From NCBI RefSeq assembly GCF_014174305.1, contig NZ_JABEQH010000003.1, positions 62,001 to 126,000 of the forward strand: a stretch of 64,000 bases of DNA. Direction: 5' to 3'. Position numbers and translations under genes: made by a program. The notes beneath the pieces are model-generated. The model was not told the origin of the DNA. It did no database searches and saw only the letters and a list, made by a program, of their open reading frames with translations. Below, in pieces: positions 1 through 64,000 of this stretch. Positions within the stretch are counted from its first letter, which is position 1. Each line of letters begins with the position of its first letter. This DNA comes from Gluconacetobacter johannae (GTDB taxonomy: Bacteria > Pseudomonadota > Alphaproteobacteria > Acetobacterales > Acetobacteraceae).

Positions 1-2334
1 ACGTGCTGTGCTGCTCTTGTGGGGCTCGTTGTCAACGAGGGGCGCGCCGCTTCGTCCCATCTTCGGCCCGCGCATGCGCGCCCGACCAGGCATGCGAACA
101 CCCTTGCCGTGCAGCCTCGTGGAAAGACAGGACATCCAGATGCACGGCCTCATGCGGATGCTATTCGCGTGCCGGCCGGAAAAGAGGAGACCGTGACGGT
201 ATCGGGGCGTTCCGGATCGGCACGGCGGGAAGACGAACTTCAGAAAACGCCGTCATCGGCATCGCTTCTGACAGCCGCGCGCCTCGACCGCCTGGGTGTG
301 CAGAACACGAAGCAACTTGCCAGGATCACGCCGAATCTGTTCATCCCGAATAACATGCCCGGCTATTCGGTGACGAATTACTTCATTCGCGGCATTGGCG
401 AGGTCGATCCCCAGGGCGAACCTTCCGTCGGAACCTATATTGATGGTGTCTACCTGCCCCGCAACATGGGAAACATGCAGGAACTGCTCGATGTCGAGGA
501 CATGCAGATCGATCGCGGTCCCGTTATCTTCTCGGGGCACCAGTCGGAAGGCGGCGCGGTCAGGATCAACACGATCGTTCCCACCGATCGCCGGCGTGCC
601 ATAGCCCAGGTCGGCTATGGCACATACAACGAATACCAGATCGGCGCCGCGGCCAGTGGCGCGATCGTGCCGGGAAAACTTTTTGGAAGCATCGCTTTCG
701 GGCGTCATGCCCGTGGGGGAATCGACCATAACTACACGGTCGGAAAAGACACGAACAACATCGACTACACGCAGGCACGCGGGAAACTTCGCTACACGCC
801 GAACGAAGATCTCGATATCAGCATAGCCTTCGACGGGACGGTTGACGGCAGCACGAATCGTGGTGTCGGAAATCTGCTCAATCCCTATATCTATGGAAAT
901 TATAATCAGCTTTTCCCGAAAAATAACTACAGTGAGGTCGGCTTTACGGGGAACGTACGTTATCGCCTCAACCGTAACCTGACCATTTATGCCATAACCG
1001 GCATCCGTGGCTATGACGACAAGGGAATCTACGACAACACGGGTGATTATTATTCTCGTGTGTCGCAGCCTCTCTATTACAACGATCGGATGTATTCGCA
1101 GGATATCCATCTGCATGGGGATTATGGCAAGGTGGATTTCAATGTCGGTGCATACTTCCTGTACGAAGACTGGTACACCCAGCGCTGGGCAAACAATGTG
1201 TACGGGCCGCTGACGAACAATCCGGCCCAGATACGTTACATGCCCGTCTACGCGGTGATCGACCAGCTCAACCGCAACTGGGCGCTGTATGGCGAGGCGC
1301 ATTACCATATTACCCCGACACTGACATTCTCGGCCGGGTTGCGGTTCAACTGGGAAAATCACTCGAACTCCGAAACCCTGAGCTATCTGGCTCCGGGTCC
1401 GACGCATATCGCGACACCCCAGAATCAGCTTTCATACATCCTCGGCGGCGTTCCCAATGATCTTGCGTGGCAGGTTGCGGCGCACAAGAGCTGGATTCAG
1501 CTTCTTCCAAAAGGGTCGCTCAGCTGGCAGGCTTTGCCGCGTCTCATGACATATGGGTCGATCTCGCAGGGTGGGAAGTCGGCAGGCTATGATTTCCGGG
1601 CCCAGACCCCCGCTGCGACGGGACGTATTCAGGCTTCGATTCCGTACGATCCCGAAATCGTCACCACCTATGAAGTCGGCGTCAAATCCGACCCCATTCC
1701 CGGTCGCCTGCATGTCAACGGTGCGCTGTTCTGGAACGAATTCGACAACATCCAGCTCACGACGACAGACCCTTCCAATGGTCTGTCCAGACGGTTCAAT
1801 GCGGGGAAAGCCCATTCCACCGGAGCGGAATTCGAAAGCTCGTACAAGGTGACGAGGGATCTGGATATTCATTATACCGCGTCCTATCTCTACACCGTCC
1901 TGGACAGGTTCGATGGGACCAGCAGCCGGATACGGCTTGCGGATGGTTCGTGGTATAACAACAACCCGTATGCCGGGGCTCCGCTGCCATGGGCGCCCCG
2001 GTTCCAGACCATGGGATCGGTGACGTATCGTCTGCCGGTCCATCTTCCCGGCACATTCCATATTGGCGCCGACGTGTCCTTTCAGTCCGCCGTCTATACG
2101 ACGTCGCAGGCCAACCGGCAGAATCGCCTGCCGACGCAAACCTATGTCAATGCCATGGCAAGCTGGACCAGCCCGGACAGCCGCTGGATCGTTCAGGCCA
2201 CGGCACGCAATCTCCTCGACCGGCGCTACCTGCAGGGCACGACCTTCGTGCAGGGGGGTGGTGTCCCGGTCTATGATTCCGCATTCTTTGCGGATCCACA
2301 GACCATCTTTGTTTCGGCGAAGTTCACGCTCTGA
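1..2334 (+). CDS. TonB-dependent outer-membrane receptor (5' partial)
   Basis: This is an outer-membrane, TonB-energised uptake receptor. The frame is open from the first base of the window, and the first codons (TCCAALVGLVV) look like the end of a signal-peptide hydrophobic core, so the true start lies upstream; the GTG at 19 is probably internal. The plug domain follows, with FIRGIG, then SVGTYIDGVYLPR and the QIDRGP segment typical of plugs. The rest alternates aromatic-rich strands and ends in VSAKFTL, the usual barrel ending. It converges on a flavin monooxygenase across a strong hairpin. Its position next to sulfonate-type genes suggests a sulfur compound as ligand, but iron or another ligand cannot be excluded. 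Confidence 0.9.
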   Translation, partial: TCCAALVGLVVNEGRAASSHLRPAHARPTRHANTLAVQPRGKTGHPDARPHADAIRVPAGKEETVTVSGRSGSARREDELQKTPSSASLLTAARLDRLGVQNTKQLARITPNLFIPNNMPGYSVTNYFIRGIGEVDPQGEPSVGTYIDGVYLPRNMGNMQELLDVEDMQIDRGPVIFSGHQSEGGAVRINTIVPTDRRRAIAQVGYGTYNEYQIGAAASGAIVPGKLFGSIAFGRHARGGIDHNYTVGKDTNNIDYTQARGKLRYTPNEDLDISIAFDGTVDGSTNRGVGNLLNPYIYGNYNQLFPKNNYSEVGFTGNVRYRLNRNLTIYAITGIRGYDDKGIYDNTGDYYSRVSQPLYYNDRMYSQDIHLHGDYGKVDFNVGAYFLYEDWYTQRWANNVYGPLTNNPAQIRYMPVYAVIDQLNRNWALYGEAHYHITPTLTFSAGLRFNWENHSNSETLSYLAPGPTHIATPQNQLSYILGGVPNDLAWQVAAHKSWIQLLPKGSLSWQALPRLMTYGSISQGGKSAGYDFRAQTPAATGRIQASIPYDPEIVTTYEVGVKSDPIPGRLHVNGALFWNEFDNIQLTTTDPSNGLSRRFNAGKAHSTGAEFESSYKVTRDLDIHYTASYLYTVLDRFDGTSSRIRLADGSWYNNNPYAGAPLPWAPRFQTMGSVTYRLPVHLPGTFHIGADVSFQSAVYTTSQANRQNRLPTQTYVNAMASWTSPDSRWIVQATARNLLDRRYLQGTTFVQGGGVPVYDSAFFADPQTIFVSAKFTL

Positions 2335-2355
2335 TTGCCCCGCAGCGAGGCAATG

Positions 2356-2384
2356 CTCCCCCGGCCGACCGGCAGCCGGGGGAG
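2356..2384. terminator. Bidirectional hairpin between convergent genes
   Basis: Ten-base perfect arms CTCCCCCGGC (2356-2365) and GCCGGGGGAG (2375-2384) enclose a nine-base loop. The hairpin sits exactly between the stop codons of the TonB receptor and the convergent monooxygenase. There is no clear T-run, so it may act as a transcription roadblock or mRNA 3'-end stabiliser rather than a textbook intrinsic terminator. Confidence 0.6.
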
Positions 2385-2388
2385 GCGG

Positions 2389-3714
2389 TCAGCGCGCCGC
2401 GGGGTCGGGCAGGCCCAGATTCTCGCGGAGCGTCCGCCCGGTATAGTCGGTACGCAGCAGGTTGCGGCGTTGCAGTTCCGGGACCACCAGGTCCACGAAA
2501 TCGCGCAGGCCGCCGGGTGACGATGTGAACATGATGTTGAAACCGTCGGCCGCCCCGGTGCGAAACCAGTCCTCCATGTCATCGACGATGGCGCGCGGGG
2601 TTCCTACGACGATCCGGTGCCCGCCGCGTGTGAACCGGCGCAGGACGTCCCGCACGAACGGTCGCTCGCGACGGATCCAGTCGACGATGAGCGACTGGCG
2701 GCTCTTGTGGCTGTTCGTCTCCGCGACCGCGCCAAGCGCGATCGGGCGGTCTTCGGGCCAGGAGGACAGATCGACGCCCAGGCTGGCATAGGATGAAAAG
2801 CCGCGCAGGCAGTCCGCCTTGTCGAGATAGCGCTGATAGGTCTCGAATTTTTCGCGGGCCTCGGCCTCGCTGCGCCCGACGAACGGGGCCAGGCCCGGAA
2901 GGATACGCAGATGATCGGCGGTGCGGCCGTACCGGGCCGCGCGCGCCAGCACCTCGGCGCGATAGTCCCGCCCCGCTGCCCGGTCATACTCGGCGGTGTA
3001 GATCACCTCGCCGATCCGCGCCGCCAGTTCCTTGCCCGCCCCGGATGCGCCGGCCTGCGCCAGAACGGGCCGGGTCTGCACCGTGGGTGGCGCGTTCAAC
3101 GGGCCGGCCACATGGTAGAAGCGGCCATGATGGTTCAGGGGACGGACCTTCGCGGGGTCGAGCCAGCGGCCGGTTTCACGGTCGCGCAGGTAGGCGCCGG
3201 GCGCGATGCTGTCCCACAGGCCGGTGACGACGTCCACGAATTCGTGGGCGCGCTCGTACCGTTCGGCATGGTCGGTATGGGCGGCGAGGTTGAAATTCTC
3301 GCCGCCGCCGGTCGCCGTGACCACGTTCCATCCCGCGCGGCCGCCGCTGAGGCGGTCCAGCGAGGCGACGCGGCGGGCGATGTTGTAGGGTTCGTTGAAC
3401 GTCGTGCTGGCGGTGCCGATCAGGCCGATATGGCGCGACGTGACGGCGAGCGCCGCCAGCAGCGTGAACGTATCCCAGCGCGGCAGGGCCGGTGTGTCCG
3501 CCACGGCGGCCGGGTCGGGCACGGGCAGGACGTTGTCGTAGAGAAAGATGCTGTCGAAGCGACCCTGTTCCAGAATCCGGACGTAATCGCGATAGCGCCC
3601 GAAGTCGATATCGGCGTCGATGTCCTCGCCGGGTGCGCGCCACGCGTCGCCGTTCGTGGCCGATCCGGTCAGGTAGGCGCCGAGCGCGATATGCTGGCGG
3701 CCGGGTGTGCTCAT
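2389..3714 (-). CDS. NtaA/SnaA/DszA-type FMN-dependent monooxygenase
   Basis: This is a flavin-dependent oxidoreductase of the bacterial luciferase-like superfamily, of the nitrilotriacetate monooxygenase component A / SnaA / DszA type. These enzymes use FMNH2 supplied by a separate reductase to oxygenate S- or N-containing organics. At 441 residues it has normal length for the family. Visible signatures are the LGAYLTG start, the GRAGWNVVTA segment in the middle and the C-terminal TLRENLGLP block. It starts 16 bases after the substrate-binding protein gene on the same strand, and a GGGCAG ribosome site precedes the ATG. The context points to organosulfur oxidation; the substrate cannot be read from sequence. 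Confidence 0.88.
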   Translation of the reverse strand: MSTPGRQHIALGAYLTGSATNGDAWRAPGEDIDADIDFGRYRDYVRILEQGRFDSIFLYDNVLPVPDPAAVADTPALPRWDTFTLLAALAVTSRHIGLIGTASTTFNEPYNIARRVASLDRLSGGRAGWNVVTATGGGENFNLAAHTDHAERYERAHEFVDVVTGLWDSIAPGAYLRDRETGRWLDPAKVRPLNHHGRFYHVAGPLNAPPTVQTRPVLAQAGASGAGKELAARIGEVIYTAEYDRAAGRDYRAEVLARAARYGRTADHLRILPGLAPFVGRSEAEAREKFETYQRYLDKADCLRGFSSYASLGVDLSSWPEDRPIALGAVAETNSHKSRQSLIVDWIRRERPFVRDVLRRFTRGGHRIVVGTPRAIVDDMEDWFRTGAADGFNIMFTSSPGGLRDFVDLVVPELQRRNLLRTDYTGRTLRENLGLPDPAAR

Positions 3715-3730
3715 GATGCTGCCCTTCGGG

Positions 3731-4702
3731 TCAGAACGTGAAACGGGTATCCATCACCGCCGTGGCGGCGAGGCGGCGCGGGATCATGCGGGTTTCGAAC
3801 ATGAAATCGGAGACGGCCTGCTGCTTGCGGATGACATCCGGCCCCAGGGGCACGACCGTGCCCTGCATCGCGCGTACGACGTCCTTCGCGACGGCGATCG
3901 GCAGCCCGACGTCCGCCGCCCATACGGCGGCATATTCGTCCGGATGGGCCTGCATCCAGTCGTGGCCGGCGCGCAGCCTGCGGACGTAGTCGGCGACGGC
4001 GTCCCTGCGGGTGTGCAGGGCGGCCTCCGTGGCCACCACGTAGCTCAGTCCGCTCATGAGCCGGCCGCCGTTGACGATCTCGCGCGCGCCGTCGGCGACC
4101 TTCGCATCCGAAATATACGGCCCCCAGGTGGCCCAGGCATCCACCGCGCCGGTTTGCAGGGCCAGCTTGGCGGAGACCGGCGGAATGAAGACGAAATGGA
4201 CGTCATCATCATGCAGCCCGGCCTCGCGCAGCGCCGCCAGGGCAAGGTAATGGCCGGTCTGGGCACGGAGGGTGGCGACGGAACGCCCCTTGAGGTCCCT
4301 GACGCTGCGGATGGGGCTGTCGTGCCGCACGACGATCGCGGTCATGGTGCCGTCGGTCTGGATGCCCGCCACCGCGCGGATGGTGTCCGACCCGCCCTGC
4401 GCGAAGACCAGCGGCGCGTCGCCGATGACGCCGGTGTCGATCGCATCGGCCGCCAGCGCCTGGATCAGCATCGGCGCCCCGGCGAACAGGCTCCATTGCA
4501 GGGGGGAGTCGGCCGCATGGTCCTGTCCCGCCGCCGCCAGAAGCGAGCGCGCGCCGCCTTTCTGGTCGCCCACGCGCAGGGCCGCAGGCGGCGCGGCCAG
4601 GGCAGGCCCTGCCGCCGCCAGCGTGCCGCCGGCCAGCAGCCCCTGTATCAGGCCGCGCCGGGTCAGCGCTGCAGGGTCACCAGCTCCAGGCGATCTTGCC
4701 AT
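3731..4702 (-). CDS. SsuA-like aliphatic sulfonate substrate-binding protein
   Basis: This is a periplasmic solute-binding protein of the SsuA/TauA/NMT1 class. The chosen start (ATG at 4702, MARSPGAG) gives a twin-arginine-like signal (TRRGLIQG, then a hydrophobic stretch ending AAAGPALA), after which the mature protein begins with LRVGDQKGG, the usual first strand of SsuA proteins. AWATWGPY is the family's ligand-loop pattern. A longer frame upstream is shadow coding across the neighbouring receptor. The gene overlaps the end of the TonB receptor gene by 26 bases and precedes the monooxygenase, so the three likely form one transcript. It has no permease or ATPase of its own in this transcript and may share those at 7414-9179. 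Confidence 0.88.
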   Translation of the reverse strand: MARSPGAGDPAALTRRGLIQGLLAGGTLAAAGPALAAPPAALRVGDQKGGARSLLAAAGQDHAADSPLQWSLFAGAPMLIQALAADAIDTGVIGDAPLVFAQGGSDTIRAVAGIQTDGTMTAIVVRHDSPIRSVRDLKGRSVATLRAQTGHYLALAALREAGLHDDDVHFVFIPPVSAKLALQTGAVDAWATWGPYISDAKVADGAREIVNGGRLMSGLSYVVATEAALHTRRDAVADYVRRLRAGHDWMQAHPDEYAAVWAADVGLPIAVAKDVVRAMQGTVVPLGPDVIRKQQAVSDFMFETRMIPRRLAATAVMDTRFTF

Positions 4703-7247
4703 AGTAATATCCCCCTTCCGCGCCGTAGATGGAGGCGGAACTGTAGTTCGGGTTGACCTGAAGCAGCGACGCGGCGCTCTGCGCCAGCGGACTGAGCGTC
4801 TGCGGCCGATGGTTGAAGATGTTATTGCCGCCGACCGACAGCCGGATGCGATTGGGGAAGGTGTAGGTGACGTCGAGGTCGACCAGCCAGGCGGGCGCCA
4901 CCGTCTCGTCGTAGGCCGGGCCGCGGTCGTTGAGCAGCTTGGTCTGGGAATAGCGCGACACCCGCAGCGTGGTCGCCCAGGCATCCTTGCGCCAGGTGGC
5001 GGTCAGGCGCAGCGTGTTGCGGGGGTAGAGCGTGGTGATGTTGCCGATCTGGCTGCGGAACAGGGCGGTGATGCCGGGGCCGAGATTCACGTTCAGAGGA
5101 TTGACCCGCGCGATCTGGTGCTGTTGCTGGTTCATCATCACGCCCCAGGTCACGTTTCCGGCCCGGCCGAAATCGGTCAGGTAGTGCGCCTGCACATCAA
5201 GGCCCATGGTCCGGGTATGGGCGGCGTTCCGCTCGTAGGTGAAGCCGTAATACCGCCCGTCGTTGGGCACTACGCCGGCGTCATGGAGCAGTTGCAGCAC
5301 GCGGGCGCCCGCGACGCCCGAGCCCGCGACGGAAATCGGCACGATCTGGTTGAAGATGTCGATACGATAGGCATCGACCGAGATATCCATTCGCCGGAGG
5401 GGTGTCAGGACAAAGCCGACGCTGAAATTATGGGACGTTTCCGGCTTCAGCGGCGTGGCGCCGAGCACCCTGGCGCCCGCGTTGTCGACCGAGGCGTAGT
5501 TGGTATAGGACTGCACGAGCTGGTTGGTGCTGGGCAGGATCGAGTAATAGAGCGCCGTGCTCTGGAAATATTCCTGTTGCAGGGTCGGCGCGTGGAAGCC
5601 GTTGCTGGCCGAGCCACGCAGCGCGAGCCACGGCGTCACCTGATAACGGACGGACGCCTTGCCGCTGAGCGTATTGCCGAAATCGCTGTACTGTTCGTCA
5701 CGGCCGGACAGGGCGACGGTCAGGTCCTTCGTGATTTTCTGGGTGAGGTCGAGATAGAACGCGCCGTTCATGCGCGAATGCAGGCTCGCCTGGGCGGGTG
5801 ACGTGGCCCCCAGGCCCGATGCGCCGGGCAAGGCGGGGCTTGCCGTCGGAAAGACATAGCTGGGCGGGAAGACATAGCCCCCGTCCTGCCACGAGGCGTC
5901 GTCGCCGGCTGCGACGTCATAGGCGTTGTAGCGATATTCCACGCCGGCCGCGACCTGCAGCGGCTCGCGCAGCAGGCCGGTGCGGAAGGCCCGGTGGATA
6001 TCGAAATCGGCGGTCAGTTCCGAGTTGGTCAGGGTCTGAAGATGGAAATTGTGCGGGCTGGACGGGCCCAGCGAGTTGTTGAGCGTATTCTCGATGCCGA
6101 TGCTGCTGGAATCCCGACCGTAATTGACGCTGGCGTCCCAGAACCAGCCCAGGACGTTCCGGCCCCGAAAGCCGCTGGTGAACTGGAAGTCGTGATCCTC
6201 GGTCGTATCGGTCGGAAGGTAGCCGTCCGGATAGACGCTCATGATGTTTTGCTGGGAGTTCGACGGCCGGTACCAGGCGGAGGCGGCGATGGTACGGTGG
6301 CTGTACGTGGCGAAGGAATAGAAACGGGTGCTGCCGGACAGTGGAAGTTCCAGATTATAGGCGATGCTTTGCCGCTCGTTTTCGGGCTGGCCCGAAATCT
6401 GCCGATAGCGGTCGCCGTTCTCGCGCGGGTCCTGTTGGCCGTTGGGCAGAAGGGGATAGAGCAGGACGGGCTTGCCGCCCTGCGTGCGCGGCGCGTAGCC
6501 CGCGTTGTTGGTCGCCTGATTTCCGGTGAATTCGGCCGTCACGTTCAGGAAGCCGCCATTGCCGATCCTGAAGCCCTGATTGTAATTCAGGTTGCCGCCC
6601 CGGCCGTAATCGCCCAGGGGGCCGACCGTCCAGCCGTACTGGTTATACCCCAGTTCGGCCGTGCCGCCGTGATCGGTCGACTTGAGGATGATGTTGATGA
6701 CGCCTGCGATGGCGTCGGAACCATATTGGGCCGCCGCCCCATCCTTCAGGATTTCGATATGATCGACGGCCTCGAACGGAATGAGATCGAGATCGACGGG
6801 GGACTGACCCTGCATGGCGCCGCCGTAAAACACCGACGACATGGTATGTCGGCGTTTTCCGTTGACGAGGACAAGCGTTTCGTTGGCCGGAAGGCCGCGC
6901 AGCGACATCGTCTTCGTCGTGAAGCCGAGTTGCCCCGGATAGCCCGGCGTGTTGTTGACGGACGGATCGAGCGCCACCAGCGCGTTGCGTAGGCTGGTCT
7001 GCCCGGTGCGCCGCAGGTCCGCCGCCGTGAAGATGGCGATGGGCGCCATGCTTTTCGACGCGTGGACCGAGGTGCGTGTGCCTGTGACGATGACCGCTTC
7101 CGTGCTGGCGGCCGGATCCGCGTTGCCGGCGCCCTGGCTGCGCGCGGCAAGGGCGTGCGGCGCGGACGACAGGGCGCAGATGGCCGCGACGGCGCCGTGC
7201 CATCGGGAGCGAAATCTGGACGCGGGCTGAAATGCTGGTTTTGGCAT
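4677..7247 (-). CDS. TonB-dependent outer-membrane receptor
   Basis: This is a TonB-dependent receptor of about 856 residues if it starts at the ATG at 7247 (MPKPAFQP), which directly precedes a plausible signal peptide (AVAAICALSSAPHALA). An AAAGA stretch lies just upstream. An ATG at 7277 would add ten residues. After the signal come VIVTGTR, the plug, and the LKDGAAAQYGSDAIAGVINI segment, which is diagnostic for the plug's end. The barrel ends in KIAWSW with a terminal aromatic residue. Translationally overlapped by the SsuA-like gene, it probably moves the same compound across the outer membrane. Confidence 0.92.
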   Translation of the reverse strand: MPKPAFQPASRFRSRWHGAVAAICALSSAPHALAARSQGAGNADPAASTEAVIVTGTRTSVHASKSMAPIAIFTAADLRRTGQTSLRNALVALDPSVNNTPGYPGQLGFTTKTMSLRGLPANETLVLVNGKRRHTMSSVFYGGAMQGQSPVDLDLIPFEAVDHIEILKDGAAAQYGSDAIAGVINIILKSTDHGGTAELGYNQYGWTVGPLGDYGRGGNLNYNQGFRIGNGGFLNVTAEFTGNQATNNAGYAPRTQGGKPVLLYPLLPNGQQDPRENGDRYRQISGQPENERQSIAYNLELPLSGSTRFYSFATYSHRTIAASAWYRPSNSQQNIMSVYPDGYLPTDTTEDHDFQFTSGFRGRNVLGWFWDASVNYGRDSSSIGIENTLNNSLGPSSPHNFHLQTLTNSELTADFDIHRAFRTGLLREPLQVAAGVEYRYNAYDVAAGDDASWQDGGYVFPPSYVFPTASPALPGASGLGATSPAQASLHSRMNGAFYLDLTQKITKDLTVALSGRDEQYSDFGNTLSGKASVRYQVTPWLALRGSASNGFHAPTLQQEYFQSTALYYSILPSTNQLVQSYTNYASVDNAGARVLGATPLKPETSHNFSVGFVLTPLRRMDISVDAYRIDIFNQIVPISVAGSGVAGARVLQLLHDAGVVPNDGRYYGFTYERNAAHTRTMGLDVQAHYLTDFGRAGNVTWGVMMNQQQHQIARVNPLNVNLGPGITALFRSQIGNITTLYPRNTLRLTATWRKDAWATTLRVSRYSQTKLLNDRGPAYDETVAPAWLVDLDVTYTFPNRIRLSVGGNNIFNHRPQTLSPLAQSAASLLQVNPNYSSASIYGAEGGYYYGKIAWSW

Positions 7248-7413
7248 GATGTCTTTGTAACGGGATGTTGCGTTCATCGAACGTTGATAGGAAGAAAAAT
7301 AACGATTGGAAAACGAGTTATGAAAAAATGCACGATGAGAATGTGGAATGTATCGACGCCCGTGCTGGCCGCCCGATCGCGCACTCAGGGGACGGCTGGG
7401 TCTCGCGTGGCGA

Positions 7414-8190
7414 TCACCAGTCCTCGCTGTGGCCCAGCCGGACCAGGATCTCGCGGCGCAGGGCAAGCAGGCGCGGATCGTCGCGATGGCGGTGATAGGG
7501 CAGGTCGATCGAGACGTCCGAGATCACGCCGGCCGGCCGTGGGCTGAACGTGACCACGCGGGTGGCGAGCAGCAGCGCTTCCTCGACGTCATGCGTGACC
7601 ATGATGACGGTGAAGCCGCGATTCTGCCACAGACGCAGCAGCTCCGTCTGCATCGTCAGCCGCGTCAGGCTGTCCAGCTTGCCCAGAGGTTCGTCCAGGA
7701 TCAGCAGCCTCGGGTCGTTGACCAGGGCCCGGGCGAGGGCCGCACGCTGCGCCATGCCGCCTGAAAGCTGATGCGGCCAGGCGCGTTCGAAGCCTTTCAG
7801 GCCCACCATCTCGATCGCGGCATCGACGGCCGCGTCGTCGCGCCGGCCCGCGATGTCCCGGCTGAGGGCGACGTTGGCGCGCACGGTGCGCCAGGGATAG
7901 AGCGTCGGGTCCTGGAACATGACGATGCGGTCGGGACCCGGGCCGGTGACCGGCACGCCGTCGGCCAGAACCTGCCCGGCATGCGGCGGCTCCAGCCCCG
8001 CCACCAGGCGCAGCAGGGTCGATTTGCCGCAGCCCGACGGGCCGAGCAGGGCCACGAACTCGCCGGGGGCGATATCCAGGCTGACATCCTCGATCACCGG
8101 CTTGAAGGCGCCGCCGATCTGATACCCGTGACGGATGGCGCGGAGCTGGATACCCAGTGGCGCCGCGCGCCCTGCGGGATGCGTCACCAT
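7414..8190 (-). CDS. SsuB-like ABC transporter ATPase
   Basis: This is the ATP-hydrolysing subunit of a sulfonate/nitrate/taurine-type ABC importer. It shows Walker [11 protein letters not shown], signature [15 protein letters not shown], Walker B LLILDEP and the switch VTHDVEEA. The ATG at 8190 (MVTHPAGR) overlaps the permease stop codon by seven bases, which indicates translational coupling; an apparent N-terminal extension upstream is out-of-frame permease sequence. It is the last gene of the operon running from 11496 down to 7414. Length (258 residues) is typical. Confidence 0.93.
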
Positions 8191-9179
8191 TTCAGCCCGT
8201 CCTTCTGCCAGCCGAGAAGCCGGTCCCGCACCTTGAACAGGATGGTGATGAGGCCGGTGCACATCAGCGACATGACCAGAAGGGCGGCATACATGTTGGG
8301 ATAGGCCGCCCATCCCTGCGCCCATTGCATGTAAAAGCCGAGACCGGATTTCACGCCCAGCATCTCGGCGATCACCAGCATCACGAAGGACATGCCCAGT
8401 CCCATGAACAGCCCGACGAAGATCTGGGGCATGGCGGCGGGCAGTGCGACGCGAAAGACGAGGAAACGCTCCCGCGCGCCCATGGTGCGGGCGACGTCAT
8501 AATAGGCGGGGTCGACCGCCGCCACGCCGGACCAGGTCAGGACGGTAATCGGAAAGCCGGAGCCAAGGGCCATCAGCGCCTCGCTCGCCAGCCAGTTCGA
8601 GGGAATCAGCACCATGGCCAGGGGCAGCAGGGACACCGGGGGCAGGGGGCCGACCAGGCGGACGATGGGAAGCGCCCAGTAGCGAAAGCGCCGCGACCGG
8701 CCAAGGCCGACGCCGGTCGCGATGCCGAGGACGGACCCGGCCGTATAGCCGACCACCAGCAGGCCGAGCGAATGCAGCAGGCTGTCGCCCAGCCGCTTCC
8801 AGTCGGTCAGGAAAACATCCAGCAGATCCTGCGGCGTTCCGAAGAACGGGCGCGGCAGCAGCAGCAGCTTGGCCTGCACGAGTTCCCATGCCGCGAAGCC
8901 GAGGCCGAGCGCGATCATCCACGGCGCGCGCGCCGAAAGCCGGCGCAGCGCCGCCGCCGCCAGCAGGGCGACGCCGATACCGGCGAACAGGCCGGCAAGA
9001 GTGGTCGTGTCGGGAAAATCGTCGGCGTCCGGCCAGCGCCAGGTGACGAGGGCCGCGACGAACCATGCCGGGCCGGCGGCCCAGGGCGGAAGGGCGCGCA
9101 GCGCGGGCCGCGACCGTGCGTGCGTGCGCGTCGGCTTCCCGGCGGGCGCGATCGCCTGTGTCGTCCCGGCGCCGCTCAT
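8184..9179 (-). CDS. SsuC-like ABC transporter permease with extra N-terminal segments
   Basis: This is the inner-membrane permease of the importer. The C-terminal two thirds is the standard binding-protein-dependent transport domain with an EAA-like loop (GARERFLVFRVALPAAMPQI). The N-terminal hundred residues carry two additional hydrophobic segments (around PAWFVAALVTW and GLFAGIGVALLAAAAL), making the protein (331 residues) longer than the usual 250-290. The ATG at 9179 overlaps the stop of the binding-protein gene as ATGA. Residues further upstream in the open frame are shadow sequence. Confidence 0.9.
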   Translation of the reverse strand: MSGAGTTQAIAPAGKPTRTHARSRPALRALPPWAAGPAWFVAALVTWRWPDADDFPDTTTLAGLFAGIGVALLAAAALRRLSARAPWMIALGLGFAAWELVQAKLLLLPRPFFGTPQDLLDVFLTDWKRLGDSLLHSLGLLVVGYTAGSVLGIATGVGLGRSRRFRYWALPIVRLVGPLPPVSLLPLAMVLIPSNWLASEALMALGSGFPITVLTWSGVAAVDPAYYDVARTMGARERFLVFRVALPAAMPQIFVGLFMGLGMSFVMLVIAEMLGVKSGLGFYMQWAQGWAAYPNMYAALLVMSLMCTGLITILFKVRDRLLGWQKDGLKW

Positions 9180-10246
9180 GCGCTGAACAGGTCCTGCGTG
9201 ACGCGCGCGGCGTAGCGGGCGGTGTCGAACGACGGGCGGAACACGCCGATGTCCTTCAGGGCGCGGGCGTAGAGCGCGATCTCGTCGCGGAACGTTCCGC
9301 CCCGCGTCTGGTGGTGGTGGCCCTGGATGCGGATCATGGTGGCGATGTCCTCCGCCGAGGCCTTGGGTGCGTAGGGCTTGAAGATATGGCCGGCTTCGTC
9401 CGGATTGCAGGCCAGCCACGCGCCGGCGTCGAGGATGGCGCGTGTGACCGCGATGGCGACCTGCGGCTCGTCACGGATCAGGCTGCCACGCAGGCCGATC
9501 ACGCAGCAGGCGATATGCGCCCAGTCGCCATGCATGTTGCTGTCGATCTCGACCAGGCCGAACTGGCGTTTCTGGAGATAGCTGAACGGATCGCCATCCG
9601 TGATCGCCTGCACGTCGCCACGTTGCAGGGCGACGGGCAGCAGGTCGGGGGGATATTGCCGCCACTGCACGTCAGTTTCGGGGTCGATGCCGATTTCCTT
9701 GAGGCGAATCCCGAAGAAGTTCCGGTCGGGGCCGCCGATATCGGTGACGCCCACCGTCTTGCCGCGCAGGTCGGACAGGTGCGTGATGGCGCCTTTGGGC
9801 GGGGCGAGCAGGTACATGCAGCCCGCGTGGAGGCCCGCGACCAGCTTCACGTCGAACCCCTGCTGCAGCGGCTTGAGCCAGCGCAGCGCCATGCCGGGGG
9901 CGCCGTCGGCCTTGCCGGTCGACAGCGCTTCGAGCAACTGGTCGGTGGCGCCGGCGAAATTCACGTAGTCGATGTCGAGATTATGCCGCGCGAAGAAACC
10001 CTTTGCCTTCGCCACCGGTACCGCCGCGGTGCAGACCGCAGTTTCGTTCCAGGCGATGGTGAGCTTGCGCGGCGGGCCGGGCAGCGGCGTGATGGCGCCG
10101 GTTGCCGCACCCGTGCACTGCGTCTCGCTGTCCATGCCGGCCATGCCGTCGGCCGCACCGGCGCGCCGCGCGCCGATGAAGGGCAGGGCGAGGCTTGCGG
10201 TGGCGGCAAGCGCCGCGCGGCGGGAAAGACGGCGGGATTCGGACAT
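9176..10246 (-). CDS. NMT1/TauA-type substrate-binding protein
   Basis: This is the periplasmic binding protein of the importer formed with the permease at 8184 and the ATPase at 7414. The chosen ATG at 10246 (MSESRRLSRRAALAAT) gives a twin-arginine signal sequence. The mature protein contains LTIAWNETAVC at its first strand and GKTVGVTDIGG in the hinge region. It is more distant from SsuA than the other binding proteins in the window and carries unusual features: a cysteine-containing N-terminus and a short histidine run (GHHHQT). Substrate is unknown; sulfonate or sulfate ester is inferred from neighbours that encode a flavin reductase and a peroxiredoxin. Confidence 0.85.
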   Translation of the reverse strand: MSESRRLSRRAALAATASLALPFIGARRAGAADGMAGMDSETQCTGAATGAITPLPGPPRKLTIAWNETAVCTAAVPVAKAKGFFARHNLDIDYVNFAGATDQLLEALSTGKADGAPGMALRWLKPLQQGFDVKLVAGLHAGCMYLLAPPKGAITHLSDLRGKTVGVTDIGGPDRNFFGIRLKEIGIDPETDVQWRQYPPDLLPVALQRGDVQAITDGDPFSYLQKRQFGLVEIDSNMHGDWAHIACCVIGLRGSLIRDEPQVAIAVTRAILDAGAWLACNPDEAGHIFKPYAPKASAEDIATMIRIQGHHHQTRGGTFRDEIALYARALKDIGVFRPSFDTARYAARVTQDLFSA

Positions 10247-10250
10247 GGTG

Positions 10251-10802
10251 CTACCCTGCGTGGATATGGCTGGGCCCCGGACCGGCCGGAAGCTGGTGAA
10301 AGCGGCGGTCGAACCACGCCAGCCCGGCCCCGCCCGCAGGGTGGATGCGGATGGACTGGACCGCGCAGAACAGCACGTCGTGGCTGCCGGCGGCGTGGAG
10401 GGCGCCGATGGTGCAATCGAGCGTGGCCAGCGCATCGTCGAACAGGGGCGCGCCGGTCACGTCCGTGCGCCATGTGCCGGCCGCGAATTTTTCGTCGGTG
10501 CTGCGCCGGCTGCTGGCGAAACCGGTCGCGAGGTCTTCATGGCTGCCCGACAGAAGGCTGATGCCCAGCACGCCGTTGCCGAGAAAGGCCGCGTGCGAGC
10601 GGTTGGTCCGGTTGAGGCAGACCAGCACCGTCGGCGGCGCGTCACTGACGCTGGTGACGGCGGAGGCCGTCAGCCCGTGACGTCCCGCAGCCCCATCGGT
10701 CGTGACCAGCGTGACGGGCGCGCCAAGCCGGCTCATCGCGTCGCGGAACAATTCGGTCGTGACCTGCGCGGACCGCAGCTCCAGCAGGGCGTCAGGCGGC
10801 AT
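10251..10802 (-). CDS. Flavin reductase (NAD(P)H:FMN oxidoreductase)
   Basis: This is a flavin reductase of the HpaC/flavin-reductase-like fold, which supplies reduced FMN to two-component monooxygenases. Signatures are GAPVTLVTT and HGLTASAVTSVSDAPPTVLVCLN, the classic FMN-binding core of the family, then FDDALATLDC. The ATG at 10802 overlaps the end of the peroxiredoxin-like gene by 11 bases. It is the only recognisable flavin reductase of this fold near the four luciferase-like monooxygenases, so it is the likely partner (SsuE role, different fold) for the SsuD-like and NtaA-like enzymes of this island. Confidence 0.9.
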   Translation of the reverse strand: MPPDALLELRSAQVTTELFRDAMSRLGAPVTLVTTDGAAGRHGLTASAVTSVSDAPPTVLVCLNRTNRSHAAFLGNGVLGISLLSGSHEDLATGFASSRRSTDEKFAAGTWRTDVTGAPLFDDALATLDCTIGALHAAGSHDVLFCAVQSIRIHPAGGAGLAWFDRRFHQLPAGPGPSHIHAG

Positions 10803-11496
10803 GGTGTCGTTCCTTGGCCGACGGGCTGAGATCGAGCGCGGCCAGGATGGCGGGGGTTTCCGTCCGGTCCATCCAGTCGGGTGAGATATCGGCAAAACGC
10901 ACGACGCGGCCTGGGCCGATCACGATGACGGACGGCTTGGGCAATTCCCACGACGCGGTGCCGTTCAAGGCCTCGCTGGTCCCGCCCTTCGCCTCGGCGG
11001 CGTGGCGCGAGGGCGTGTCGAAGACATAGGTCAGTCCGAGTGCGCGCGACAGCGCCAGGCCGGTGTCGGACAGGACGGGGAACGGCAGGTCATGCCGCGT
11101 CGCGATGTCGCCCAAGGCCCCGATGGGCTGTGGCGAGATGGCGACCAGCGGGATTCGCGCATCCTTCAGCGCAGGCCACAAGGTATCCCGATAGTACGGC
11201 AGCGCGATGTTGCAGGCCGGACAGGTCGCGAAGCGGAAGAAGACCAGCACGGCGGGGCCGTTCGCGACAAGTGCGTCGAGTGCCACGGGCTGTCCGTCGA
11301 TGCGCGTGAGCGTGGCCGCGGGCAGCACGTCCCCGATGCCGACATGCGGCTGGTCGCCATGCTCGCGCACCAGCCGCGCGCGCTGGTTGGCGTTGATGGC
11401 CAGGGCATCCGGAGCCCACGAGCGCCTGCGTTCGTCTTCCACTGCCTGAAAGCGCGCGCGCAGGGATGGGCCGGTGACGTTCTGTTCTGTACTCAT
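10792..11496 (-). CDS. AhpC/TSA-family peroxiredoxin-like protein
   Basis: This is a thioredoxin-fold protein of the AhpC/TSA type, 234 residues. The active-site region reads FATCPACN, so a CxxC pair sits where the peroxidatic cysteine is expected. It has the extended N-terminal helix region seen in peroxiredoxin-like proteins that occur with flavin-dependent enzymes. It may detoxify H2O2 from uncoupled FMNH2 oxidation, or handle sulfur redox chemistry; this is inference from its place as first gene of a flavin reductase-ABC transporter operon. A GGGGA sequence precedes the ATG. Confidence 0.82.
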   Translation of the reverse strand: MSTEQNVTGPSLRARFQAVEDERRRSWAPDALAINANQRARLVREHGDQPHVGIGDVLPAATLTRIDGQPVALDALVANGPAVLVFFRFATCPACNIALPYYRDTLWPALKDARIPLVAISPQPIGALGDIATRHDLPFPVLSDTGLALSRALGLTYVFDTPSRHAAEAKGGTSEALNGTASWELPKPSVIVIGPGRVVRFADISPDWMDRTETPAILAALDLSPSAKERHHAA

Positions 11497-11591
11497 GCTG
11501 GGGCATCCCCGAAAAGGTCGAGGCTTCGACTATGGAGGAGAAGTCCCTGTTTCGACCAAGGAGTTTCGCTCAAGGGTCACCTTGGCGCGCC

Positions 11592-12485
11592 TCATTGACC
11601 ATCGGCGGCCTGCGCCAGAAGATCGCCCAGATCCTGCGCGACATCCGACAGCCCGTTGCGCCGCACCAGGATCGTTTCGATTTCCGGCACGGTGGGGAGG
11701 GCGCCCTGGGCGATGATCGGCAGGCCTTCCGCCACGGCGAAGCGCCGCGTGCGGCAACTGACGCCAAGCCCGCCCCGGACCCCCGCGCGCATGGCGGGCA
11801 GGTTCGGCGTTTCCAGCACGATGCGGTATTCGCGCCGGTCCTGGGCCAGCACCCGCAGGGCGGCGTCGCGAAAGCGGCAGGGCGGTTCGAGAAGAACGAG
11901 AGGCACTTCACTGCGTTCGGTGTTCGCCGGATCGCCCAGCCAGGCCATCCGGTCGGCGCCCACGACGTTCCACGTCGCATCGGCCCTGTCGCCGTGCTGG
12001 CCCAGGCAGAGGACCAGGTCGAGACGCGCGCGGTCGAACATGTCGAGCAGTTCGGCCGAGCCGCCGACGCGAACGATCAGCCGCGCACGCGGATGTTCGA
12101 GCCTGAAGCGCCCGAGCACATCGGGCAGAATCGTGTCCGCGAAGTCCTGGACCATGCCGACGGTGATGGGGTCGTGATCCTGGTCCTGGCCCAGATTCTG
12201 GACGATCCGGTCATTCAGGGCGAGCAGTTGCCGGGCGTAGGCGACCAGTTCCTCGCCCGCCGCGCTCAGAAGCAGTCGTCGGCCGTCGCGGCGGAACAGT
12301 TTCTGCTGCAGCACGTCTTCCAGCCGCTTCATCTGCAGGCTGAGGGCCGACTGCGTGAGGAAGATCGTTTCCGTGGCCTGCGCCATGGATCCGGCCTCGA
12401 CGATCGCCACGAAGGAACGCAGCAGTTCCGTCGGCACGTTCCGGGCCATTCTCTGCGGGAGGCCAGGCGAGAGCGAGTGTGACAC
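11592..12485 (-). CDS. LysR-family transcriptional regulator
   Basis: This LysR-type regulator has 297 residues. The N-terminal winged helix-turn-helix (about residues 17-75) contains LLRSFVAIVEAGSMAQATE and LTQSALSLQMKRLED, both standard for the family. The C-terminal half is the effector-binding domain. It is transcribed away from the SsuD-like operon at 12642 and lies directly upstream of the peroxiredoxin/transport operon, an arrangement in which LysR proteins usually control the divergent operon. The effector could be a sulfur metabolite, as for CysB/Cbl, but that is inference. Confidence 0.92.
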   Translation of the reverse strand: MSHSLSPGLPQRMARNVPTELLRSFVAIVEAGSMAQATETIFLTQSALSLQMKRLEDVLQQKLFRRDGRRLLLSAAGEELVAYARQLLALNDRIVQNLGQDQDHDPITVGMVQDFADTILPDVLGRFRLEHPRARLIVRVGGSAELLDMFDRARLDLVLCLGQHGDRADATWNVVGADRMAWLGDPANTERSEVPLVLLEPPCRFRDAALRVLAQDRREYRIVLETPNLPAMRAGVRGGLGVSCRTRRFAVAEGLPIIAQGALPTVPEIETILVRRNGLSDVAQDLGDLLAQAADGQ

Positions 12486-12528
12486 GACGGCAGGCTCCGG
12501 ACCGATGAGGACTGCAAAAGTCCATATT

Positions 12529-12545
12529 AACGAACGTAAATCGTT
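12529..12545. promoter_or_regulatory. Candidate operator, AACGA-N7-TCGTT (copy 1)
   Basis: A 17-base dyad AACGA-N7-TCGTT lies 44 bases upstream of the lysR start, in the divergent promoter region. An identical half-site arrangement recurs 73 bases away, close to seven helical turns. The pair is a good candidate for regulator binding with DNA looping or cooperative contact. Confidence 0.5.
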
Positions 12546-12601
12546 ATATGATTATTTTTGTCTTGTTCTTCCCTGACGCGCAAGTGTTAAATATGATGAT
12601 A

Positions 12602-12618
12602 AACGATAACGTATCGTT
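12602..12618. promoter_or_regulatory. Candidate operator, AACGA-N7-TCGTT (copy 2)
   Basis: This is the second AACGA-N7-TCGTT dyad; here the arms extend to AACGAT/ATCGTT around a five-base centre. It lies just upstream of the ribosome-binding site (GGAGG at 12630-12634) of the SsuD-like gene, so occupancy would be expected to affect that operon directly. Confidence 0.5.
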
Positions 12619-12641
12619 GAATATGTATCGGAGGATAAGGG

Positions 12642-13733
12642 ATGTCCATGGAATTCATCGGCTTTATCGGCAGCCGCAACCAGTCCGAGACCATTCCGCC
12701 ATCCGGCCCGGTCATCGACCTCGGCCATATCGAGGCGTCCGCGAAGATCCACGAGAACGGCGGATTCGACCGGACGCTGATCGCCTTTCATTCGAATTCG
12801 CCCGAAAGCATCCTGCTGGCCCAGCACGCGGCGTCGGTGACGCGCGATCTCGGCCTGCTGATCGCCCATCGGCCGGGCTTCAACGCGCCCACCATCGCGG
12901 CGCGCCAGTTCGCGACGCTCGATCATCTCACGCGCGGGCGTGTGGCCGTGCACATCATCACCGGTGGGGACGACGTCGAGCTTCAGGCCGACGGCGATCA
13001 TACCACCAAGGCCGAGCGCTATGTGCGGACGAGCGAGTATCTGGACATAGTGCGGAACGAATGGACCAGCCCGGCGCCCTTCGATTACGCGGAACGGTTC
13101 TATGACGTCCGGGGCGCCCATTCGCTGGTCCATCCCTACCGCGAGGCCGGGATTCCGGTCTATTTCGGCGGTTCGTCCGAGGACGCCATCGCCGTGGCGG
13201 GCAAGCATGCCGATGTCTACGCGTTGTGGGGCGAAACCTACGAGCAGGTGAGCGAGACGGTGGCGCGGGTGCGCGCGGCCGCCGCGCGGCATGGCCGCAC
13301 GCCGCGCTTCTCGCTTTCGCTCCGTCCGATCCTGGCCGATACCGAGGGCGCGGCCTGGGCGAAGGCCGACAGCATCCTGGAGACCGCCCGTGCGTTGCAG
13401 GACAGGACCGGCTTCGCCCGCCCCGCCAACATCCCGAACGAGGGATCGCGCCGCCTGCTGGCCGCGGCCGACAGGGGGGCGCGGCTGGACAAGCGGCTGT
13501 GGACGGGCATCGCGGCGCTGACAGGCGCGCGGGGCAATTCGACCTCGCTGGTCGGCACGCCGGACCAGGTGGCGGAGGCCCTGCTGGATTATTACCGGCT
13601 GGGCATCACCACCTTCCTGATCCGCGGCTTCGACCCGCTGCTCGACGCCTATACCTATGGCCGTGACCTGATCCCCCGCGTGCGCGCCCTGGTGGCGGCC
13701 GAAGAGGCCCGTGCGCGGACCGAGGCGGCCTGA
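12642..13733 (+). CDS. SsuD-like FMNH2-dependent alkanesulfonate monooxygenase (copy 1)
   Basis: This is a luciferase-like monooxygenase of the SsuD group, which cleaves the C-S bond of alkanesulfonates to give sulfite and an aldehyde. Matching segments include AHRPGFNAPTIAARQFATLD, the HIITGGDD block, and YFGGSSEDAI, all aligning with E. coli SsuD motifs from memory. It is 363 residues long, close to SsuD. GGAGG seven bases ahead decides the ATG at 12642. It starts a tight operon (dehydrogenase, aldolase-like, thiol dioxygenase, rhodanese) that ends with a second SsuD-like paralogue. The real substrate may be a different sulfonate or sulfone. Confidence 0.9.
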   Translation: MSMEFIGFIGSRNQSETIPPSGPVIDLGHIEASAKIHENGGFDRTLIAFHSNSPESILLAQHAASVTRDLGLLIAHRPGFNAPTIAARQFATLDHLTRGRVAVHIITGGDDVELQADGDHTTKAERYVRTSEYLDIVRNEWTSPAPFDYAERFYDVRGAHSLVHPYREAGIPVYFGGSSEDAIAVAGKHADVYALWGETYEQVSETVARVRAAAARHGRTPRFSLSLRPILADTEGAAWAKADSILETARALQDRTGFARPANIPNEGSRRLLAAADRGARLDKRLWTGIAALTGARGNSTSLVGTPDQVAEALLDYYRLGITTFLIRGFDPLLDAYTYGRDLIPRVRALVAAEEARARTEAA

Positions 13734-13754
13734 GCGCGGAGGCGGTTGGACATC

Positions 13755-14729
13755 ATGCGCCCGCTTGTCGTCGTCAATCAGCTTGGGGCCGGGCTGCATC
13801 CCGCGCTGGCCCCGTTCGGTGACCGCGTCCGCGTCATTGATGGGGACCGCGAGGGCGATGTGCCCTGGGACGTGGACGGCGCCGATATTCTGCTGACCGG
13901 CCCGTCGCGCAGCTGGCAGGCCGCGCCCGACCGTCGGCCGGCGGAATGGGGGGCGGGGCCATGCTGGGTGCAGATCGCCTCGGCCGGTGTGGACGGATTT
14001 CCGGCATGGCTGCTGCAGGGGCGCGCCGTGACGTGCGGGCGCGGCGACGCGGCCGTGCCGATCGCGGAATATGTGCTCGGGGCGCTGCTGCTGCATGAAA
14101 AGCGGCTGGATACGGTGCGCCCCGACGGCCCCGCGGCCTGGTTGCGGGAAGCGGCGGCGTTGAAGCGCGGATCGCCGCTGGGTGGGCTGGCGGGGCGTGT
14201 CGTCGGGCTGGCGGGGTATGGCGCGATCGGCCAGGCGGTCGCGGCGCGGGCGCGGGCGTTCGGCATGCGTGTGCTGGCGTGGCGGCGCGGCGCGTGGACC
14301 GGGACCGAGCAGGATGTCGAGCCGGTCGCGCGCCTGGCGGAACTGATCGAACAGGTCGACCATCTGGTTCTGGCGCTGCCGCTGACGCGCGAAACCGAAG
14401 GCTGCGTGAATGCCGGTCTGCTGGCCCGTGCGAAGCCGGGCCTGCATCTGGTCAACGTCGCGCGGGGGCCGTTGGTGGACCAGGACGCGCTGGTTGCAGC
14501 GCTCGACTCCGGGCGGGTCGGTTTTGCGACACTCGACGTGACCAGCCCCGAACCGCTGCCGGCGGGGCATCCGTTCTATACGCATCCGGCCATCCGCCTG
14601 ACGCCGCACGTGTCATGGTCCGGGCCTGCCGTCGGGCAGAATCTGCGCCGGCGGATCACGGCGAATCTCGAGCGTTTCCTGGAGGGGCGTCCGCTGCAGG
14701 ACGTGGTGGATGCCGCACGCGGCTACTGA
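13755..14729 (+). CDS. D-isomer-specific 2-hydroxyacid dehydrogenase
   Basis: This is an NAD(P)-dependent 2-hydroxyacid dehydrogenase of the glyoxylate/hydroxypyruvate reductase type. The Rossmann motif is GLAGYGAIG. The catalytic triad is complete: arginine in NVARGPLVD, glutamate in SPEPLPAGHP and histidine in TPHVSW. The ATG at 13755 is preferred, with GGAGG twelve bases upstream; a TTG at 13746 would add three residues. It follows the SsuD-like gene by 21 bases. It may reduce or oxidise a 2-keto/2-hydroxy acid released from a sulfonated substrate such as a sulfolactate-like compound, which is inference. Confidence 0.9.
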   Translation: MRPLVVVNQLGAGLHPALAPFGDRVRVIDGDREGDVPWDVDGADILLTGPSRSWQAAPDRRPAEWGAGPCWVQIASAGVDGFPAWLLQGRAVTCGRGDAAVPIAEYVLGALLLHEKRLDTVRPDGPAAWLREAAALKRGSPLGGLAGRVVGLAGYGAIGQAVAARARAFGMRVLAWRRGAWTGTEQDVEPVARLAELIEQVDHLVLALPLTRETEGCVNAGLLARAKPGLHLVNVARGPLVDQDALVAALDSGRVGFATLDVTSPEPLPAGHPFYTHPAIRLTPHVSWSGPAVGQNLRRRITANLERFLEGRPLQDVVDAARGY

Positions 14730-14753
14730 TTTGAAAAAAGGAGGACCATCAGC

Positions 14754-15563
14754 ATGAACGCCATTACGCCGCCCGCTGCTCCGGCACAGGATTCGGCACA
14801 GGCGCGGGAGCGCCGTCTGGCGCCCCGCCCGCCGGCCGCATCGTTCGAGGAGGAGCGGCTGCATCGCAAGCAGCGCCTCGCCGCGACGTTCCGGCTGTTC
14901 GCGCGCTATGGGTTCGACCAGGGGCTGGCCGGGCACGTCACCGTGCGCGATCCGGAATTTCCCGACCGGTACTGGATCAATCCCCTGGCCGTCCATTTCT
15001 CGCAGATCAGGGTTTCCGATCTGCAACTGGTCACGCATGGCGGCACGATCCTGGTCGGGGACCGGCCGATCAACACGGCGGGCTTCACGATCCATTCGGC
15101 CCTGCACCGGGCGCGGCCCGATGTCATTGCCGCGGCCCACACCCATTCGACCTACGGCAAGGCGTTCTCGGCGCTGGGTACCGAACTGCTGCCGATCACG
15201 CAGGATTCATGCGCCTTCTACGAGGATCATGCGGTCTTCGACCCGTTCAGCGGCGTCGTGCTGGATGACAGCGAGGGAGAGCGGCTGGCGGCGGCGCTGG
15301 GCCAGCGCAAGGCGGCGATCCTTCAGAATCATGGGCTGCTGACGGTGGGGCCGACGATCGAGGCGGCCGCGTGGTGGTTCATCACCATGGATAACGCGGC
15401 CCACGCCCAGCTTCTGGCGCAGGCGGCCGGTCCGCTGAAACCGATCGCACCCGATGTCGCGCGCCTGACCGCAAGCCAGGTCGGCACCCATCAGGGCGGC
15501 TATTTCTCGTTCCAGCCGCTGTGGGACTGGATCGTGGCCCAGGAACCCGATCTTCTGGATTGA
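14754..15563 (+). CDS. Class II aldolase/adducin-family protein (copy 1)
   Basis: This is a protein of the class II aldolase/adducin fold, a zinc-dependent family. The metal ligands are present: two histidines in AAAHTHSTYG and a third in QNHGLL. The catalytic glutamate found in fuculose-phosphate aldolase is absent; the equivalent place reads NTAGFTIH. It has 269 residues with a proline/alanine-rich N-terminal tail of about 35 residues. A ribosome site AGGAGG sits just before the ATG. It lies between the 2-hydroxyacid dehydrogenase and the thiol dioxygenase. Two further family members occur in this window, also next to sulfur-type genes. Confidence 0.88.
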   Translation: MNAITPPAAPAQDSAQARERRLAPRPPAASFEEERLHRKQRLAATFRLFARYGFDQGLAGHVTVRDPEFPDRYWINPLAVHFSQIRVSDLQLVTHGGTILVGDRPINTAGFTIHSALHRARPDVIAAAHTHSTYGKAFSALGTELLPITQDSCAFYEDHAVFDPFSGVVLDDSEGERLAAALGQRKAAILQNHGLLTVGPTIEAAAWWFITMDNAAHAQLLAQAAGPLKPIAPDVARLTASQVGTHQGGYFSFQPLWDWIVAQEPDLLD

Positions 15564-15568
15564 ATGAC

Positions 15569-16168
15569 ATGACATCCATCGCACCGCTTCGGGATTTCGT
15601 CGCCCGCTTCACCAGATTGTACGAACGCGGGCTGGCGCCCGATGCCGTCCAGCGGGAAGGGGCCGTGCTGCTGCGCGACCTCGTCTCGCGCGATGGCTGG
15701 CTGCCCGAGCCCTTCACCCGCCCGAATCCGGAACGGTATAGCCAGTATCTGCTGCATTGCGATCCGCTGGAACGGTTCTCGGTCGTCAGCTTCGTCTGGG
15801 GGCCGGGACAGAAAACGCCGCTGCACGACCATCGCGTCTGGGGTCTGATCGGCATGCTGCGCGGGCGCGAGAGCGAAACGCAGTTCGCACGCGGCGCGGA
15901 CGGAAAATTTCACGCCGGAGAGACAAGTTTTCTGGAACCCGGCGAAGTGGTGGCCCTGGCCCCCGGCGTGAACGACTATCATCTGGTCGCCAACGCACTG
16001 GCCGACGAAACCTCGATTTCGATCCATGTCTACGGCGACAATATCGGCGGCGTCTCGCGCGCCACCTACGATCCGGACACGGGGGCCGAGAAATCGTTCA
16101 TTTCCGGCTATTCCAGCGCGGACGTGCCGAATCTCTGGGACCGCTCGAAGCGGGCGGAGGCGGCATGA
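15569..16168 (+). CDS. Thiol dioxygenase, Gln-type (probable 3-mercaptopropionate dioxygenase)
   Basis: This is a mononuclear non-haem iron cupin of the cysteine dioxygenase family, which converts a thiol to a sulfinate with O2. Iron ligands H86, H88 (PLHDHRVW) and H138 (NDYHLV) are present, with the second-shell H153 and Y155 (SIHVYG). The position matching Arg60 of mammalian cysteine dioxygenase, which holds the cysteine carboxylate, is Q59 (RYSQYLL). In the characterised family this glutamine marks 3-mercaptopropionate dioxygenases. The cysteine of the Cys-Tyr crosslink is missing (L93), as is normal in bacteria. It overlaps the rhodanese gene as ATGA. Confidence 0.88.
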   Translation: MTSIAPLRDFVARFTRLYERGLAPDAVQREGAVLLRDLVSRDGWLPEPFTRPNPERYSQYLLHCDPLERFSVVSFVWGPGQKTPLHDHRVWGLIGMLRGRESETQFARGADGKFHAGETSFLEPGEVVALAPGVNDYHLVANALADETSISIHVYGDNIGGVSRATYDPDTGAEKSFISGYSSADVPNLWDRSKRAEAA

Positions 16169-17772
16169 ACGCCGTCACGGCACGGCCCGTCACCGTCACC
16201 TCGCCGCACGAGGTGCGGCGCCTGCTGCGGGCGGGGGACGAGATCGCGCTGCTGGACCTGCGCGAGGAAGGGCCGTTCGCGGCGGCCCATCCGCTGTTTG
16301 CGGTCAACCTGCCCCTGGGGCGAATCGAGGAGCGGATCGGCGTCCTGGTGCCGCGCCGCGATGCGCCGATCGTGCTCTATGACAACGGCGAGGGCCGGGT
16401 GGCGCGTGCGCTGCCGGTCTTCGCGGCACTCGGCTACGGCAATGTCAGCATGCTGGAAGGCGGGCTTGCCGGCTGGCGGGCGTCGGGCGGTGAAATCTTC
16501 ATCGACGTGAACGTGCCGTCGAAGGCTTTCGGCGAACTGGTCGAGCATGTCCGGCATACGCCCTCGCTGCCCGCGCCGGAACTCCAGGCCCGGATCGCGC
16601 GCGGCGACGACCTGGTGATTCTCGATGCGCGGCGCTTCAGCGAATATCATGTCATGTCCATTCCCGGCGGCCGGTCGGTGCCGGGCGGGGAACTGGCGTT
16701 GCGGGTGCGCGACATCGCGCCCTCGCCCGAGACGGTCGTGGTGGTGAACTGCGCCGGCCGAACCCGTTCGATCATCGGCGCGCAGTCGCTGGTCAATGCC
16801 GGCATCCCCAACCCCGTCTTCGCGCTCCGCAACGGGACCATCGGCTGGACGCTGGCCGGCCTGGAACTTGACCATGGCGCGGCGCGGACGGGGGGCGAAC
16901 CCACCGGCGCGAATGTGGCGCGCGCCCGTGCGGCGGCGGCCGCGCTGGCGGAGCGGACCGGGGTGCGGGCGATCGGGCAGGGGGCGCTGTCGGCGCTCCA
17001 GTCCGACCCGGCCCGGACGGTCTATCGCCTCGATGTGCGGTCGCCCGAGGACTATGCGGCGTCGCATCTCGAAGGGTTTCGCTCGGCGCCGGGTGGCCAA
17101 CTCGTGCAGGCGACCGACGAGTGGATCGGCGTGCGTCACGGCACGATCGTGCTGACCGACGACGATGGCGTCCGCGCCCGCATGACCGGCCACTGGCTGC
17201 GGCAGTTGGGCTGGCGCGAGGTCTATGTGCTGGACGACTGGGCGGGCGCGCCACGCGCGACCGGCGCCGAGCCTGTGGTGCTGGCCGCGCCCTTGCCGGA
17301 GGTGGACGGCGTGTCCGTCGCCGCCCTGGTCGCGGAACGCGCGGCGGGGGAGGGCCCGCTGGTGATCGACCTTGCCGCCAGCCCGGCCTTCCGCACGGGG
17401 CATGTGCCGGGTGCGGTGTTCGCCATCCGCCCCGATCTGGCCGGGCATCCGCGCCTGGCGGACGCGCGGGACGTCGTGCTGACCTCGCCCGACGGGGTCG
17501 CCGCGCGTCTGGCCGCGCCCGAACTGGCGCATGCGGGTTTACGGGTGCGGGTGCTGGACGGGGGCACGACTGCATGGCGGGACGCCGGGCAGCCGCTTGA
17601 AACCGGCCTGGACACGGCGCGCGCGCTCTCGCGTCCGGACGATGTCTACAAGCGCCCCTATGAGGGCACGGATAATGCCGCCGCCGCCATGCAGGCGTAT
17701 CTGGACTGGGAGTTCGGCCTTGTCGCCCAGCTGGAACGCGACGGAACGCACGGGTTTTCCGTGCTGGACTGA
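16165..17772 (+). CDS. Four-domain rhodanese-like sulfurtransferase
   Basis: This 535-residue protein is made of four rhodanese-like domains in tandem, at about residues 10-110, 120-255, 265-385 and 390-485, with a short C-terminal tail. Only the second domain carries a catalytic cysteine, C196 in the loop VNCAGRTRS. The matching loops of domains 1, 3 and 4 read LYDNGEGR, LTDDDGVR and LTSPDGVA and lack cysteine. One active transfer site and three structural or docking domains are therefore expected. The start ATG overlaps the stop of the thiol dioxygenase gene, so the two are translationally coupled, which suggests that the enzyme receives or disposes of sulfur from the same thiol pathway. 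Confidence 0.9.
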   Translation: MNAVTARPVTVTSPHEVRRLLRAGDEIALLDLREEGPFAAAHPLFAVNLPLGRIEERIGVLVPRRDAPIVLYDNGEGRVARALPVFAALGYGNVSMLEGGLAGWRASGGEIFIDVNVPSKAFGELVEHVRHTPSLPAPELQARIARGDDLVILDARRFSEYHVMSIPGGRSVPGGELALRVRDIAPSPETVVVVNCAGRTRSIIGAQSLVNAGIPNPVFALRNGTIGWTLAGLELDHGAARTGGEPTGANVARARAAAAALAERTGVRAIGQGALSALQSDPARTVYRLDVRSPEDYAASHLEGFRSAPGGQLVQATDEWIGVRHGTIVLTDDDGVRARMTGHWLRQLGWREVYVLDDWAGAPRATGAEPVVLAAPLPEVDGVSVAALVAERAAGEGPLVIDLAASPAFRTGHVPGAVFAIRPDLAGHPRLADARDVVLTSPDGVAARLAAPELAHAGLRVRVLDGGTTAWRDAGQPLETGLDTARALSRPDDVYKRPYEGTDNAAAAMQAYLDWEFGLVAQLERDGTHGFSVLD

Positions 17773-17808
17773 TGCGAAGACACGGCTGGGAAAAAGGAAA
17801 ACGGCATC

Positions 17809-18945
17809 ATGCCCATCGAATTCATCGGCTATGTCACAGGTCGTCACCAGAGTGAGACCATCCCGCCCGTCGGGCCGGCCGTCGCCCCCGGCTATATCGC
17901 GACGACCGCCGCGATCCACGAGGACGGCGGGTTCGACCGGGTGCTGGTGGCCTTTCATTCCAATTCGCCCGACAGCCTGCTGATCGCGCACCATGCGGCC
18001 GCCGCGACGCGACGGCTGGGGCTGCTGATCGCCCACCGGCCGGGGTTCGCGGCGCCGACGCTGGCGGCGCGTCAACTGGCGACCCTCGACCAGCTGACGC
18101 GCGGCCGGGTGGCGGTGCACATCATCACGGGCGGCAACGACAGCGAACTGGAAGCGGACGGCGACCACACGACCAAGGGGGTGCGCTACGCGCGGGCCAG
18201 CGAGTATCTGGACGTGCTGCGCCGGGAATGGTCGGCCGATGCCGCCTTCGACCATGACGGGGCATTCTATCGCGTGGCGGGCGCGCGTTCGGACGTCGGG
18301 CCCTATCGGCCGGGCGGAATCCCGATCTATTTCGGCGGCGCCTCGGATGATGCCATCCGGGTGGCCGGCCGGCATGCGGACGCCTATGCCCTGTGGGGCG
18401 AAACCTATGACGAGGTCGCGGCGATGATCGCGCGGGTCAGCGCCGCCGCCGCCGCCAACGGCCGGCCCGCGCCGCGCTTTTCCCTTTCGTTCCGCCCGAT
18501 CGTGGCGGACACCGAGGACGAGGCATGGGCGCGGGCGGGGCAGGTCCGCGCGCGGATCGACGCGTTGCAGCAGGGGACGGGCGTGCAGGCGGGGGCCATT
18601 GCGCTGGATGTGGCCGGCGCGCCGCCGGCGGCCGGGACGCTGCCGACCAACGAAGGGTCGCGTCGCCTGCGTGCCCTTGCGGCGCGCGGCGAGCGCCTGG
18701 ACAAGCGGCTGTGGACCGGCGTGGCGGCGGTGACCGGTGGCCGATGGAACTCGACCGCGCTGGTGGGCGACCCCGACCAGGTGGCGGAGGCCCTGCTGGA
18801 CTACTACCGGCTGGGCGTGACGACGTTCCTGATCCGGGGATTCGACCCGCTGTCCGATGCGCTGGTCTATGGCCGCGACCTCATCCCGCGCGTCCGCGCC
18901 CTGGTGGCGCAGGAGGATGCCAGGCGGGGCGTTGCCGCCGCCTGA
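17809..18945 (+). CDS. SsuD-like FMNH2-dependent monooxygenase (copy 2)
   Basis: This is a paralogue of the gene at 12642, with near-identical blocks such as HRPGF-APT-AARQ, RGRVAVHIITGG and YFGGASDDAI. It is slightly longer (378 residues) because of an insert around QAGAIALDVAGAPPAAGT in the C-terminal third. It closes the operon, 36 bases after the rhodanese gene. Having two diverged copies flanking the pathway genes suggests either two substrates or a heteromeric enzyme. It converges on the acyl-CoA dehydrogenase-like gene across an inverted repeat. Confidence 0.9.
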   Translation: MPIEFIGYVTGRHQSETIPPVGPAVAPGYIATTAAIHEDGGFDRVLVAFHSNSPDSLLIAHHAAAATRRLGLLIAHRPGFAAPTLAARQLATLDQLTRGRVAVHIITGGNDSELEADGDHTTKGVRYARASEYLDVLRREWSADAAFDHDGAFYRVAGARSDVGPYRPGGIPIYFGGASDDAIRVAGRHADAYALWGETYDEVAAMIARVSAAAAANGRPAPRFSLSFRPIVADTEDEAWARAGQVRARIDALQQGTGVQAGAIALDVAGAPPAAGTLPTNEGSRRLRALAARGERLDKRLWTGVAAVTGGRWNSTALVGDPDQVAEALLDYYRLGVTTFLIRGFDPLSDALVYGRDLIPRVRALVAQEDARRGVAAA

Positions 18946-18966
18946 TCCGGGTCCGGGGCCTCGGAG

Positions 18967-19123
18967 CCTGACCGGAAATGTGGGCTGGCGAGCGAGAGCG
19001 GCCCGCGAGGGCCGCGCCCGGCGTGCGTTTTCGAGCACCGAAGCGGAGCGGCCTTGATGGCCGTGAGCATCGGAGCACAGAAAACGCGCGTCGGATCGCC
19101 GCCAGCGCGCATTTCCGGTCAGG
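18967..19123. repeat. Intergenic imperfect inverted repeat
   Basis: CCTGACCGGAAATG at 18967-18980 is the exact reverse complement of CATTTCCGGTCAGG at 19110-19123. The arms continue imperfectly inward: GGCTGGCG, a GTGCGTTTTC-type block and a GCACCGAAGC-type block recur in inverted order over about 75 bases each. The element fills the space between two convergent genes, with no convincing protein in it. It looks like a dispersed palindromic repeat or a remnant of a miniature mobile element. Confidence 0.6.
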
Positions 19124-19146
19124 CCCTGGCGGTTATCCCGCCAGGG
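19124..19146 (-). terminator. Hairpin overlapping a stop codon
   Basis: Perfect nine-base arms CCCTGGCGG and CCGCCAGGG enclose a five-base loop (TTATC). The hairpin spans the TAA of the acyl-CoA dehydrogenase-like gene. No T-run follows on either side, so termination strength is uncertain. Confidence 0.45.
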
Positions 19147-20296
19147 CTGCCTTGCCGGCGAACGCCAGCGCGCTGTCGCCCTGGGGCGTGTGGATGCGCC
19201 CGCACAGCACGTCCCGGTAATGGCGCTCCAGCGGGTTGTCCTGGCTGAGGCCGGGGTTGCCGATCGCCGCGACGGCCTTGCCCACGGCGGCGATCGCGTT
19301 CTCGGTGACGATCTGCTTGACCAGGCCCGCGTCGGCGTTGGCATGCTCGCCGGCTTCCTCGCGCCGCAGCGCATGGTCGATCAGCGCGCTGTTGGTCAGC
19401 AGCAGCGCGTCGATCTCGCCCAGCAGAACGTGGAATCGGGGCAGCGTGGACAGCGCCGCGCCGAGGTTGGACGGGACCCGGGCCTGAAGGAAGCCGATCA
19501 GCCAGGTCCGCGCGGCGCGGGCGATGCCGTCATACAGCGCGCCTACCGCGATCGCGTGCCAGCTTGCCAGCGCCACGGCTTCCTCCTGCGTGCCGTCCGG
19601 CCGGGTCAGATTGACCAGGTAGCGTTCCGGGATCGGGACATCCTCGAAAATGACCGTGTGGCTGCCGGTGGCGCGCATGCCCATCTGGTTCCAGCTCTTT
19701 TCGACCCGGACCCCCGGCAGGTCGAGCGGCACCAGCACCTGGCCGACGCGCGGCGCATCCTCGTCGGTGCGGGACCACACCACGCCCCAGTGCAACGCGG
19801 TCGAGCCGGTCGAGAAGATCTTCCGCCCGTTCAGGCGCCAGATCGCGCCGTCGCGCCGCACGCTGGTCGCGGGCAGGCCGCCGCGCGCGGGGGTGCCCAA
19901 TTCCGGCTCCACGCGCAGGGCGTTCATCAGCGCGCCGTCGCGGACGATGCTGGAAAATACCTCGGCCTTCACCGCGTCGCTCCAGACCGGGGAGCGGGCG
20001 ACCGCGCCCGACTGGAGATATTGCATGGCCAGGATCAGCGCCGTGGACGGGTCGCCCTGCGCGATGCGGCCCACGATCTCGACGATCCGCCGCAACCCGA
20101 TCCCCTGGCCGCCTGAAACGGGCGGGACGGTCAGGGTCAGCAGCCCGGCCTCGCGCAGGTCGGCGAGGTTGTCAAGCGCGATCTCGCCCGAGCGGTCGTA
20201 GCCCGCCGCCCGCCCCGCGAATCGCGCGACCAGGCGATCCAGCGTTTCGGCCGATATATCGACAGGCGCGTGTGCTCCGATCGGTGATCCATCCAT
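19133..20296 (-). CDS. SfnB/DszC-like acyl-CoA dehydrogenase-family flavoprotein
   Basis: This is a flavoprotein with the acyl-CoA dehydrogenase fold (387 residues) of the kind found in sulfur-acquisition clusters (SfnB, DszC). The family's middle-domain segment is visible as NGRKIFSTGS, and WNQMGMRATGSHTVIFEDV corresponds to the block after the beta domain. The ATG at 20296 (MDGSPIGA) is chosen because the upstream extension overlaps the ferredoxin in another frame. It is the last gene of the operon binding protein - AprA-like - ferredoxin - this gene. A monooxygenase or desaturase role on an organosulfur compound is inferred. Confidence 0.85.
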   Translation of the reverse strand: MDGSPIGAHAPVDISAETLDRLVARFAGRAAGYDRSGEIALDNLADLREAGLLTLTVPPVSGGQGIGLRRIVEIVGRIAQGDPSTALILAMQYLQSGAVARSPVWSDAVKAEVFSSIVRDGALMNALRVEPELGTPARGGLPATSVRRDGAIWRLNGRKIFSTGSTALHWGVVWSRTDEDAPRVGQVLVPLDLPGVRVEKSWNQMGMRATGSHTVIFEDVPIPERYLVNLTRPDGTQEEAVALASWHAIAVGALYDGIARAARTWLIGFLQARVPSNLGAALSTLPRFHVLLGEIDALLLTNSALIDHALRREEAGEHANADAGLVKQIVTENAIAAVGKAVAAIGNPGLSQDNPLERHYRDVLCGRIHTPQGDSALAFAGKAALAG

Positions 20297-20321
20297 GACC
20301 GGTGATTCCCCCCAGTGGTCT

Positions 20322-20666
20322 CTATGCGTCCCGTGCGCGACGGAAGACGTCTTCCATACGCCAGTGCTGGTTGCGTAGCGCCTCGTTCCCGGCCCACTCG
20401 TCCCAGCCCGACGCCCGCCGATATTCGCCCAGCAGGCCGGACGCCTCGATGGCCGCCGCGTCCTGCGGCCGGGCGCGGCCCGCGTCAGGATGCACATAGA
20501 GTGCGTCCTCCCGGCAATAGAGTTCGCACAGGAAGCAGGTCTGGCAGTCGGCCTGCCGCGCGATGCGGGGCGGGCCATCGGGCACGGGGTCGAACACGTC
20601 GCGCGGGCAGGCCGTCACGCAGGCGGTGCAGCCTGTGCAGCGTGAGGCGATGACGAGTTCGATCAT
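20322..20666 (-). CDS. 2[4Fe-4S] ferredoxin (AprB-like)
   Basis: This 114-residue ferredoxin has two complete cluster motifs: CTGCTACVTACP at residues 10-21 and CQTCFLCELYC at residues 41-51, each CxxCxxCxxxC. A C-terminal extension of about 60 residues ends in WRMEDVFRRARDA. The ATG overlaps the stop of the flavoprotein gene as ATGA, so the two proteins are very probably subunits of one enzyme, as AprA and AprB are. It probably passes electrons to or from the FAD of its partner. Confidence 0.9.
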   Translation of the reverse strand: MIELVIASRCTGCTACVTACPRDVFDPVPDGPPRIARQADCQTCFLCELYCREDALYVHPDAGRARPQDAAAIEASGLLGEYRRASGWDEWAGNEALRNQHWRMEDVFRRARDA

Positions 20667-22234
20667 GCCTGTTCTCCAGCCGGGACGAGATCCGTCCAGA
20701 TCGTGTCCACGCCGCCGGCAATGACGTGCGCCGGCGGCGTGGTCGCGGCGATGGCGTCCGCGCGCCGGTGCAGGCCCAGGCTGTCGCGGCGCGCCAGCGC
20801 GCTGGCCGTGCTCCACCGGGCGGTGGCGGTCAGGGCGGCAAGCTCCCTGCGACGGGCCCGGGCATGGGGCGTCGGGGCAAGGCCGGCGTGGGGCAGGGCC
20901 GTCCACCCGGCATCCAGACGGTCGCGCGCCGCGGACAGCGTCGCGTCCGTCCGGAAATATTGCTTCATGGGGGACAGCATTTCGGCCTGCACCGCGCGCT
21001 CGATCTCGGCCGCGTCGGTCGTGCCGTGAGGATGCGCCAGGCCCGCGCCGCCCGTGCCGTCGGCCGGCGTGTCCGCGCGCCGGCCATGGCGGCGCACGCG
21101 GGCCAGCGCGGCTTCCGCCGCGATGCAGCCCGAGGACAGGGCCCAGGCCGCATTTACGGCGCCCCCGCCGCTGACGGCCCCGGTGACCGGCTCGCGCGAG
21201 GCGACGTCGCCCGCCACGAACAGCCCCTCCACGCCCGCGCCGGCATCCGCGTCGGCGACGCGCACGCCGCCCACGCCCCGGATCGTACCCTCGCCCACCA
21301 GGCTGACGGGAAAGCGGTCCTGGAACGGGTCGATGCCCAGACGGCGGAAGGCCAGGGTCACGTTGGGGGAAATCTGCGGCAACTGCCGCCGCACGTCCTC
21401 GGGCGTCGCGGAGAGATCGCAGAACACGGGCCCGTGCGTCAGGGCCTCGGCCAGGAACGCATTGTCGTGCGGACCCTGCGGCCGGTCCAGCAGGCGGCCG
21501 TGCTCGTCGTAATAGCGCGCGAAACTGTAGATCATGGTGCGCGCCATCGTCGTGTCGGCCGGGACGACCGTGAAGAAGGCGGAAAATTCCATGCCGGACA
21601 GCACGGCCCCGGCCTCGACCGCCATCAGCAGCCCATCCCCCGTATTGTTGGCCCCGCCGAGCAGGTGCGAGCGAAAGCCGCAGCCGCCGGTGGCCAGGAT
21701 CGTGGCCCCCGCGCGGACCACCCAGTCGCCGCCCGCGCCCTGGCGGCTGACGCCCCGCGCGCCGGCGATGCCGCCATCGGCATGGCGCAGCAGCTCCAGC
21801 GCGGGACTGTGGTCCAGAACGATCGCGCCGGCCGCCAGGGCCTTCTCGCGCAGGGCGCGCAGATATTCCGGCCCGCGCAACGCGTGATGGCGGATCCTGC
21901 CGTCGTCGTCGGGCACATACTGGTAGTGGCTGGCAATGTCCGGCAGCGTGCGGAAGGTCCGGTCGACGATCCGCGCCATCCATGCGGCATCGCCCAGCCC
22001 TTGCGCGGCGGCCAAGCGGCGGGCGATCGCTTCCTCGCGCCGGCCGGGGTCGGGGGGCACCCACCAGTGGCCCGGCCCGGCCGCCGCCGCAACGCCCGAG
22101 GTGCCGCAGCGGCCCTTTTCCGCGACGATCACGCGCGCGCCGCCCTGTGCGGCGGTGATGGCGGCCCAGCACCCCGCCAGGCCGCCGCCGATGACGAGCA
22201 CGTCGGCGTCATGGTGGGTGAGCTGCGTTCTCAT
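20663..22234 (-). CDS. AprA-like / fumarate-reductase-type FAD oxidoreductase
   Basis: This is an FAD protein of the succinate dehydrogenase/fumarate reductase/APS reductase alpha family, 523 residues. The dinucleotide motif is VLVIGGGLAGCWAA, followed by VAEKGRCGTSG. The FAD C-terminal part shows LFVAGDVAS and GAVSGGGAVNAA. The start ATG at 22234 overlaps the stop of the SsuA-like gene. Pairing with a two-cluster ferredoxin resembles dissimilatory APS reductase AprBA, but neighbours are assimilatory, so it may be a reductase or oxidase of an organosulfur intermediate. It is not claimed to be a true APS reductase. Confidence 0.85.
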   Translation of the reverse strand: MRTQLTHHDADVLVIGGGLAGCWAAITAAQGGARVIVAEKGRCGTSGVAAAAGPGHWWVPPDPGRREEAIARRLAAAQGLGDAAWMARIVDRTFRTLPDIASHYQYVPDDDGRIRHHALRGPEYLRALREKALAAGAIVLDHSPALELLRHADGGIAGARGVSRQGAGGDWVVRAGATILATGGCGFRSHLLGGANNTGDGLLMAVEAGAVLSGMEFSAFFTVVPADTTMARTMIYSFARYYDEHGRLLDRPQGPHDNAFLAEALTHGPVFCDLSATPEDVRRQLPQISPNVTLAFRRLGIDPFQDRFPVSLVGEGTIRGVGGVRVADADAGAGVEGLFVAGDVASREPVTGAVSGGGAVNAAWALSSGCIAAEAALARVRRHGRRADTPADGTGGAGLAHPHGTTDAAEIERAVQAEMLSPMKQYFRTDATLSAARDRLDAGWTALPHAGLAPTPHARARRRELAALTATARWSTASALARRDSLGLHRRADAIAATTPPAHVIAGGVDTIWTDLVPAGEQA

Positions 22235-23187
22235 GGCAGGGTGAAGCTCCGGTCGAAGGCGGTTGCGAACGGGCCGGCGGAAGACAGGAGGCCGGCCGAG
22301 CGGTAGGCCTCCAGCGTGACCTGTTCGGCCTTCACGACGGTCTCGCCGACGGCGGCGGGTGTGGCGATCAGCTTCTGCGCGACCGCCTCGGCGACGGTCT
22401 GCGGCAAGCCGGTCTGGCGCGCCAGCAGCGCGGCATACTCCCGCTGGTGCAGGCCGCCCCACGCATAGGCCCTGGCCACGCGGCGATAGAAATCGGCCAG
22501 CTGGGCGTGCTTGCGCGCAAGCGCGGCGTCGGTTGCGACAAAGAAGCTGTTGTTGGGCATGACCCCCGCGCCGTCGGCCAGCACGACCCCGTGGTTCTGG
22601 ATCGTTTCCAGCGAGACATAGGGCTCCCAGGTCGACCAGGCGTCGATGCCGCCGCTGTCGAGCGCCGCCTTGGCCTGGGCCGGGGCGAGGAACACGATGT
22701 GTGGCGCGGGGGCCGGGATCGCGCCGGTCTGGATCAGGCGCAGCAGAAGCAGGTGGCCGATGGAGCCACGGCCGGTCGCCACCCGCTTGCCCGAGAGATC
22801 GGACAGGGTCCTGATCGTCGAGCCGGCCGGCGCGACGACCGCCGTGGCGCGTCCGCCCCCGCGTGGCGGAATCAGGAGGGCGGCCCGGACCGGCAGGCCC
22901 GCGCCCCAGGCAAAGAGAAACGGGCCGTCGCCGGCAATCCCCGTGTCGACCGCCCCGGCCCCCAGCGCCTGCAGAAGGGGGGCGGCGGCCTCGAACTCGG
23001 TCCAGCGGATGCGGTAGGGCAGCCCCTGGTCGGCCCCGGCGGCTTCAAGCAGCGCCTTCTGCTGCCCTTTCTGGTCGGCCACCACCAGGTCGTCGTCGGC
23101 CCGTGCACCCGGCGCGGCGTGAAGCAGGCACAGCAGGACGGTGGCGCCCAGGATTCGGCGGGGCAGGAGGCGGGCGGCACGATGCAT
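22231..23187 (-). CDS. SsuA-like sulfonate substrate-binding protein
   Basis: This is a periplasmic binding protein of 318 residues. A signal peptide (RRILGATVLLCLLHAAPGARA) is followed by LVVADQKGQQKALL, the SsuA first strand. The ligand loop AWSTWEPYVS is present. It begins the operon with the AprA-like and ferredoxin genes. The divergently transcribed genes at 23343 and 24200 encode a permease and an ATPase, which complete an SsuABC-type importer. The close match in overall pattern to the protein at 3731 suggests related ligands. Confidence 0.9.
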   Translation of the reverse strand: MHRAARLLPRRILGATVLLCLLHAAPGARADDDLVVADQKGQQKALLEAAGADQGLPYRIRWTEFEAAAPLLQALGAGAVDTGIAGDGPFLFAWGAGLPVRAALLIPPRGGGRATAVVAPAGSTIRTLSDLSGKRVATGRGSIGHLLLLRLIQTGAIPAPAPHIVFLAPAQAKAALDSGGIDAWSTWEPYVSLETIQNHGVVLADGAGVMPNNSFFVATDAALARKHAQLADFYRRVARAYAWGGLHQREYAALLARQTGLPQTVAEAVAQKLIATPAAVGETVVKAEQVTLEAYRSAGLLSSAGPFATAFDRSFTLP

Positions 23188-23248
23188 GGCGAAGCGGTCT
23201 TCGGACGGCTGTCAGGGAGCGGCAGCGTGCCCGCGAAGACCGTGGAAT

Positions 23249-23271
23249 ACAATTAAATCACGTTGAATTGT
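23249..23271. promoter_or_regulatory. Candidate operator in divergent promoter (ACAATT-N11-AATTGT)
   Basis: Perfect six-base arms ACAATT (23249-23254) and AATTGT (23266-23271) separated by eleven bases lie in the AT-rich middle of the divergent region between the binding-protein operon and the permease operon. The layout suits a LysR-type site. TTGAATTGTG within it recurs at 29224-29233 upstream of another TonB receptor. Confidence 0.4.
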
Positions 23272-23342
23272 GGTATGAATAATATTTACCTGACAGGTGG
23301 GCGGAATCGGGTGAAACTCCGGCGTACACCCATCGAAGGCCC

Positions 23343-24203
23343 ATGAAGGAAGGAATGGCGGACATGTCAGGAACTCTCATCCGGACCGCATCCCCGGTGG
23401 CGGCCAGGGCAGTCCCGCGCTCCGCCTGGCGGCCGAGGCTGGGCGTGCTCACGCGCTATGCCTCGCCCTTCTTCCTGGTGCTGCTGTGGCAGGCGGCGTG
23501 TTCGACGGGGTTTCTGTCCACGCGGCTGGTGGCGTCCCCGGCCCAGATCGTCGCAACGGGCTGGTCGCTGACGCGGGACGGCAGTTTGCAGACCAACCTG
23601 GCGGTGTCGCTGGCGCGTGCCGGCTCGGGCCTGGCGATCGCCTTCGTCGCGGGGGTGGGGCTGGCGCTGATTTCGGGCCTGTCGCGTCTGGGCGAGGATA
23701 TCGTGGACGCGCCGTTGCAGATTCTGCGGACCCTGCCGGCGCTGGCGCTGGTGCCGCTGTTCATTCTCTGGTTCGGCATCGGCGAGACGCCGAAGATCGC
23801 GCTCGTGGCGCTGGGGTCGAGCTTCCCGATCTATCTCAACCTGCACAAGGGCATCCGCTCCATCGACCCGAAGCTGCTGGAGATGGCCCGCACGCTCGGC
23901 CTGTCGCGGGCGCGCACCATCCGCGACGTGATCCTGCCCGGCGCGCTGCCGGACCTTCTGGTCGGGCTGCGCTTTGCCGTCGGGATCTCGTGGCTGATGC
24001 TGGTGGTGGCCGAGCAGGTGAACGCCGACAGCGGGATCGGCCACATGATGATGGATGCCGAGGATTTCCTGCGTACCGACATTATTCTCGTCGGTTTGGT
24101 GATCTATGGGCTGCTTGGCCTGGCGTCCGACCAGATCGTGCGGTTTCTGGAGACGACGCTGCTGTCCTGGCGGCCGTCGCATCGTATCGCGAGGTCGGCA
24201 TGA
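23343..24203 (+). CDS. SsuC-like ABC transporter permease
   Basis: This is the inner-membrane permease of the second sulfonate importer. It shows about six hydrophobic segments and the EAA loop GLSRARTIRDVILPGALPDLL. The outermost ATG at 23343 is listed, but AAGGAAGGA just after it suggests that translation may begin at 23364 (MSGTL) with good spacing. Length (up to 286 residues) is normal. It overlaps the ATPase gene as ATGA and faces its binding protein divergently. Confidence 0.9.
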   Translation: MKEGMADMSGTLIRTASPVAARAVPRSAWRPRLGVLTRYASPFFLVLLWQAACSTGFLSTRLVASPAQIVATGWSLTRDGSLQTNLAVSLARAGSGLAIAFVAGVGLALISGLSRLGEDIVDAPLQILRTLPALALVPLFILWFGIGETPKIALVALGSSFPIYLNLHKGIRSIDPKLLEMARTLGLSRARTIRDVILPGALPDLLVGLRFAVGISWLMLVVAEQVNADSGIGHMMMDAEDFLRTDIILVGLVIYGLLGLASDQIVRFLETTLLSWRPSHRIARSA

Positions 24204-24946
24204 ACGCGGTTGCCCCGGTGGCGCAGGGGGCGGTCGCAGCGTCACGGGACGCGGCGGTCGTCGTGCATGGTCTGACCCGCAGGTTCGGCGACGGCCCGGC
24301 GGTGCTCGATCGCCTCGATCTGGCCATTGCGCCGGGCGAGTTCGTGGCGCTGCTCGGGCACAGCGGGTCGGGAAAATCGACCCTGCTCCGCACGCTTGCG
24401 GGTCTTGACCCGGTGACAGAAGGATCGGTCGCCCGCCCGCGCGAGGTCTCCGTTGTTTTCCAGGAGAGCCGTCTGCTGCCCTGGAAGCGTGTCTGGCAGA
24501 ATACGGTGCTGGGCCAGGATGGGGCGGATCGTCGCGACCGCGCCGTGGCCGTGCTGGAGGAAGTCGGGCTTGGGCATCGGATCGACGCCTGGCCGCTGAC
24601 GCTGTCGGGCGGGGAGGCGCAACGCGCGGCGCTGGCCCGCGCCCTGGTCCGCGAACCCGCGTTCCTGATGCTGGACGAGCCCTTTGCCGCGCTGGATGCG
24701 CTGACGCGCCTGAAAATGCAGCAGCTGGTTTCGGACCTGTGGACGCGTCATCGGTGCTCGGTCCTGCTGGTCACGCATGATGTCGACGAGGCACTGCTGC
24801 TGGCGGATCGCGCCGTGGTCCTGGAACGCGGCCGCATCCGCACGGATGTGCCGATCCCGATGGATCGCCCCCGCCGCCACGCCGACCCCCGGTTCGAGCA
24901 TCTGCGGAGCGTGTTGCTCGAATCTCTTGGCGTGCACGATGGATAA
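24200..24946 (+). CDS. SsuB-like ABC transporter ATPase
   Basis: This is the ATPase of the second importer, 248 residues. Walker A is GHSGSGKST, the signature [16 protein letters not shown], Walker B LMLDEPF and the switch VTHDVDEA. The ATG overlaps the permease stop codon. A longer open frame upstream is shadow coding inside the permease. It converges on another binding-protein gene, with a hairpin between. Confidence 0.92.
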   Translation: MNAVAPVAQGAVAASRDAAVVVHGLTRRFGDGPAVLDRLDLAIAPGEFVALLGHSGSGKSTLLRTLAGLDPVTEGSVARPREVSVVFQESRLLPWKRVWQNTVLGQDGADRRDRAVAVLEEVGLGHRIDAWPLTLSGGEAQRAALARALVREPAFLMLDEPFAALDALTRLKMQQLVSDLWTRHRCSVLLVTHDVDEALLLADRAVVLERGRIRTDVPIPMDRPRRHADPRFEHLRSVLLESLGVHDG

Positions 24947-25007
24947 CGCAAACCCGTTTTCATGGGGCGTGTCTTGACCGACTCATCCCAGTCGCTGGTC
25001 CATGATC

Positions 25008-25030
25008 GGGGGCCAGGGCCTCAAGCCCCC
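25008..25030. terminator. GC hairpin between convergent genes
   Basis: GGGGGC (25008-25013) pairs with GCCCCC (25025-25030) around an eleven-base loop, between the ATPase stop codon and the convergent binding-protein gene. No T-run follows, so it is a weak terminator candidate. Confidence 0.4.
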
Positions 25031-25055
25031 AAGGAAATCTTTCTGCCGGTTGGGG

Positions 25056-26033
25056 TTATGCGGGAAGGAGGGGTGTCAGGGCCGGGGAAAAGACGGCCCC
25101 GACATGCGTGCCGGGCGGCAGGACGCCTGCCGTGACGAAGGTGTCGGCCACGGATTGCGCGCCGGCTATGTCGCCCTGCCGCCAGGCGCGTGGGGCGTAC
25201 GGGCGGTTCTGGCTCTGGAGGTAGGCCAGAACCAGCGGTTCCGGCACCTTGATGACCGGGGCGACGGCGCGCGCCCAGCGCGGCTTGTCCGTGCCGAGGG
25301 TGGCGTAGGCTTTGCCGAGGCGGCGGATATAATCGGCGGCGGCGGCGCGGAAGTCCGGGTTGGCCAGCCCGCGCGGATTGGCGCCGACGAAATAATGCCC
25401 CGACAGGATATCGGCGGCACTTTGCAGGATACGGGCGGTGCCGTCCGCCTCCAGCGTCTGGATGGCATAGCCGTAGGTGGCCCAGGCATCGAGGCTGCCC
25501 GCCTTCATGGCCGTCAACCCGTCGCTCATGCCCAGTGCGATGGGGTGGATGTCGGCGAAGCTCATGCCATGTTGCGCCAGCATGCGTAGCAGGAAGTAAT
25601 GCGCCGTGGTGGCCTTGATGTAGCCGACACGCCTGCCGCGCAGGTCCGCGACCGATCGCGCCGCAGAGCCCGTCGGCGCCAGCAGGGCCTGGTCGGTCGT
25701 GGGGCCTTCCATGGTGGCGACGACGGCGATCCGCGCCTCGGCGCTGGCGGCGAAGACCATCGGGATTTCGCTCCACATCCCCAGGTCGATTGCGTCGGCA
25801 TTGATCGCCTGGGCGATCAGATTGCCGGAATTGAATTCGCTGAACGTCACCCGATAGGGAAAATCATCCAGCCCCGTCGCGGCCAGCAGGGTCTGGTCCA
25901 TGCCGCGAAACGCGGCCACGCGCAGCGTCGCACGCGTCAGGTCCTCTGCCGTGGCGCGACGGAACGGCGCTGCGGCGGCAGACAGGCCCACGCCCGCCGC
26001 AAGGCCGAGGGCGTGCCGCCGGCTCACGATCAT
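25056..26033 (-). CDS. SsuA/TauA-like substrate-binding protein without its own permease
   Basis: This is a periplasmic binding protein with a twin-arginine signal (SRRHALGLAAGVGLSAAAAP). The mature part starts LRVAAFRGMDQTLLAATG and carries AWATYGYAIQ at the usual ligand loop. The ATG at 26033 is preferred; an ATG at 26048 overlaps the aldolase-like stop codon and would add five residues. It forms a two-gene unit with the class II aldolase-like gene. No transport partner lies beside it on this strand, so it may use the permease/ATPase at 23343-24946, which converge on it. Confidence 0.85.
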   Translation of the reverse strand: MIVSRRHALGLAAGVGLSAAAAPFRRATAEDLTRATLRVAAFRGMDQTLLAATGLDDFPYRVTFSEFNSGNLIAQAINADAIDLGMWSEIPMVFAASAEARIAVVATMEGPTTDQALLAPTGSAARSVADLRGRRVGYIKATTAHYFLLRMLAQHGMSFADIHPIALGMSDGLTAMKAGSLDAWATYGYAIQTLEADGTARILQSAADILSGHYFVGANPRGLANPDFRAAAADYIRRLGKAYATLGTDKPRWARAVAPVIKVPEPLVLAYLQSQNRPYAPRAWRQGDIAGAQSVADTFVTAGVLPPGTHVGAVFSPALTPLLPA

Positions 26034-26047
26034 GGGGGCGCCCCGCA

Positions 26048-26842
26048 TCAGGCGTCGAAGCCCGGAGAGAGGCGCGCGGCCTTGCGGAGGGAAGCCTCCC
26101 AGATCAGTTCGTGAATGTCGCGGCCGCCCTCGACCGGCAGGCGCTTGCGGCCCACCTGCCGGCGCACCGCGTCCTGGGCCTCTTTCGGCGCGATCAGGAC
26201 GTTTTCGCGGCCGATCGACAGGGTGCGGACCTGTGCGGTGCAGGCGCTTTCGAGCTGATAGATGCGCCCCCACGCCGCGCCGGCCGTCCTGCCGAGCGCC
26301 AGCGTGCCGTGATTACGCAGCAGCATGAAGTTGGTCTCGCCAAGATCGGCGACCAGCCGTTCGCGTTCATCCAGTTCGAGGGCGATGCCTTCGTAATCGT
26401 GATAGCTGAGTGACGGGATGACCGTCAGGGCCCGCTGGTTGAGCGGCAGCAGCCCTTCGGCATGCGCGGAAACCGCCATGCCGTCGGGCGAATGGAAATG
26501 CGCGATGAACAGGGCATCCGGCCGCGCCGCGTGAATGGCGGAATGGATGACGAAGCCCGCATAGTTGATCCCGTATGCGTTTTCACCCACGAGCCTGCCG
26601 TCCAGATCGACCTTGACCAGGCTCGATGCCGTGACTTCGTCAAACATCAGCCCGAAGGGATTTATCAGGAAATGGTGCGCGGGCCCCGGCACACGTGCGG
26701 AGATGTGGGTCGCGATCAGGTCGTCCCATCCATACAGCGCGGCAAGCCGGTAGAAGGCCGCGAGATCGACGCGGACAGCCCATTCCTCCGCGGAAACGGC
26801 GTGTGACGCCTGGCGGAGTGGGGGATGTGCGAAGGCGGTCAT
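26048..26842 (-). CDS. Class II aldolase/adducin-family protein (copy 2)
   Basis: This is a protein of the class II aldolase/adducin fold, 264 residues from the ATG at 26842, which has GGAG at a proper distance. Metal-ligand histidines are present in IAHFHSPDG and RNHGTL. As in copy 1 the catalytic glutamate of true aldolases is absent, and the segment reads NYAGFVIHSAIHAARPD. It is followed without a gap by a sulfonate-type binding protein. Function is unknown; decarboxylase, hydrolase or aldolase activity on a sulfur-containing acid is possible. Confidence 0.88.
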   Translation of the reverse strand: MTAFAHPPLRQASHAVSAEEWAVRVDLAAFYRLAALYGWDDLIATHISARVPGPAHHFLINPFGLMFDEVTASSLVKVDLDGRLVGENAYGINYAGFVIHSAIHAARPDALFIAHFHSPDGMAVSAHAEGLLPLNQRALTVIPSLSYHDYEGIALELDERERLVADLGETNFMLLRNHGTLALGRTAGAAWGRIYQLESACTAQVRTLSIGRENVLIAPKEAQDAVRRQVGRKRLPVEGGRDIHELIWEASLRKAARLSPGFDA

Positions 26843-26965
26843 GGCGGCGCTCCGGACGGGGGGTGTCGTCGTTCGACCCGGAGTGTACGGGTGAACTGTC
26901 CCGACCCCGAATGAGAAATCAAAAAGCATCATTCAAAGACGCCTTGATCGTGGCCGGGCAGGCGT

Positions 26966-29131
26966 TCAGAGGTCGAAGCGCATGCTCAGGGTCACGGTGC
27001 GCGGCGCGCCGGGGAAGAGCTGCAGCGCGCCCCGGCTGACCCAGTAGCGTTCGTTGCCGATGTTCTCCACCGCCGCCCGGAAGGTCAGCCTGTGGCGGTG
27101 AACGCGTGTGACATACTGCGCCCCGATCGTGCCGATGATGTATGATTGCAGCCGGAATGTATTGGACGGATTCAGCCAGCCGGCGGACACCCAGTTCAGC
27201 CCGCCGTTGACGCTGAGGCCCTTTACCGCCGGGATCACATAATTTGCCGAGAAATTGGCCTCGAAGGGTGAAGTCGATTCGGCCCGCCTGCCATCATAGG
27301 GCGTGCCGGCGCCGTAGCGCGCGTCCAGATACGTCAGGCTTCCGGTCAGTTGCAGGTCGCGTGTGGCCTGTACCGCGCCCCCCGCCTCGACACCCTGATA
27401 TCGTACCAGGCCGCCCTGCTGCTGCACATTGTTGGAATCGACATAGGCCGCGATCGTATCGAGCCGGTAGAGGGCCAGGGTGCCGCTCCAGCGCGATTTC
27501 TGGACTTTCACGCCCAGTTCGTATTCCTGGCTACGCATGGGGCTGAAGACCTGATAGGCATTCCGGGCGGTCGCGGCGGCCTGGGTGCCGGACTGCATGG
27601 CCTCGACGTAGCTGAAATAGGCGTTGATGTCGGGCGTGGGCTTATAAGAAAGCGAGACGACAGGGGTGACCGGGTTGTTGTGGCGCGCCGCCGTCTTGCG
27701 GCCGCTTCCGTTGGTGGCGTAGTCGTCCTCAAAATAATCCGTATAGCGTGCGCCGGCCAGCAGGGACCATTTGCGCCAGCTTATCGTGTCACTCCAGAAC
27801 GGGGCGATCTGGGTGTAGTCGATGTAGTTATAGAGCCTGGGGTTATAGAAATGTGCATTGGTGTTGGTCGGGCGTGAGGTAAAAATATTGCCGTACTGGT
27901 ACGGCTGGTAATATTGCGCGTTCGCGTCGGCATCGAACCTCTGATACAGCCACATGATGCCGGCTACGACGTCGTGCCGCAGGGGGCCGGTGTGGAACGT
28001 GCCTTCGGTGGTTTCCTGCACCTGATGGTAGGTGAAGACACGGGTCATCTGGAACGGCCGGTTCAGGTAGTCCCCACGATCGTTGAGAAACGTGATGGCG
28101 TTCGAGGGGAAGCGTTCGTCGAGATGGGTGTATCCGTAGACGAGTTTCGCATTCCAGTGCGGCGCGAAATCCCAGTCGAAGCCGGTATTGAAATGCTTGA
28201 AGTCATTGGTCTTCCACGAATCCCTGGCCCCAAGCTCCGCCCGGCCGCTGATCGGGGTCAGCGAGGTCAGGCCGCTGACCACGCTCACGCCATTGACCAT
28301 GCCTTTCTGCAGCGTGTTGAGATAGAAAGAATCGAAATGCCATGCGAGCGCGTCGGTGATCCGGACGCGGGTTGCGGCCGACACCGAGGTCGATCGGATG
28401 AAACTGCCATTGTACTGGTTGCCGACTTCGTTGCCGACGGAAAAACGATAAGTCACACGGCCGGATTTTCCGATCGGACCGCCGGCGTCGATGCTCTGCC
28501 GGAACGCGGCGTCCGAGCGGTAGCCGGCCTCTACGGACAGGCGCGGGTCATCGACCGGCTTCTTGAGCTGGAAATCCAGTACCGCGCCGGGCGAACCGAA
28601 GCCGTAGAGAAACGCCGATGCGCCCTTCGTCAACTGGAACTGCCCGAAATTCGCCATGGGCAGGTCGATGAACCAGTAGGGAATGGCGAATCCGTCGATC
28701 TTGTAGCCGTTGGTCCAGTCCAGATCGAGGCCGCGCACGCGGAAGCTTGCGCCTGAGGCGGTGGAGCCGCCGTTGGAGTTCTCCTGCACGCCGGGCTCGG
28801 CACGGAACACATCGTTGATGTCGGCCGCCTGCATCTGCTCGACCTTGGCCGCCGAAACGATGCTGAGCGAGAATGGTGTGTCGAATTCGGACCGGGATCC
28901 CAGGGCCCCCATGGCCGCGTGCGAGGCCAGGCGCGGCCGGTGGGCATTGGCGCTGACGGTGATGGCTTCCGGTGACGCGGTATGTATCGCGGCCGGGCGG
29001 GATACGGCGGGTTTCGACCGGGCGATGGATTTCGTATGTGCCGGGGCCTCGGCATGGACGGAAACAGGTGTGATCGTCACGAGACCGGAAACGATAATCG
29101 TCCTTCTGGCGAAGGACCCAGCCGATTTCAT
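26966..29131 (-). CDS. TonB-dependent siderophore-type receptor
   Basis: This is an outer-membrane receptor of 721 residues. The start at 29131 (MKSAGSFARRTIIVSG) has a strong GGAAGGA site and begins a signal peptide. A long linker rich in alanine, serine and proline precedes VSANAHRPR, then the plug. Plug features VRGLDLDW, FQLTKGASAFLYGFGSPGAVLDF and the barrel end LSMRFDL match the siderophore receptor group (FhuE/FpvA type). It may import ferric siderophores, but a sulfur ligand is possible given the neighbours; no Fur-like box was seen at its promoter. Confidence 0.9.
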   Translation of the reverse strand: MKSAGSFARRTIIVSGLVTITPVSVHAEAPAHTKSIARSKPAVSRPAAIHTASPEAITVSANAHRPRLASHAAMGALGSRSEFDTPFSLSIVSAAKVEQMQAADINDVFRAEPGVQENSNGGSTASGASFRVRGLDLDWTNGYKIDGFAIPYWFIDLPMANFGQFQLTKGASAFLYGFGSPGAVLDFQLKKPVDDPRLSVEAGYRSDAAFRQSIDAGGPIGKSGRVTYRFSVGNEVGNQYNGSFIRSTSVSAATRVRITDALAWHFDSFYLNTLQKGMVNGVSVVSGLTSLTPISGRAELGARDSWKTNDFKHFNTGFDWDFAPHWNAKLVYGYTHLDERFPSNAITFLNDRGDYLNRPFQMTRVFTYHQVQETTEGTFHTGPLRHDVVAGIMWLYQRFDADANAQYYQPYQYGNIFTSRPTNTNAHFYNPRLYNYIDYTQIAPFWSDTISWRKWSLLAGARYTDYFEDDYATNGSGRKTAARHNNPVTPVVSLSYKPTPDINAYFSYVEAMQSGTQAAATARNAYQVFSPMRSQEYELGVKVQKSRWSGTLALYRLDTIAAYVDSNNVQQQGGLVRYQGVEAGGAVQATRDLQLTGSLTYLDARYGAGTPYDGRRAESTSPFEANFSANYVIPAVKGLSVNGGLNWVSAGWLNPSNTFRLQSYIIGTIGAQYVTRVHRHRLTFRAAVENIGNERYWVSRGALQLFPGAPRTVTLSMRFDL

Positions 29132-29423
29132 TTTATATCCTTCCGTCCGACATAGAGTATGCGCCGTTCTTCGCAACATTGCAGATGCAAGGACGTCTCT
29201 ATGGCAGGGTTCCGGAAAGTAATATTGAATTGTGTAAAACTTATATGTTTCGTTATCTCATTCCCAATTCCTGGGGTGAGATGAAATAAGAAACCGGAAT
29301 TCGTTTCGGTTGTGACCGATGGCGCCAGCTTTGTTCGTATGCAGGGCGCGCGCAAGGACTGTCACGGGCTGCCTTGCCGGGGCGGGGACGCCGGAAGCCC
29401 TGGCGTCCCTCCCCTTGTGGAAA

Positions 29424-29912
29424 TCAGCTCTGGTCGGGAGCGGGGGCCGAGTTCAGGTGGATGTAGCGTTCAATCCCGACCAGCTTGATGAGGTCGAACT
29501 GACGGTCGAGGAAATCCTCATGCTCTTCTTCGTTCTCGAGGATCTTCAGCAGGAGGTCGCGCGACACATAATCACGCACGCTCTCGCAATAGGCGATGCC
29601 CTCGCGCAGGTCGACCAGCGCCTTTTCCTCGAGCTTGAGATCGCATTCCAGGATCTCCTGGACGTTCTGGCCCACCAGGATGGTGTTCAGCCGCTGCACG
29701 TTCGGCAGGCCGCCCAGATAGAGGATGCGCTCGATCAGCCAGTCGGCGTGGCGCATCTCCTCGATCGATTCCTCGTATTCCTTCTTGCCCAGCAGGGTCA
29801 CGCCCCAATGGTTCAGGGTGCGGGCATGCAGGAAATACTGGTTGATCGCCGTCAGCTCGTTGGTGAGCTGGATGTTCAGGTGCTCGATGACCTGCGGGTC
29901 CTTGATCGGCAT
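29424..29912 (-). CDS. bfr: Bacterioferritin
   Basis: This haem-binding iron-storage ferritin oxidises Fe(II) and stores the mineral in a 24-subunit shell. The ferroxidase ligands are intact: E19 (TNELTAINQYF), E52 and H55 (EEMRHAD), E95 (DLKLEEK), E128 and H131 (NEEEHED). M53 is the haem ligand. The 162 residues match the usual length. It is a single-gene unit. The upstream region has a promoter-like pair with a Fur-like palindrome across its -10 region. Confidence 0.97.
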   Translation of the reverse strand: MPIKDPQVIEHLNIQLTNELTAINQYFLHARTLNHWGVTLLGKKEYEESIEEMRHADWLIERILYLGGLPNVQRLNTILVGQNVQEILECDLKLEEKALVDLREGIAYCESVRDYVSRDLLLKILENEEEHEDFLDRQFDLIKLVGIERYIHLNSAPAPDQS

Positions 29913-30008
29913 GGGCGCTGCCTTCTCTATCTCATGGGGGAGGTTGCGATCCTGCGTTTATCGCACCCCCCCGATGCTCTGTAAATTACAAAGCATAGAT
30001 ATATCAGT

Positions 30009-30037
30009 ATGATAATGGACATGATTATCACTCTCAA
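30009..30037 (-). promoter_or_regulatory. bfr promoter with overlapping Fur-like box
   Basis: Read on the minus strand, TTGAGA (30032-30037) and TATCAT (30009-30014) are separated by 17 bases and form a near-consensus sigma-70 promoter for bfr. The palindrome GATAAT-N7-ATTATC at 30011-30029 matches the classical 19-base Fur consensus at 15 of 19 positions and covers the -10 and spacer. The expected transcript leader is about 90 bases. Confidence 0.6.
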
Positions 30038-30364
30038 TCCTGATGCCAATGGTCCGGATCATCCACGCCCGGCGTAGGAGGGCAGGCCTACAGGCAGCAA
30101 GGTCATGGATTGTGCGATGGCGTCCGGCGGCAAGGCCCGACTCATCCGTTGGCGCGGCGCACCGTTCCTTCACGCCGGCAGAGGCGAGAACAGTTTCCGC
30201 TGTCGATCAAAAGCCTGTGATGGAAGCCTGGCTAACCAGATCCGCCTTCAGGGAGCCCGGCGTGGTTCAGTCGCGGCGCCTCCGGTATTGCCCGCGCTGG
30301 AACCGTCGGGAATAATTTCTATAAAAACCCCCAAAATTTATATTTCATTTATGACCGGCCGTCC

Positions 30365-30395
30365 AGCCCCATATGGGGCTATTCTTTTATTTGAT
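30365..30395 (+). terminator. Intrinsic terminator upstream of bcsAB
   Basis: The perfect palindrome AGCCCCATATGGGGCT (30365-30380) is followed by ATTCTTTTATTTG, a T-rich tail. This is the classic form of a Rho-independent terminator reading rightward. No protein gene on the plus strand ends just before it, which suggests a short untranslated transcript or an attenuator ahead of the cellulose operon. Confidence 0.55.
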
Positions 30396-30733
30396 TTGTA
30401 GATTTATTGCCATATAAGTTGATGGTTCATTGCGGGGGCAATGTCAAAATGGGGTACATGCGCGACATATAGCCGAGGTGTGGCTGCGCTGGCCCCGTCA
30501 TCGGGGCACTGTTGGACATGAAGCTTGTGTGGGGCCTGGACGATACGGGGTCTGCGCCCCCTGGTCGACAGGCGTAAAAATGGTTTGTGGTGACGTTCTT
30601 GAAGCCGGACGACCGGGGCGATCCCATGTGGGTGCAGCAGGCTGGACGCGGATGACGAACGGCGCATTCATGTGGGATTGAGGGGGCTTCCTGCCAGGGA
30701 TGCCTCCTGACGGGTGCGGAACGAGCGACTGCC

Positions 30734-33700
30734 ATGCATGACAGGAATATGGAAAACATGCTTGCGAAGTCGGAGACCTTTCTCAGGTCTCCGTTCGTGT
30801 CGCTGCTCGTCGCGGGCATCGGCGTGGGCATGATGCTTCTCGTGGGTGGTGTCGAGCTGACGTCGTATCAGCAGGGGTTGCTGTCCATCGGGACCATCAG
30901 CCTGATGCTGCTCGTCAATCGCTGGAAAGGGCGCGCCGCGAGCTGCTTCCTCATGGCGCTGTCGCTGCTTGTGTCCATGCGGTACATGGCCTGGCGGCTG
31001 AACACGACGATCGTGCTGGGAAACTGGCTCCAGTCGATCCTGTCCATCCTGCTGCTGCTGTCCGAAATATACGCCCTGCTGATGTTGTGCCTGAGCTACT
31101 TCCAGATGGTGTGGCCTTTGCGGCGCCTTTCGTATCCGTTGCCGGCCGATCAGGCCAGCTGGCCCACGATCGACGTCTATATCCCGACCTATGAGGAAGA
31201 TCTGACGCTGGTGCGTTCCACGGTGCTGGCGTCGCAGGACCTCGACTGGCCCGCCGACAAGCTGAACATCTATATCCTCGACGATGGCCGGCGCCGCCAG
31301 TTTCACGATTTCGCGCTGGAGGCCGGCGTGGGCTACATCGCCCGGCCCGACAACAGCCACGCCAAGGCCGGCAATCTGAATCACGCCGTCGGCGTCACCG
31401 ACGGCGAAATGATGGTCGTTTTCGATTGCGACCACGTGCCGACCCGCGGATTCCTGAAGAAAACGGTGGGATGGCTGGTTGCCGATCCCAAGATGGCGAT
31501 GCTGCAGACGCCACATCATTTCTACTCCTCCGATCCGTTCAAGCGGAACCTGACGGCGGCCGAGGAAGTGCCCCCCGAAGGAAACATGTTCTATGGCCTG
31601 ATCCAGGACGGCAACGATTTCTGGGACGCGACCTTTTTCTGCGGGTCCTGCGCCGTGATCCGGCGCAGCGCGATTCTGAGCATCGGTGGTTTCGCCACGG
31701 AAACCGTGACCGAGGATGCCCACACGTCGCTCAAGATGCAGCGCCGTGGCTGGAGCACCGCCTATCTGCGCGAGGCGCTGGCGGGCGGGCTGGCGACCGA
31801 ACGCCTGATCTTCCACATCGGGCAGCGCATGCGCTGGGCGCGCGGCATGCTGCAGATCATGCGTATCGACAACCCACTGACGGGACACGGCCTCCGCTGG
31901 GAACAGCGGCTGTGCTATCTTTCCGCGACACTGCATTTTCTCTTTGCGATTCCACGGGTTATTTTCCTGCTTGCGCCCATGGCCTTCCTGGTTCTGGGGC
32001 TGAACGTCTTCGCGGCGTCGCCGCTGGATATCCTGGTCTATGCGATACCCCATATCGCGCATTCGCTCACGACCCTGTCCCGGCTCGAAGGGCGCTGGCG
32101 CTACTCCTTCTGGAGCGAGATCTACGAGACGTCGCTGGCCCTGTTCCTGGTCCGCCTGACGGTCATGACCCTGCTGCTGCCACGGCGCGGACGCTTCAAC
32201 GTCACGGCCAAGGGCGTATTGCTCGACAAGGAGTTTCTGGATTTCGACGCGGTATATCCGAACGTCATTCTTGCGGTCGTCCTGGGCCTGTCGCTGGTGC
32301 GCGGGATCGTAAGCGCCATCTGGCAGCATCTGGATCCTCTGGCCTTTCAATCCCTGCTGCTGAACATGGTGTGGGGCGCATTCAGCCTGTTCATCGTGCT
32401 GGCGTCCATTTCGGTCGGTCGTGAAACGCGCCAGACCCGTCGACAGCATCGCATCAGGGCGAACCTGCCGATTACGGTCACCACCGCGTCGGGGCAGGTG
32501 TGGCCCACGCAGACCACCGATATCTCGATGGGCGGTTTCGGCATGAAATCTCCCTGGACCGCGCCGTTGAGCGGGCCGATGGAGGTTATCGTCGGTTATC
32601 GCAATGAACAGGACGGGATCGAGGTGTCGGTGCCCGCGCAGATCCTGCGCCAGCGCGATGGGCTGCTGCACGCGCAGTGGGTTATGGACGGCCTGCACGA
32701 TGAACGGCAGGTCGTCGCCATGGTGTTCGGCCGTCACGATGCCTGGGCGGAATGGGCGAATTATGCCCCGGATTACCCGATCCGAAGCTTTTACATCATT
32801 CTGAAAAGCGTAATCGGCCTGTTCAAGCCCGGGGCGACCTATGAGGGGCGTCCGATCCCCGCTACGGACAAGGCGGCCGCCGCCGTCACTGCCAAGGAAG
32901 AAAAATTGGAAAAGAGAAGCCTGGTGCTGCAACCTGCGCGACGTGCCGCCCGCAGCGGGGTGGTTACCTCTTTCATGATCGCGTCTGGCATTGCAGCGAC
33001 GGGGATGAGCGTCGCCATGGCGCAGACGCCCCCACCCCTGACGCCCCCGGTCCTGACGTCCCCCGCGACGCAGGCCGGCCTGCCGATCGACGACGCCAAT
33101 GCGGGGGACGCCGCGCCCGTGGCGCCGCCCGCGATCGACCAGGCTGCGGCCGACCGGGTATCGGATGTCGAGGTGACCAACACCCTGTCGTTCCGCGACC
33201 TGGGCGCCGTGAACGGCCCGTTGACGTTGCGGGGGTATAGTCCGCTGCAGGGCCTGACCATCGCCGTGCCGTTCAACCGTGTGGTGACCCATGCACAGCT
33301 TACATTGTCCGGCGCGCTGTCGCCGTCGCTGCTGCCCGAGGCCAGCGCCGTCACCGTCACGCTGAACGAACAATATATCGGGACGATCAAGGTCGATCCC
33401 GAGCATCCGGAATTCGGACCGCTGACGTTCGACGTCAATCCGTTGTACTTCGCCGGCAAGAACACGCTGAATTTCCATTTCGCCGGCGAATATCGGCGGG
33501 ACTGCAACGATCTGTATAACGAGGTCCTGTGGGCGCGGATCTCCGACCTGTCGCGGCTTACGCTGACCACGGTCCGGATCGCGCCCGAACGGACGCTGGC
33601 GCACCTGCCGGCCCCGTTCTTCGACCCCAACCTGCGTTCGACCCTGCGTGTCCCGGTCGTGCTGCCTTCGACGTCCAGCGGCAGCCTGCTCGCCGGCGGC

Positions 33701-35305
33701 GTGATCGCGTCCTGGTTCGGAAAGCTGGCGGATTTCCGGGGCGTGTCCTTCCCGGTGACGGCGGATATCCCGGCGGCGGGCAACGCGATCGAGATCGGCG
33801 AGAACCTGCCGGTCGGACCGGACGGCCAGCCGCCCGTGGGGCCGACCCTTGCGGAAATTCCCAACCCCCACGATCGCTGGGGAACGGTGCTGGTGGTCAC
33901 CGGACGCGACGCGCGCGAGGTCGGGATCGCGGCGCGGACGATGGTCCTGTCGCCGGACACGCTGGGGGCGGTCGGGTCCAAGGTCGTGACGGACGTCACG
34001 ATGACGCCGCGCAAACCCTATGACGCGCCGGCCTTCATCCCCACCGACCGGCCGGTGCGCTTCGGCGAACTGGTGCCGGCGAGCGACCTGCAGGCCGGCG
34101 GCTTCGTGCCGACCGAACTGACGGTGCCGTTCCATCTGCCGCCCGACCTTTATACCTGGCGTCATCGTCCCTTCATGATGGACCTATGGGTCCGCGCGCC
34201 CGGCGGCCCGATCGTGGACCTGGAGACGTCGCGACTGGATGTCCGCGTCAACGACAACTACCTGCAAAGCTATTCCCTGATGCCGCCCAGCACGTGGGAG
34301 CGATGGTCGCGGCGGCTGATGGACCCGCATACGGGCGCCATCGGCCATAGGACGGCGCTGCCGGCGTGGCTGATCTTCGGGCAGAACCAACTGCAATTCG
34401 ATTTCGACGCGCGTCCGATCGACCGGGGCGCCTGCCGGCGGGTGCCCGCCGATATCCGCATGAGCGTCGATTCCGATTCCACGTTCGATTTCCGCCGGGC
34501 ACGTCATTTCACCACCCTGCCGAACCTGTCCTATTTCACCGGGGTGGCCTTTCCCTTCTCGCGGATGGCGGATCTGTCCGAGACGACGATCGTCATGCCG
34601 CGCAATCCGGATGTCGGGACGGCATCGGCCTATTTCGACCTGATGGGCTTCTTCGGCGCGTCGACCTGGTTTCCGGCGACCGGGGTTCATCTTGCCTATA
34701 CCGACGAGATGGCCAGCCATCCGCCGTCGGGCGATATCGTCCTGCTGTCGCCGGCCGATCGCCTGTACGGCGCCGAGCCGCTGCTGTCGCGTTCGCCGTA
34801 CGTCGTCGCCGACGGGCGGATCACGGTCGGGCAGCATATCGGGCTGCAGAGCATATGGCACCTGTTCCAGGACCGCGATCACACCGGCCTGCGGAACGGG
34901 GTTTCGGCGAACCTGAACACGCCGATCGCGGGGGCGGGGCTGCTGATCGGGGCGCAGTCTCCCTTCGCCGCCGACCGCTCGGTCGTCGCGGTCCTGGGCG
35001 ATACGCCGCAGCGCCTGCAGGATGTCATCCTGGCGTTGCACGACCGGCACGTCACCCCGCTGATCCAGGGCGACCTGACGCTCAAGAACGGCGACGAAAT
35101 CACCAGCTACCGCACGGCCCCGCTCTATACGGTCGGGTCGCTGCCGTTCTGGATGTGGCCGGACTGGTATTTCGGCGGCAATCCCGTCGTGCTGTATCTT
35201 GTCGGGCTGCTCGGGGCCGGGCTGCTGGCGCTGGTGGTATGGCGCTGGCTGCGGGCCCGGTCGCGCCGCAGGGTAGGTCGCACCGACCTGACCGGGGATC
35301 CATGA
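30734..35305 (+). CDS. bcsABII: Cellulose synthase, fused BcsA-BcsB (type II)
   Basis: This fused subunit makes beta-1,4-glucan from UDP-glucose at the inner membrane and feeds it to the periplasm. The BcsA part (about residues 1-740) has membrane segments and a family 2 glycosyltransferase core: DDGRR at 183-187, DCD at 231-233, TED at 326-328 and QRMRW at 364-368. The PilZ domain follows with the RxxxR c-di-GMP motif near 565-572 and DISMGGFG near 595-602. A hydrophobic signal-anchor near 750 begins the BcsB part, which ends in a membrane helix. It is 1,523 residues, close to known type II fusions. An alternative ATG lies at 30749. Confidence 0.96.
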   Translation: MHDRNMENMLAKSETFLRSPFVSLLVAGIGVGMMLLVGGVELTSYQQGLLSIGTISLMLLVNRWKGRAASCFLMALSLLVSMRYMAWRLNTTIVLGNWLQSILSILLLLSEIYALLMLCLSYFQMVWPLRRLSYPLPADQASWPTIDVYIPTYEEDLTLVRSTVLASQDLDWPADKLNIYILDDGRRRQFHDFALEAGVGYIARPDNSHAKAGNLNHAVGVTDGEMMVVFDCDHVPTRGFLKKTVGWLVADPKMAMLQTPHHFYSSDPFKRNLTAAEEVPPEGNMFYGLIQDGNDFWDATFFCGSCAVIRRSAILSIGGFATETVTEDAHTSLKMQRRGWSTAYLREALAGGLATERLIFHIGQRMRWARGMLQIMRIDNPLTGHGLRWEQRLCYLSATLHFLFAIPRVIFLLAPMAFLVLGLNVFAASPLDILVYAIPHIAHSLTTLSRLEGRWRYSFWSEIYETSLALFLVRLTVMTLLLPRRGRFNVTAKGVLLDKEFLDFDAVYPNVILAVVLGLSLVRGIVSAIWQHLDPLAFQSLLLNMVWGAFSLFIVLASISVGRETRQTRRQHRIRANLPITVTTASGQVWPTQTTDISMGGFGMKSPWTAPLSGPMEVIVGYRNEQDGIEVSVPAQILRQRDGLLHAQWVMDGLHDERQVVAMVFGRHDAWAEWANYAPDYPIRSFYIILKSVIGLFKPGATYEGRPIPATDKAAAAVTAKEEKLEKRSLVLQPARRAARSGVVTSFMIASGIAATGMSVAMAQTPPPLTPPVLTSPATQAGLPIDDANAGDAAPVAPPAIDQAAADRVSDVEVTNTLSFRDLGAVNGPLTLRGYSPLQGLTIAVPFNRVVTHAQLTLSGALSPSLLPEASAVTVTLNEQYIGTIKVDPEHPEFGPLTFDVNPLYFAGKNTLNFHFAGEYRRDCNDLYNEVLWARISDLSRLTLTTVRIAPERTLAHLPAPFFDPNLRSTLRVPVVLPSTSSGSLLAGGVIASWFGKLADFRGVSFPVTADIPAAGNAIEIGENLPVGPDGQPPVGPTLAEIPNPHDRWGTVLVVTGRDAREVGIAARTMVLSPDTLGAVGSKVVTDVTMTPRKPYDAPAFIPTDRPVRFGELVPASDLQAGGFVPTELTVPFHLPPDLYTWRHRPFMMDLWVRAPGGPIVDLETSRLDVRVNDNYLQSYSLMPPSTWERWSRRLMDPHTGAIGHRTALPAWLIFGQNQLQFDFDARPIDRGACRRVPADIRMSVDSDSTFDFRRARHFTTLPNLSYFTGVAFPFSRMADLSETTIVMPRNPDVGTASAYFDLMGFFGASTWFPATGVHLAYTDEMASHPPSGDIVLLSPADRLYGAEPLLSRSPYVVADGRITVGQHIGLQSIWHLFQDRDHTGLRNGVSANLNTPIAGAGLLIGAQSPFAADRSVVAVLGDTPQRLQDVILALHDRHVTPLIQGDLTLKNGDEITSYRTAPLYTVGSLPFWMWPDWYFGGNPVVLYLVGLLGAGLLALVVWRWLRARSRRRVGRTDLTGDP

Positions 35306-35366
35306 CGGCAGGCCCTTCCGCCCGGGGGACGCGGTTCGCCGGTATATGTAATCAGGAGAGTTGAGT

Positions 35367-36035
35367 ATGAGTGCCCTTCTCGCGGGTCTGACATTGCTGA
35401 TCGTCGGCGACAGCCATGTGACGTTCAAGGACTCGCTTCTATCCATCCTGCCGGATGAGCTGACCCGGCAGGGCGCCAGGGTCGTGGCCTATGGCGTCTG
35501 TTCGTCGCAGGCGGCGGACTGGGTCGTGCCCAACCCCAACAACGGCTGCGGCGCCGCCCAGCGGGTGGATGACGAACCGCTGGGGCCGCCGAACATGCAG
35601 CCGGCATCCCCGCCGCCGATCGCCTCGCTCATCGACAAATGGCATCCGAATGTCGTCATGGTGGTGCTGGGCGACACGATGGCGTCGTACGGCCAGGAGT
35701 CGTTTTCCAGGGAATGGGTCGACCAGCAGGTCAAGACCCTGACCTACACGATCGGCAAGACCGCGTGCATCTGGGTCGGTCCGACCTGGGGCCAGTACAG
35801 CCCGCGCTATGGCAAGACGGACGCGCGCGCGACCGAAATGGCCGCTTTCCTGAAGGGCGAGGTCGCGCCCTGCGCCTATATCGACGGCACCGCCCTGATG
35901 AAGCCGGGCACGGTCCAGACCATCGACGGCATTCACGCGACGCCGGCCAGCTACAAGGTCTGGGGCGACCTGATCGTCAACGCGACTGTCCCTCTGCTGC
36001 AAAAAGTGAAGGACGGCGGGACGCTGACGCCGTAA
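35367..36035 (+). CDS. bcsX: BcsX, SGNH-type hydrolase of the cellulose II operon
   Basis: This SGNH/GDSL-fold protein shows the block I motif IVGDSHV and the C-terminal Asp-His pair in TIDGIHATP. The ATG at 35367 is chosen because AGGAGA lies seven bases upstream; a TTG at 35361 is too close to it. No clear signal peptide is visible, so it may act in the cytoplasm or leave by another route. Position between bcsAB and the acyltransferase gene matches bcsX of type II operons, where a role in acylation or deacylation of cellulose has been proposed but is not proven. Confidence 0.85.
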   Translation: MSALLAGLTLLIVGDSHVTFKDSLLSILPDELTRQGARVVAYGVCSSQAADWVVPNPNNGCGAAQRVDDEPLGPPNMQPASPPPIASLIDKWHPNVVMVVLGDTMASYGQESFSREWVDQQVKTLTYTIGKTACIWVGPTWGQYSPRYGKTDARATEMAAFLKGEVAPCAYIDGTALMKPGTVQTIDGIHATPASYKVWGDLIVNATVPLLQKVKDGGTLTP

Positions 36036-36124
36036 GGAATGCCGGGACGTCCACCCTCGGGCCGGACGTTCCATCGCCGCCTTGTCGTTTCTCCCCCTGA
36101 TATCGCTACTGACGGAACACCGGT

Positions 36125-37285
36125 ATGCTCGAGCGTTATACGGCGCCACCTGCGAAGACGTCCTGGAGGCAGCTTCTGCGGCGTGAATTCTTCCCCACGG
36201 ACCGTCGGCGCGATATCGACGGGCTGCGGGGGCTGGCCGTTCTCATGGTCGTGCTGTTCCATGCCGGCTGGCTGCGCGGCGGCTTTGTCGGCGTGGACAT
36301 CTTCGTTGTGATATCGGGCTATTTCATGGGCCGCTCGGCGCTCATGCAGCATCCCTTCAAGCCGGTGAATTTCGTCTGCCGGCGCCTCTATCGCCTGTTG
36401 CCCGCGCTGCTGTGCATGATCGCGCTGGTGTCGGCCGGCATGCTGTGGTGGGTCCTGCCGAGCGACCGCGCCGATATCGCCCTCAACGGCGCCTATGCGC
36501 TGGTCTATCTGTCGAATATCTGGGCATCGGGGCATGTCGGCTATTTCGAGGGGCAGAGCATCGCCTATCCGTTTCTGCACACATGGTCGCTGTCCCTGGA
36601 AATGCAGTTCTACGCCATCATTTTCCTCATGGCGCTGTTCCTGCCCTTCGTGCGGCACCGCAAATGGGCGATCTCGGCCATCTGCCTGCTGTCGTTCGTC
36701 TTCAGCATGCTCAGCCATCTGCACGGCGACACGCAGGGATATTACAATATCTTCGACCGGATGTGGCAGTTTTCGCTGGGGACGATGATCTGGATCCTGC
36801 CGCCGCTTCGCCTGTCCAGGGGGGCGGCGGCACTCGTCTTCGTCGCCGCCTATGCGATGCTGATCGGGGCCGCGCTGTTCTACAGGCTGGACTTCGCCTG
36901 CCCATCCTACATGTCCCTGTTCCCATGCCTGGCCGTCGTCGCGCTGATTATGCTGCCGCAGACGGGCCTCGCGCGGATCGGGCTGGTGCCCCTGTCGCCG
37001 GTGGGGGTGATCTCCTATTCGATCTATCTGTGGCACTGGCCCGGAATCGTCGTCGCGAACTACCTGATGGCGTTCCAGGTCCATGGCTGGACGATGGCGG
37101 CCGTGCTGGGCGTCGTCATGGTCGTCAGCCTGCTCAGCTACCTGTTCGTCGAGCGGGTGGGGCTGGAGTACGAGAAGACGGCCCGCCAGGGCGCGCGGGT
37201 CCGGGGGGCCGGTGTCCTGGTGGGGGCCTGCACGGTTCTGGCGCTGGCCCTGTTTTCAATCTCGGCCGTGTCCAGTGTCCACTAG
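36125..37285 (+). CDS. bcsY: BcsY, acyltransferase family 3 membrane protein
   Basis: This is an integral membrane acyltransferase of the OafA/YrhL family, 386 residues with about ten hydrophobic segments. The N-terminal hallmark is DIDGLRGLAVLMVVLFHAGW, with the conserved histidine, followed by GGFVGVDIFVVISGY. In type II cellulose operons BcsY is thought to acylate the glucan as it is made. It follows bcsX by 89 bases and overlaps the likely start of bcsC. Confidence 0.92.
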   Translation: MLERYTAPPAKTSWRQLLRREFFPTDRRRDIDGLRGLAVLMVVLFHAGWLRGGFVGVDIFVVISGYFMGRSALMQHPFKPVNFVCRRLYRLLPALLCMIALVSAGMLWWVLPSDRADIALNGAYALVYLSNIWASGHVGYFEGQSIAYPFLHTWSLSLEMQFYAIIFLMALFLPFVRHRKWAISAICLLSFVFSMLSHLHGDTQGYYNIFDRMWQFSLGTMIWILPPLRLSRGAAALVFVAAYAMLIGAALFYRLDFACPSYMSLFPCLAVVALIMLPQTGLARIGLVPLSPVGVISYSIYLWHWPGIVVANYLMAFQVHGWTMAAVLGVVMVVSLLSYLFVERVGLEYEKTARQGARVRGAGVLVGACTVLALALFSISAVSSVH

Positions 37286-40200
37286 GCATTATCCCGGCGG
37301 CCTGCGGGCGCATGCGTGCGGGGCGACGATGCTGGGCGGGCTGCTCAGCGGGGGACTGATGCTGGGCGGACTGGTGGTGGGTACGCCGGCCTTTGCCCAG
37401 GTCGTGCCGCCGCCTGGCATCCAGCCTGTCGCCCTGTCGTCCGACGAGGCGCGGCGCGCACATGCGGCGTCCATCCTCGACCTGGTGCTGGAGGAAGGAC
37501 ATTACTGGATCGACGCGCGCCAGCCCGACAAGGCGCTGGGCAGCATCCAGCGGGCGCTCGCCATCCAGCCCGGCAATGAGGACGCGCTGACGATGCTGGG
37601 GATCGTCCAGGTCAATAGCGGGGACCTGGCCGGCGCCCGCGCCACGTTGGACCGCCTGGTCAAGGCGGGCGGCAGCGCGGAGCTGGTGGCGCGCCTGCGC
37701 GCGGCGCTGCGGTTCGGCCCGGTCGACCCCAGGGGGCTGGAGGAAGCACGCCGCCTTGCCGGGACGGGCAACATGCTGGCGGCGATGCTCCATTACCGTG
37801 ACCTGTTTCACAACGGCGACCCTCCGCCGGGGCTGGCGCTGGAATATTACCGTGTCCTGGGCGGCACCATCCTGGGATATAACGAGGCCCGCACCAAGCT
37901 GACGGCGCTGGTCGCCGGCAGCCCGCATGATCTGGACGCGCGCCTGACGCTGGCGCAGATCCTGACCTATCGCGACGTCACGCGCGCGGCCGGACTGGCG
38001 CAACTGCGCCAACTGGCGCTGGGCAACGCCCCGCCGGTCATTCGTGCGCTGGCGGTACGGGCGTGGCGGGATACGTTGTCATGGCTGCCGATCGTCGGCG
38101 CCAGCATCCCGATTTACATGGACTGGCTGGCGCTGCACCCCGATGACGCCATGGTGCTCGGCCGGCTGGAGAAGGCGCGGGCAACCCAGGCGATCATCGA
38201 CGAGGGGAACGACCGGACCGAAGGCTATGTCCTGTTGACCCATGGGCGGCTGGACGCGGCCAGCGCGGCGTTCCAGCGCGCCCAGGCCGTCAACCCGCAG
38301 GATGCCGACGTGCTGGGCGGGCTGGGCCTGGTGGCCCAGCGGCGCCGGCAGCCGGGGGTGGCGCGTGGATATTTCCGCCGGGCGATCGCGGCGGATGCGG
38401 CGCGCGCGCCGCACTGGCGCGCCGCGATCAGGAACCTGGACGCGGTCGGCCAGAACGATCCTGAAATCGTCCGGATCACCCATCTGATGGCCGAGGGCCA
38501 GTATGACGCGGCGCGTGCCGCCCTGGCCCGTCTTGCGACACGGCCCGAAATGGCGCTGGCCGTTCTGATGATGGAAGGCGGCCTGGACCGGCGGCAGGGG
38601 CGCACCGCCGAGGCCGAGCGGATCTATCGCGAGGTGCTGCGTCGCCGCCCGCGTGACCCGGACGCCATGTTCAACCTGGCCGATCTGCTGTTCCAGCGGG
38701 GTCAGGGTGACGAGGCCCGGGTCCTGATGGCCCGCCTCGGGACGGAACGGCCGGCGCTGCTGCCGCGGCTGGAGGCGGCCGACGACATGGATCGCGCCGC
38801 CCATGCCGGCACCGACGCCGAGCGGATCGGCTTCCTGCGCCAGGCGCTGGACCGGGTGCCGGGCGATCCGTGGCTGAGCCTGAGCCTGGCGCAGGCCCTG
38901 TACCGCGACGGCCGGACGCGGGAGGCCCGCGACCTGATGGCCGGCCTGACGCAGGACGTCCATGCGCCGGCGGCCAATCTTCAGGCGGGGATCATCTTTG
39001 CCATGTCCGGTCACGATATCGACCGGGCGGAACAGTTGATCGCCCGCCTGCCGCCCGCGGCGGACACGGCCGACATGACGCGCATCATGCGGCAGATCGC
39101 CCTGTACCGGCAGATCAGGACCCTGCCGCCGCACGACATGCGGTCGATCCTTGTCCTGGCGGACCAGCCCGACCCTACGGGCGATCGCGCGGCGATCCTG
39201 GTGAACGCGCTGCTGGACGGGCATGATACGGGCAGCGCGCGCTGGGTCGTGGCGCATGAGGCCGCGATTACCCCATCCCCCCGGCCGACCCAGCGGCTGG
39301 CCTATGCCGGCCTGTCCCTGCGGCTGCAATCGGTCGGCGACACGCAGCGGTTTCTGGACGAGTACGACCGCCTGGTACGCGCGCAGGCAGCCCCGCCCAC
39401 GGCGGACGAGGCCCAGGCGCGCGAGGATGTCGCGGTCGGCCTGGCGGTGCTGAAGACCGACCGTCTGATCGGACAGAAACAGCCGGACCAGGCTTACGGC
39501 GTCATCGCGCCCGTGGTCGCGGCGCACCCCGATGCCGCGCGGGCGTGGCTGGCGCTGGGACGGGTCTATCAGGCGCAGGGCAAATCCGACCTGGCGCTGC
39601 ACACCGATCAGGACGCCCTGCACCGGCGGCCGGAGAGTGTGGAGGCGATGGCCGCCGTCGCGCTGGATGCGCTGGCCCTGAACGATCGTCCCCTGGCGCG
39701 GGAGATGGCACGGCAACTGACGGCGCGTGACCCCGACAATGTCGTCACATGGCAGGTGCGCGCCGAGAACGACCGGGCCGAAGGGCGCGACAGGCAGCAG
39801 CTTGCGGACCTCGAACGGGCGCGCGACCTGCAATGCCGCACCGGGGCCGACGCCGATTGCGGCGCGGAGGCGGTCCGGCAGCCGGATTATCGCTGGCCCG
39901 ATATCGACGCCGGGTACGACCCCCAGCGTGGCGCGCCCCTGCCGGCCAGTTACCACTACCTGCCGCAGGACGAGCAGACGGCGGCGGTGAACCGGCGGAT
40001 CGTCTATGTGCGCGACTCCCTCTCGCCGCAGATCGACGCCAATGCCTATGTCAGAAGCCGCCTGGGCAGCGGCGGGCTGGGGCAGCTGACCGAGCTGGCC
40101 TTCCCGATGACGGGAACGCTCCCTTTTTCGTCTTGGCTGCAGCGCATGAGTTTCTCGGTGACGCCGGTCGCGCTGTTCACCGGCGATCCGTTGCGGAACA

Positions 40201-41099
40201 CCGATACGGCGCGTCAGTTCGGCACCGTTCTGGTCAACGGCGCGCCGGCGTCGGCCCATCATCATGAATATGTCAGCGGGGCCGGGCTGGACCTACGCTA
40301 TGTCGATAACTGGTTCTCGGCCGATGTGGGATCGACCCCGCTGGGTTTCCCGATCGCCAATGTCCTGGGCGGAGTCGAATTCGCCCCGCACCTGACACCC
40401 AACCTGACCCTGCGGATCACCGGCGGCCGCCGCATGGTGACGGACAGCGAACTGTCCTATGCCGGGATGCGGGACCCGGGGACGGGGCGGATCTGGGGCG
40501 GGGTGACGCGGCTGAGCGGTCATGGCGCCCTGGAATGGGCGACGCCGGTATGGAACCTGTATGCCGGCGGCGGCTTCGCGTATCTCAGCGGCACCCATGT
40601 CGTCGACAATACCGAAGTCGAGGCCGGCCTGGGCGGCAGCGCGACGGTCTGGCAGATGGATCAGCGCCAGCGTCTGCGGGTGGGCGTCAACCTGACATAC
40701 TTCGGCTACAAGCGGAACAGCTACGTCTTCACCTGGGGGCAGGGCGGATATTTCTCGCCGCAATCCTATTACGCGATCATGCCCACGGTCGAATATTCCG
40801 GCCATATCGACAGGTGGACGTGGTTCCTGCGCGGCGAGGGCGGGTATCAGAACTACCACGATGCATCCGCGCCGTACTATCCGCTGAATGACGGGTTGCA
40901 ACAGACATCAATGACGACGCCGCCGAACATGTTCGGCAAGCAGGGCGCAAGCGGCGTGGCCGGCACCGGTCGGGCGCGGGTGGCCTACCAGGTCAATCCC
41001 CAACTGAGATTGGGCCTGGAGGGCGGATATACCCGCGCCGGAAGCTGGTCGGAGGCCAGCGGCATGCTGCTGCTGCATTATGTATTCGACGGCCAGTGA
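37275..41099 (+). CDS. bcsCII: BcsC, cellulose export outer-membrane protein
   Basis: This protein carries tetratricopeptide repeats in the periplasm and a C-terminal beta-barrel that exports cellulose. The start is uncertain. GTG at 37275 gives a normal signal peptide (basic n-region, then GGLLSGGLMLGGLVVGTPAFA) and overlaps bcsY by eleven bases; ATG at 37329 would lack the basic n-region. TPR units run to about residue 870 (ALGSIQRALAIQPGNEDAL is typical), then the barrel to the end (LLHYVFDGQ). It is about 1,274 residues, normal for BcsC. Confidence 0.93.
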   Translation: MSTRHYPGGLRAHACGATMLGGLLSGGLMLGGLVVGTPAFAQVVPPPGIQPVALSSDEARRAHAASILDLVLEEGHYWIDARQPDKALGSIQRALAIQPGNEDALTMLGIVQVNSGDLAGARATLDRLVKAGGSAELVARLRAALRFGPVDPRGLEEARRLAGTGNMLAAMLHYRDLFHNGDPPPGLALEYYRVLGGTILGYNEARTKLTALVAGSPHDLDARLTLAQILTYRDVTRAAGLAQLRQLALGNAPPVIRALAVRAWRDTLSWLPIVGASIPIYMDWLALHPDDAMVLGRLEKARATQAIIDEGNDRTEGYVLLTHGRLDAASAAFQRAQAVNPQDADVLGGLGLVAQRRRQPGVARGYFRRAIAADAARAPHWRAAIRNLDAVGQNDPEIVRITHLMAEGQYDAARAALARLATRPEMALAVLMMEGGLDRRQGRTAEAERIYREVLRRRPRDPDAMFNLADLLFQRGQGDEARVLMARLGTERPALLPRLEAADDMDRAAHAGTDAERIGFLRQALDRVPGDPWLSLSLAQALYRDGRTREARDLMAGLTQDVHAPAANLQAGIIFAMSGHDIDRAEQLIARLPPAADTADMTRIMRQIALYRQIRTLPPHDMRSILVLADQPDPTGDRAAILVNALLDGHDTGSARWVVAHEAAITPSPRPTQRLAYAGLSLRLQSVGDTQRFLDEYDRLVRAQAAPPTADEAQAREDVAVGLAVLKTDRLIGQKQPDQAYGVIAPVVAAHPDAARAWLALGRVYQAQGKSDLALHTDQDALHRRPESVEAMAAVALDALALNDRPLAREMARQLTARDPDNVVTWQVRAENDRAEGRDRQQLADLERARDLQCRTGADADCGAEAVRQPDYRWPDIDAGYDPQRGAPLPASYHYLPQDEQTAAVNRRIVYVRDSLSPQIDANAYVRSRLGSGGLGQLTELAFPMTGTLPFSSWLQRMSFSVTPVALFTGDPLRNTDTARQFGTVLVNGAPASAHHHEYVSGAGLDLRYVDNWFSADVGSTPLGFPIANVLGGVEFAPHLTPNLTLRITGGRRMVTDSELSYAGMRDPGTGRIWGGVTRLSGHGALEWATPVWNLYAGGGFAYLSGTHVVDNTEVEAGLGGSATVWQMDQRQRLRVGVNLTYFGYKRNSYVFTWGQGGYFSPQSYYAIMPTVEYSGHIDRWTWFLRGEGGYQNYHDASAPYYPLNDGLQQTSMTTPPNMFGKQGASGVAGTGRARVAYQVNPQLRLGLEGGYTRAGSWSEASGMLLLHYVFDGQ

Positions 41100-41113
41100 A
41101 GGAAGGCGTCCGC

Positions 41114-42871
41114 ATGTCCATCCTGAAATCCCGCGCGGGGAACAAGGTCGGTCGGCAACAGGCACGGGCCGCGACCGTCGCTTGGCATGCCGCCCTGCTT
41201 GGCCTGTCCGTCGCCGGCGGCGGGGCGGCGTACGCGGCGGCGCCGGCCTGCCCGCCGGACGGCGGGCCGCGATCGGCCATCTGCATTCCCGCCGGCGACG
41301 CGGCGGCGGCTGGTCTCGATCGTGCCCCGACGGTGCGCGATGACGCCGGCGCCGGCTATGCCGAGGGCGATCTGTGGCAGGCATGGGGGCAGGTCTGGCG
41401 CGCCGCGTCGGTCCAGGTAGGGGCCGCCCGGTGGGTGGCGCTGAAGACCGGGCGCCCGGGGGACGCCTTCGGCGCGCATACGGTGTTCGCCGGCGGGCCG
41501 ATGCAGATGGTTACGGGATATTCCGGACCGGCGCTTGATCTTGCCATCCTGGTGTCCGGCCAGCGTCGCGGGCGCACCATCGCCATTCGTCCGGACGGCA
41601 CGTTCGACAGCGGGGCGCTCGACGCGGCCCTGGCGGAGAAGGACCCCGGCACGGACGCGATCGTCATGCGGATCTACGACCAGTCCGGGCACGGCAACCA
41701 TCTGACGGCCGTTTCCGGGCGGGAGGTCGTGCATATCGGCATCATCCGGATCGCCGGGCGCGATGCGATCTCGTGGGGCGAGGGAAACGGTCCGGGCGGC
41801 TTCGTGATTCCCGACAGTCTGAAGGTCCCGGCGAATGGTTTCTTCTTCGGCACCACGGGGGTCTATGCCTCGTCCAACACCGCGTCGGGGGCCTTTCCGG
41901 TTCCCGTGCTGCTGGGGGGGCGGAATGGCGGGCCGGAGTTCAAGATCTTCACGGGCAGCTATACGCTCGACGGGTTCGTGCATCTGGCCGATCGGAACAG
42001 CCCGGACCAGAAGACCGGCCTGGTCGTGACCAACAGCCCGGCGGCCTTCGGCGTGGCCGCGGGGCCCGGCGGGTATGACCTGATGTCGGGAAACGCCGTC
42101 AGCGCCTGGCGGGCCGCCGTACCGTCCGGCACGCTGGCGGGCGGCTATGTCGGCTATAATGCCGATGGCGGAAGCTGGTATTCCCAGGGGCGCAATACCG
42201 GCCAGTGGACGGGCATCGTCATCGCGGATGGCGGCCTGTCCGATACCGCCCTGCGCGATTTTCACGCTTCGGCGGCGGCGTCGGGCAATTTCATGCCCCA
42301 GCTCAAATCCGTCCTGGTCGCCATCGGCGACAGCCGCACCGAAGGGTACCGAGTTCAAGACGGCATCAACTGGCCCCTGCTGATGCAGCGGAAAGGCCGT
42401 TACCAGAGCTATAATTTTGCCGTGTCGGGCGCCACTACCCGACAGATGCGCGCGGCCCTGCCGGCCGCCGCCGCCGTGGCGCGGGGGGCCGCGACGCGCG
42501 TGGCGGTCATCTTCGGCGGCTTCAACGATCATCTCGAAACGAATCATATTCCGCTGGCCGAGACCATCGCGAATCTCGGAATGATCGCGAAAAACCTGAA
42601 GACTTACGGTTTCACCGTCGCGATCGTGGACGAGGCGAACACGTACGGCGCGCTGAGGCAGTCCATCAGGGACGCCGTGCGGAACGGCGCGATTCCCGCG
42701 GACATGGAACTGGACCCGTTTGCGCCGGACCAGCCGTTGTACAGCGTGGAAAACCACACGTACTGGCAGGGCGACGATACCCATCCCACGGCGCAGGGGC
42801 AGGCGCTGCTGGCGGATGCGATATGGGCGAAGGTCGGGCCGCTTCTGATGCGCGCGCCCAACGGGAAATGA
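41114..42871 (+). CDS. Secreted arabinofuranosidase-B-like / SGNH hydrolase two-domain protein
   Basis: This exported protein of 585 residues has AAGGAAGG eight bases before the ATG at 41114; a GTG at 41096 overlapping the bcsC stop is less likely. After a signal peptide (AALLGLSVAGGGAAYA) the N-terminal two thirds resembles the catalytic beta-sandwich of GH54 arabinofuranosidase B, seen as MRIYDQSGHGNHLT. The C-terminal third is an SGNH hydrolase with VAIGDSRTEG, FGGFNDH and the Asp-His pair in DDTHPTAQG. It lies 14 bases after bcsC and may edit acyl groups on the exported polymer. Whether the GH54-like part cleaves or only binds sugar cannot be told. Confidence 0.8.
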   Translation: MSILKSRAGNKVGRQQARAATVAWHAALLGLSVAGGGAAYAAAPACPPDGGPRSAICIPAGDAAAAGLDRAPTVRDDAGAGYAEGDLWQAWGQVWRAASVQVGAARWVALKTGRPGDAFGAHTVFAGGPMQMVTGYSGPALDLAILVSGQRRGRTIAIRPDGTFDSGALDAALAEKDPGTDAIVMRIYDQSGHGNHLTAVSGREVVHIGIIRIAGRDAISWGEGNGPGGFVIPDSLKVPANGFFFGTTGVYASSNTASGAFPVPVLLGGRNGGPEFKIFTGSYTLDGFVHLADRNSPDQKTGLVVTNSPAAFGVAAGPGGYDLMSGNAVSAWRAAVPSGTLAGGYVGYNADGGSWYSQGRNTGQWTGIVIADGGLSDTALRDFHASAAASGNFMPQLKSVLVAIGDSRTEGYRVQDGINWPLLMQRKGRYQSYNFAVSGATTRQMRAALPAAAAVARGAATRVAVIFGGFNDHLETNHIPLAETIANLGMIAKNLKTYGFTVAIVDEANTYGALRQSIRDAVRNGAIPADMELDPFAPDQPLYSVENHTYWQGDDTHPTAQGQALLADAIWAKVGPLLMRAPNGK

Positions 42872-43040
42872 GGCCGTGCCATGCGGGGCCATGACGGAAT
42901 GTCTTCCGCGCGCGGTCCCAGGCACTATTGCGAAAATAAACTGAAATATCCGTCTGTTTTACATGAAATATATAACGGCGCGGCGCTGCGCCGCTGGCGC
43001 GACATTGCCCGGCGGGCGCCAACGGGCGGGATATAAAACG

Positions 43041-44783
43041 ATGTCTGATACCTCCAACGAACTATCCGGCCCGACGTCGCATGATGCCGCCCTTCTGGCG
43101 GACGTCGTCGATGATATTCTTATCGTGGCGATGACGGATGTCGATGGGGTGATTACCTATGTGAATGACCGATTTTGCGCTATCAGCAAATACGGCAGGC
43201 ACGAACTTCTGGGCGCCACGCATGCCATCGTCAATTCGGGCTATCACGATCCCGAATTTTTCCGCGACATGTACAAGACTCTCCAATCGGGGCGGACATG
43301 GCGCGGCAATATCCGGAACCGGGCGAAGGACGGGTCGTGTTATTGGGTTGCGACGACGATCGTCCCCAGGACAGGCGCTGACGGTCGGATCGACGGCTAT
43401 ATCGCGATGCGATTCGATATCACGGAACTGATGCTGACACGCATGCGGCTGGGAAGCCTCGCGGTGACCGATTCCCTGACCGGCCTTGTGAATCGGGCCG
43501 GGTTTCACGACAGGATGACCGGCGCCCTGCGCCGTGCGGCGAGGGGCGACAGTGCCGGGGCGTGCCTTGTCATGTTCGACCTGGACGGATTCAAGCATGT
43601 CAACGACAGCCATGGTCACGACGCCGGCGACAGGGTGCTGCGGACGATCGCGACGCGCCTGACCGGCCTTGTCGACCCGTCCGACACGATATGCCGCCTC
43701 GGCGGCGACGAATTCGCGCTGATTCTCGACAAGACGGTGCAATCGACCGTGCGGGACCAGGTAATGGAGCAGATCCTCGCGGTGATCGAACAGCCGGTCG
43801 ATCTGGGGATGGGCGTCGTCATGTTGTCGGGCAGCCTGGGTGTGCTGCCGCTGGCCGGATATGACTCGGTCGAGGAAGCCCAGAAACATGCCGATCTGGC
43901 CTTGTATGCCGCCAAGCGCGCGGGCGGCAGGCAGGTCCGGCTGTTCGGGCCGGACCTGCGCCGGGCGATCGTCACGCGGTCGCAAACGCTGTCCGACGCC
44001 AAGCATGGCGTCGCGGCCGACGAATTCGAAACGTATTTCCAGCCGATTCTGACCTGCGGCACCGGGCAGATCAATGAGGTCGAGGCCCTGCTGCGCTGGC
44101 ACCATCCCCGGCGGGGCCTGCTGCCCGCGTCGTCCTTTGATGACGCCCTGGCGGATTCCCAGTTCATGTCGGCCATTGTCGCCCGCATGATACGATCGCT
44201 GGTGTCAGCACTGCACTGTTTCCGGGCGCATGCGATGTCGGTGCGTCTCCTGGGGATCAATCTGTCGCGTTTCGATCTTCTGGGGACCGAACTGCAGAAA
44301 GGACTGCTTGCCGAGATCGGCGCGCACGGCCTGGCCACCGGGGATTTCGTCCTGGAAATTCCGTCATGGTCGGTCTTCGGTCGCCGGGCCAATCGCGCGA
44401 CCGACCGCATTCGCGAACTGGCGGCGGCAGGGTTCCGGATTGCGATAGACGGTTTCGGCGATGGGCCGACGGATTTTCGGCTGCTGCGGACGCTTCCCGT
44501 CTCGCAGATCAAGCTGGCCCAGTGCTTCGCGCGCGGCCTGGCGGACCGGCCCGATGCGCGTGACGTGCTCAAGAGCCTGATCGACCTTGGACATGCCTGC
44601 GGGATGACAGTCTGCGTCAAGGGCATAGAGACCGCGCGGGAGGCGGACATCGCCGTCAGCCTCGGGGCGGACCGGCTTCAGGGTTTTCTGGTCTCCCATC
44701 CGCTCAGTATCGACGACGCGGTTGCCCTGGTGAACGCCTGGCCGCCGCCGGACCGGGCCGCGCCGGCAGACCGCCCGTCCTGA
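43041..44783 (+). CDS. PAS-GGDEF-EAL protein, probable diguanylate cyclase with degenerate EAL
   Basis: This c-di-GMP signalling protein has a PAS domain (about residues 20-130), GGDEF (150-310) and EAL (330-570). The cyclase motif GGDEF at 221-225 is intact. The inhibitory RxxD site has aspartate (D212) instead of arginine. In the EAL domain E348 of EAL is present, but the DDFG motif is D470-G471-F, the ITE motif reads IPS, and the AEG glutamate is K527, so phosphodiesterase activity is unlikely. ATG 43041 is preferred to 42963, whose leader looks non-coding. It follows the cellulose operon and likely activates its PilZ domain. Confidence 0.88.
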   Translation: MSDTSNELSGPTSHDAALLADVVDDILIVAMTDVDGVITYVNDRFCAISKYGRHELLGATHAIVNSGYHDPEFFRDMYKTLQSGRTWRGNIRNRAKDGSCYWVATTIVPRTGADGRIDGYIAMRFDITELMLTRMRLGSLAVTDSLTGLVNRAGFHDRMTGALRRAARGDSAGACLVMFDLDGFKHVNDSHGHDAGDRVLRTIATRLTGLVDPSDTICRLGGDEFALILDKTVQSTVRDQVMEQILAVIEQPVDLGMGVVMLSGSLGVLPLAGYDSVEEAQKHADLALYAAKRAGGRQVRLFGPDLRRAIVTRSQTLSDAKHGVAADEFETYFQPILTCGTGQINEVEALLRWHHPRRGLLPASSFDDALADSQFMSAIVARMIRSLVSALHCFRAHAMSVRLLGINLSRFDLLGTELQKGLLAEIGAHGLATGDFVLEIPSWSVFGRRANRATDRIRELAAAGFRIAIDGFGDGPTDFRLLRTLPVSQIKLAQCFARGLADRPDARDVLKSLIDLGHACGMTVCVKGIETAREADIAVSLGADRLQGFLVSHPLSIDDAVALVNAWPPPDRAAPADRPS

Positions 44784-44790
44784 AAGCCCC

Positions 44791-45000
44791 TTATCGTCCC
44801 AGGTGATGCAGGGCCACGACAAGGGCGAACAGGCCGCCCCACAGGACCAGCGACAGGACGAAGCCGATGCAGACCCCCCGGATTACGGCGTCCCTGGGAA
44901 CCCGGCGGGACGCGGGCGGCGGGCCTGCGCGAACATCTGCCTGGGCATCCTGCGCGTCCTGGGCCGGGCGTCGCGCCAGCACCGGGGTCAGTTCCGTCAC
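44791..45000 (-). CDS. Small single-pass membrane protein
   Basis: This 69-residue protein starts at GTG 45000 with GGAGG nine bases upstream. The N-terminal half is charged and proline/alanine-rich; the C-terminal half is one hydrophobic helix (VCIGFVLSLVLWGGLFALVV) ending HHLGR. It converges on the GGDEF-EAL gene with a seven-base gap. No family is recognised. Confidence 0.5.
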   Translation of the reverse strand: MTELTPVLARRPAQDAQDAQADVRAGPPPASRRVPRDAVIRGVCIGFVLSLVLWGGLFALVVALHHLGR

Positions 45001-45111
45001 CTGTCATGTCCTCCGGAGAGGGTCGCCGCGATGTGACGGGCCCGCGCGGCAACCAATGGAATGGCCGGTAAATCTATCAGTCCCGTGTCGGGGTGCACTA
45101 TAATTTATCTT

Positions 45112-48100
45112 TCATTTCCCTTCTTGCGACCCGGCGAGATCGTGTGGATGCCTGTCCGACTGGAAATAGCGGTGCGCCAACAGGGCGATCCGGTCCAGAC
45201 AGAGATAGACGACGGGCGTGGTGAACAGGGTCAGGGCCTGGCTGACCGCCAGCCCGCCGATGATGGCGATGCCCAGCGGCCGCCGCAGTTCCGATCCGTA
45301 CCCATGTCCCAGCACCAGCGGCAACGCGCCCAGCGCCGCCGCGAAACTCGTCATCATGATCGGGCGGAATCGCAGCAGGCAGGCCTGGTGGATCGCCTCC
45401 GTGGGGGGCAGGCGATGGGTGCGCTCGGCGTCGATCGCGAAATCGACCAGCATGATCGCGTTTTTCTTCACGATGCCGATCAGCAGGATCACCCCGATCA
45501 TCGCCATCAGCGAAAATTGCTCGCCGAAGGCCCACAGCGCCAGCAGGGCGCCGACACCGGCCGAGGGCAGGGTGGACAGGATCGTCAGCGGATGGACATA
45601 GCTTTCGTACAGGATGCCCAGCGTCATGTAGACCGCCGCCAGCGCCGCCAGGATCAGCAGCGGCTCGCTGCTGGACGAGCTTTGCAGTTGCGCGGCGTTA
45701 CCGGAAAAGGCGCCATGGATGCTTGGCGGCGGATGAAGCCGGCGGACCGTATCGTCGACGACCTGCATCGCACGGCCCAGCGGGACGCCGGTGGGCAGGT
45801 TGAACGAAATGGTGGCGGCGACGGCCTGGCCTTCGTGATTGATCGCAAGTGGGGTCAGGCCCGGTGTGGTCCGGGCGACCAGCGGCAGCGGGACCATGGT
45901 CTCGGCGGCGGTGGACACCGCCGATCCGGTCGAGGTGGACCGACCGCCGGCCAGCGTGTTCGCGATCTGGTTGCGGAAAGATTGCGCGCTCAACGCCGCA
46001 TCCGCCGTTCCCGCCGTCGTGGCGCGGACGCGGATGGTGTTGGCCTGCGTGCCGCCCCGGGGGCTGCCGCCGGCAACGCTGACCCAGACCTGTCGCAGGG
46101 AGGACGGGTCCTGCCAGAAGCGGGGTTCGACCTCCATCACCACGCGATACTGGTTCATGCCGTTATAGATGATCGACGCCGCCCGCTGGCCGTAGGCGTC
46201 GTACAGCGTGTTGGACACCAGTTGCGGCGTGATCTGCATCCGCGCGCCGCTGTCGCGGTCGATCCCGATATTCTGGGTGTGCCCCCCCAGCAGGACATCC
46301 GACGAGACGTCCATCAACTCGGGACGGGCCGACAGCGCGGTCACCAGCTTCTGCGTCCAGACGTACAGTTCGGCCGGGCTGCTGTCGTCCTGCAAGGTAT
46401 ATTGGTACGCGGCGTTGCTGGGCCGGGCGCCGACCCGGATCGCCCCGCGCTGCAGGGCATAGAACCGCGCGCCGGTCATGTCGCGCAGGCGGGCATTGAG
46501 ATGCGTGATGGTGGTCGAGGGCGGATCGGCGCGTTGTGACTTGTCCGTCAGGCGGATGAAGATGTTGCCCTGGTTCGACGATCCCCGTCCGCCCAGAAAC
46601 CCCGCGACCCCCGCCACGTCGGGGTCGCGCAGCAGGGCGGCCTGGGTCTGGTCCATCTTCTGTTCCATCGCCTGGAACGAAATCGCCTGGTCCCCCATCA
46701 GCCGGCCCAGCAGCATGCCGGTATCCTCGTCGGGGAACAGGCCCTGGGGCATATGGGTATAGACCAGCACCGTCAGCCCGATCGTGGCCGGCAGCGACGC
46801 CAGCATGATCGCGCGATGGGCCAGCGCCCAGTCCAGGCAGCGTGCGTAGGCGCCCAGCATGGCGGCATGCGCGGCCTCCAGCCGGCGGGCCAGGCGTCCG
46901 GGGGCGGGGCCGGCCGCGCGGCCGACCCCGCGGGCGCACAGCATCGGCGTCAGGCTCAATGACAGGGCCAGCGACACGCCCAGCGTGACCGACACCGTCA
47001 TGGCGAATTCGTGGAACAGGCGTCCGGCGATGCCCCCCATCAGCAGGATCGGCAGGAACACGGCGATCAGCGACAGGGTGATGGACGTCACGGTGAACGC
47101 CACCTCGGCCGCGCCCCGCAGCGCGGCTTCGAACGGCGGCAGGCCGTCCTCGACATGGCGGGTGATGTTTTCCAGCACGACGATGGCGTCATCGACGACG
47201 AAGCCGGTCGAGATGGTCAGCGCCATCAGCGACATGTTGTCCAGCGAATAGCCCAGCACGCTGATGACGCCCAGCGTGCCCATGATCGACGCCGGAATGA
47301 CGATGGCCGGGATCATGGTGGCGCGCAGCGTGCCGAGGAACAGCAGCACCGTCGCCACCACCAGGACGACCGACAGGATCAGGGTCCGGCGGGTGTCGGC
47401 CAGCGAGGCGCGGATGGTCAGCGACCGGTCCATGAGGGTCTGCACCGCAATCCCGGCCGGCAGGGTCGCCTGCATGTAAGGCAGTTCGGTGTGGATCCGG
47501 TCCAGCGCCTGCACGACGTTCGCCCCGGCCTGCATGAAGACCTGCACGACGATGGCCGGCTTGCGGTTGTAATAGCCGGCATTGCGGAGGTCCTCGACCC
47601 CGTCGGTGATCGTGGCCACATCCGCCAGGCGGACCGGGCGGCCGTTGCGCCAGGCAAGGACCAGGTCGCGATAGGCCTGGGCGTTGCGGGCCTGGTCGTT
47701 GGTCTCCAGCGTCATGCGCCGGCCGTCCTGGTCGATGAAGCCCTTGGGCGTATGGGCGTTGGCCGAGGCCAGGGCCGCGCGCACGTCCTCGAACCCGATG
47801 CCGTACTTGTACAGCGGCAGGGGATTCATCTCGACCCGCACGGCGGGCAGGGCGCTGCCGCTGACCTGGACCAGCCCGACGCCCCTGACCTGCGACAGGC
47901 GGGGCAGGATGAGGTTGGACGCCTGGTCGTAGACCTGTGCCAGCGGCCATGTGTCCGAGGTCAGGGCCAGGATCAGGGCGGGCGGATCGTTCGGGTTGGC
48001 CTTGGAGTAGCTGGGGTTCTGGCGAAGCGTCGTCGGCAGGTCGGCGCGTGCCGCCTGGATCGCGGCCGCCACGTCGCGGGCCGCGCCGTTGATGTCGCGC

Positions 48101-48393
48101 GACAGCGCGAACTGCAACGTCATGCGTAACTGGCCCTGGCTGGATTGCGACGTCATTTCCGTCAGGTCGGCAATCTGGCCCAGATGCCGCTCCAGCGGTT
48201 CGGCGATGGAACTGGCGATCTGTTCGGGCGATCCGCCGGGTTGCTGGGCCTGGACCTGGATCACCGGGAAGTCGATGTTCGGCAGGTCCGCCACCGGCAG
48301 CGTCAGGTAGCCGACGACGCCGCACAGGACGCACGCCAGGGCCAGCAGCGTCGTCGCCACCGGCCGGCGGATGAACAGGCCGGTTATATTCAT
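45112..48393 (-). CDS. RND multidrug efflux pump, MdtB/MdtC-like
   Basis: This is an inner-membrane proton-driven pump of the HAE1 RND family, 1,093 residues. The N-terminus MNITGLFIRRPVATTLL is typical. The proton-relay aspartates are in GFVVDDAIVVLENI. It has the usual duplicated layout of transmembrane and large periplasmic loops and most resembles MdtB/MdtC. No membrane-fusion partner or outer-membrane channel gene lies next to it, so partners must be encoded elsewhere. Confidence 0.92.
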   Translation of the reverse strand: MNITGLFIRRPVATTLLALACVLCGVVGYLTLPVADLPNIDFPVIQVQAQQPGGSPEQIASSIAEPLERHLGQIADLTEMTSQSSQGQLRMTLQFALSRDINGAARDVAAAIQAARADLPTTLRQNPSYSKANPNDPPALILALTSDTWPLAQVYDQASNLILPRLSQVRGVGLVQVSGSALPAVRVEMNPLPLYKYGIGFEDVRAALASANAHTPKGFIDQDGRRMTLETNDQARNAQAYRDLVLAWRNGRPVRLADVATITDGVEDLRNAGYYNRKPAIVVQVFMQAGANVVQALDRIHTELPYMQATLPAGIAVQTLMDRSLTIRASLADTRRTLILSVVLVVATVLLFLGTLRATMIPAIVIPASIMGTLGVISVLGYSLDNMSLMALTISTGFVVDDAIVVLENITRHVEDGLPPFEAALRGAAEVAFTVTSITLSLIAVFLPILLMGGIAGRLFHEFAMTVSVTLGVSLALSLSLTPMLCARGVGRAAGPAPGRLARRLEAAHAAMLGAYARCLDWALAHRAIMLASLPATIGLTVLVYTHMPQGLFPDEDTGMLLGRLMGDQAISFQAMEQKMDQTQAALLRDPDVAGVAGFLGGRGSSNQGNIFIRLTDKSQRADPPSTTITHLNARLRDMTGARFYALQRGAIRVGARPSNAAYQYTLQDDSSPAELYVWTQKLVTALSARPELMDVSSDVLLGGHTQNIGIDRDSGARMQITPQLVSNTLYDAYGQRAASIIYNGMNQYRVVMEVEPRFWQDPSSLRQVWVSVAGGSPRGGTQANTIRVRATTAGTADAALSAQSFRNQIANTLAGGRSTSTGSAVSTAAETMVPLPLVARTTPGLTPLAINHEGQAVAATISFNLPTGVPLGRAMQVVDDTVRRLHPPPSIHGAFSGNAAQLQSSSSSEPLLILAALAAVYMTLGILYESYVHPLTILSTLPSAGVGALLALWAFGEQFSLMAMIGVILLIGIVKKNAIMLVDFAIDAERTHRLPPTEAIHQACLLRFRPIMMTSFAAALGALPLVLGHGYGSELRRPLGIAIIGGLAVSQALTLFTTPVVYLCLDRIALLAHRYFQSDRHPHDLAGSQEGK

Positions 48394-48602
48394 GCGTGGC
48401 GCCTTGCGGCGCGATGGGACGTGATGTCTTCCATGGGCCGATGGTTCGCGCCTGGCATGGGCGCGTCCAGTGGATATGGCCTAAATTATTCCCAATACCA
48501 GCCGGCCGGGCTGCAAGTGCTCCGTGGTCCGGCGGACGCGTTGCTCTTCACAACGCGGTCGAACGGTGTATTCCCTCGGCCTGTCTCGTCGCCGGAGCCC
48601 TC

Positions 48603-49055
48603 ATGACGTCGCCGCCTGCCGCCCTATCCCCCTTCGCCTCGGATGATGCGATCGCCGCGATCGGTCGCGGGCTGCTGGACCGCACCCTGCCGAAGGAGGC
48701 ATGGACCCATGCCGCCCATTTCGCCGCCACGTTCTGGCTTCTGCGGACGCGGCCCGACATGGATCTGCCGCGCGAGATGCCCGGCCTGATTCGCGCCTAC
48801 AACCTGGCGCTCGGCGGGACGAATACCGACAGCAGCGGGTATCACGAAACGATCACCCAGGCCTCGATCCGGGCCGCGCGCGCGATGCTGGCCGAGCACC
48901 CGTCCCGCCCGCTGCCGGCCATCTGCGCCGCGCTGATGGCCTCGCCGTTCGGCCGCAGCGACTGGCTGCTGACCTACTGGACGCGGCCGGTCCTGTTTTC
49001 GGTCGCCGCGCGGCGCGAGTGGTGCGCGCCGGATATCCGGGACCTGCCCTTCTGA
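48603..49055 (+). CDS. Conserved hypothetical protein with YHET motif
   Basis: This 150-residue cytoplasmic protein has no signal peptide or membrane helix. Notable segments are EAWTHAAHFAATFWLL and GYHETITQASIRAARA, a histidine-containing pattern that I recognise from unnamed conserved bacterial proteins. The ATG at 48603 is chosen because the upstream extension is non-protein-like. It converges with the membrane protein gene at 49076. Function unknown. Confidence 0.75.
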   Translation: MTSPPAALSPFASDDAIAAIGRGLLDRTLPKEAWTHAAHFAATFWLLRTRPDMDLPREMPGLIRAYNLALGGTNTDSSGYHETITQASIRAARAMLAEHPSRPLPAICAALMASPFGRSDWLLTYWTRPVLFSVAARREWCAPDIRDLPF

Positions 49056-49075
49056 CAGTCGCGCCGCGTTGGGGA

Positions 49076-49591
49076 TCAGCGCAGGAAGACCTTCGGCACG
49101 CCTTCGCTGTTCAGGCACGACATGACGATCACCCCGGTCCACAGCGCCAGCGAGGCCGCCGCGACCAGCCGCGCCTGTGTCGTGCCGGCGGGCTGGCCGC
49201 CCAGCGCGGCCACATAGACCCTGCGGTGCGAGAAAGCGACCAGGCCCATGGCCATGGCGATCAGCAGCAGCTTCGGCGTCAGGTAGCTGCGGCTGCCGAT
49301 ACGGACCGGATCGTAGAAAAACAGCGCAACGCCGGTGACCATCGCGACGGCGAACAGGGCATGGATCCACGGCACGATCAGCCGGGACACCGCCGCCAGG
49401 GCCTGCCGGCCGCCATGCCGGAACAGCGCCGCATCGAGCACCAGGTCGATGCCGAAGAAGCCGGCCATGCTTATCATGTGCGCCGTTCGGACCAGGTAAT
49501 GGACGGGTTGCATCCAGTAATGGTACATTCGGCTGTCGAGCATGGTCAGCACGGCGTAGGGCAGGCGCATGAACGCCAGGGGGTGGGACAT
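49076..49591 (-). CDS. Four-helix membrane protein of unknown function
   Basis: This 171-residue integral membrane protein has about four hydrophobic segments and histidines in the first (MQPVHYLVRTAHMISM) and in SHRRVY, a pattern that recalls haem- or copper-related CopD/DUF2214-like proteins. The ATG at 49591 (MSHPLAFM) has GGAAG six bases upstream; an ATG at 49597 is also possible. Function unknown. Confidence 0.7.
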   Translation of the reverse strand: MSHPLAFMRLPYAVLTMLDSRMYHYWMQPVHYLVRTAHMISMAGFFGIDLVLDAALFRHGGRQALAAVSRLIVPWIHALFAVAMVTGVALFFYDPVRIGSRSYLTPKLLLIAMAMGLVAFSHRRVYVAALGGQPAGTTQARLVAAASLALWTGVIVMSCLNSEGVPKVFLR

Positions 49592-49638
49592 CTTCATCTT
49601 CCGCGTCGTCGGTTCCGTTGCTGGATAGCATAGCAACT

Positions 49639-49669
49639 TAACAGTGCGAAGCAGTCGCATTAGCTGTTA
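49639..49669. promoter_or_regulatory. Hairpin/dyad upstream of the membrane protein gene
   Basis: TAACAG-TGCGA is followed by a five-base centre and TCGCA-TTAG-CTGTTA, so two nested arm pairs are complementary apart from a four-base bulge. It lies 48 bases upstream of the start at 49591 and could be an operator or leader stem. Confidence 0.35.
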
Positions 49670-49789
49670 CGACGATTTTCCTTTGATGATTTTCTGGGCG
49701 ATCCCGATCAGATGGACGGCGCGCGCCAGCGCCGGACCGGAACCTGATCGTCCATGGCATCGACGCCGGCGTGCTGCTGTCCGCCCCGA

Positions 49790-50260
49790 TCAGGCGGCCT
49801 GGCGCAGATGCAGCGTGACGCGCATCGCCTCGGCGGCCAGGCGCGCGCCGCGCGTGGTGGTCGAGAGGCTGATATCGACGCCGTGATTGTTTTCCATCAC
49901 CTTGCCGCCCCGGCCGCGGCCCATCGTCGCCTCGCCCTGCACGGCCCAGTAGGTGCCGTCGAAATCGCGCAGGCGGGTCAGGTTGCGGATGGTGCCGCGC
50001 GCCTCGATCCGCGAGAAGCCGACGCCGACGAGGCCGCCCCCCGAAATGGTGAAATCGTAGGTCCGCCCGCCATAGACCAGCCGGCCCCGCCCCCAGGTGA
50101 AGCCCGCCCCGATATCGAGTTCCTTGATGGAGAACGAGATCTGCCCCGTCGTCGCCGCGTCCGGCGAAAGGGGCGGCGCGATCGCGGCCGCCATGCCGGT
50201 CGTAGCGTCGCCAAGTACCGCGCCGCACAGCGCCAAGGCCCCGAACAGGATTTTCTTCAC
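49790..50260 (-). CDS. Exported conserved hypothetical protein
   Basis: This 156-residue protein has a signal peptide (KKILFGALALCGAVLG...GMAAA). The mature part is glycine-rich beta-type sequence (GRLVYGGRTYDFTISG, GFSRIEARGTIRNL, DFDGTYWA), a pattern seen in unnamed periplasmic proteins of other proteobacteria. No enzyme motif is visible. It is transcribed in the same direction as its left neighbour, 198 bases away. Confidence 0.7.
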   Translation of the reverse strand: MKKILFGALALCGAVLGDATTGMAAAIAPPLSPDAATTGQISFSIKELDIGAGFTWGRGRLVYGGRTYDFTISGGGLVGVGFSRIEARGTIRNLTRLRDFDGTYWAVQGEATMGRGRGGKVMENNHGVDISLSTTTRGARLAAEAMRVTLHLRQAA

Positions 50261-50325
50261 GACACGTCCCCCCGTGAGGCCGGCCGCCGGCCCTGTCGGC
50301 CTACTGAAACCCGGCGTTGCGGATT

Positions 50326-50841
50326 TTACAACTCTCTTGATGCATCGGGCGCCTTTCCCGCGCAGCCCCGGCCGGAAAGAAACTCCGCCAGCCCCGCGTC
50401 GATGGCGCGCCGGAAGGCGGCCAGGGTTTCAGCGCCCACGTAATGCTCCATGCCTTCGGCATCGATTCGGGCGGTGTCGGCGCTGATGCCCAGCGCGCGC
50501 AGGAAGGCCTCGACGACCCGGTGGCGGGTGCGGCTGTCCTCGGCCATCTTCTGCCCGGCTTCGGTCAGGAAGATCCCGCGATAGGGACGGCGCGTCACCA
50601 GCCCGTCGGCCGCCAGCCGGACCAGCATCTTGGCGACGGTGGGCTGTGACACGCCCAGCCGGCAGGCGATGTCGACCTGCCGGGCCTCGCGTCCTTCGGC
50701 CAGCAGGTCGGCGATCAGCTCGACATAATCCTCGACCAGCGCGGTCCGTCGCGCCTCGCGCGCCTGGCGGAAGCCTTCGGACTGGACGTCGGGGTCGGGC
50801 ATGATCTCGACGGGCTTGCGCGCGGCGCGTGCGTTCTCCAC
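50326..50841 (-). CDS. mntR: Manganese-responsive regulator MntR
   Basis: This DtxR-family metalloregulator has 171 residues. It aligns closely with E. coli MntR from memory: [43 protein letters not shown] (the recognition helix-turn-helix), and [13 protein letters not shown] carrying metal ligands. It represses manganese uptake when Mn(II) is plentiful. Divergent transcription from mntH supports the assignment. Confidence 0.95.
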
Positions 50842-50993
50842 CTGCCGGGACCTCCTGTGTGAACCGCCTGCGCGGGAAACCGTCCTTATACTGGACTATC
50901 GCCGCGCCTCAATTCCCGTGTCGCGGCGATGCCGCCGTCAGCCTGACCGTCACGAATTGACCCAAGCATATATCAGATCGCCTGCCCTACATC

Positions 50994-51012
50994 ATATAGC
51001 ATATTGCATAAT
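50994..51012. promoter_or_regulatory. Candidate MntR operator upstream of mntH
   Basis: The AT-rich dyad ATATAGCATATTGCATAAT has a GCA-N3-TGC core and lies 46 bases upstream of the mntH start, in the region shared with mntR. The symmetry is imperfect, and the identity as an MntR box is inferred from position. Confidence 0.4.
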
Positions 51013-51057
51013 GTCGGCGGCGGGCGTTACGCTGGTCCCGCCGGGAGGGGTGTCAGC

Positions 51058-52344
51058 ATGTTCGAGGTCAATGCGACGGTCAGCGTGCCGCGTGACGCCA
51101 CGGGGTGGCGGCGTCTGCTGGCGTTCATCGGGCCGGGATATCTGGTGTCGGTCGGCTATATGGACCCGGGCAACTGGGCGACCGACCTCGCCGGGGGGGC
51201 GGGGTTCGGCTATACGCTGCTGTCGGTCATCATGCTGTCCAACCTGATGGCGATCCTGTTGCAGGCGCTGTCGGCCCGGCTGGGCATCGCCACCGGGCTC
51301 GATCTGGCGCAGGCCTGTCGCACGCGGTTTCCGATGCCGGTGACGATCATGCTGTGGCTGGCGTGCGAGGCCGCGATCATCGCCTGCGACCTGGCCGAGG
51401 TCATCGGCACCGCCATCGCGCTCCAGCTTCTGTTCGGTATTCCGCTGCTGCTGGGCGCGGTGATTACCGGGCTGGACGCCATTATCGTCCTGCTGCTGAT
51501 GAATCGCGGATTCCGTTATCTCGAGGCGTTCGTGATCGGGCTGCTGGTGGTCATCGCGGCCTGTTTCGGGGTGCAGGTCGTGGCGGCGGCGCCGCCGGTG
51601 GCCGCGATCCTGCGCGGCATCGTCCCGTCGCCCGCGATCCTGACGAACCCCGGCATGCTGTATGTCGCCATCGGCATCATCGGCGCCACTGTCATGCCGC
51701 ACAACCTCTACCTCCATTCCTCGATCGTGCAGACCCGGGCCTATGACCGGACCGAGGCCGGGCGACGCGACGCGATCCGCTGGTCGACCTGGGACAGCAC
51801 GCTGGCGCTGATGCTGGCGCTGTTCATCAACGCGGCCATCCTGATCGTCGCCGCCGCCGCCTTTCATGAGAGCGGGCATCGCGATGTGGTCGAGATCGCG
51901 CAGGCCTATCGCCTGATCTCGCCGCTGCTGGGGCTGGGGGGCGCTTCGACCCTGTTCGCGGTGGCGCTGCTGGCGGCGGGCATGAATTCCACCATCACCG
52001 GCACGCTGGCCGGGCAGATCGTCATGGAAGGGTTCGTGCATCTGCGCCTGCCGCACTGGGCGCGGCGGATGCTGACGCGCGGCCTGGCCATCGTGCCGGT
52101 GGTGGTCGTGACCGCCCTCTACGGCCCTGGGGGGGCCGACCGGCTGCTGGTGTTCAGCCAGGTCGTGCTGTCGATGCAGCTTCCCTTCGCGGTGATTCCT
52201 CTGGTGCTGTTCGTGTCTGACCGGCGGATGATGGGGGCGTTCGCCATCACCCGCCGCATGGCCGCGCTGTCGTGGCTGGTGGCGGGGGTGATCCTGGTCC
52301 TGAACGGCAAGCTGCTGTGGGACATGGTCCTGGGAAACGGGTAA
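51058..52344 (+). CDS. mntH: Mn(II)/H+ symporter, NRAMP family
   Basis: This proton-coupled manganese importer in the inner membrane has 428 residues and about eleven hydrophobic helices. The metal-binding motif DPGNW begins at D36 and the second motif MPHNLYLHS at M213. A strong GGGAGGGG site seven bases before ATG 51058 sets the start; the ATG further upstream would put non-membrane sequence in front. Regulated by the divergent mntR gene, most likely. Confidence 0.96.
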
Positions 52345-52385
52345 ACGGTTCGCGCCGCCCCGATCCTCGACCTTCTGGTGCCCCG

Positions 52386-53024
52386 ATGACTTGTCCCGTC
52401 TTTCCGACCGATTTTCGCGACACGCTCGACCGGCTGTTTCTCTGGCGGCGGGACGTGCGGCATTTCCGCCCCGATCCGGTGGCGGAGGCCACGCTGGACG
52501 GGCTGCTGGCGACTGCCTGCCTGGCCCCGTCGGTGGGGCTGAGCGAGCCATGGCGCTTCATGCGGGTCGATCGTCCCGACCGGCGCGCGGCCGTGCGGGC
52601 GGATTTCGCGCGCTGCAATGCCGAAGCGCTGGCTGCGCGGACCGGGGACGACAGCGGGCGGTACGCGGCGCTGAAACTGGCCGGGCTGGACCAGGCCCCG
52701 CATCATGTCGCGGTGTTCTGCGACGCCGATCCGCGCCAGGGCCGGGGCCTGGGGCGGATGACGATGCCCGAGACCACGGTCTGGTCGGCGGTCATGGCCA
52801 TCCATACGTTCTGGCTGGCCGCGACCGCGGCGGGGCTGGGGGTCGGGTGGGTGTCGATCCTGGACCCCGACCGGATCGCGCGGATTCTGGACGCCGATCC
52901 GGACTGGACGTTCCTGGCCTATCTCTGCGTCGGATATCCGCAGGAGCACGCGGATACCCCCGAGCTGGAGCGCCAGGGGTGGGAGCGGCGCGACCCCCAC
53001 CGGCGCGGCTGGATCATCCGCTAG
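52386..53024 (+). CDS. bluB: 5,6-dimethylbenzimidazole synthase BluB
   Basis: BluB breaks down FMNH2 with O2 to make 5,6-dimethylbenzimidazole, the lower ligand of cobalamin. Family signatures are RRDVRHFRPDPV, APSVGLSEPWRFM, VFCDADP and GLGVGWVSILDPDR. The 212 residues are normal. The ATG at 52386 begins 42 bases after mntH. It converges on the CobC-like gene, the two coding ends overlapping by eleven bases; both act on the nucleotide loop of vitamin B12. Confidence 0.95.
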   Translation: MTCPVFPTDFRDTLDRLFLWRRDVRHFRPDPVAEATLDGLLATACLAPSVGLSEPWRFMRVDRPDRRAAVRADFARCNAEALAARTGDDSGRYAALKLAGLDQAPHHVAVFCDADPRQGRGLGRMTMPETTVWSAVMAIHTFWLAATAAGLGVGWVSILDPDRIARILDADPDWTFLAYLCVGYPQEHADTPELERQGWERRDPHRRGWIIR

Positions 53025-53613
53025 GCGCGGCCGCCACATGCCGGCACGGCACGGCATAGAGGCGCGCGCCCCCCTGCCGCATGACGGGGTCCAGCAATGC
53101 CGGGCGCCGTCCCGCCGCCAGCCCTTCCATCAGCCGCAGCGGGCCGCCATGCGACAGCACGCAGGCCGGCACACCCTGCGCCAGCATCTCGTGCCAGAAC
53201 GACTGGATGCGGTGCAGCAGATCACGGCCGGCCTCGCCGCCGGGGGGCGCGAAGCCCTCGGGGTCGGCCGCCCATTCGTCCAGGGCGGTGCGGTCTATGC
53301 TGTCCCAGGGCTGCCCCTCCCACGCGCCGAAATCCAGTTCGGCGAGGCGGGGGTCGACATGCAGCGCGATGCCGGCGCGCGCGGCGATCCGTTCGGCCAC
53401 CTGCCGGCAGCGGCTGGCGGGGGAGGCATGGATGACGCGGCAGCCGGCCCCGCGCGCCAGGACGGCCAGGCCATCGGCGCGGCCCTGCCACCCCGGCAGC
53501 AGGGCGACGTCGTGCCGGCCGTAGCAGGTGCCGGCCGGCACGGCGACGGGGGGATGGCGCATCAGCAGGATGGCCAGGGGGGCGTATATATTGTCGATCG
53601 CGGGACAATCCAC
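53014..53613 (-). CDS. Histidine phosphatase, CobC-like (alpha-ribazole phosphatase)
   Basis: This histidine-phosphatase-superfamily protein has 199 residues. The catalytic histidine is in LLMRHPPV (RHP in place of the usual RHG). CYGRHDVAL after it is typical of CobC proteins. The second arginine is in SPASRCRQ, the acid in ELDFGAWEG and the second histidine in LSHGGPLR. GTG 53613 is chosen because GAGGGAG lies in front. CobC removes phosphate from alpha-ribazole-5'-phosphate in cobalamin assembly; the bluB neighbour supports this. Confidence 0.82.
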   Translation of the reverse strand: MDCPAIDNIYAPLAILLMRHPPVAVPAGTCYGRHDVALLPGWQGRADGLAVLARGAGCRVIHASPASRCRQVAERIAARAGIALHVDPRLAELDFGAWEGQPWDSIDRTALDEWAADPEGFAPPGGEAGRDLLHRIQSFWHEMLAQGVPACVLSHGGPLRLMEGLAAGRRPALLDPVMRQGGARLYAVPCRHVAAAPSG

Positions 53614-53990
53614 CTGTGTCTCCCTCGGGTCATGGCGTCCGTGCGACCGTGCGCGCACGCCGATAGGGCTTCAAAGCGCCAGCGGGCACAAGGGCCATGG
53701 TTTTCAGTCCGGGTCACGGTTTCTTGACAGGCCGGGCGCACCTTACAGGAGCGGCCGGGCCGGTCCAGAGCTGCGGCCGCCCCCCGCAACTGCAGGTGGC
53801 ATGTCCCGCATCGCCGGGCGTCATGGCGCCGCCGCCGCCCATCCCGGCCGCGCGGCCGCGACGCGGGCGCTGGCGGAAGCCGATCTGCGGGCCCTGCGCG
53901 CCGTCTTCGGGGATTTCATGAAAGATACATAAAAGAAACGGATGGATACGGTTAGAAGGGCCCCGTCTTTCATCAGGGGGCCTGTCCGCG
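53614..53990. other. Intergenic region without recognised gene
   Basis: This stretch separates divergent genes. A TTGACA near 53724 might be a -35 element, but no good -10 follows. A short frame from 53801 to 53932 (about 43 residues, MSRIAGRHG) lacks a clear ribosome site and family, so it is not called. The last 60 bases are AT-richer and probably hold the lpxH-like promoter. Confidence 0.4.
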
Positions 53991-54818
53991 ATGAACGTGA
54001 TTCTGCATGATCGTATCCCTTCCCACGATTATCAGGCGGTTTTCCTGTCCGATGTGCATCTGGGCACGCGGGACTGCCGGGCCGACCTGCTGGCCGATTT
54101 CCTGCGCGGCCTGTCCTGCCGGCGGCTGTATCTTGTCGGCGACATCATCGACGGGTGGAAGCTGAAACGGTCCTGGTTCTGGAACGATCATCACGACGAC
54201 GTCCTGAACCTGATCCTGCGTATGGCCCGCGGCGGGACCGAGGTTTTCTATATTCCCGGAAACCATGACGAGATATTCCGTCGCTGGCTTCCCCATCGGC
54301 TGGAGGTCGCGGGCATCCGCCTGTGCGAACAGGCCGAACACGTAACGGTGACGGGGCGGAGGTTCCTCGTGCTGCACGGCGACGAATTCGACAGTGTGGT
54401 ACGCTACGCGCCCTTCCTGGCCGTACTGGGCGACCGGGCCTATTCCGCCGCCCTGCTCGTCAACCGCTGGTTCAACACGGTGCGTCGTCGGCTGGGCCTG
54501 CCGTACCGTTCGCTGTCGGCGTGGCTGAAACGGCAGGTCAAGGGCGCGGTCATGGCCATCGACCGGTTCGAGACCGCGGTGGTGGACGAGGCCCGGCGGC
54601 GCGGCATGGACGGCGTCATCTGCGGGCATATCCATCATGCGGTCATCAAGGACGTGGGCGGCATCCTGTACATGAATGACGGCGACTGGGTGGAAAGCTG
54701 CAGCGCGCTGGTGGAACATCACGACGGCAGCATGCAGCTTCTGGACATGACCGACGTGCGATGGCGCGTTGCCGCGCCGCGGCATCCGGGGGCCGTGCTG
54801 GTGCCGGCCGATGCCTGA
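53991..54818 (+). CDS. LpxH-like metallophosphoesterase
   Basis: This calcineurin-like phosphoesterase of 275 residues is of the UDP-2,3-diacylglucosamine hydrolase (LpxH) type, which acts in lipid A synthesis. All metal motifs are present: SDVHLG, GDIIDGW, PGNHDE, LHGDEFD and CGHIHHA. Many alphaproteobacteria also have a paralogue paired with a family 4 glycosyltransferase, as here, where the precise substrate is uncertain. Its stop codon overlaps the glycosyltransferase start by eight bases. Confidence 0.85.
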   Translation: MNVILHDRIPSHDYQAVFLSDVHLGTRDCRADLLADFLRGLSCRRLYLVGDIIDGWKLKRSWFWNDHHDDVLNLILRMARGGTEVFYIPGNHDEIFRRWLPHRLEVAGIRLCEQAEHVTVTGRRFLVLHGDEFDSVVRYAPFLAVLGDRAYSAALLVNRWFNTVRRRLGLPYRSLSAWLKRQVKGAVMAIDRFETAVVDEARRRGMDGVICGHIHHAVIKDVGGILYMNDGDWVESCSALVEHHDGSMQLLDMTDVRWRVAAPRHPGAVLVPADA

Positions 54819-55956
54819 CGGTGCGGTGCACGGCATGGTGCGGGAGCGTCCGCCGGGGCGGGCGGCCTGCGTGGGGCCGGCGCGCATCCTGATCGTGACG
54901 GACGCCTGGTATCCCCAGGTCAACGGGGTGGTCCGCACGGTGTCGCGGCTGACCGAGGAATTGCGCGCGGCGGGCCGGGTCGTGGCGGTGGTCGGGCCGC
55001 ATCTGTTCCGTACCGTGCCCTGCCCGACCTACCCCGAGATCCGGCTGAGCGTCCTGCCCGGCCGCCGCCTGGCCCGGATGATCGAGGATTTTCGTCCCGA
55101 CGCGCTGCATCTGGTGACCGAGGGGCCGCTGGGCCTGGCGGCCCGGCGATGGGCGATCCGTAACCACCGTTGCTTCACCACGTCGTTTCACACGCGCTTT
55201 CCCGAATATATCCAGGCCCGGACGGGGCTTCCGACGGGGCCGGCCTATCGGTTCCTGCGCTGGTTCCATGGCGCCGCGGCCCTGACGCTGGTGCCGACGC
55301 CCAGCCTGCTGCGCGGGCTGGACGACCGGGGATTCCGTCATCTGGAATGCTGGACGCGGGGCGTGGATGCCGAGCGCTTCCGCCCCGGCCGGACCGGCTG
55401 CGACTGGCGCGCGCGCTTCGGGGTGGACGGTCCCTATCTGCTCTACGTCGGGCGGGTGGCGATCGAGAAGAACCTGACGGCGTTCCTCGACCTGGATGTG
55501 CCGGGGACCAAGATCGTGGTCGGCGACGGGCCCGATCGCGTCGGCCTGGCGGCGCGCTATCCCGATGCGGTGTTCACGGGCTATCTGGACGGGGCCGATC
55601 TGTCGGCCGCCTATGCCGCCAGCGACGTGTTCGTCTTTCCCAGCCTGACGGACACGTTCGGCCTGGTGATTCTCGAAGCCCTGGCCAGCGGTCTGCCCGT
55701 CGCGGCCTTCGACGTGACGGGGCCGCGCGACATCCTGCCCCCCGGCGTGTCGCCGGTCGGCGCGATCGGCCCGGACCTGCGGCGCAACGTGCTGGCGGCG
55801 CTGCACGGCGATCGGGCGATGTGCCGCGCCTATGTGGCGCGGTTCGGCTGGGATGCCTGCGCGCGGATGTTTCTCGACGCCATCACGCGGGTGCTGCCCG
55901 ACACCGCCCTGCACCTGCCATCCCACGGAGGCACTGCAACCGATTCGATGAGGTAA
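54811..55956 (+). CDS. Family 4 glycosyltransferase (MgtA-like)
   Basis: This GT-B glycosyltransferase has 381 residues from ATG 54811; an ATG at 54835 is also possible. The N-terminal domain begins ARILIVTDAWYPQVNGVVRT, typical of the MgtA/PimB-like group, and SFHTRFPEYI follows. The nucleotide-sugar domain has LLYVGRVAIEKN and the EX7E-type SLTDTFGLVILEALASGLP. It probably adds a hexose to a membrane lipid or envelope glycan. Coupled to the LpxH-like gene. Confidence 0.9.
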   Translation: MPDGAVHGMVRERPPGRAACVGPARILIVTDAWYPQVNGVVRTVSRLTEELRAAGRVVAVVGPHLFRTVPCPTYPEIRLSVLPGRRLARMIEDFRPDALHLVTEGPLGLAARRWAIRNHRCFTTSFHTRFPEYIQARTGLPTGPAYRFLRWFHGAAALTLVPTPSLLRGLDDRGFRHLECWTRGVDAERFRPGRTGCDWRARFGVDGPYLLYVGRVAIEKNLTAFLDLDVPGTKIVVGDGPDRVGLAARYPDAVFTGYLDGADLSAAYAASDVFVFPSLTDTFGLVILEALASGLPVAAFDVTGPRDILPPGVSPVGAIGPDLRRNVLAALHGDRAMCRAYVARFGWDACARMFLDAITRVLPDTALHLPSHGGTATDSMR

Positions 55957-56031
55957 TGGATCGGAAAAACCGGGTTTACCTGCCGTCGTGCCTCCGTTCA
56001 TGCTGCCTGCGCGCAGGATAAAGAGCAGGGC

Positions 56032-56763
56032 ATGACCGTACACGACGAAAGCCGGATCCGTGTCGACCTCGCGGCAGCCTTCCGCATCGTGGCGCGGCTT
56101 GGCCTGCATGAAGCCGTCGCCAATCATTTCAGCGCCGCGGTGTCCCCGGACGGGCGATGGTTCCTGCTGAACCCGAAATGGCGGCATTTCTCGCGCATCC
56201 GGGCCAGCGACCTGGTGCTTCTGGACGCCGAGGACGAGGACGCGCGCCATCGCGCCGACATCGACCCGACGGCCTGGGCCATCCATGGGCAGATCCATCG
56301 CCTGCTGCCGCAGGTGCGCGTGGCGATGCACCTGCACCCGATCCACGCCACCACCATCGCCTGCCTGGCGGACCCGACCATCCGGCCGATCGAGCAGAAC
56401 ACCGCGCGCTATTTCAACCGGGTCGCCACGGACACCATGTACGGCGGCATGGCCGACACCGGGGCCGAGGGCGCGCGCCTGGCCGGCCTGCTGGGCGACC
56501 GGTCGCGGCTGATGATGGGCAATCACGGCGTGCTGGTCACCGCCCCCACGGTGGGCGAGGCCTTCGACGATATCTATACCCTGGAACGGGCCTGCCAGAT
56601 CCTGGTCTCGGCCTATGCCACCGGCCAGCCGCTGAACATCCTGGACGATGACGTGGCGGAGAAGACCGCGCGCGACTGGGAGGGGATCCGCGATTTTTCC
56701 ATCGCCCATTTCGAGGAAATGAAGCGCATTCTCGACCGCGAGGATCCCTCCTACGCCGATTGA
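56032..56763 (+). CDS. Class II aldolase/adducin-family protein (copy 3)
   Basis: This third class II aldolase/adducin protein has 243 residues. The histidine pair sits in AMHLHPIHATT and the later histidine in GNHGVL. The catalytic glutamate is again missing (DPTAWAIHGQIH). It is followed 27 bases later by an NtaA-type monooxygenase and a transporter, so the pairing of this fold with luciferase-like monooxygenases repeats the arrangement at 12.6-15.6 kb. Function unknown. Confidence 0.87.
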   Translation: MTVHDESRIRVDLAAAFRIVARLGLHEAVANHFSAAVSPDGRWFLLNPKWRHFSRIRASDLVLLDAEDEDARHRADIDPTAWAIHGQIHRLLPQVRVAMHLHPIHATTIACLADPTIRPIEQNTARYFNRVATDTMYGGMADTGAEGARLAGLLGDRSRLMMGNHGVLVTAPTVGEAFDDIYTLERACQILVSAYATGQPLNILDDDVAEKTARDWEGIRDFSIAHFEEMKRILDREDPSYAD

Positions 56764-56790
56764 CGCCCCGCCCGCCTGAAGGAGCCGCAT

Positions 56791-58128
56791 ATGAGTGCGC
56801 GACGACATATCGTTCTGGGCGGTCTGTTCGAGGCCAACGGCTATCACCCGGCGGCGTGGCTGATGCCTGGGGCGCAGGATGGCGCCGCGACCGACATCGG
56901 GTATTTCCGCCGCATCGTCCAGACGGCGGAACGGGGCAAGTTGGATTTCTTCTTCCTGGCCGATACGCCGGCGGCGCGGACCGAAGACCTCGACGCCTGG
57001 ACGCGGGCGCCGCTGTACATGAACATGATGGAGCCGATCACCCTGCTGTCGGCCATCGCGGGGGCGACGTCGCATATCGGCCTTGGCGCCACGGCGTCCA
57101 CCAGCTTCTACGAACCCTATAACGTGGCCCGCCTGTTCGCGTCGCTGGACCATATCAGCCATGGCCGCGCGGCGTGGAACGTCGTGACCACCGCCAACGA
57201 CTATGCCGCGCGCAATTTCGGCCTGGATGCGTTGCCGCCGCATCAGCGGCGCTATGACCGGGCCGGGGAATTCCTCGGCATCGTGCAGGCCTTGTGGGAC
57301 ACCTGGGAAGACGACGCCTTCATCCATGACAAGGCGAACGTGCGGATGTTCGACCCCGGGAAATTCCACGCCCTGGACCATCAGGGCGAATTCTTCCGGG
57401 TGCGGGGCGGGCTGAACATGGCGCGTTCGCCCCAGGGGCAGCCGGTCATCTTCCAGGCCGGGGCGTCGGAAACCGGCAGGGAATTCGCGGCGCGGACGGC
57501 CGAAGTGGTGTTCGGGACCGGGGCCTCGATGTCCGAGGCCATCGCGTTCCATCAGGACCTGAAGGGACGCATGGCGCGCTACGGCCGCCATCCCGACGCG
57601 CTGAAGGTGCTGTCCGGCGTGTCCATCGTCCTGGGCGAGAGCGCGGCGCATGCGCGCGAGAAATGGGCCGCCTGGCAGGAGATGGTTCATATCGACATCG
57701 GGCTGATGTACCTGAAGACCGATCTGGAAACCGACCTGTCCGACCTGCCGCTGGACGAAGCGGTGCCCGAACATCGTATTCCGGAAAAATCGAATTTCCA
57801 TCAGGTCTATTTCGAGGAAATCGCCGGGCTGATCCGCCAGGGGCTGACCCTGCGCCAGGTCTGCAGGCGCTACAACCGCAGCAAGGCGATCTTCTACGGC
57901 ACCGCCCGGCAGATCGCCGACCAGATGGAGGAATGGGTCGCGGCGGGCGCCAGCGACGGCTTCATGATGGCGCTGCCGGTCCTGCCGGACAGCCTGACCG
58001 ACATCACCGAAAAAGTGGTACCGGAATTGCAGCGGCGCGGATTGTTCCGCACCGAATACCAGGGCACGACCCTGCGCGAGAACCTGGGGCTGGCCCGTCC
58101 GCGCAACCGTCATGCGCCCGCCGGCTGA
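56791..58128 (+). CDS. NtaA/SnaA-type FMN-dependent monooxygenase
   Basis: This luciferase-like flavin monooxygenase has 445 residues and is related to the protein at 2389. Shared marks are the LGGLFEANGYHPAAW start, GRAAWNVVTT and the C-terminal TLRENLGLARP. An AAGGAG ribosome site precedes the ATG. It needs a separate flavin reductase; the candidates in this window are at 10251 and 62321. With the aldolase-like gene and the amino-acid-type transporter it probably degrades an imported amine- or sulfur-containing organic acid. Confidence 0.88.
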   Translation: MSARRHIVLGGLFEANGYHPAAWLMPGAQDGAATDIGYFRRIVQTAERGKLDFFFLADTPAARTEDLDAWTRAPLYMNMMEPITLLSAIAGATSHIGLGATASTSFYEPYNVARLFASLDHISHGRAAWNVVTTANDYAARNFGLDALPPHQRRYDRAGEFLGIVQALWDTWEDDAFIHDKANVRMFDPGKFHALDHQGEFFRVRGGLNMARSPQGQPVIFQAGASETGREFAARTAEVVFGTGASMSEAIAFHQDLKGRMARYGRHPDALKVLSGVSIVLGESAAHAREKWAAWQEMVHIDIGLMYLKTDLETDLSDLPLDEAVPEHRIPEKSNFHQVYFEEIAGLIRQGLTLRQVCRRYNRSKAIFYGTARQIADQMEEWVAAGASDGFMMALPVLPDSLTDITEKVVPELQRRGLFRTEYQGTTLRENLGLARPRNRHAPAG

Positions 58129-58145
58129 TCGTGCTCTACCACCCG

Positions 58146-59048
58146 ATGCAGCGGCGCGCATCGCCGGCCTGTCCGTGGCTGCGGCGCGTCTGGGCGGTCG
58201 TCTTCCTGATCGGGCTGCTGCTGCCCGGCCCGCGCGCGCGGGCCGGATGCCTGGACGATGTCAGGCGCGCGGGCGTGCTGACATCGGGCACCGGCCTGCT
58301 GGGGGATCGGATCGCGCTGTGGCAGGATCGGGACGGCGCATATCATGGCGTGACGGCCGACCTGTTCCTTGAAATCGCGCGCCGGATGGGCATCCCCCAG
58401 GACCGCTTCATCCCCACCGAATGGCCGACCCTGATCCCCGGCCTGAAGGCCCGCCGGTGGGACATCGTGCTGTCGGACCTCGCGATCACGCAGGAACGTA
58501 TCACCGACGGAAACGTGCTGTTCTCCGCGCCCTATTTCCGGTTGTACGACCGCGTGATCGTGCCGGGCGATTCCCCGATCCGGACCATGGACGACCTGCG
58601 GGGCAAGGTCCTGGGCTCGGTCGTCGGATCGACCGATTCCACGGTGGCGCACGGCCTGGTGGCGCAGGGATATGGGGCGTCGGTCTCGGATTACAACAAC
58701 TGGGCCGATCCCTTCCAGGCCTTGCGTAACGGCCAGATCGACGCCGTTATCCTCGACCAGGAATCGCTGCTGTCCCACAAGGACGAGTTCAGGAGCCTGC
58801 GTGTCATCGGCGACCCGCTGTTCTACCAGGCCAAGCCGGCCTGGCGGGAGGCGGAACGTGCCTCGCCCTACTATCTGGGCGACGAGGGGATCGTGGTGCG
58901 TCCGGCCTGCACCGACCTGCTGGCGGCGCTGAACATGGCGCTGGAGGCGATGCGCGCGGACGGGACGTTGAAGGCGATTTTGAAGAAGAACGGTGTGTGG
59001 GAACCGGTGCAGGATCATCTGCTCAAGCCGCAACCGACGGGGCGATAA
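58146..59048 (+). CDS. Polar amino acid ABC transporter substrate-binding protein
   Basis: This periplasmic binding protein of family 3 has about 300 residues. A basic n-region, hydrophobic core (VWAVVFLIGLLLPG) and RARAGC precede the mature protein; the cysteine could be a lipid anchor. RVIVPGDSPIRTMDDLRGK and VGSTDSTVA are typical of this family. ATG 58146 is chosen; GTG 58131 would add five residues. The ligand may be a sulfur-containing amino acid or related zwitterion. Confidence 0.85.
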   Translation: MQRRASPACPWLRRVWAVVFLIGLLLPGPRARAGCLDDVRRAGVLTSGTGLLGDRIALWQDRDGAYHGVTADLFLEIARRMGIPQDRFIPTEWPTLIPGLKARRWDIVLSDLAITQERITDGNVLFSAPYFRLYDRVIVPGDSPIRTMDDLRGKVLGSVVGSTDSTVAHGLVAQGYGASVSDYNNWADPFQALRNGQIDAVILDQESLLSHKDEFRSLRVIGDPLFYQAKPAWREAERASPYYLGDEGIVVRPACTDLLAALNMALEAMRADGTLKAILKKNGVWEPVQDHLLKPQPTGR

Positions 59049-59052
59049 GGGC

Positions 59053-59760
59053 GTGCACAGATTCTTCTTCAGGGAAGTCCCGGAATATTTTCCCTTCCTG
59101 CTGCAAGGGGCGTGGATCACGCTTGTGCTGTCGCTGGTCAGCATGGCGTGCGGGCTGGCCCTCGGCCTGGCGGTCGCCCTGGGGCGCCTGTCCCCCTACC
59201 GGGCCGTGCGCTGGCCGCTGGATGCCTATGTCGAACTGTGGCGCGACACGCCGCTGATCGTGCAATTGCTGTTCATCTACTTCACCCTGCCGGAATTCGG
59301 CCTGACGCTGCCGGCGTTCTGGGCGGGGGTGGCGGGGCTGTCGCTCAACCTCGCGGCCTACCTGTCCGAAGTGTTTCGCGCGGCCATCGCCGCGATCGAC
59401 CCAGGCCAGCGGCAGGCGGCCCTGTCGCTGGGCATGTCGCGCGTCGCGATCTATCGCCGGGTGGTCCTGCCGCAAATGTTCCGGGCGACGCTGCCGACGG
59501 TGGGCGGATATTTCATCGCGCTGCTGAAGGATTGTTCCCTGGTCTCGTTCATCTCGGTCAATGAGCTGCTGCGGCACGCCAATATCGTCATCGCGGACAC
59601 GTTCGACAGCATGAACACCTACATCATGGTGGGCTTCATCTATTTCGTCATGAGCTTCGGCAGTGCCCGGCTGATCGGGCTGCTGGAACGCCGGCTGACG
59701 CCGCGCCACCAGCGGCACGGCGCCGCGATGCTGCCCGGTCCGAAAGGTGCCGCGGCATGA
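59053..59760 (+). CDS. Polar amino acid ABC transporter permease
   Basis: This HisM/GlnP-type permease has 235 residues. It starts at GTG 59053 (HRFFFREVPEYF) with AAGGG just ahead, after the binding-protein stop codon. The EAA loop is visible (RQAALSLGMSRVAIYRRVVLPQMFRATLPT), as are the segments VELWRDTPLIVQLLFIYF and ALLKDCSLVSFI. It is translationally coupled to the ATPase gene by ATGA. Confidence 0.9.
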   Translation: MHRFFFREVPEYFPFLLQGAWITLVLSLVSMACGLALGLAVALGRLSPYRAVRWPLDAYVELWRDTPLIVQLLFIYFTLPEFGLTLPAFWAGVAGLSLNLAAYLSEVFRAAIAAIDPGQRQAALSLGMSRVAIYRRVVLPQMFRATLPTVGGYFIALLKDCSLVSFISVNELLRHANIVIADTFDSMNTYIMVGFIYFVMSFGSARLIGLLERRLTPRHQRHGAAMLPGPKGAAA

Positions 59761-60533
59761 CCGGGGCCGTGCCCGAACCCGTGCTGGTCGCGCGGGGGCT
59801 GCGGAAGAGGTACGGCGCGGTCGAGGTCCTGGCCGGCGTGGATCTGGCGGTGGCCTCGGGCGAGGTCGCCTGCCTGATCGGCCCCAGCGGCGGCGGCAAA
59901 TCGACGCTGCTGCGCTGCCTGAATGTCCTGGAACGGCCCAGCGGCGGCTCGATTTCCGTCTTTGGCGAGGCGCTGTGCCGGGATGACGGGACGGGTGTGC
60001 GCGTCGCGCCGGAGCGGACCCTGCGCCGGGCGCGCAGCCGCATGCCGATGGTCTTCCAGCATTTCAACCTGTTCAGCCACCGGACGGTGTTGCAGAACGT
60101 GATGGAAGGGCCGGTGACGGTCCTGGGCCTGGACCGGGAGGCCGCGATCGACCGCGCCCGCCGCCTGCTGCGCGACGTGGGCATGGCCGACCGCGAGGAC
60201 CATTATCCCGATCAGATCTCGGGCGGGCAGAAACAGCGCGTCGCCATCGCGCGCGCGATGGCGATGGCGCCGTCGGTCATCCTGTTCGACGAGCCGACCA
60301 GCGCGCTGGACCCGCAACTGGTCAAGGGAATCCTGGCGATCATCAACGACCTTGCACGGCAGGAGATCACCATGCTGATCGTGACGCATGAGATGAAATT
60401 CGCCCGCGACGTGGCCGACCGGGTCCATTTCTGCGACGGCGGACGCATTGTCGAATCAGGCTGCCCGGACGACATCTTCCAACGCCCCCGGACGGCGCGC
60501 CTGGCGGATTTCGTCCGGTCGATTCACGAATGA
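59757..60533 (+). CDS. Polar amino acid ABC transporter ATPase
   Basis: This ATPase of 258 residues is of the GlnQ/HisP type. Walker A is GPSGGGKST, signature ISGGQKQRVAIARAMAM, Walker B ILFDEPTSALDPQLV and switch VTHEMKFARDV. It ends the cassette aldolase-like - monooxygenase - binding protein - permease - ATPase. It converges on a truncated methylase gene. Confidence 0.94.
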   Translation: MTGAVPEPVLVARGLRKRYGAVEVLAGVDLAVASGEVACLIGPSGGGKSTLLRCLNVLERPSGGSISVFGEALCRDDGTGVRVAPERTLRRARSRMPMVFQHFNLFSHRTVLQNVMEGPVTVLGLDREAAIDRARRLLRDVGMADREDHYPDQISGGQKQRVAIARAMAMAPSVILFDEPTSALDPQLVKGILAIINDLARQEITMLIVTHEMKFARDVADRVHFCDGGRIVESGCPDDIFQRPRTARLADFVRSIHE

Positions 60534-60551
60534 TACGGCCGGGACAGGGGA

Positions 60552-61214
60552 TCAATGAGTCAGCAAGAGGCGATCACTCACAACTTCGGCCTCGAGTGTT
60601 TCGCCTCCCATCTGACGACGGCGCAACATTGAACGCCCGACGTTGACAGCTTCCTCACGCGCGAAAAGGCCTCCGGGCCATTCAATCGGACAGGATTTCT
60701 CGCCGGACTTCTTTGAGCCATCGATACTCATCGCAACAAACACCCCCCGTTTCCTGGCGCGTTCAATCGACCTGAAAAGGTCGTCCAGGGTAAAATTCTG
60801 TGCGCCGTACAGGATGGCCTGACTATGCGCGTATGGAGGGTCGCAATAGACGACGTCGCCGCTTCGGGCACGTTCGAGGGATTCCTCGTACCCCCGATGA
60901 AAAAAGGTCGTTCCCGCGACACGCGTGCTCCATTGGGCGACACGGCGCGCAAATACGCCCGGATGGATCGGTTCATGAGCCCCACAGGGAGTAGACATGT
61001 AGCCGTCACGCATCCGAAAGCGGACTACGCCGCCATAACAGGATCGGCATAGAAAAAGTAGATCCGCACCCTGCATGTGTTCCCAGCGGGTGCGATACCA
61101 ATCGACAACCATCTTCGGGTTTTCTTTCAAGGTCTGCCAAATTTCGTCACGCGTCGAATTTACAATGTTCATTTCATCAGATGGTTCTTTCTCGATAGCT
61201 AGGGCGAGTTGCAT
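60552..61214 (-). pseudogene. N-terminally truncated D12-class DNA adenine methylase
   Basis: This is the C-terminal part of a Dam-like N6-adenine methylase. The catalytic DPPY motif is intact (VVYCDPPYAHSQ). The usual N-terminus, with the KWAGGK entry and the FxGxG AdoMet loop, is missing: the frame begins LALAIEKEPSD, which in complete enzymes follows that loop, and a TGA directly precedes the ATG. Upstream sequence in all minus frames looks unrelated. Base composition is visibly less GC-rich than its neighbours, suggesting a transferred, phage-like gene cut by a deletion. Activity is unlikely without the AdoMet loop. Confidence 0.65.
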
Positions 61215-61415
61215 TCAAATGGTCCCCAAGGGTACGGCTGTTGGCAGGCAAGCGCGGACAGGCAGGGTTGCCGAAAACGGTCTGAACCGCCCCGATCGTG
61301 GCCGCGAGGCTTTCGGGACGTTCATCTCAATCCGCCGGATCTATCGTTGCCCGATGACGTTCTGGCCTCACGGCGCATGGCGTCCGTCCGAACCGGCATC
61401 CGTGGAGGCGGCATC

Positions 61416-62285
61416 ATGAAGAAGATCCTTGGCGTTTACGGCAATAACGACGGTCACTGGGTGGGCGACGGGTTCCCGGTTCGCTCGCTGTTTTCCTATG
61501 ACACGCTGGGGCGGCATGCCAGCCCGTTCCTGCTGCTGGATTATGCCGGCCCCTACCAGTTCGACCCGGCCGACCGGCCGCGCGGCGTGGGCGCCCATCC
61601 GCATCGCGGGTTCGAGACGGTGACGATCGTCTATGACGGCGAGGTCGAACATCGCGATTCGACCGGCCAGGGCGGGGTGATCGGGCCGGGCGACGTGCAG
61701 TGGATGACGGCCGGCGGCGGCATCCTGCACCAGGAATATCATTCGAAGGGCTTCACCCGCACCGGTGGTCCGTTCCGGATGGTGCAACTGTGGGTCAACC
61801 TGCCGGCCCGGGACAAGATGACGACGCCCGGATACCAGTCGATCCGGGATGCCGATATCCCGGTGGTCGCGTTGCCCGACGGCGCCGGCCAGGTTCGCGT
61901 CATCGCGGGCGCGTTCGGGGGCAGCAAAGGACCGGCGCGCACCTTCACGCCGGTCAATGTCTGGGACATGCGCCTGACCCGCGACGCGGATGTGACGCTG
62001 GACCTGCCGGAGGGGCACACCAGCATGCTGGTGGTCCTGGGCGGCCATGTCACGGTCAACGGCACGCAGGCGGTGGGCGAGGCCGAGATGGTGCTGCTGG
62101 ACCGCGAAGGGGCCGGCGTGGTGGTCCATGCCGAGGGCGAGGCGACGATGCTGGTGCTGACGGGCGAGCCGATCGACGAGCCGATCGTCGGGCGCGGGCC
62201 GTTCGTGATGAACAGCGAGGCCGAAATCCGCCAGGCCATCGCCGATTTCCAGGACGGCCGTTTCGGCCGGATGGTCCCGGCCTGA
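61416..62285 (+). CDS. Pirin-family protein
   Basis: This bicupin of the pirin family has 289 residues. The metal-binding motif in the N-terminal cupin is visible as GAHPHRGFETVTIV, with GDVQWMTAGGGILHQE further on. Some pirins act as quercetin 2,3-dioxygenases or as redox co-regulators. GGAGG nine bases upstream sets ATG 61416; the longer upstream frame is non-protein-like. An FMN reductase gene follows 35 bases later, so the two may be co-transcribed. Confidence 0.92.
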   Translation: MKKILGVYGNNDGHWVGDGFPVRSLFSYDTLGRHASPFLLLDYAGPYQFDPADRPRGVGAHPHRGFETVTIVYDGEVEHRDSTGQGGVIGPGDVQWMTAGGGILHQEYHSKGFTRTGGPFRMVQLWVNLPARDKMTTPGYQSIRDADIPVVALPDGAGQVRVIAGAFGGSKGPARTFTPVNVWDMRLTRDADVTLDLPEGHTSMLVVLGGHVTVNGTQAVGEAEMVLLDREGAGVVVHAEGEATMLVLTGEPIDEPIVGRGPFVMNSEAEIRQAIADFQDGRFGRMVPA

Positions 62286-62320
62286 CCGGCGGCGGCCAGA
62301 CCACTTAGGGGAGAAACACC

Positions 62321-62878
62321 ATGACCAGGATTCTCGGCCTTTCCGGCAGCCTGCGACGGGGCTCGTTCAATACCGGCCTGCTGCTGGCGGCCCGCGACCT
62401 GGCGCCGGAGGGCGTGCAGGTGGAATTGTATGAGGGGCTGCGCGACATCCCGCCCTATGACGAGGACGTGCGTGCGGCGGGCTTTCCGCCCGTGGTGGAG
62501 GACCTGCGCCGGCGCATTCTCGAGGCCGACGCGCTGCTGTTCGCGACGCCCGAATATAACCGCTCGGTCCCCGGGGTGCTGAAAAACGCGATCGACTGGG
62601 TCTCGCGCCCGCCGCACCAGCCTTTCGACGGCAAGGTGGCGGCGATCGTGGGCGCCAGTCCGGGCGCGCTGGGCACCGCCCTGGCGCATTATCATCTGCG
62701 GCAGGTGCTTTCGGTGGTGGGCGTGTATGTCCTGCCGGCGGCGGAAACGCTGGTCGGCGGGGCCGGCGCCAAGTTCGACGCGGGCGGACTGCTGACCGAC
62801 GAGGCGACGCGGAACGTGCTGCGCGACCGCATGACTCGACTGGTCGATCTCGCCACCCGGCTGGCGCCGCGGGTATAA
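62321..62878 (+). CDS. NADPH-dependent FMN reductase
   Basis: This flavodoxin-fold reductase (ChrR/SsuE/azoreductase group) has 185 residues. Signatures are LGLSGSLRRGSFN and the PEYNRSVPGVLKNAIDWVSRP block that binds FMN. Members reduce FMN, quinones or chromate. It could also supply FMNH2 to the monooxygenases in the window, though it lies next to a pirin, not to them. GGGGAG precedes the ATG. Confidence 0.93.
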   Translation: MTRILGLSGSLRRGSFNTGLLLAARDLAPEGVQVELYEGLRDIPPYDEDVRAAGFPPVVEDLRRRILEADALLFATPEYNRSVPGVLKNAIDWVSRPPHQPFDGKVAAIVGASPGALGTALAHYHLRQVLSVVGVYVLPAAETLVGGAGAKFDAGGLLTDEATRNVLRDRMTRLVDLATRLAPRV

Positions 62879-62911
62879 GGGGCTGTATGGCCGGTGCGGC
62901 AGGGGGATCAG

Positions 62912-64000
62912 GTGTCGGACGTCGGTCGTTTTGAATTTATCCTGGTCCTGGTCGTGGCCATCGTCGTCCTGGCGCTGGTGGCCCGGCTGCTGCGGCTGCC
63001 GACCTCGGCGGCGCTGATCGTCGGCGGCATCGCGCTGGCCCTGATCCCGGGCATGCCGGATGTCGATCTCGACCCCGAACTGGTGCTGGTCGCGTTCCTG
63101 CCGCCGCTGCTGCTGTCGGGGGCGTATTTCACGGTGTGGCCGGCCTTTCGGGTCAATCTCGGCCCCATCCTGCAACTTGCGGTCGGGACGGTGCTGTTCA
63201 CTACCCTGGTTGTGGGGGTGGCGGCGCACTGGCTGATGCCCTCGATGCCCTGGGCGGCCTGCTTCGCGCTGGGGGCCATCGTGGCGCCGCCCGACGCGGT
63301 GGCGGCCAAGAGCGTGCTGGAGCGGGTGCACCTGCCCGAAAAACTGTCCGTCATGCTGGAAGGCGAAAGCCTGCTGAACGATGCGACCAGCCTGGTGCTG
63401 TACCGCTTCGCCGTGGCGGCGGTGCTGACCGGCAGCTTCAGCCTGCTGCATGCGACCCTCGCCTTCGGGGTGCTGGCGGTGGGCGGCGTGGTGCTGGGCG
63501 GGGCGTGCGGCTGGATCGTCCTGCACATCCTGCGCCGGATCCGCGACCCGATGCTGGTCATCAGCCTGACGCTGCTGACGCCGTGGATCGTCTATATCAC
63601 GGGCGAGCGGGCCGGCGTGTCCGGCGTCATGGCCACCGTCACGGCCGGGCTGATGATCGGCTGGCACCAGCACGAGATCTTCGGCGCCGATGTCCGGCTG
63701 CGCGCCACCGCCGTGTGGTCCGTGCTGACCTTCATGCTGGAATCGCTGATCTTCATCCTGATCGGCCTGTCGCTGCGCGGCGTGCTGCATCCCCGGCAGG
63801 GCGTCGCCGGGTCGCTGCCGCACCTGGCCTGGCCGGTGGCCGGGGTGGTGCTGGCGACGATCGTGGCCCGGTTCGCCTGGATGTACGGGGCCACCCTGCT
63901 GGAATGGCTGCTGGCCCCCGACACGACCCGTCCGGCGCCGGCCGAGGCGGTGGGCCGCGCGACCGTCCTGGGATGGGCCGGGATGCGCGGCGTGGTCAGC
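62912..64000 (+). CDS. Na+/H+ antiporter, CPA1 family (3' partial)
   Basis: This cation/proton antiporter of the CPA1/NhaP type is open to the end of the window. It starts at GTG 62912 (SDVGRFEF) with AGGGGGA five bases ahead. The first helix is ILVLVVAIVVLALVARLL, and the transport core shows GAIVAPPDAVAAKSV and LEGESLLNDATSLVLYR, both standard for the family. About 363 residues are visible; the end and any cytoplasmic domain lie outside. Confidence 0.92.
   Translation, partial: MSDVGRFEFILVLVVAIVVLALVARLLRLPTSAALIVGGIALALIPGMPDVDLDPELVLVAFLPPLLLSGAYFTVWPAFRVNLGPILQLAVGTVLFTTLVVGVAAHWLMPSMPWAACFALGAIVAPPDAVAAKSVLERVHLPEKLSVMLEGESLLNDATSLVLYRFAVAAVLTGSFSLLHATLAFGVLAVGGVVLGGACGWIVLHILRRIRDPMLVISLTLLTPWIVYITGERAGVSGVMATVTAGLMIGWHQHEIFGADVRLRATAVWSVLTFMLESLIFILIGLSLRGVLHPRQGVAGSLPHLAWPVAGVVLATIVARFAWMYGATLLEWLLAPDTTRPAPAEAVGRATVLGWAGMRGVVS

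Follow-up and report, generated by a model that had tools for sequence, protein, structure and literature searches.

The DNA analysed here is from Gluconacetobacter johannae (GCF_014174305.1, contig NZ_JABEQH010000003.1, positions 62,001-126,000, forward), and this whole stretch of 64,000 nt is referred to as the window. Six ORFs, all on the + strand, were confirmed at 12642-18945, and each of them lay above the Pfam gathering score. As the preliminary description had claimed, only short gaps or an overlap separate them (12, 24, 5, -4 and 36 bp in the order from LLM1 to LLM2). The six genes are:

12642..13733, + strand, LLM1: group C FMNH2-dependent (luciferase-like) monooxygenase, 363 aa (Pfam PF00296 Bac_luciferase)
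13746..14729, + strand, HADH: D-isomer 2-hydroxyacid dehydrogenase, 327 aa (Pfam PF02826 2-Hacid_dh_C; PDB relatives); start codon TTG, with an alternative ATG at 13755
14754..15563, + strand, ALD: class II aldolase-fold protein, 269 aa, PRK06208 subfamily (Pfam Aldolase_II; NCBIfam NF004855)
15569..16168, + strand, CDO: Gln-type thiol dioxygenase, probable 3-mercaptopropionate dioxygenase, 199 aa (Pfam CDO_I)
16165..17772, + strand, RHOD: four-domain rhodanese of the PA2603 (1yt8) type, 535 aa (Pfam Rhodanese in 4 stretches)
17809..18945, + strand, LLM2: LLM1 paralog, lineage-specific operon appendage (Pfam Bac_luciferase)

The operon lies within an island of organosulfur-uptake type, which comprises the following features:

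2389-3714, - strand: NtaA/DmoA-family LLM, outer part of the island region (TIGR03860, 472 bits versus a cut-off of 279.7)
3731-4984, - strand: SsuA-family binding protein, outer part of the island region (TIGR01728, 193.5 versus 163.5 bits)
7414-8190, - strand: ABC transporter ATPase (Pfam)
8184-9179, - strand: ABC transporter permease (Pfam)
9176-10246, - strand: NMT1/SsuA-like binding protein (Pfam; SsuA_fam match below cut-off)
10251..10736, - strand: flavin reductase-like protein of RutF/HpaC type (Pfam PF01613; NCBIfam RutF E 2e-49, below cut-off)
10792..11496, - strand: AhpC/TSA-like redoxin (Pfam)
11592..12485, - strand: divergent LysR-family regulator (Pfam HTH_1 and LysR_substrate)
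12562..12584, no strand: CTTG-N15-CAAG dyad, candidate operator in the LysR-LLM1 intergenic region, the sole such match in the window
19133..20296, - strand: SfnB-like acyl-CoA-dehydrogenase-fold flavoprotein (best NCBIfam match TIGR04022, SfnB, E 6e-33, below cut-off)
20322-20666, - strand: AsfB-like ferredoxin with eight Cys (Pfam Fer4)
20663-22234, - strand: AsfA-like FAD-binding reductase (Pfam FAD_binding_2)
22231-23187, - strand: SsuA-family binding protein (TIGR01728, 170 bits versus a cut-off of 163.5)
23343-24203, + strand: permease (Pfam)
ending at 24946 (24269-24946 scanned), + strand: ATPase (Pfam)

The flavin reductase-like protein is a candidate FMNH2 donor to the LLMs. Of 21 Acetobacteraceae-type loci, 18 have a LysR relative no more than 10 kb from LLM1, and 11 of 14 aligned intergenic regions (that of the window among them) contain the dyad, with a chance expectation of about 1 per 64 kb. 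The PDB matches of the SfnB-like protein mix dehydrogenases with DszC/methanesulfinate monooxygenase, and it could be either an oxygenase or a dehydrogenase. It should be pointed out that the names AsfA and AsfB were given from domain layout and recall, not from comparison with a characterised Asf sequence.

The claim of a Gln-type thiol dioxygenase was borne out, as Gln59 of CDO corresponds to Gln63 of the Azotobacter 3MDO (Av3MDO). CDO scored 23.9 bits against Pfam CDO_I (cut-off 23) and no NCBIfam model matched it, and its best PDB matches were 6xb9, 4qma, 3uss/4tlf and 4wvz, with E values of 1e-61 or lower. All eight 3MDO residues checked (Q59, H86, H88, H138, S151, H153, Y155 and R164) are retained. 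H86, H88 and H138 align with the iron ligands His90, His92 and His142 of Av3MDO (numbering as in the accessible text of PMC8050391), S151-H153-Y155 with Ser155-His157-Tyr159 (numbering as in the accessible text of PMC10966181), and R164 with Arg168. Similarly, the eight residues were intact in 48/48 CDOs from LLM-anchored loci, counted on the 48 of 55 sequences that passed the coverage filter, with 7 shorter ones left out. These residues suggest that CDO is a probable 3-mercaptopropionate dioxygenase. Solitary CDOs, too, nearly always retain these eight residues, so the 3MDO signature does not set the operon apart.

RHOD matched 1yt8, which we take to be PA2603, over its full length with an E value of 3.7e-160. 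The four domains of the "quad-rhodanese" were thus confirmed, but the protein holds only one Cys, C196 in domain 2. This catalytic Cys position was occupied in 56/56 aligned sequences (55 of 57 candidates plus the window protein), while domain 4 carries a Cys in 30/56 sequences and a Ser in the window. In the window the RHOD start codon overlaps the CDO stop codon (ATGA), and the same overlap occurs in 39 of the 48 pairs that are adjacent and on one strand, L085 being out of frame and not counted.

Linkage was surveyed in a single sample of 398 genomes of Pseudomonadota, that of G. johannae among them, with thresholds of E<=1e-40 for CDO and E<=1e-90 for LLM1. CDO was found in 23/398 genomes, a lower bound as the CDO fragments of one genome (G455, locus L089, tblastn) were missed at 1e-40; RHOD was present in all 23, within 1 kb in 18 and within 10 kb in 22. 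LLM1 occurred in 24/398 genomes, together with CDO in 16 (within 10 kb in 12) and with RHOD in 22 (within 10 kb in 15). Hence, CDO, RHOD and LLM1 are found together and close to one another more often than by chance, although the Fisher values for co-occurrence assume independence and, the genomes being related, are not to be taken at face value. A wider scan gave at least 521 places for the LLM1 subfamily. Among the 79 named loci, which are the best-scoring ones of these places and no random sample (20 of them under 20 kb), CDO lay within 10 kb in 43, RHOD in 44, SfnB in 45, CDO with RHOD in 42, and ALD with CDO and RHOD in 21; SfnB without CDO was seen in 23. As proposed from the window alone, genes for a C-S oxygenase, a thiol dioxygenase and a rhodanese are truly linked, and widely so: the linkage was seen in Acetobacteraceae, Pseudomonas, Caulobacter, Azospirillum, Sphingobium and Burkholderiales. 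Sphingobium has the row permease-SsuB2-3MDO-sulfurtransferase-LLM-sulfonate binding protein-TauD, and a Comamonadaceae plasmid carries the gene set next to ssu genes. Many bacteria from soil and plants share the gene set.

The conserved unit consists of five genes, LLM1-HADH-ALD-CDO-RHOD, not of the six that had been read as one pathway. LLM1 and LLM2 are 68% identical paralogs, LLM2 belonging to another clade. In a quick tree (SH-aLRT only) LLM2 grouped with Gluconacetobacter, Gluconobacter and Acetobacter paralogs located elsewhere in their regions, and of the loci examined, only the window and Gluconacetobacter azotocaptans (L095) have it immediately after RHOD. HADH follows LLM1 without an intervening gene in 14 of the 21 Acetobacteraceae-type loci (L096, counted here, is a partial match); it is absent from L032, L102 and L106, and ALD is absent from L102 and L112.

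With moderate confidence, we lean towards reading the five-gene unit, with its recently appended LLM2, as a LysR-controlled module by which small organosulfur acids would serve as a sulfur source under sulfate scarcity. The arrangement might instead be a set of separate desulfurising tools for different substrates, grouped only by sulfur-starvation induction and forming no serial pathway. Such an arrangement is possible, and we regard it as the less probable one. Each of CDO, LLM and RHOD is also found at places with neither of the other two in the vicinity, and the three may therefore be separate tools sharing one control. CDO is often solitary in Acetobacteraceae, and RHOD and LLM1 stood beside it in only 5 of 35 family-survey regions, several of which end at contig ends; a scan of ten neighbour proteins in 6 of the remaining 30 CDO regions turned up no rhodanese and no LLM. 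Moreover, gene sets mix and match among lineages: in Azospirillum TSH58, RHOD is accompanied by TauD, and the vicinity has no annotated CDO. A single region can also contain several paralogous LLMs, binding proteins and TonB receptors. Against independent tools, the order LLM1-(HADH)-ALD-CDO-RHOD with short gaps is maintained across Acetobacteraceae, the identical LLM-ALD-CDO-RHOD order is found in Paraburkholderia sprentiae (followed by binding protein and acyl-CoA dehydrogenase genes), and the Caulobacter-type loci L170 and L172 keep HADH-ALD-(binding protein)-CDO-RHOD in a single order. In the search for the gene order in Acetobacteraceae and Burkholderiales, which the preliminary description had suggested, the order without LLM2 recurred in Acetobacteraceae and, without HADH as well, in Paraburkholderia; the parts are also found apart.

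Plain alkanesulfonate scavenging, in which LLM1 and LLM2 would be ordinary SsuD/MsuD enzymes and the other genes accessory, is unlikely. The term "SsuD-like" holds for the SsuD/MsuD fold only. The AlphaFold model of LLM1 (pLDDT 91.6) had MsuD 7k14 as its best Foldseek match at 33% identity and contributes confirmation of the predicted fold only; the stacking Trp196 is retained in 115/117 subfamily sequences (the 117 being all 115 candidates plus the two window proteins), and SsuA-family binding proteins lie nearby. However, LLM1 and LLM2 reached 213 and 200 bits in TIGR03565 (SsuD, NCBIfam), under half of the cut-off of 518. S226-x-R228-P229 replaces R226-x-H228 of SsuD in the LLM1 subfamily, with Ser at the Arg226 position in 117/117 sequences. 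The Arg297 position is Thr, Leu, Ile or Val in 117/117 and never aligned with Arg, in a loop whose alignment is less certain owing to a 2-residue length difference; a shifted alignment, with R297 of LLM1 nearby, failed to rescue the site, as the position is R in only 30/117, the remainder having Q, K, S or A for the most part. His228 and Tyr331 of SsuD/MsuD are replaced throughout as well. In the accessible text of PMC8234197, the MsuD variants R225A and R296A gave no measurable sulfite. Since residues required in MsuD are replaced, SsuD-type chemistry is unsupported for the LLMs, and the SsuD function once suggested for both was downgraded. Arg228, present in 116/117 sequences near the lost site, could still hold an anion in a changed manner. 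A widespread oxygenase subfamily thus resembles alkanesulfonate monooxygenase, and is sometimes annotated as one, yet is without the known sulfonate site.

In HADH, R240, E269 and H288 fit what we take to be the usual catalytic triad of 2-hydroxyacid dehydrogenases. ALD scored 430 bits in NF004855 (cut-off 255) and keeps three metal His (129, 131 and 193). The "aldolase-like" label stood for the class II aldolase fold but not for the catalytic residue: Gly110 occupies the place of Glu73, presumably the catalytic residue of FucA-type class II aldolases, and a true aldolase was ruled out on this ground. Gly or Ala stands there, with the three His kept, in 30/30 sequences (29 of 29 candidates plus the window). 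By sequence, the nearest solved structure is NovR (9ryg), and ALD resembles this NovR/CloR type in its three-His metal site (PMC13111500, accessible part) without the aldolase Glu.

In the sulfur-scavenging module that we favour, ABC importers would bring in organosulfur compounds, and LLM, with FMNH2 from the divergently encoded flavin reductase, would cleave the C-S bond of a substrate other than a simple alkanesulfonate, possibly once the SfnB-like protein has oxygenated the sulfur. HADH and ALD may shorten the carbon chain via a 2-hydroxy/2-oxo acid. CDO would turn the resulting mercapto acid, most likely 3-mercaptopropionate, into a sulfinate yielding sulfite, while RHOD, co-translated with CDO, might shuttle sulfane sulfur (persulfide/thiosulfate/sulfite exchange) by its single domain-2 Cys. 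Sulfite would join the ordinary reduction pathway; PAPS_reduct (PAPS-reductase) and NIR_SIR (sulfite/nitrite-reductase) family genes are present in the genome. We infer the control by LysR and sulfur starvation, the substrates, the step order and the role of RHOD. No enzyme was assigned to the sulfinate-to-sulfite step because no 3-sulfinopropionyl-CoA desulfinase exceeded the cut-off in the genome (best 269.7 bits versus 600). A conserved operon joining a dioxygenase, two carbon-trimming enzymes and a flavin oxygenase offers concrete genes to test.

More speculatively, and improbably in our estimate, the operon might be a complete aerobic route making and consuming 3-mercaptopropionate from methionine-type acids. 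HADH would convert 2-hydroxy-4-methylthiobutyrate to the 2-oxo acid, the NovR-like ALD would decarboxylate this oxidatively to 3-methylthiopropionate, the altered LLM would demethylate the thioether to 3-mercaptopropionate and formaldehyde, and CDO would take the product to sulfinate and onward to sulfite. Biosynthetic enzymes for 3-mercaptopropionate are stated as unreported (PMC12947264); if true, this route would name them, and the role of the LLM subfamily would concern thioethers, not sulfonates. Against it, Acinetobacter group C monooxygenases gave no detectable dimethyl sulfide oxidation in the accessible part of a screen (PMC13352529), while DmoA, likewise of group C, cleaves dimethyl sulfide (PMC8234197, accessible part). 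Carbon catabolism of 3-mercaptopropionate or thiodipropionate in the Variovorax/Advenella style (mdo-act-acdA) was downgraded to very improbable: the dioxygenase has the full 3MDO residue set, but no AcdA-type desulfinase is among the six genes or over the cut-off in the genome, and the transporters and neighbours are of sulfur-acquisition type.

Most parts of the unit, which we continue to read as a scavenging module, are known enzyme types. A literature search aimed at the operon, by titles and abstracts of openly licensed papers, which leave out the older primary literature on asf, sfn and PA2602, found none describing it; the CDO-RHOD pair was already described in Pseudomonas as 3mdo-tst (PMC12947264). 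The 3-mercaptopropionate dioxygenase is shared with mdo-act-acdA of Variovorax paradoxus TBEA6, but here the six genes are without CoA transferase or desulfinase, and uptake and oxygenase genes stand instead (PMC6370202, accessible part). In Rhodococcus erythropolis MI2, an LLM and rhodaneses from separate clusters were proposed for 4-mercaptobutyrate, and the pathway as given in the accessible text has no thiol dioxygenase (PMC5157978). With asfRABC of Pseudomonas putida S-313 and its ssu genes, the island shares reductase, ferredoxin, binding protein, LysR regulator and FMNH2 oxygenases; the accessible part of that account makes no mention of 3MDO, rhodanese, HADH or ALD (PMC4267179). The LLMs resemble SsuD/MsuD in fold, several FMN-site residues, W196 and the two-component type, and differ in both sulfonate-binding Arg as well as His228/Tyr331. 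ALD and the NovR/CloR decarboxylating non-heme iron oxygenases have the three-His site and the loss of the aldolase Glu in common. The closest counterpart of CDO-RHOD is 3mdo-tst (PA2602-PA2603; P. protegens c14110-c14100), with the same two families in the same order, the 3MDO active site kept and RHOD closely related to 1yt8. It is apparently a single transcription unit, and deletion of the P. protegens rhodanese did not significantly change 3-MPA (PMC12947264). Unlike in Pseudomonas, the pair lies here within a five-gene operon with LLM, HADH and ALD, adjacent to a divergent LysR gene.

The preliminary description had placed a six-gene operon at 12642-18945, and ORF coordinates confirmed the six reading frames there on the plus strand:

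LLM1, luciferase-like monooxygenase
HADH, D-2-hydroxyacid dehydrogenase
ALD, class II aldolase-fold protein
CDO, thiol dioxygenase, probably a 3-mercaptopropionate dioxygenase (3MDO)
RHOD, four-domain rhodanese
LLM2, second luciferase-like monooxygenase

The successive gaps are 12, 24, 5, -4 and 36 bp, a GGAGG-like sequence stands 5' of LLM1, HADH, ALD and RHOD, and all six ORFs passed a Pfam gathering score. The source organism is a member of the Acetobacteraceae near Gluconacetobacter, and G. azotocaptans holds the closest of the named LLM1 loci compared (95%). Five genes of the proposed operon proved conserved, and the conserved unit is LLM1-(HADH)-ALD-CDO-RHOD. LLM2 (68% to LLM1) lies outside this unit, because a quick tree puts it among Acetobacteraceae paralogs of a separate clade (SH-aLRT 99) and because, among the loci examined, it stands immediately 3' of RHOD only in the window and in G. 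azotocaptans. CDO and RHOD were present in 20 of the 21 Acetobacteraceae-type named loci, ALD and a relative of the divergent LysR regulator in 18 each, and HADH in 13 at the threshold used; the sole locus lacking CDO and RHOD (L100) is a 5-kb contig ending after LLM1. A RHOD start codon overlapped the CDO stop in 39/48 adjacent same-strand pairs (a raw count of 40 less L085, whose distance value puts the start out of frame), and Azospirillum thermophilum, with a 14-bp gap, is among the exceptions. A third LLM1 paralog (58%), clustering near Caulobacter sequences in the tree, is located at G000:C3:60467-61531 of the source contig (window -1534 to -470), just upstream of the window start; thus the region stretches past the window.

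LLM1, CDO and RHOD were used as query proteins against one draw of 398 Pseudomonadota genomes, the source genome among them. CDO was found in 23 genomes, all with RHOD as well (18 within 1 kb, 22 within 10 kb), and RHOD in 39, 16 of them without CDO. LLM1 occurred in 24 genomes, together with CDO in 16 (12 within 10 kb) and with RHOD in 22 (15 within 10 kb). In the gene-order comparison that had been proposed, LLM1-(HADH)-ALD-CDO-RHOD recurred in Acetobacteraceae, as did LLM-ALD-CDO-RHOD in Paraburkholderia, but parts were also found apart. Gene orders in relatives were as follows.

Paraburkholderia sprentiae: LLM-ALD-CDO-RHOD-binding protein-acyl-CoA dehydrogenase
Azospirillum thermophilum: transporter-CDO-RHOD-binding protein-LysR-transporter-LLM-ALD-binding protein-acyl-CoA dehydrogenase
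Sphingobium TomTYG65: sulfonate transporter-3MDO-sulfurtransferase (~425 aa, shorter than RHOD)-LLM-binding protein-TauD
Comamonadaceae plasmid: gene set adjoining ssuE and ssuD

The main rival explanation is a toolbox under shared control without a serial pathway. A family survey gave a CDO-like match at 1e-5 in 68/150 genomes, and RHOD and LLM1 stood beside CDO in only 5 of 35 regions (11 of the 35 shorter than 19 kb); no rhodanese or LLM was among ten neighbouring proteins scanned from six of the other 30. In Azospirillum TSH58 TauD accompanies RHOD, and the stretch has no CDO annotated; Paracoccus denitrificans carries LLM with an acyl-CoA dehydrogenase and a transporter and no CDO or rhodanese in that stretch, and SfnB, an acyl-CoA-dehydrogenase-fold flavoprotein, was present with CDO absent at 23/79 named LLM loci (best-scoring loci, not a random sample). 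These separations count against a fixed pathway.

Three side observations were made in other genomes. RHOD relatives in nine large genomes of genus g111, family f8 (G184, G259, G307, G348, G365, G435, G481, G510, G529) cover only about residues 5-378, three of the four domains, and CDO was absent from all nine at the threshold used. Plasmid pNK83 of Caballeronia sp. NK8 (L179, 6586-13744) carries a cysteine dioxygenase gene alongside metC, a tandem pair of large rhodanese genes and the genes for a homocysteine methyltransferase and a TauE/SafE exporter; this is a different thiol-oxidation cluster sharing RHOD's rhodanese family. On the Azospirillum thermophilum plasmid (L197, 16426-20968), a type II CRISPR-Cas system, its cas9 annotated as two overlapping CDS, adjoins organosulfur genes.

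The monooxygenases had been called SsuD-like, which was borne out for the fold and not for the alkanesulfonate site. The LLM1 model (pLDDT 91.6) has a predicted SsuD/MsuD-type fold, with MsuD 7k14 as top Foldseek match (33% identity). In a comparison of E. coli SsuD with 117 sequences of the subfamily, among them LLM1 and LLM2 of the window, the R226 position (ungapped alignment around the site) is Ser in 117/117, H228 is Arg and Y331 is Phe in 116/117 each, and W196 is retained in 115/117. The R297 column, less certain as loop length differs by two residues, holds Thr, Leu, Ile or Val, with Arg in 0/117. A second residue count over the subfamily agreed. According to PMC8234197, R225A, R296A and W195A at the counterpart positions of MsuD abolished measurable sulfite formation. 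As the sulfonate-binding arginines are replaced, the subfamily should not be called alkanesulfonate monooxygenase; its near-invariant Arg228 may bind a different anion. No SsuD above the curated cut-off was found in the source genome.

HADH is a D-2-hydroxyacid dehydrogenase by Pfam and PDB relatives. ALD, described earlier as aldolase-like, has the class II aldolase fold and falls in NCBIfam PRK06208 (430 bits vs cut-off 255). The three metal His are retained in 30/30 subfamily members aligned to E. coli FucA, but the position of the catalytic FucA Glu73 is Gly in 20 (window ALD included) and Ala in 10. The best solved relative, NovR (9ryg), has Ala there. NovR and CloR are described in PMC13111500 as 3-His non-heme iron enzymes performing oxidative decarboxylation of a 2-oxo acid and then of the resulting 2-hydroxy acid.

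CDO is a Gln-type thiol dioxygenase, as first proposed: Q59 is present, and top PDB matches include 6xb9 (Azotobacter 3MDO), 4tlf and 4wvz (both named 3-mercaptopropionate dioxygenase). It retains the Av3MDO residues Q59, H86, H88, H138, S151, H153, Y155 and R164 named in PMC8050391. For the quad-rhodanese, four rhodanese stretches were found, with one cysteine alone in RHOD (C196, domain 2). C196 is retained in 56/56 aligned sequences, while domain 4 has Cys in 30/56 and Ser in the window protein. RHOD matches 1yt8 (PA2603) along its full length (E 3.7e-160).

Divergent from LLM1 lie LysR, redoxin, flavin reductase and ABC transporter genes. An SfnB-like flavoprotein, and a ferredoxin and FAD reductase in AsfB/AsfA-like layout, stand 3' of the operon; an SsuA-family binding protein above cut-off, then a permease and an ATPase, are also downstream. 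Between LysR and LLM1 lies a CTTG-N15-CAAG dyad, the single occurrence found in the window, which recurs in 11/14 aligned LysR-LLM1 regions. PAPS-reductase-family and sulfite/nitrite-reductase-family genes are present elsewhere in the source genome, and no 3-sulfinopropionyl-CoA desulfinase was found there above cut-off. Other window features are as follows.

2389-4984, minus strand: NtaA/DmoA-family monooxygenase far above NCBIfam cut-off, adjoining an SsuA-family binding protein above cut-off
26048-29179, minus strand: second class II aldolase-fold gene (26048-26932) adjoining a TonB-dependent receptor (26966-29179)
19-2334 and 4677-7466: two further TonB receptors, flanking oxygenase genes

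These receptors perhaps serve outer-membrane uptake of organosulfur compounds.

The best-supported reading of the operon is a LysR-controlled organosulfur-scavenging module supplying sulfite for cysteine synthesis, with CDO-RHOD as a near-fixed pair. A small organosulfur acid would be provided or acted on by the altered LLM, HADH and ALD; we infer LysR control, sulfur-starvation induction, substrate and step order. The boldest reading is a putative route from 2-hydroxy-4-methylthiobutyrate via 3-methylthiopropionate to 3-mercaptopropionate; every predicted enzyme type suits one step. PMC12947264 states that the enzymes forming 3-mercaptopropionate are unreported and that dimethylsulfoniopropionate, methionine and homocysteine have been suggested as its sources, and reports that a Pseudomonas 3mdo mutant accumulates it while a mutant of the rhodanese gene tst shows no significant change. 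Dimethyl sulfide oxidation was not detectable in the group C enzymes screened in PMC13352529, which counts against a thioether role of group C enzymes generally; DmoA is the known exception (PMC8234197).

The literature searched (CC-licensed papers, mostly judged by listings) yielded no description of the five-gene unit, which does not disprove that one exists. The ssu, asf and sfn systems are already known, and the CDO-RHOD pair is likewise an established pairing rather than a new one here.
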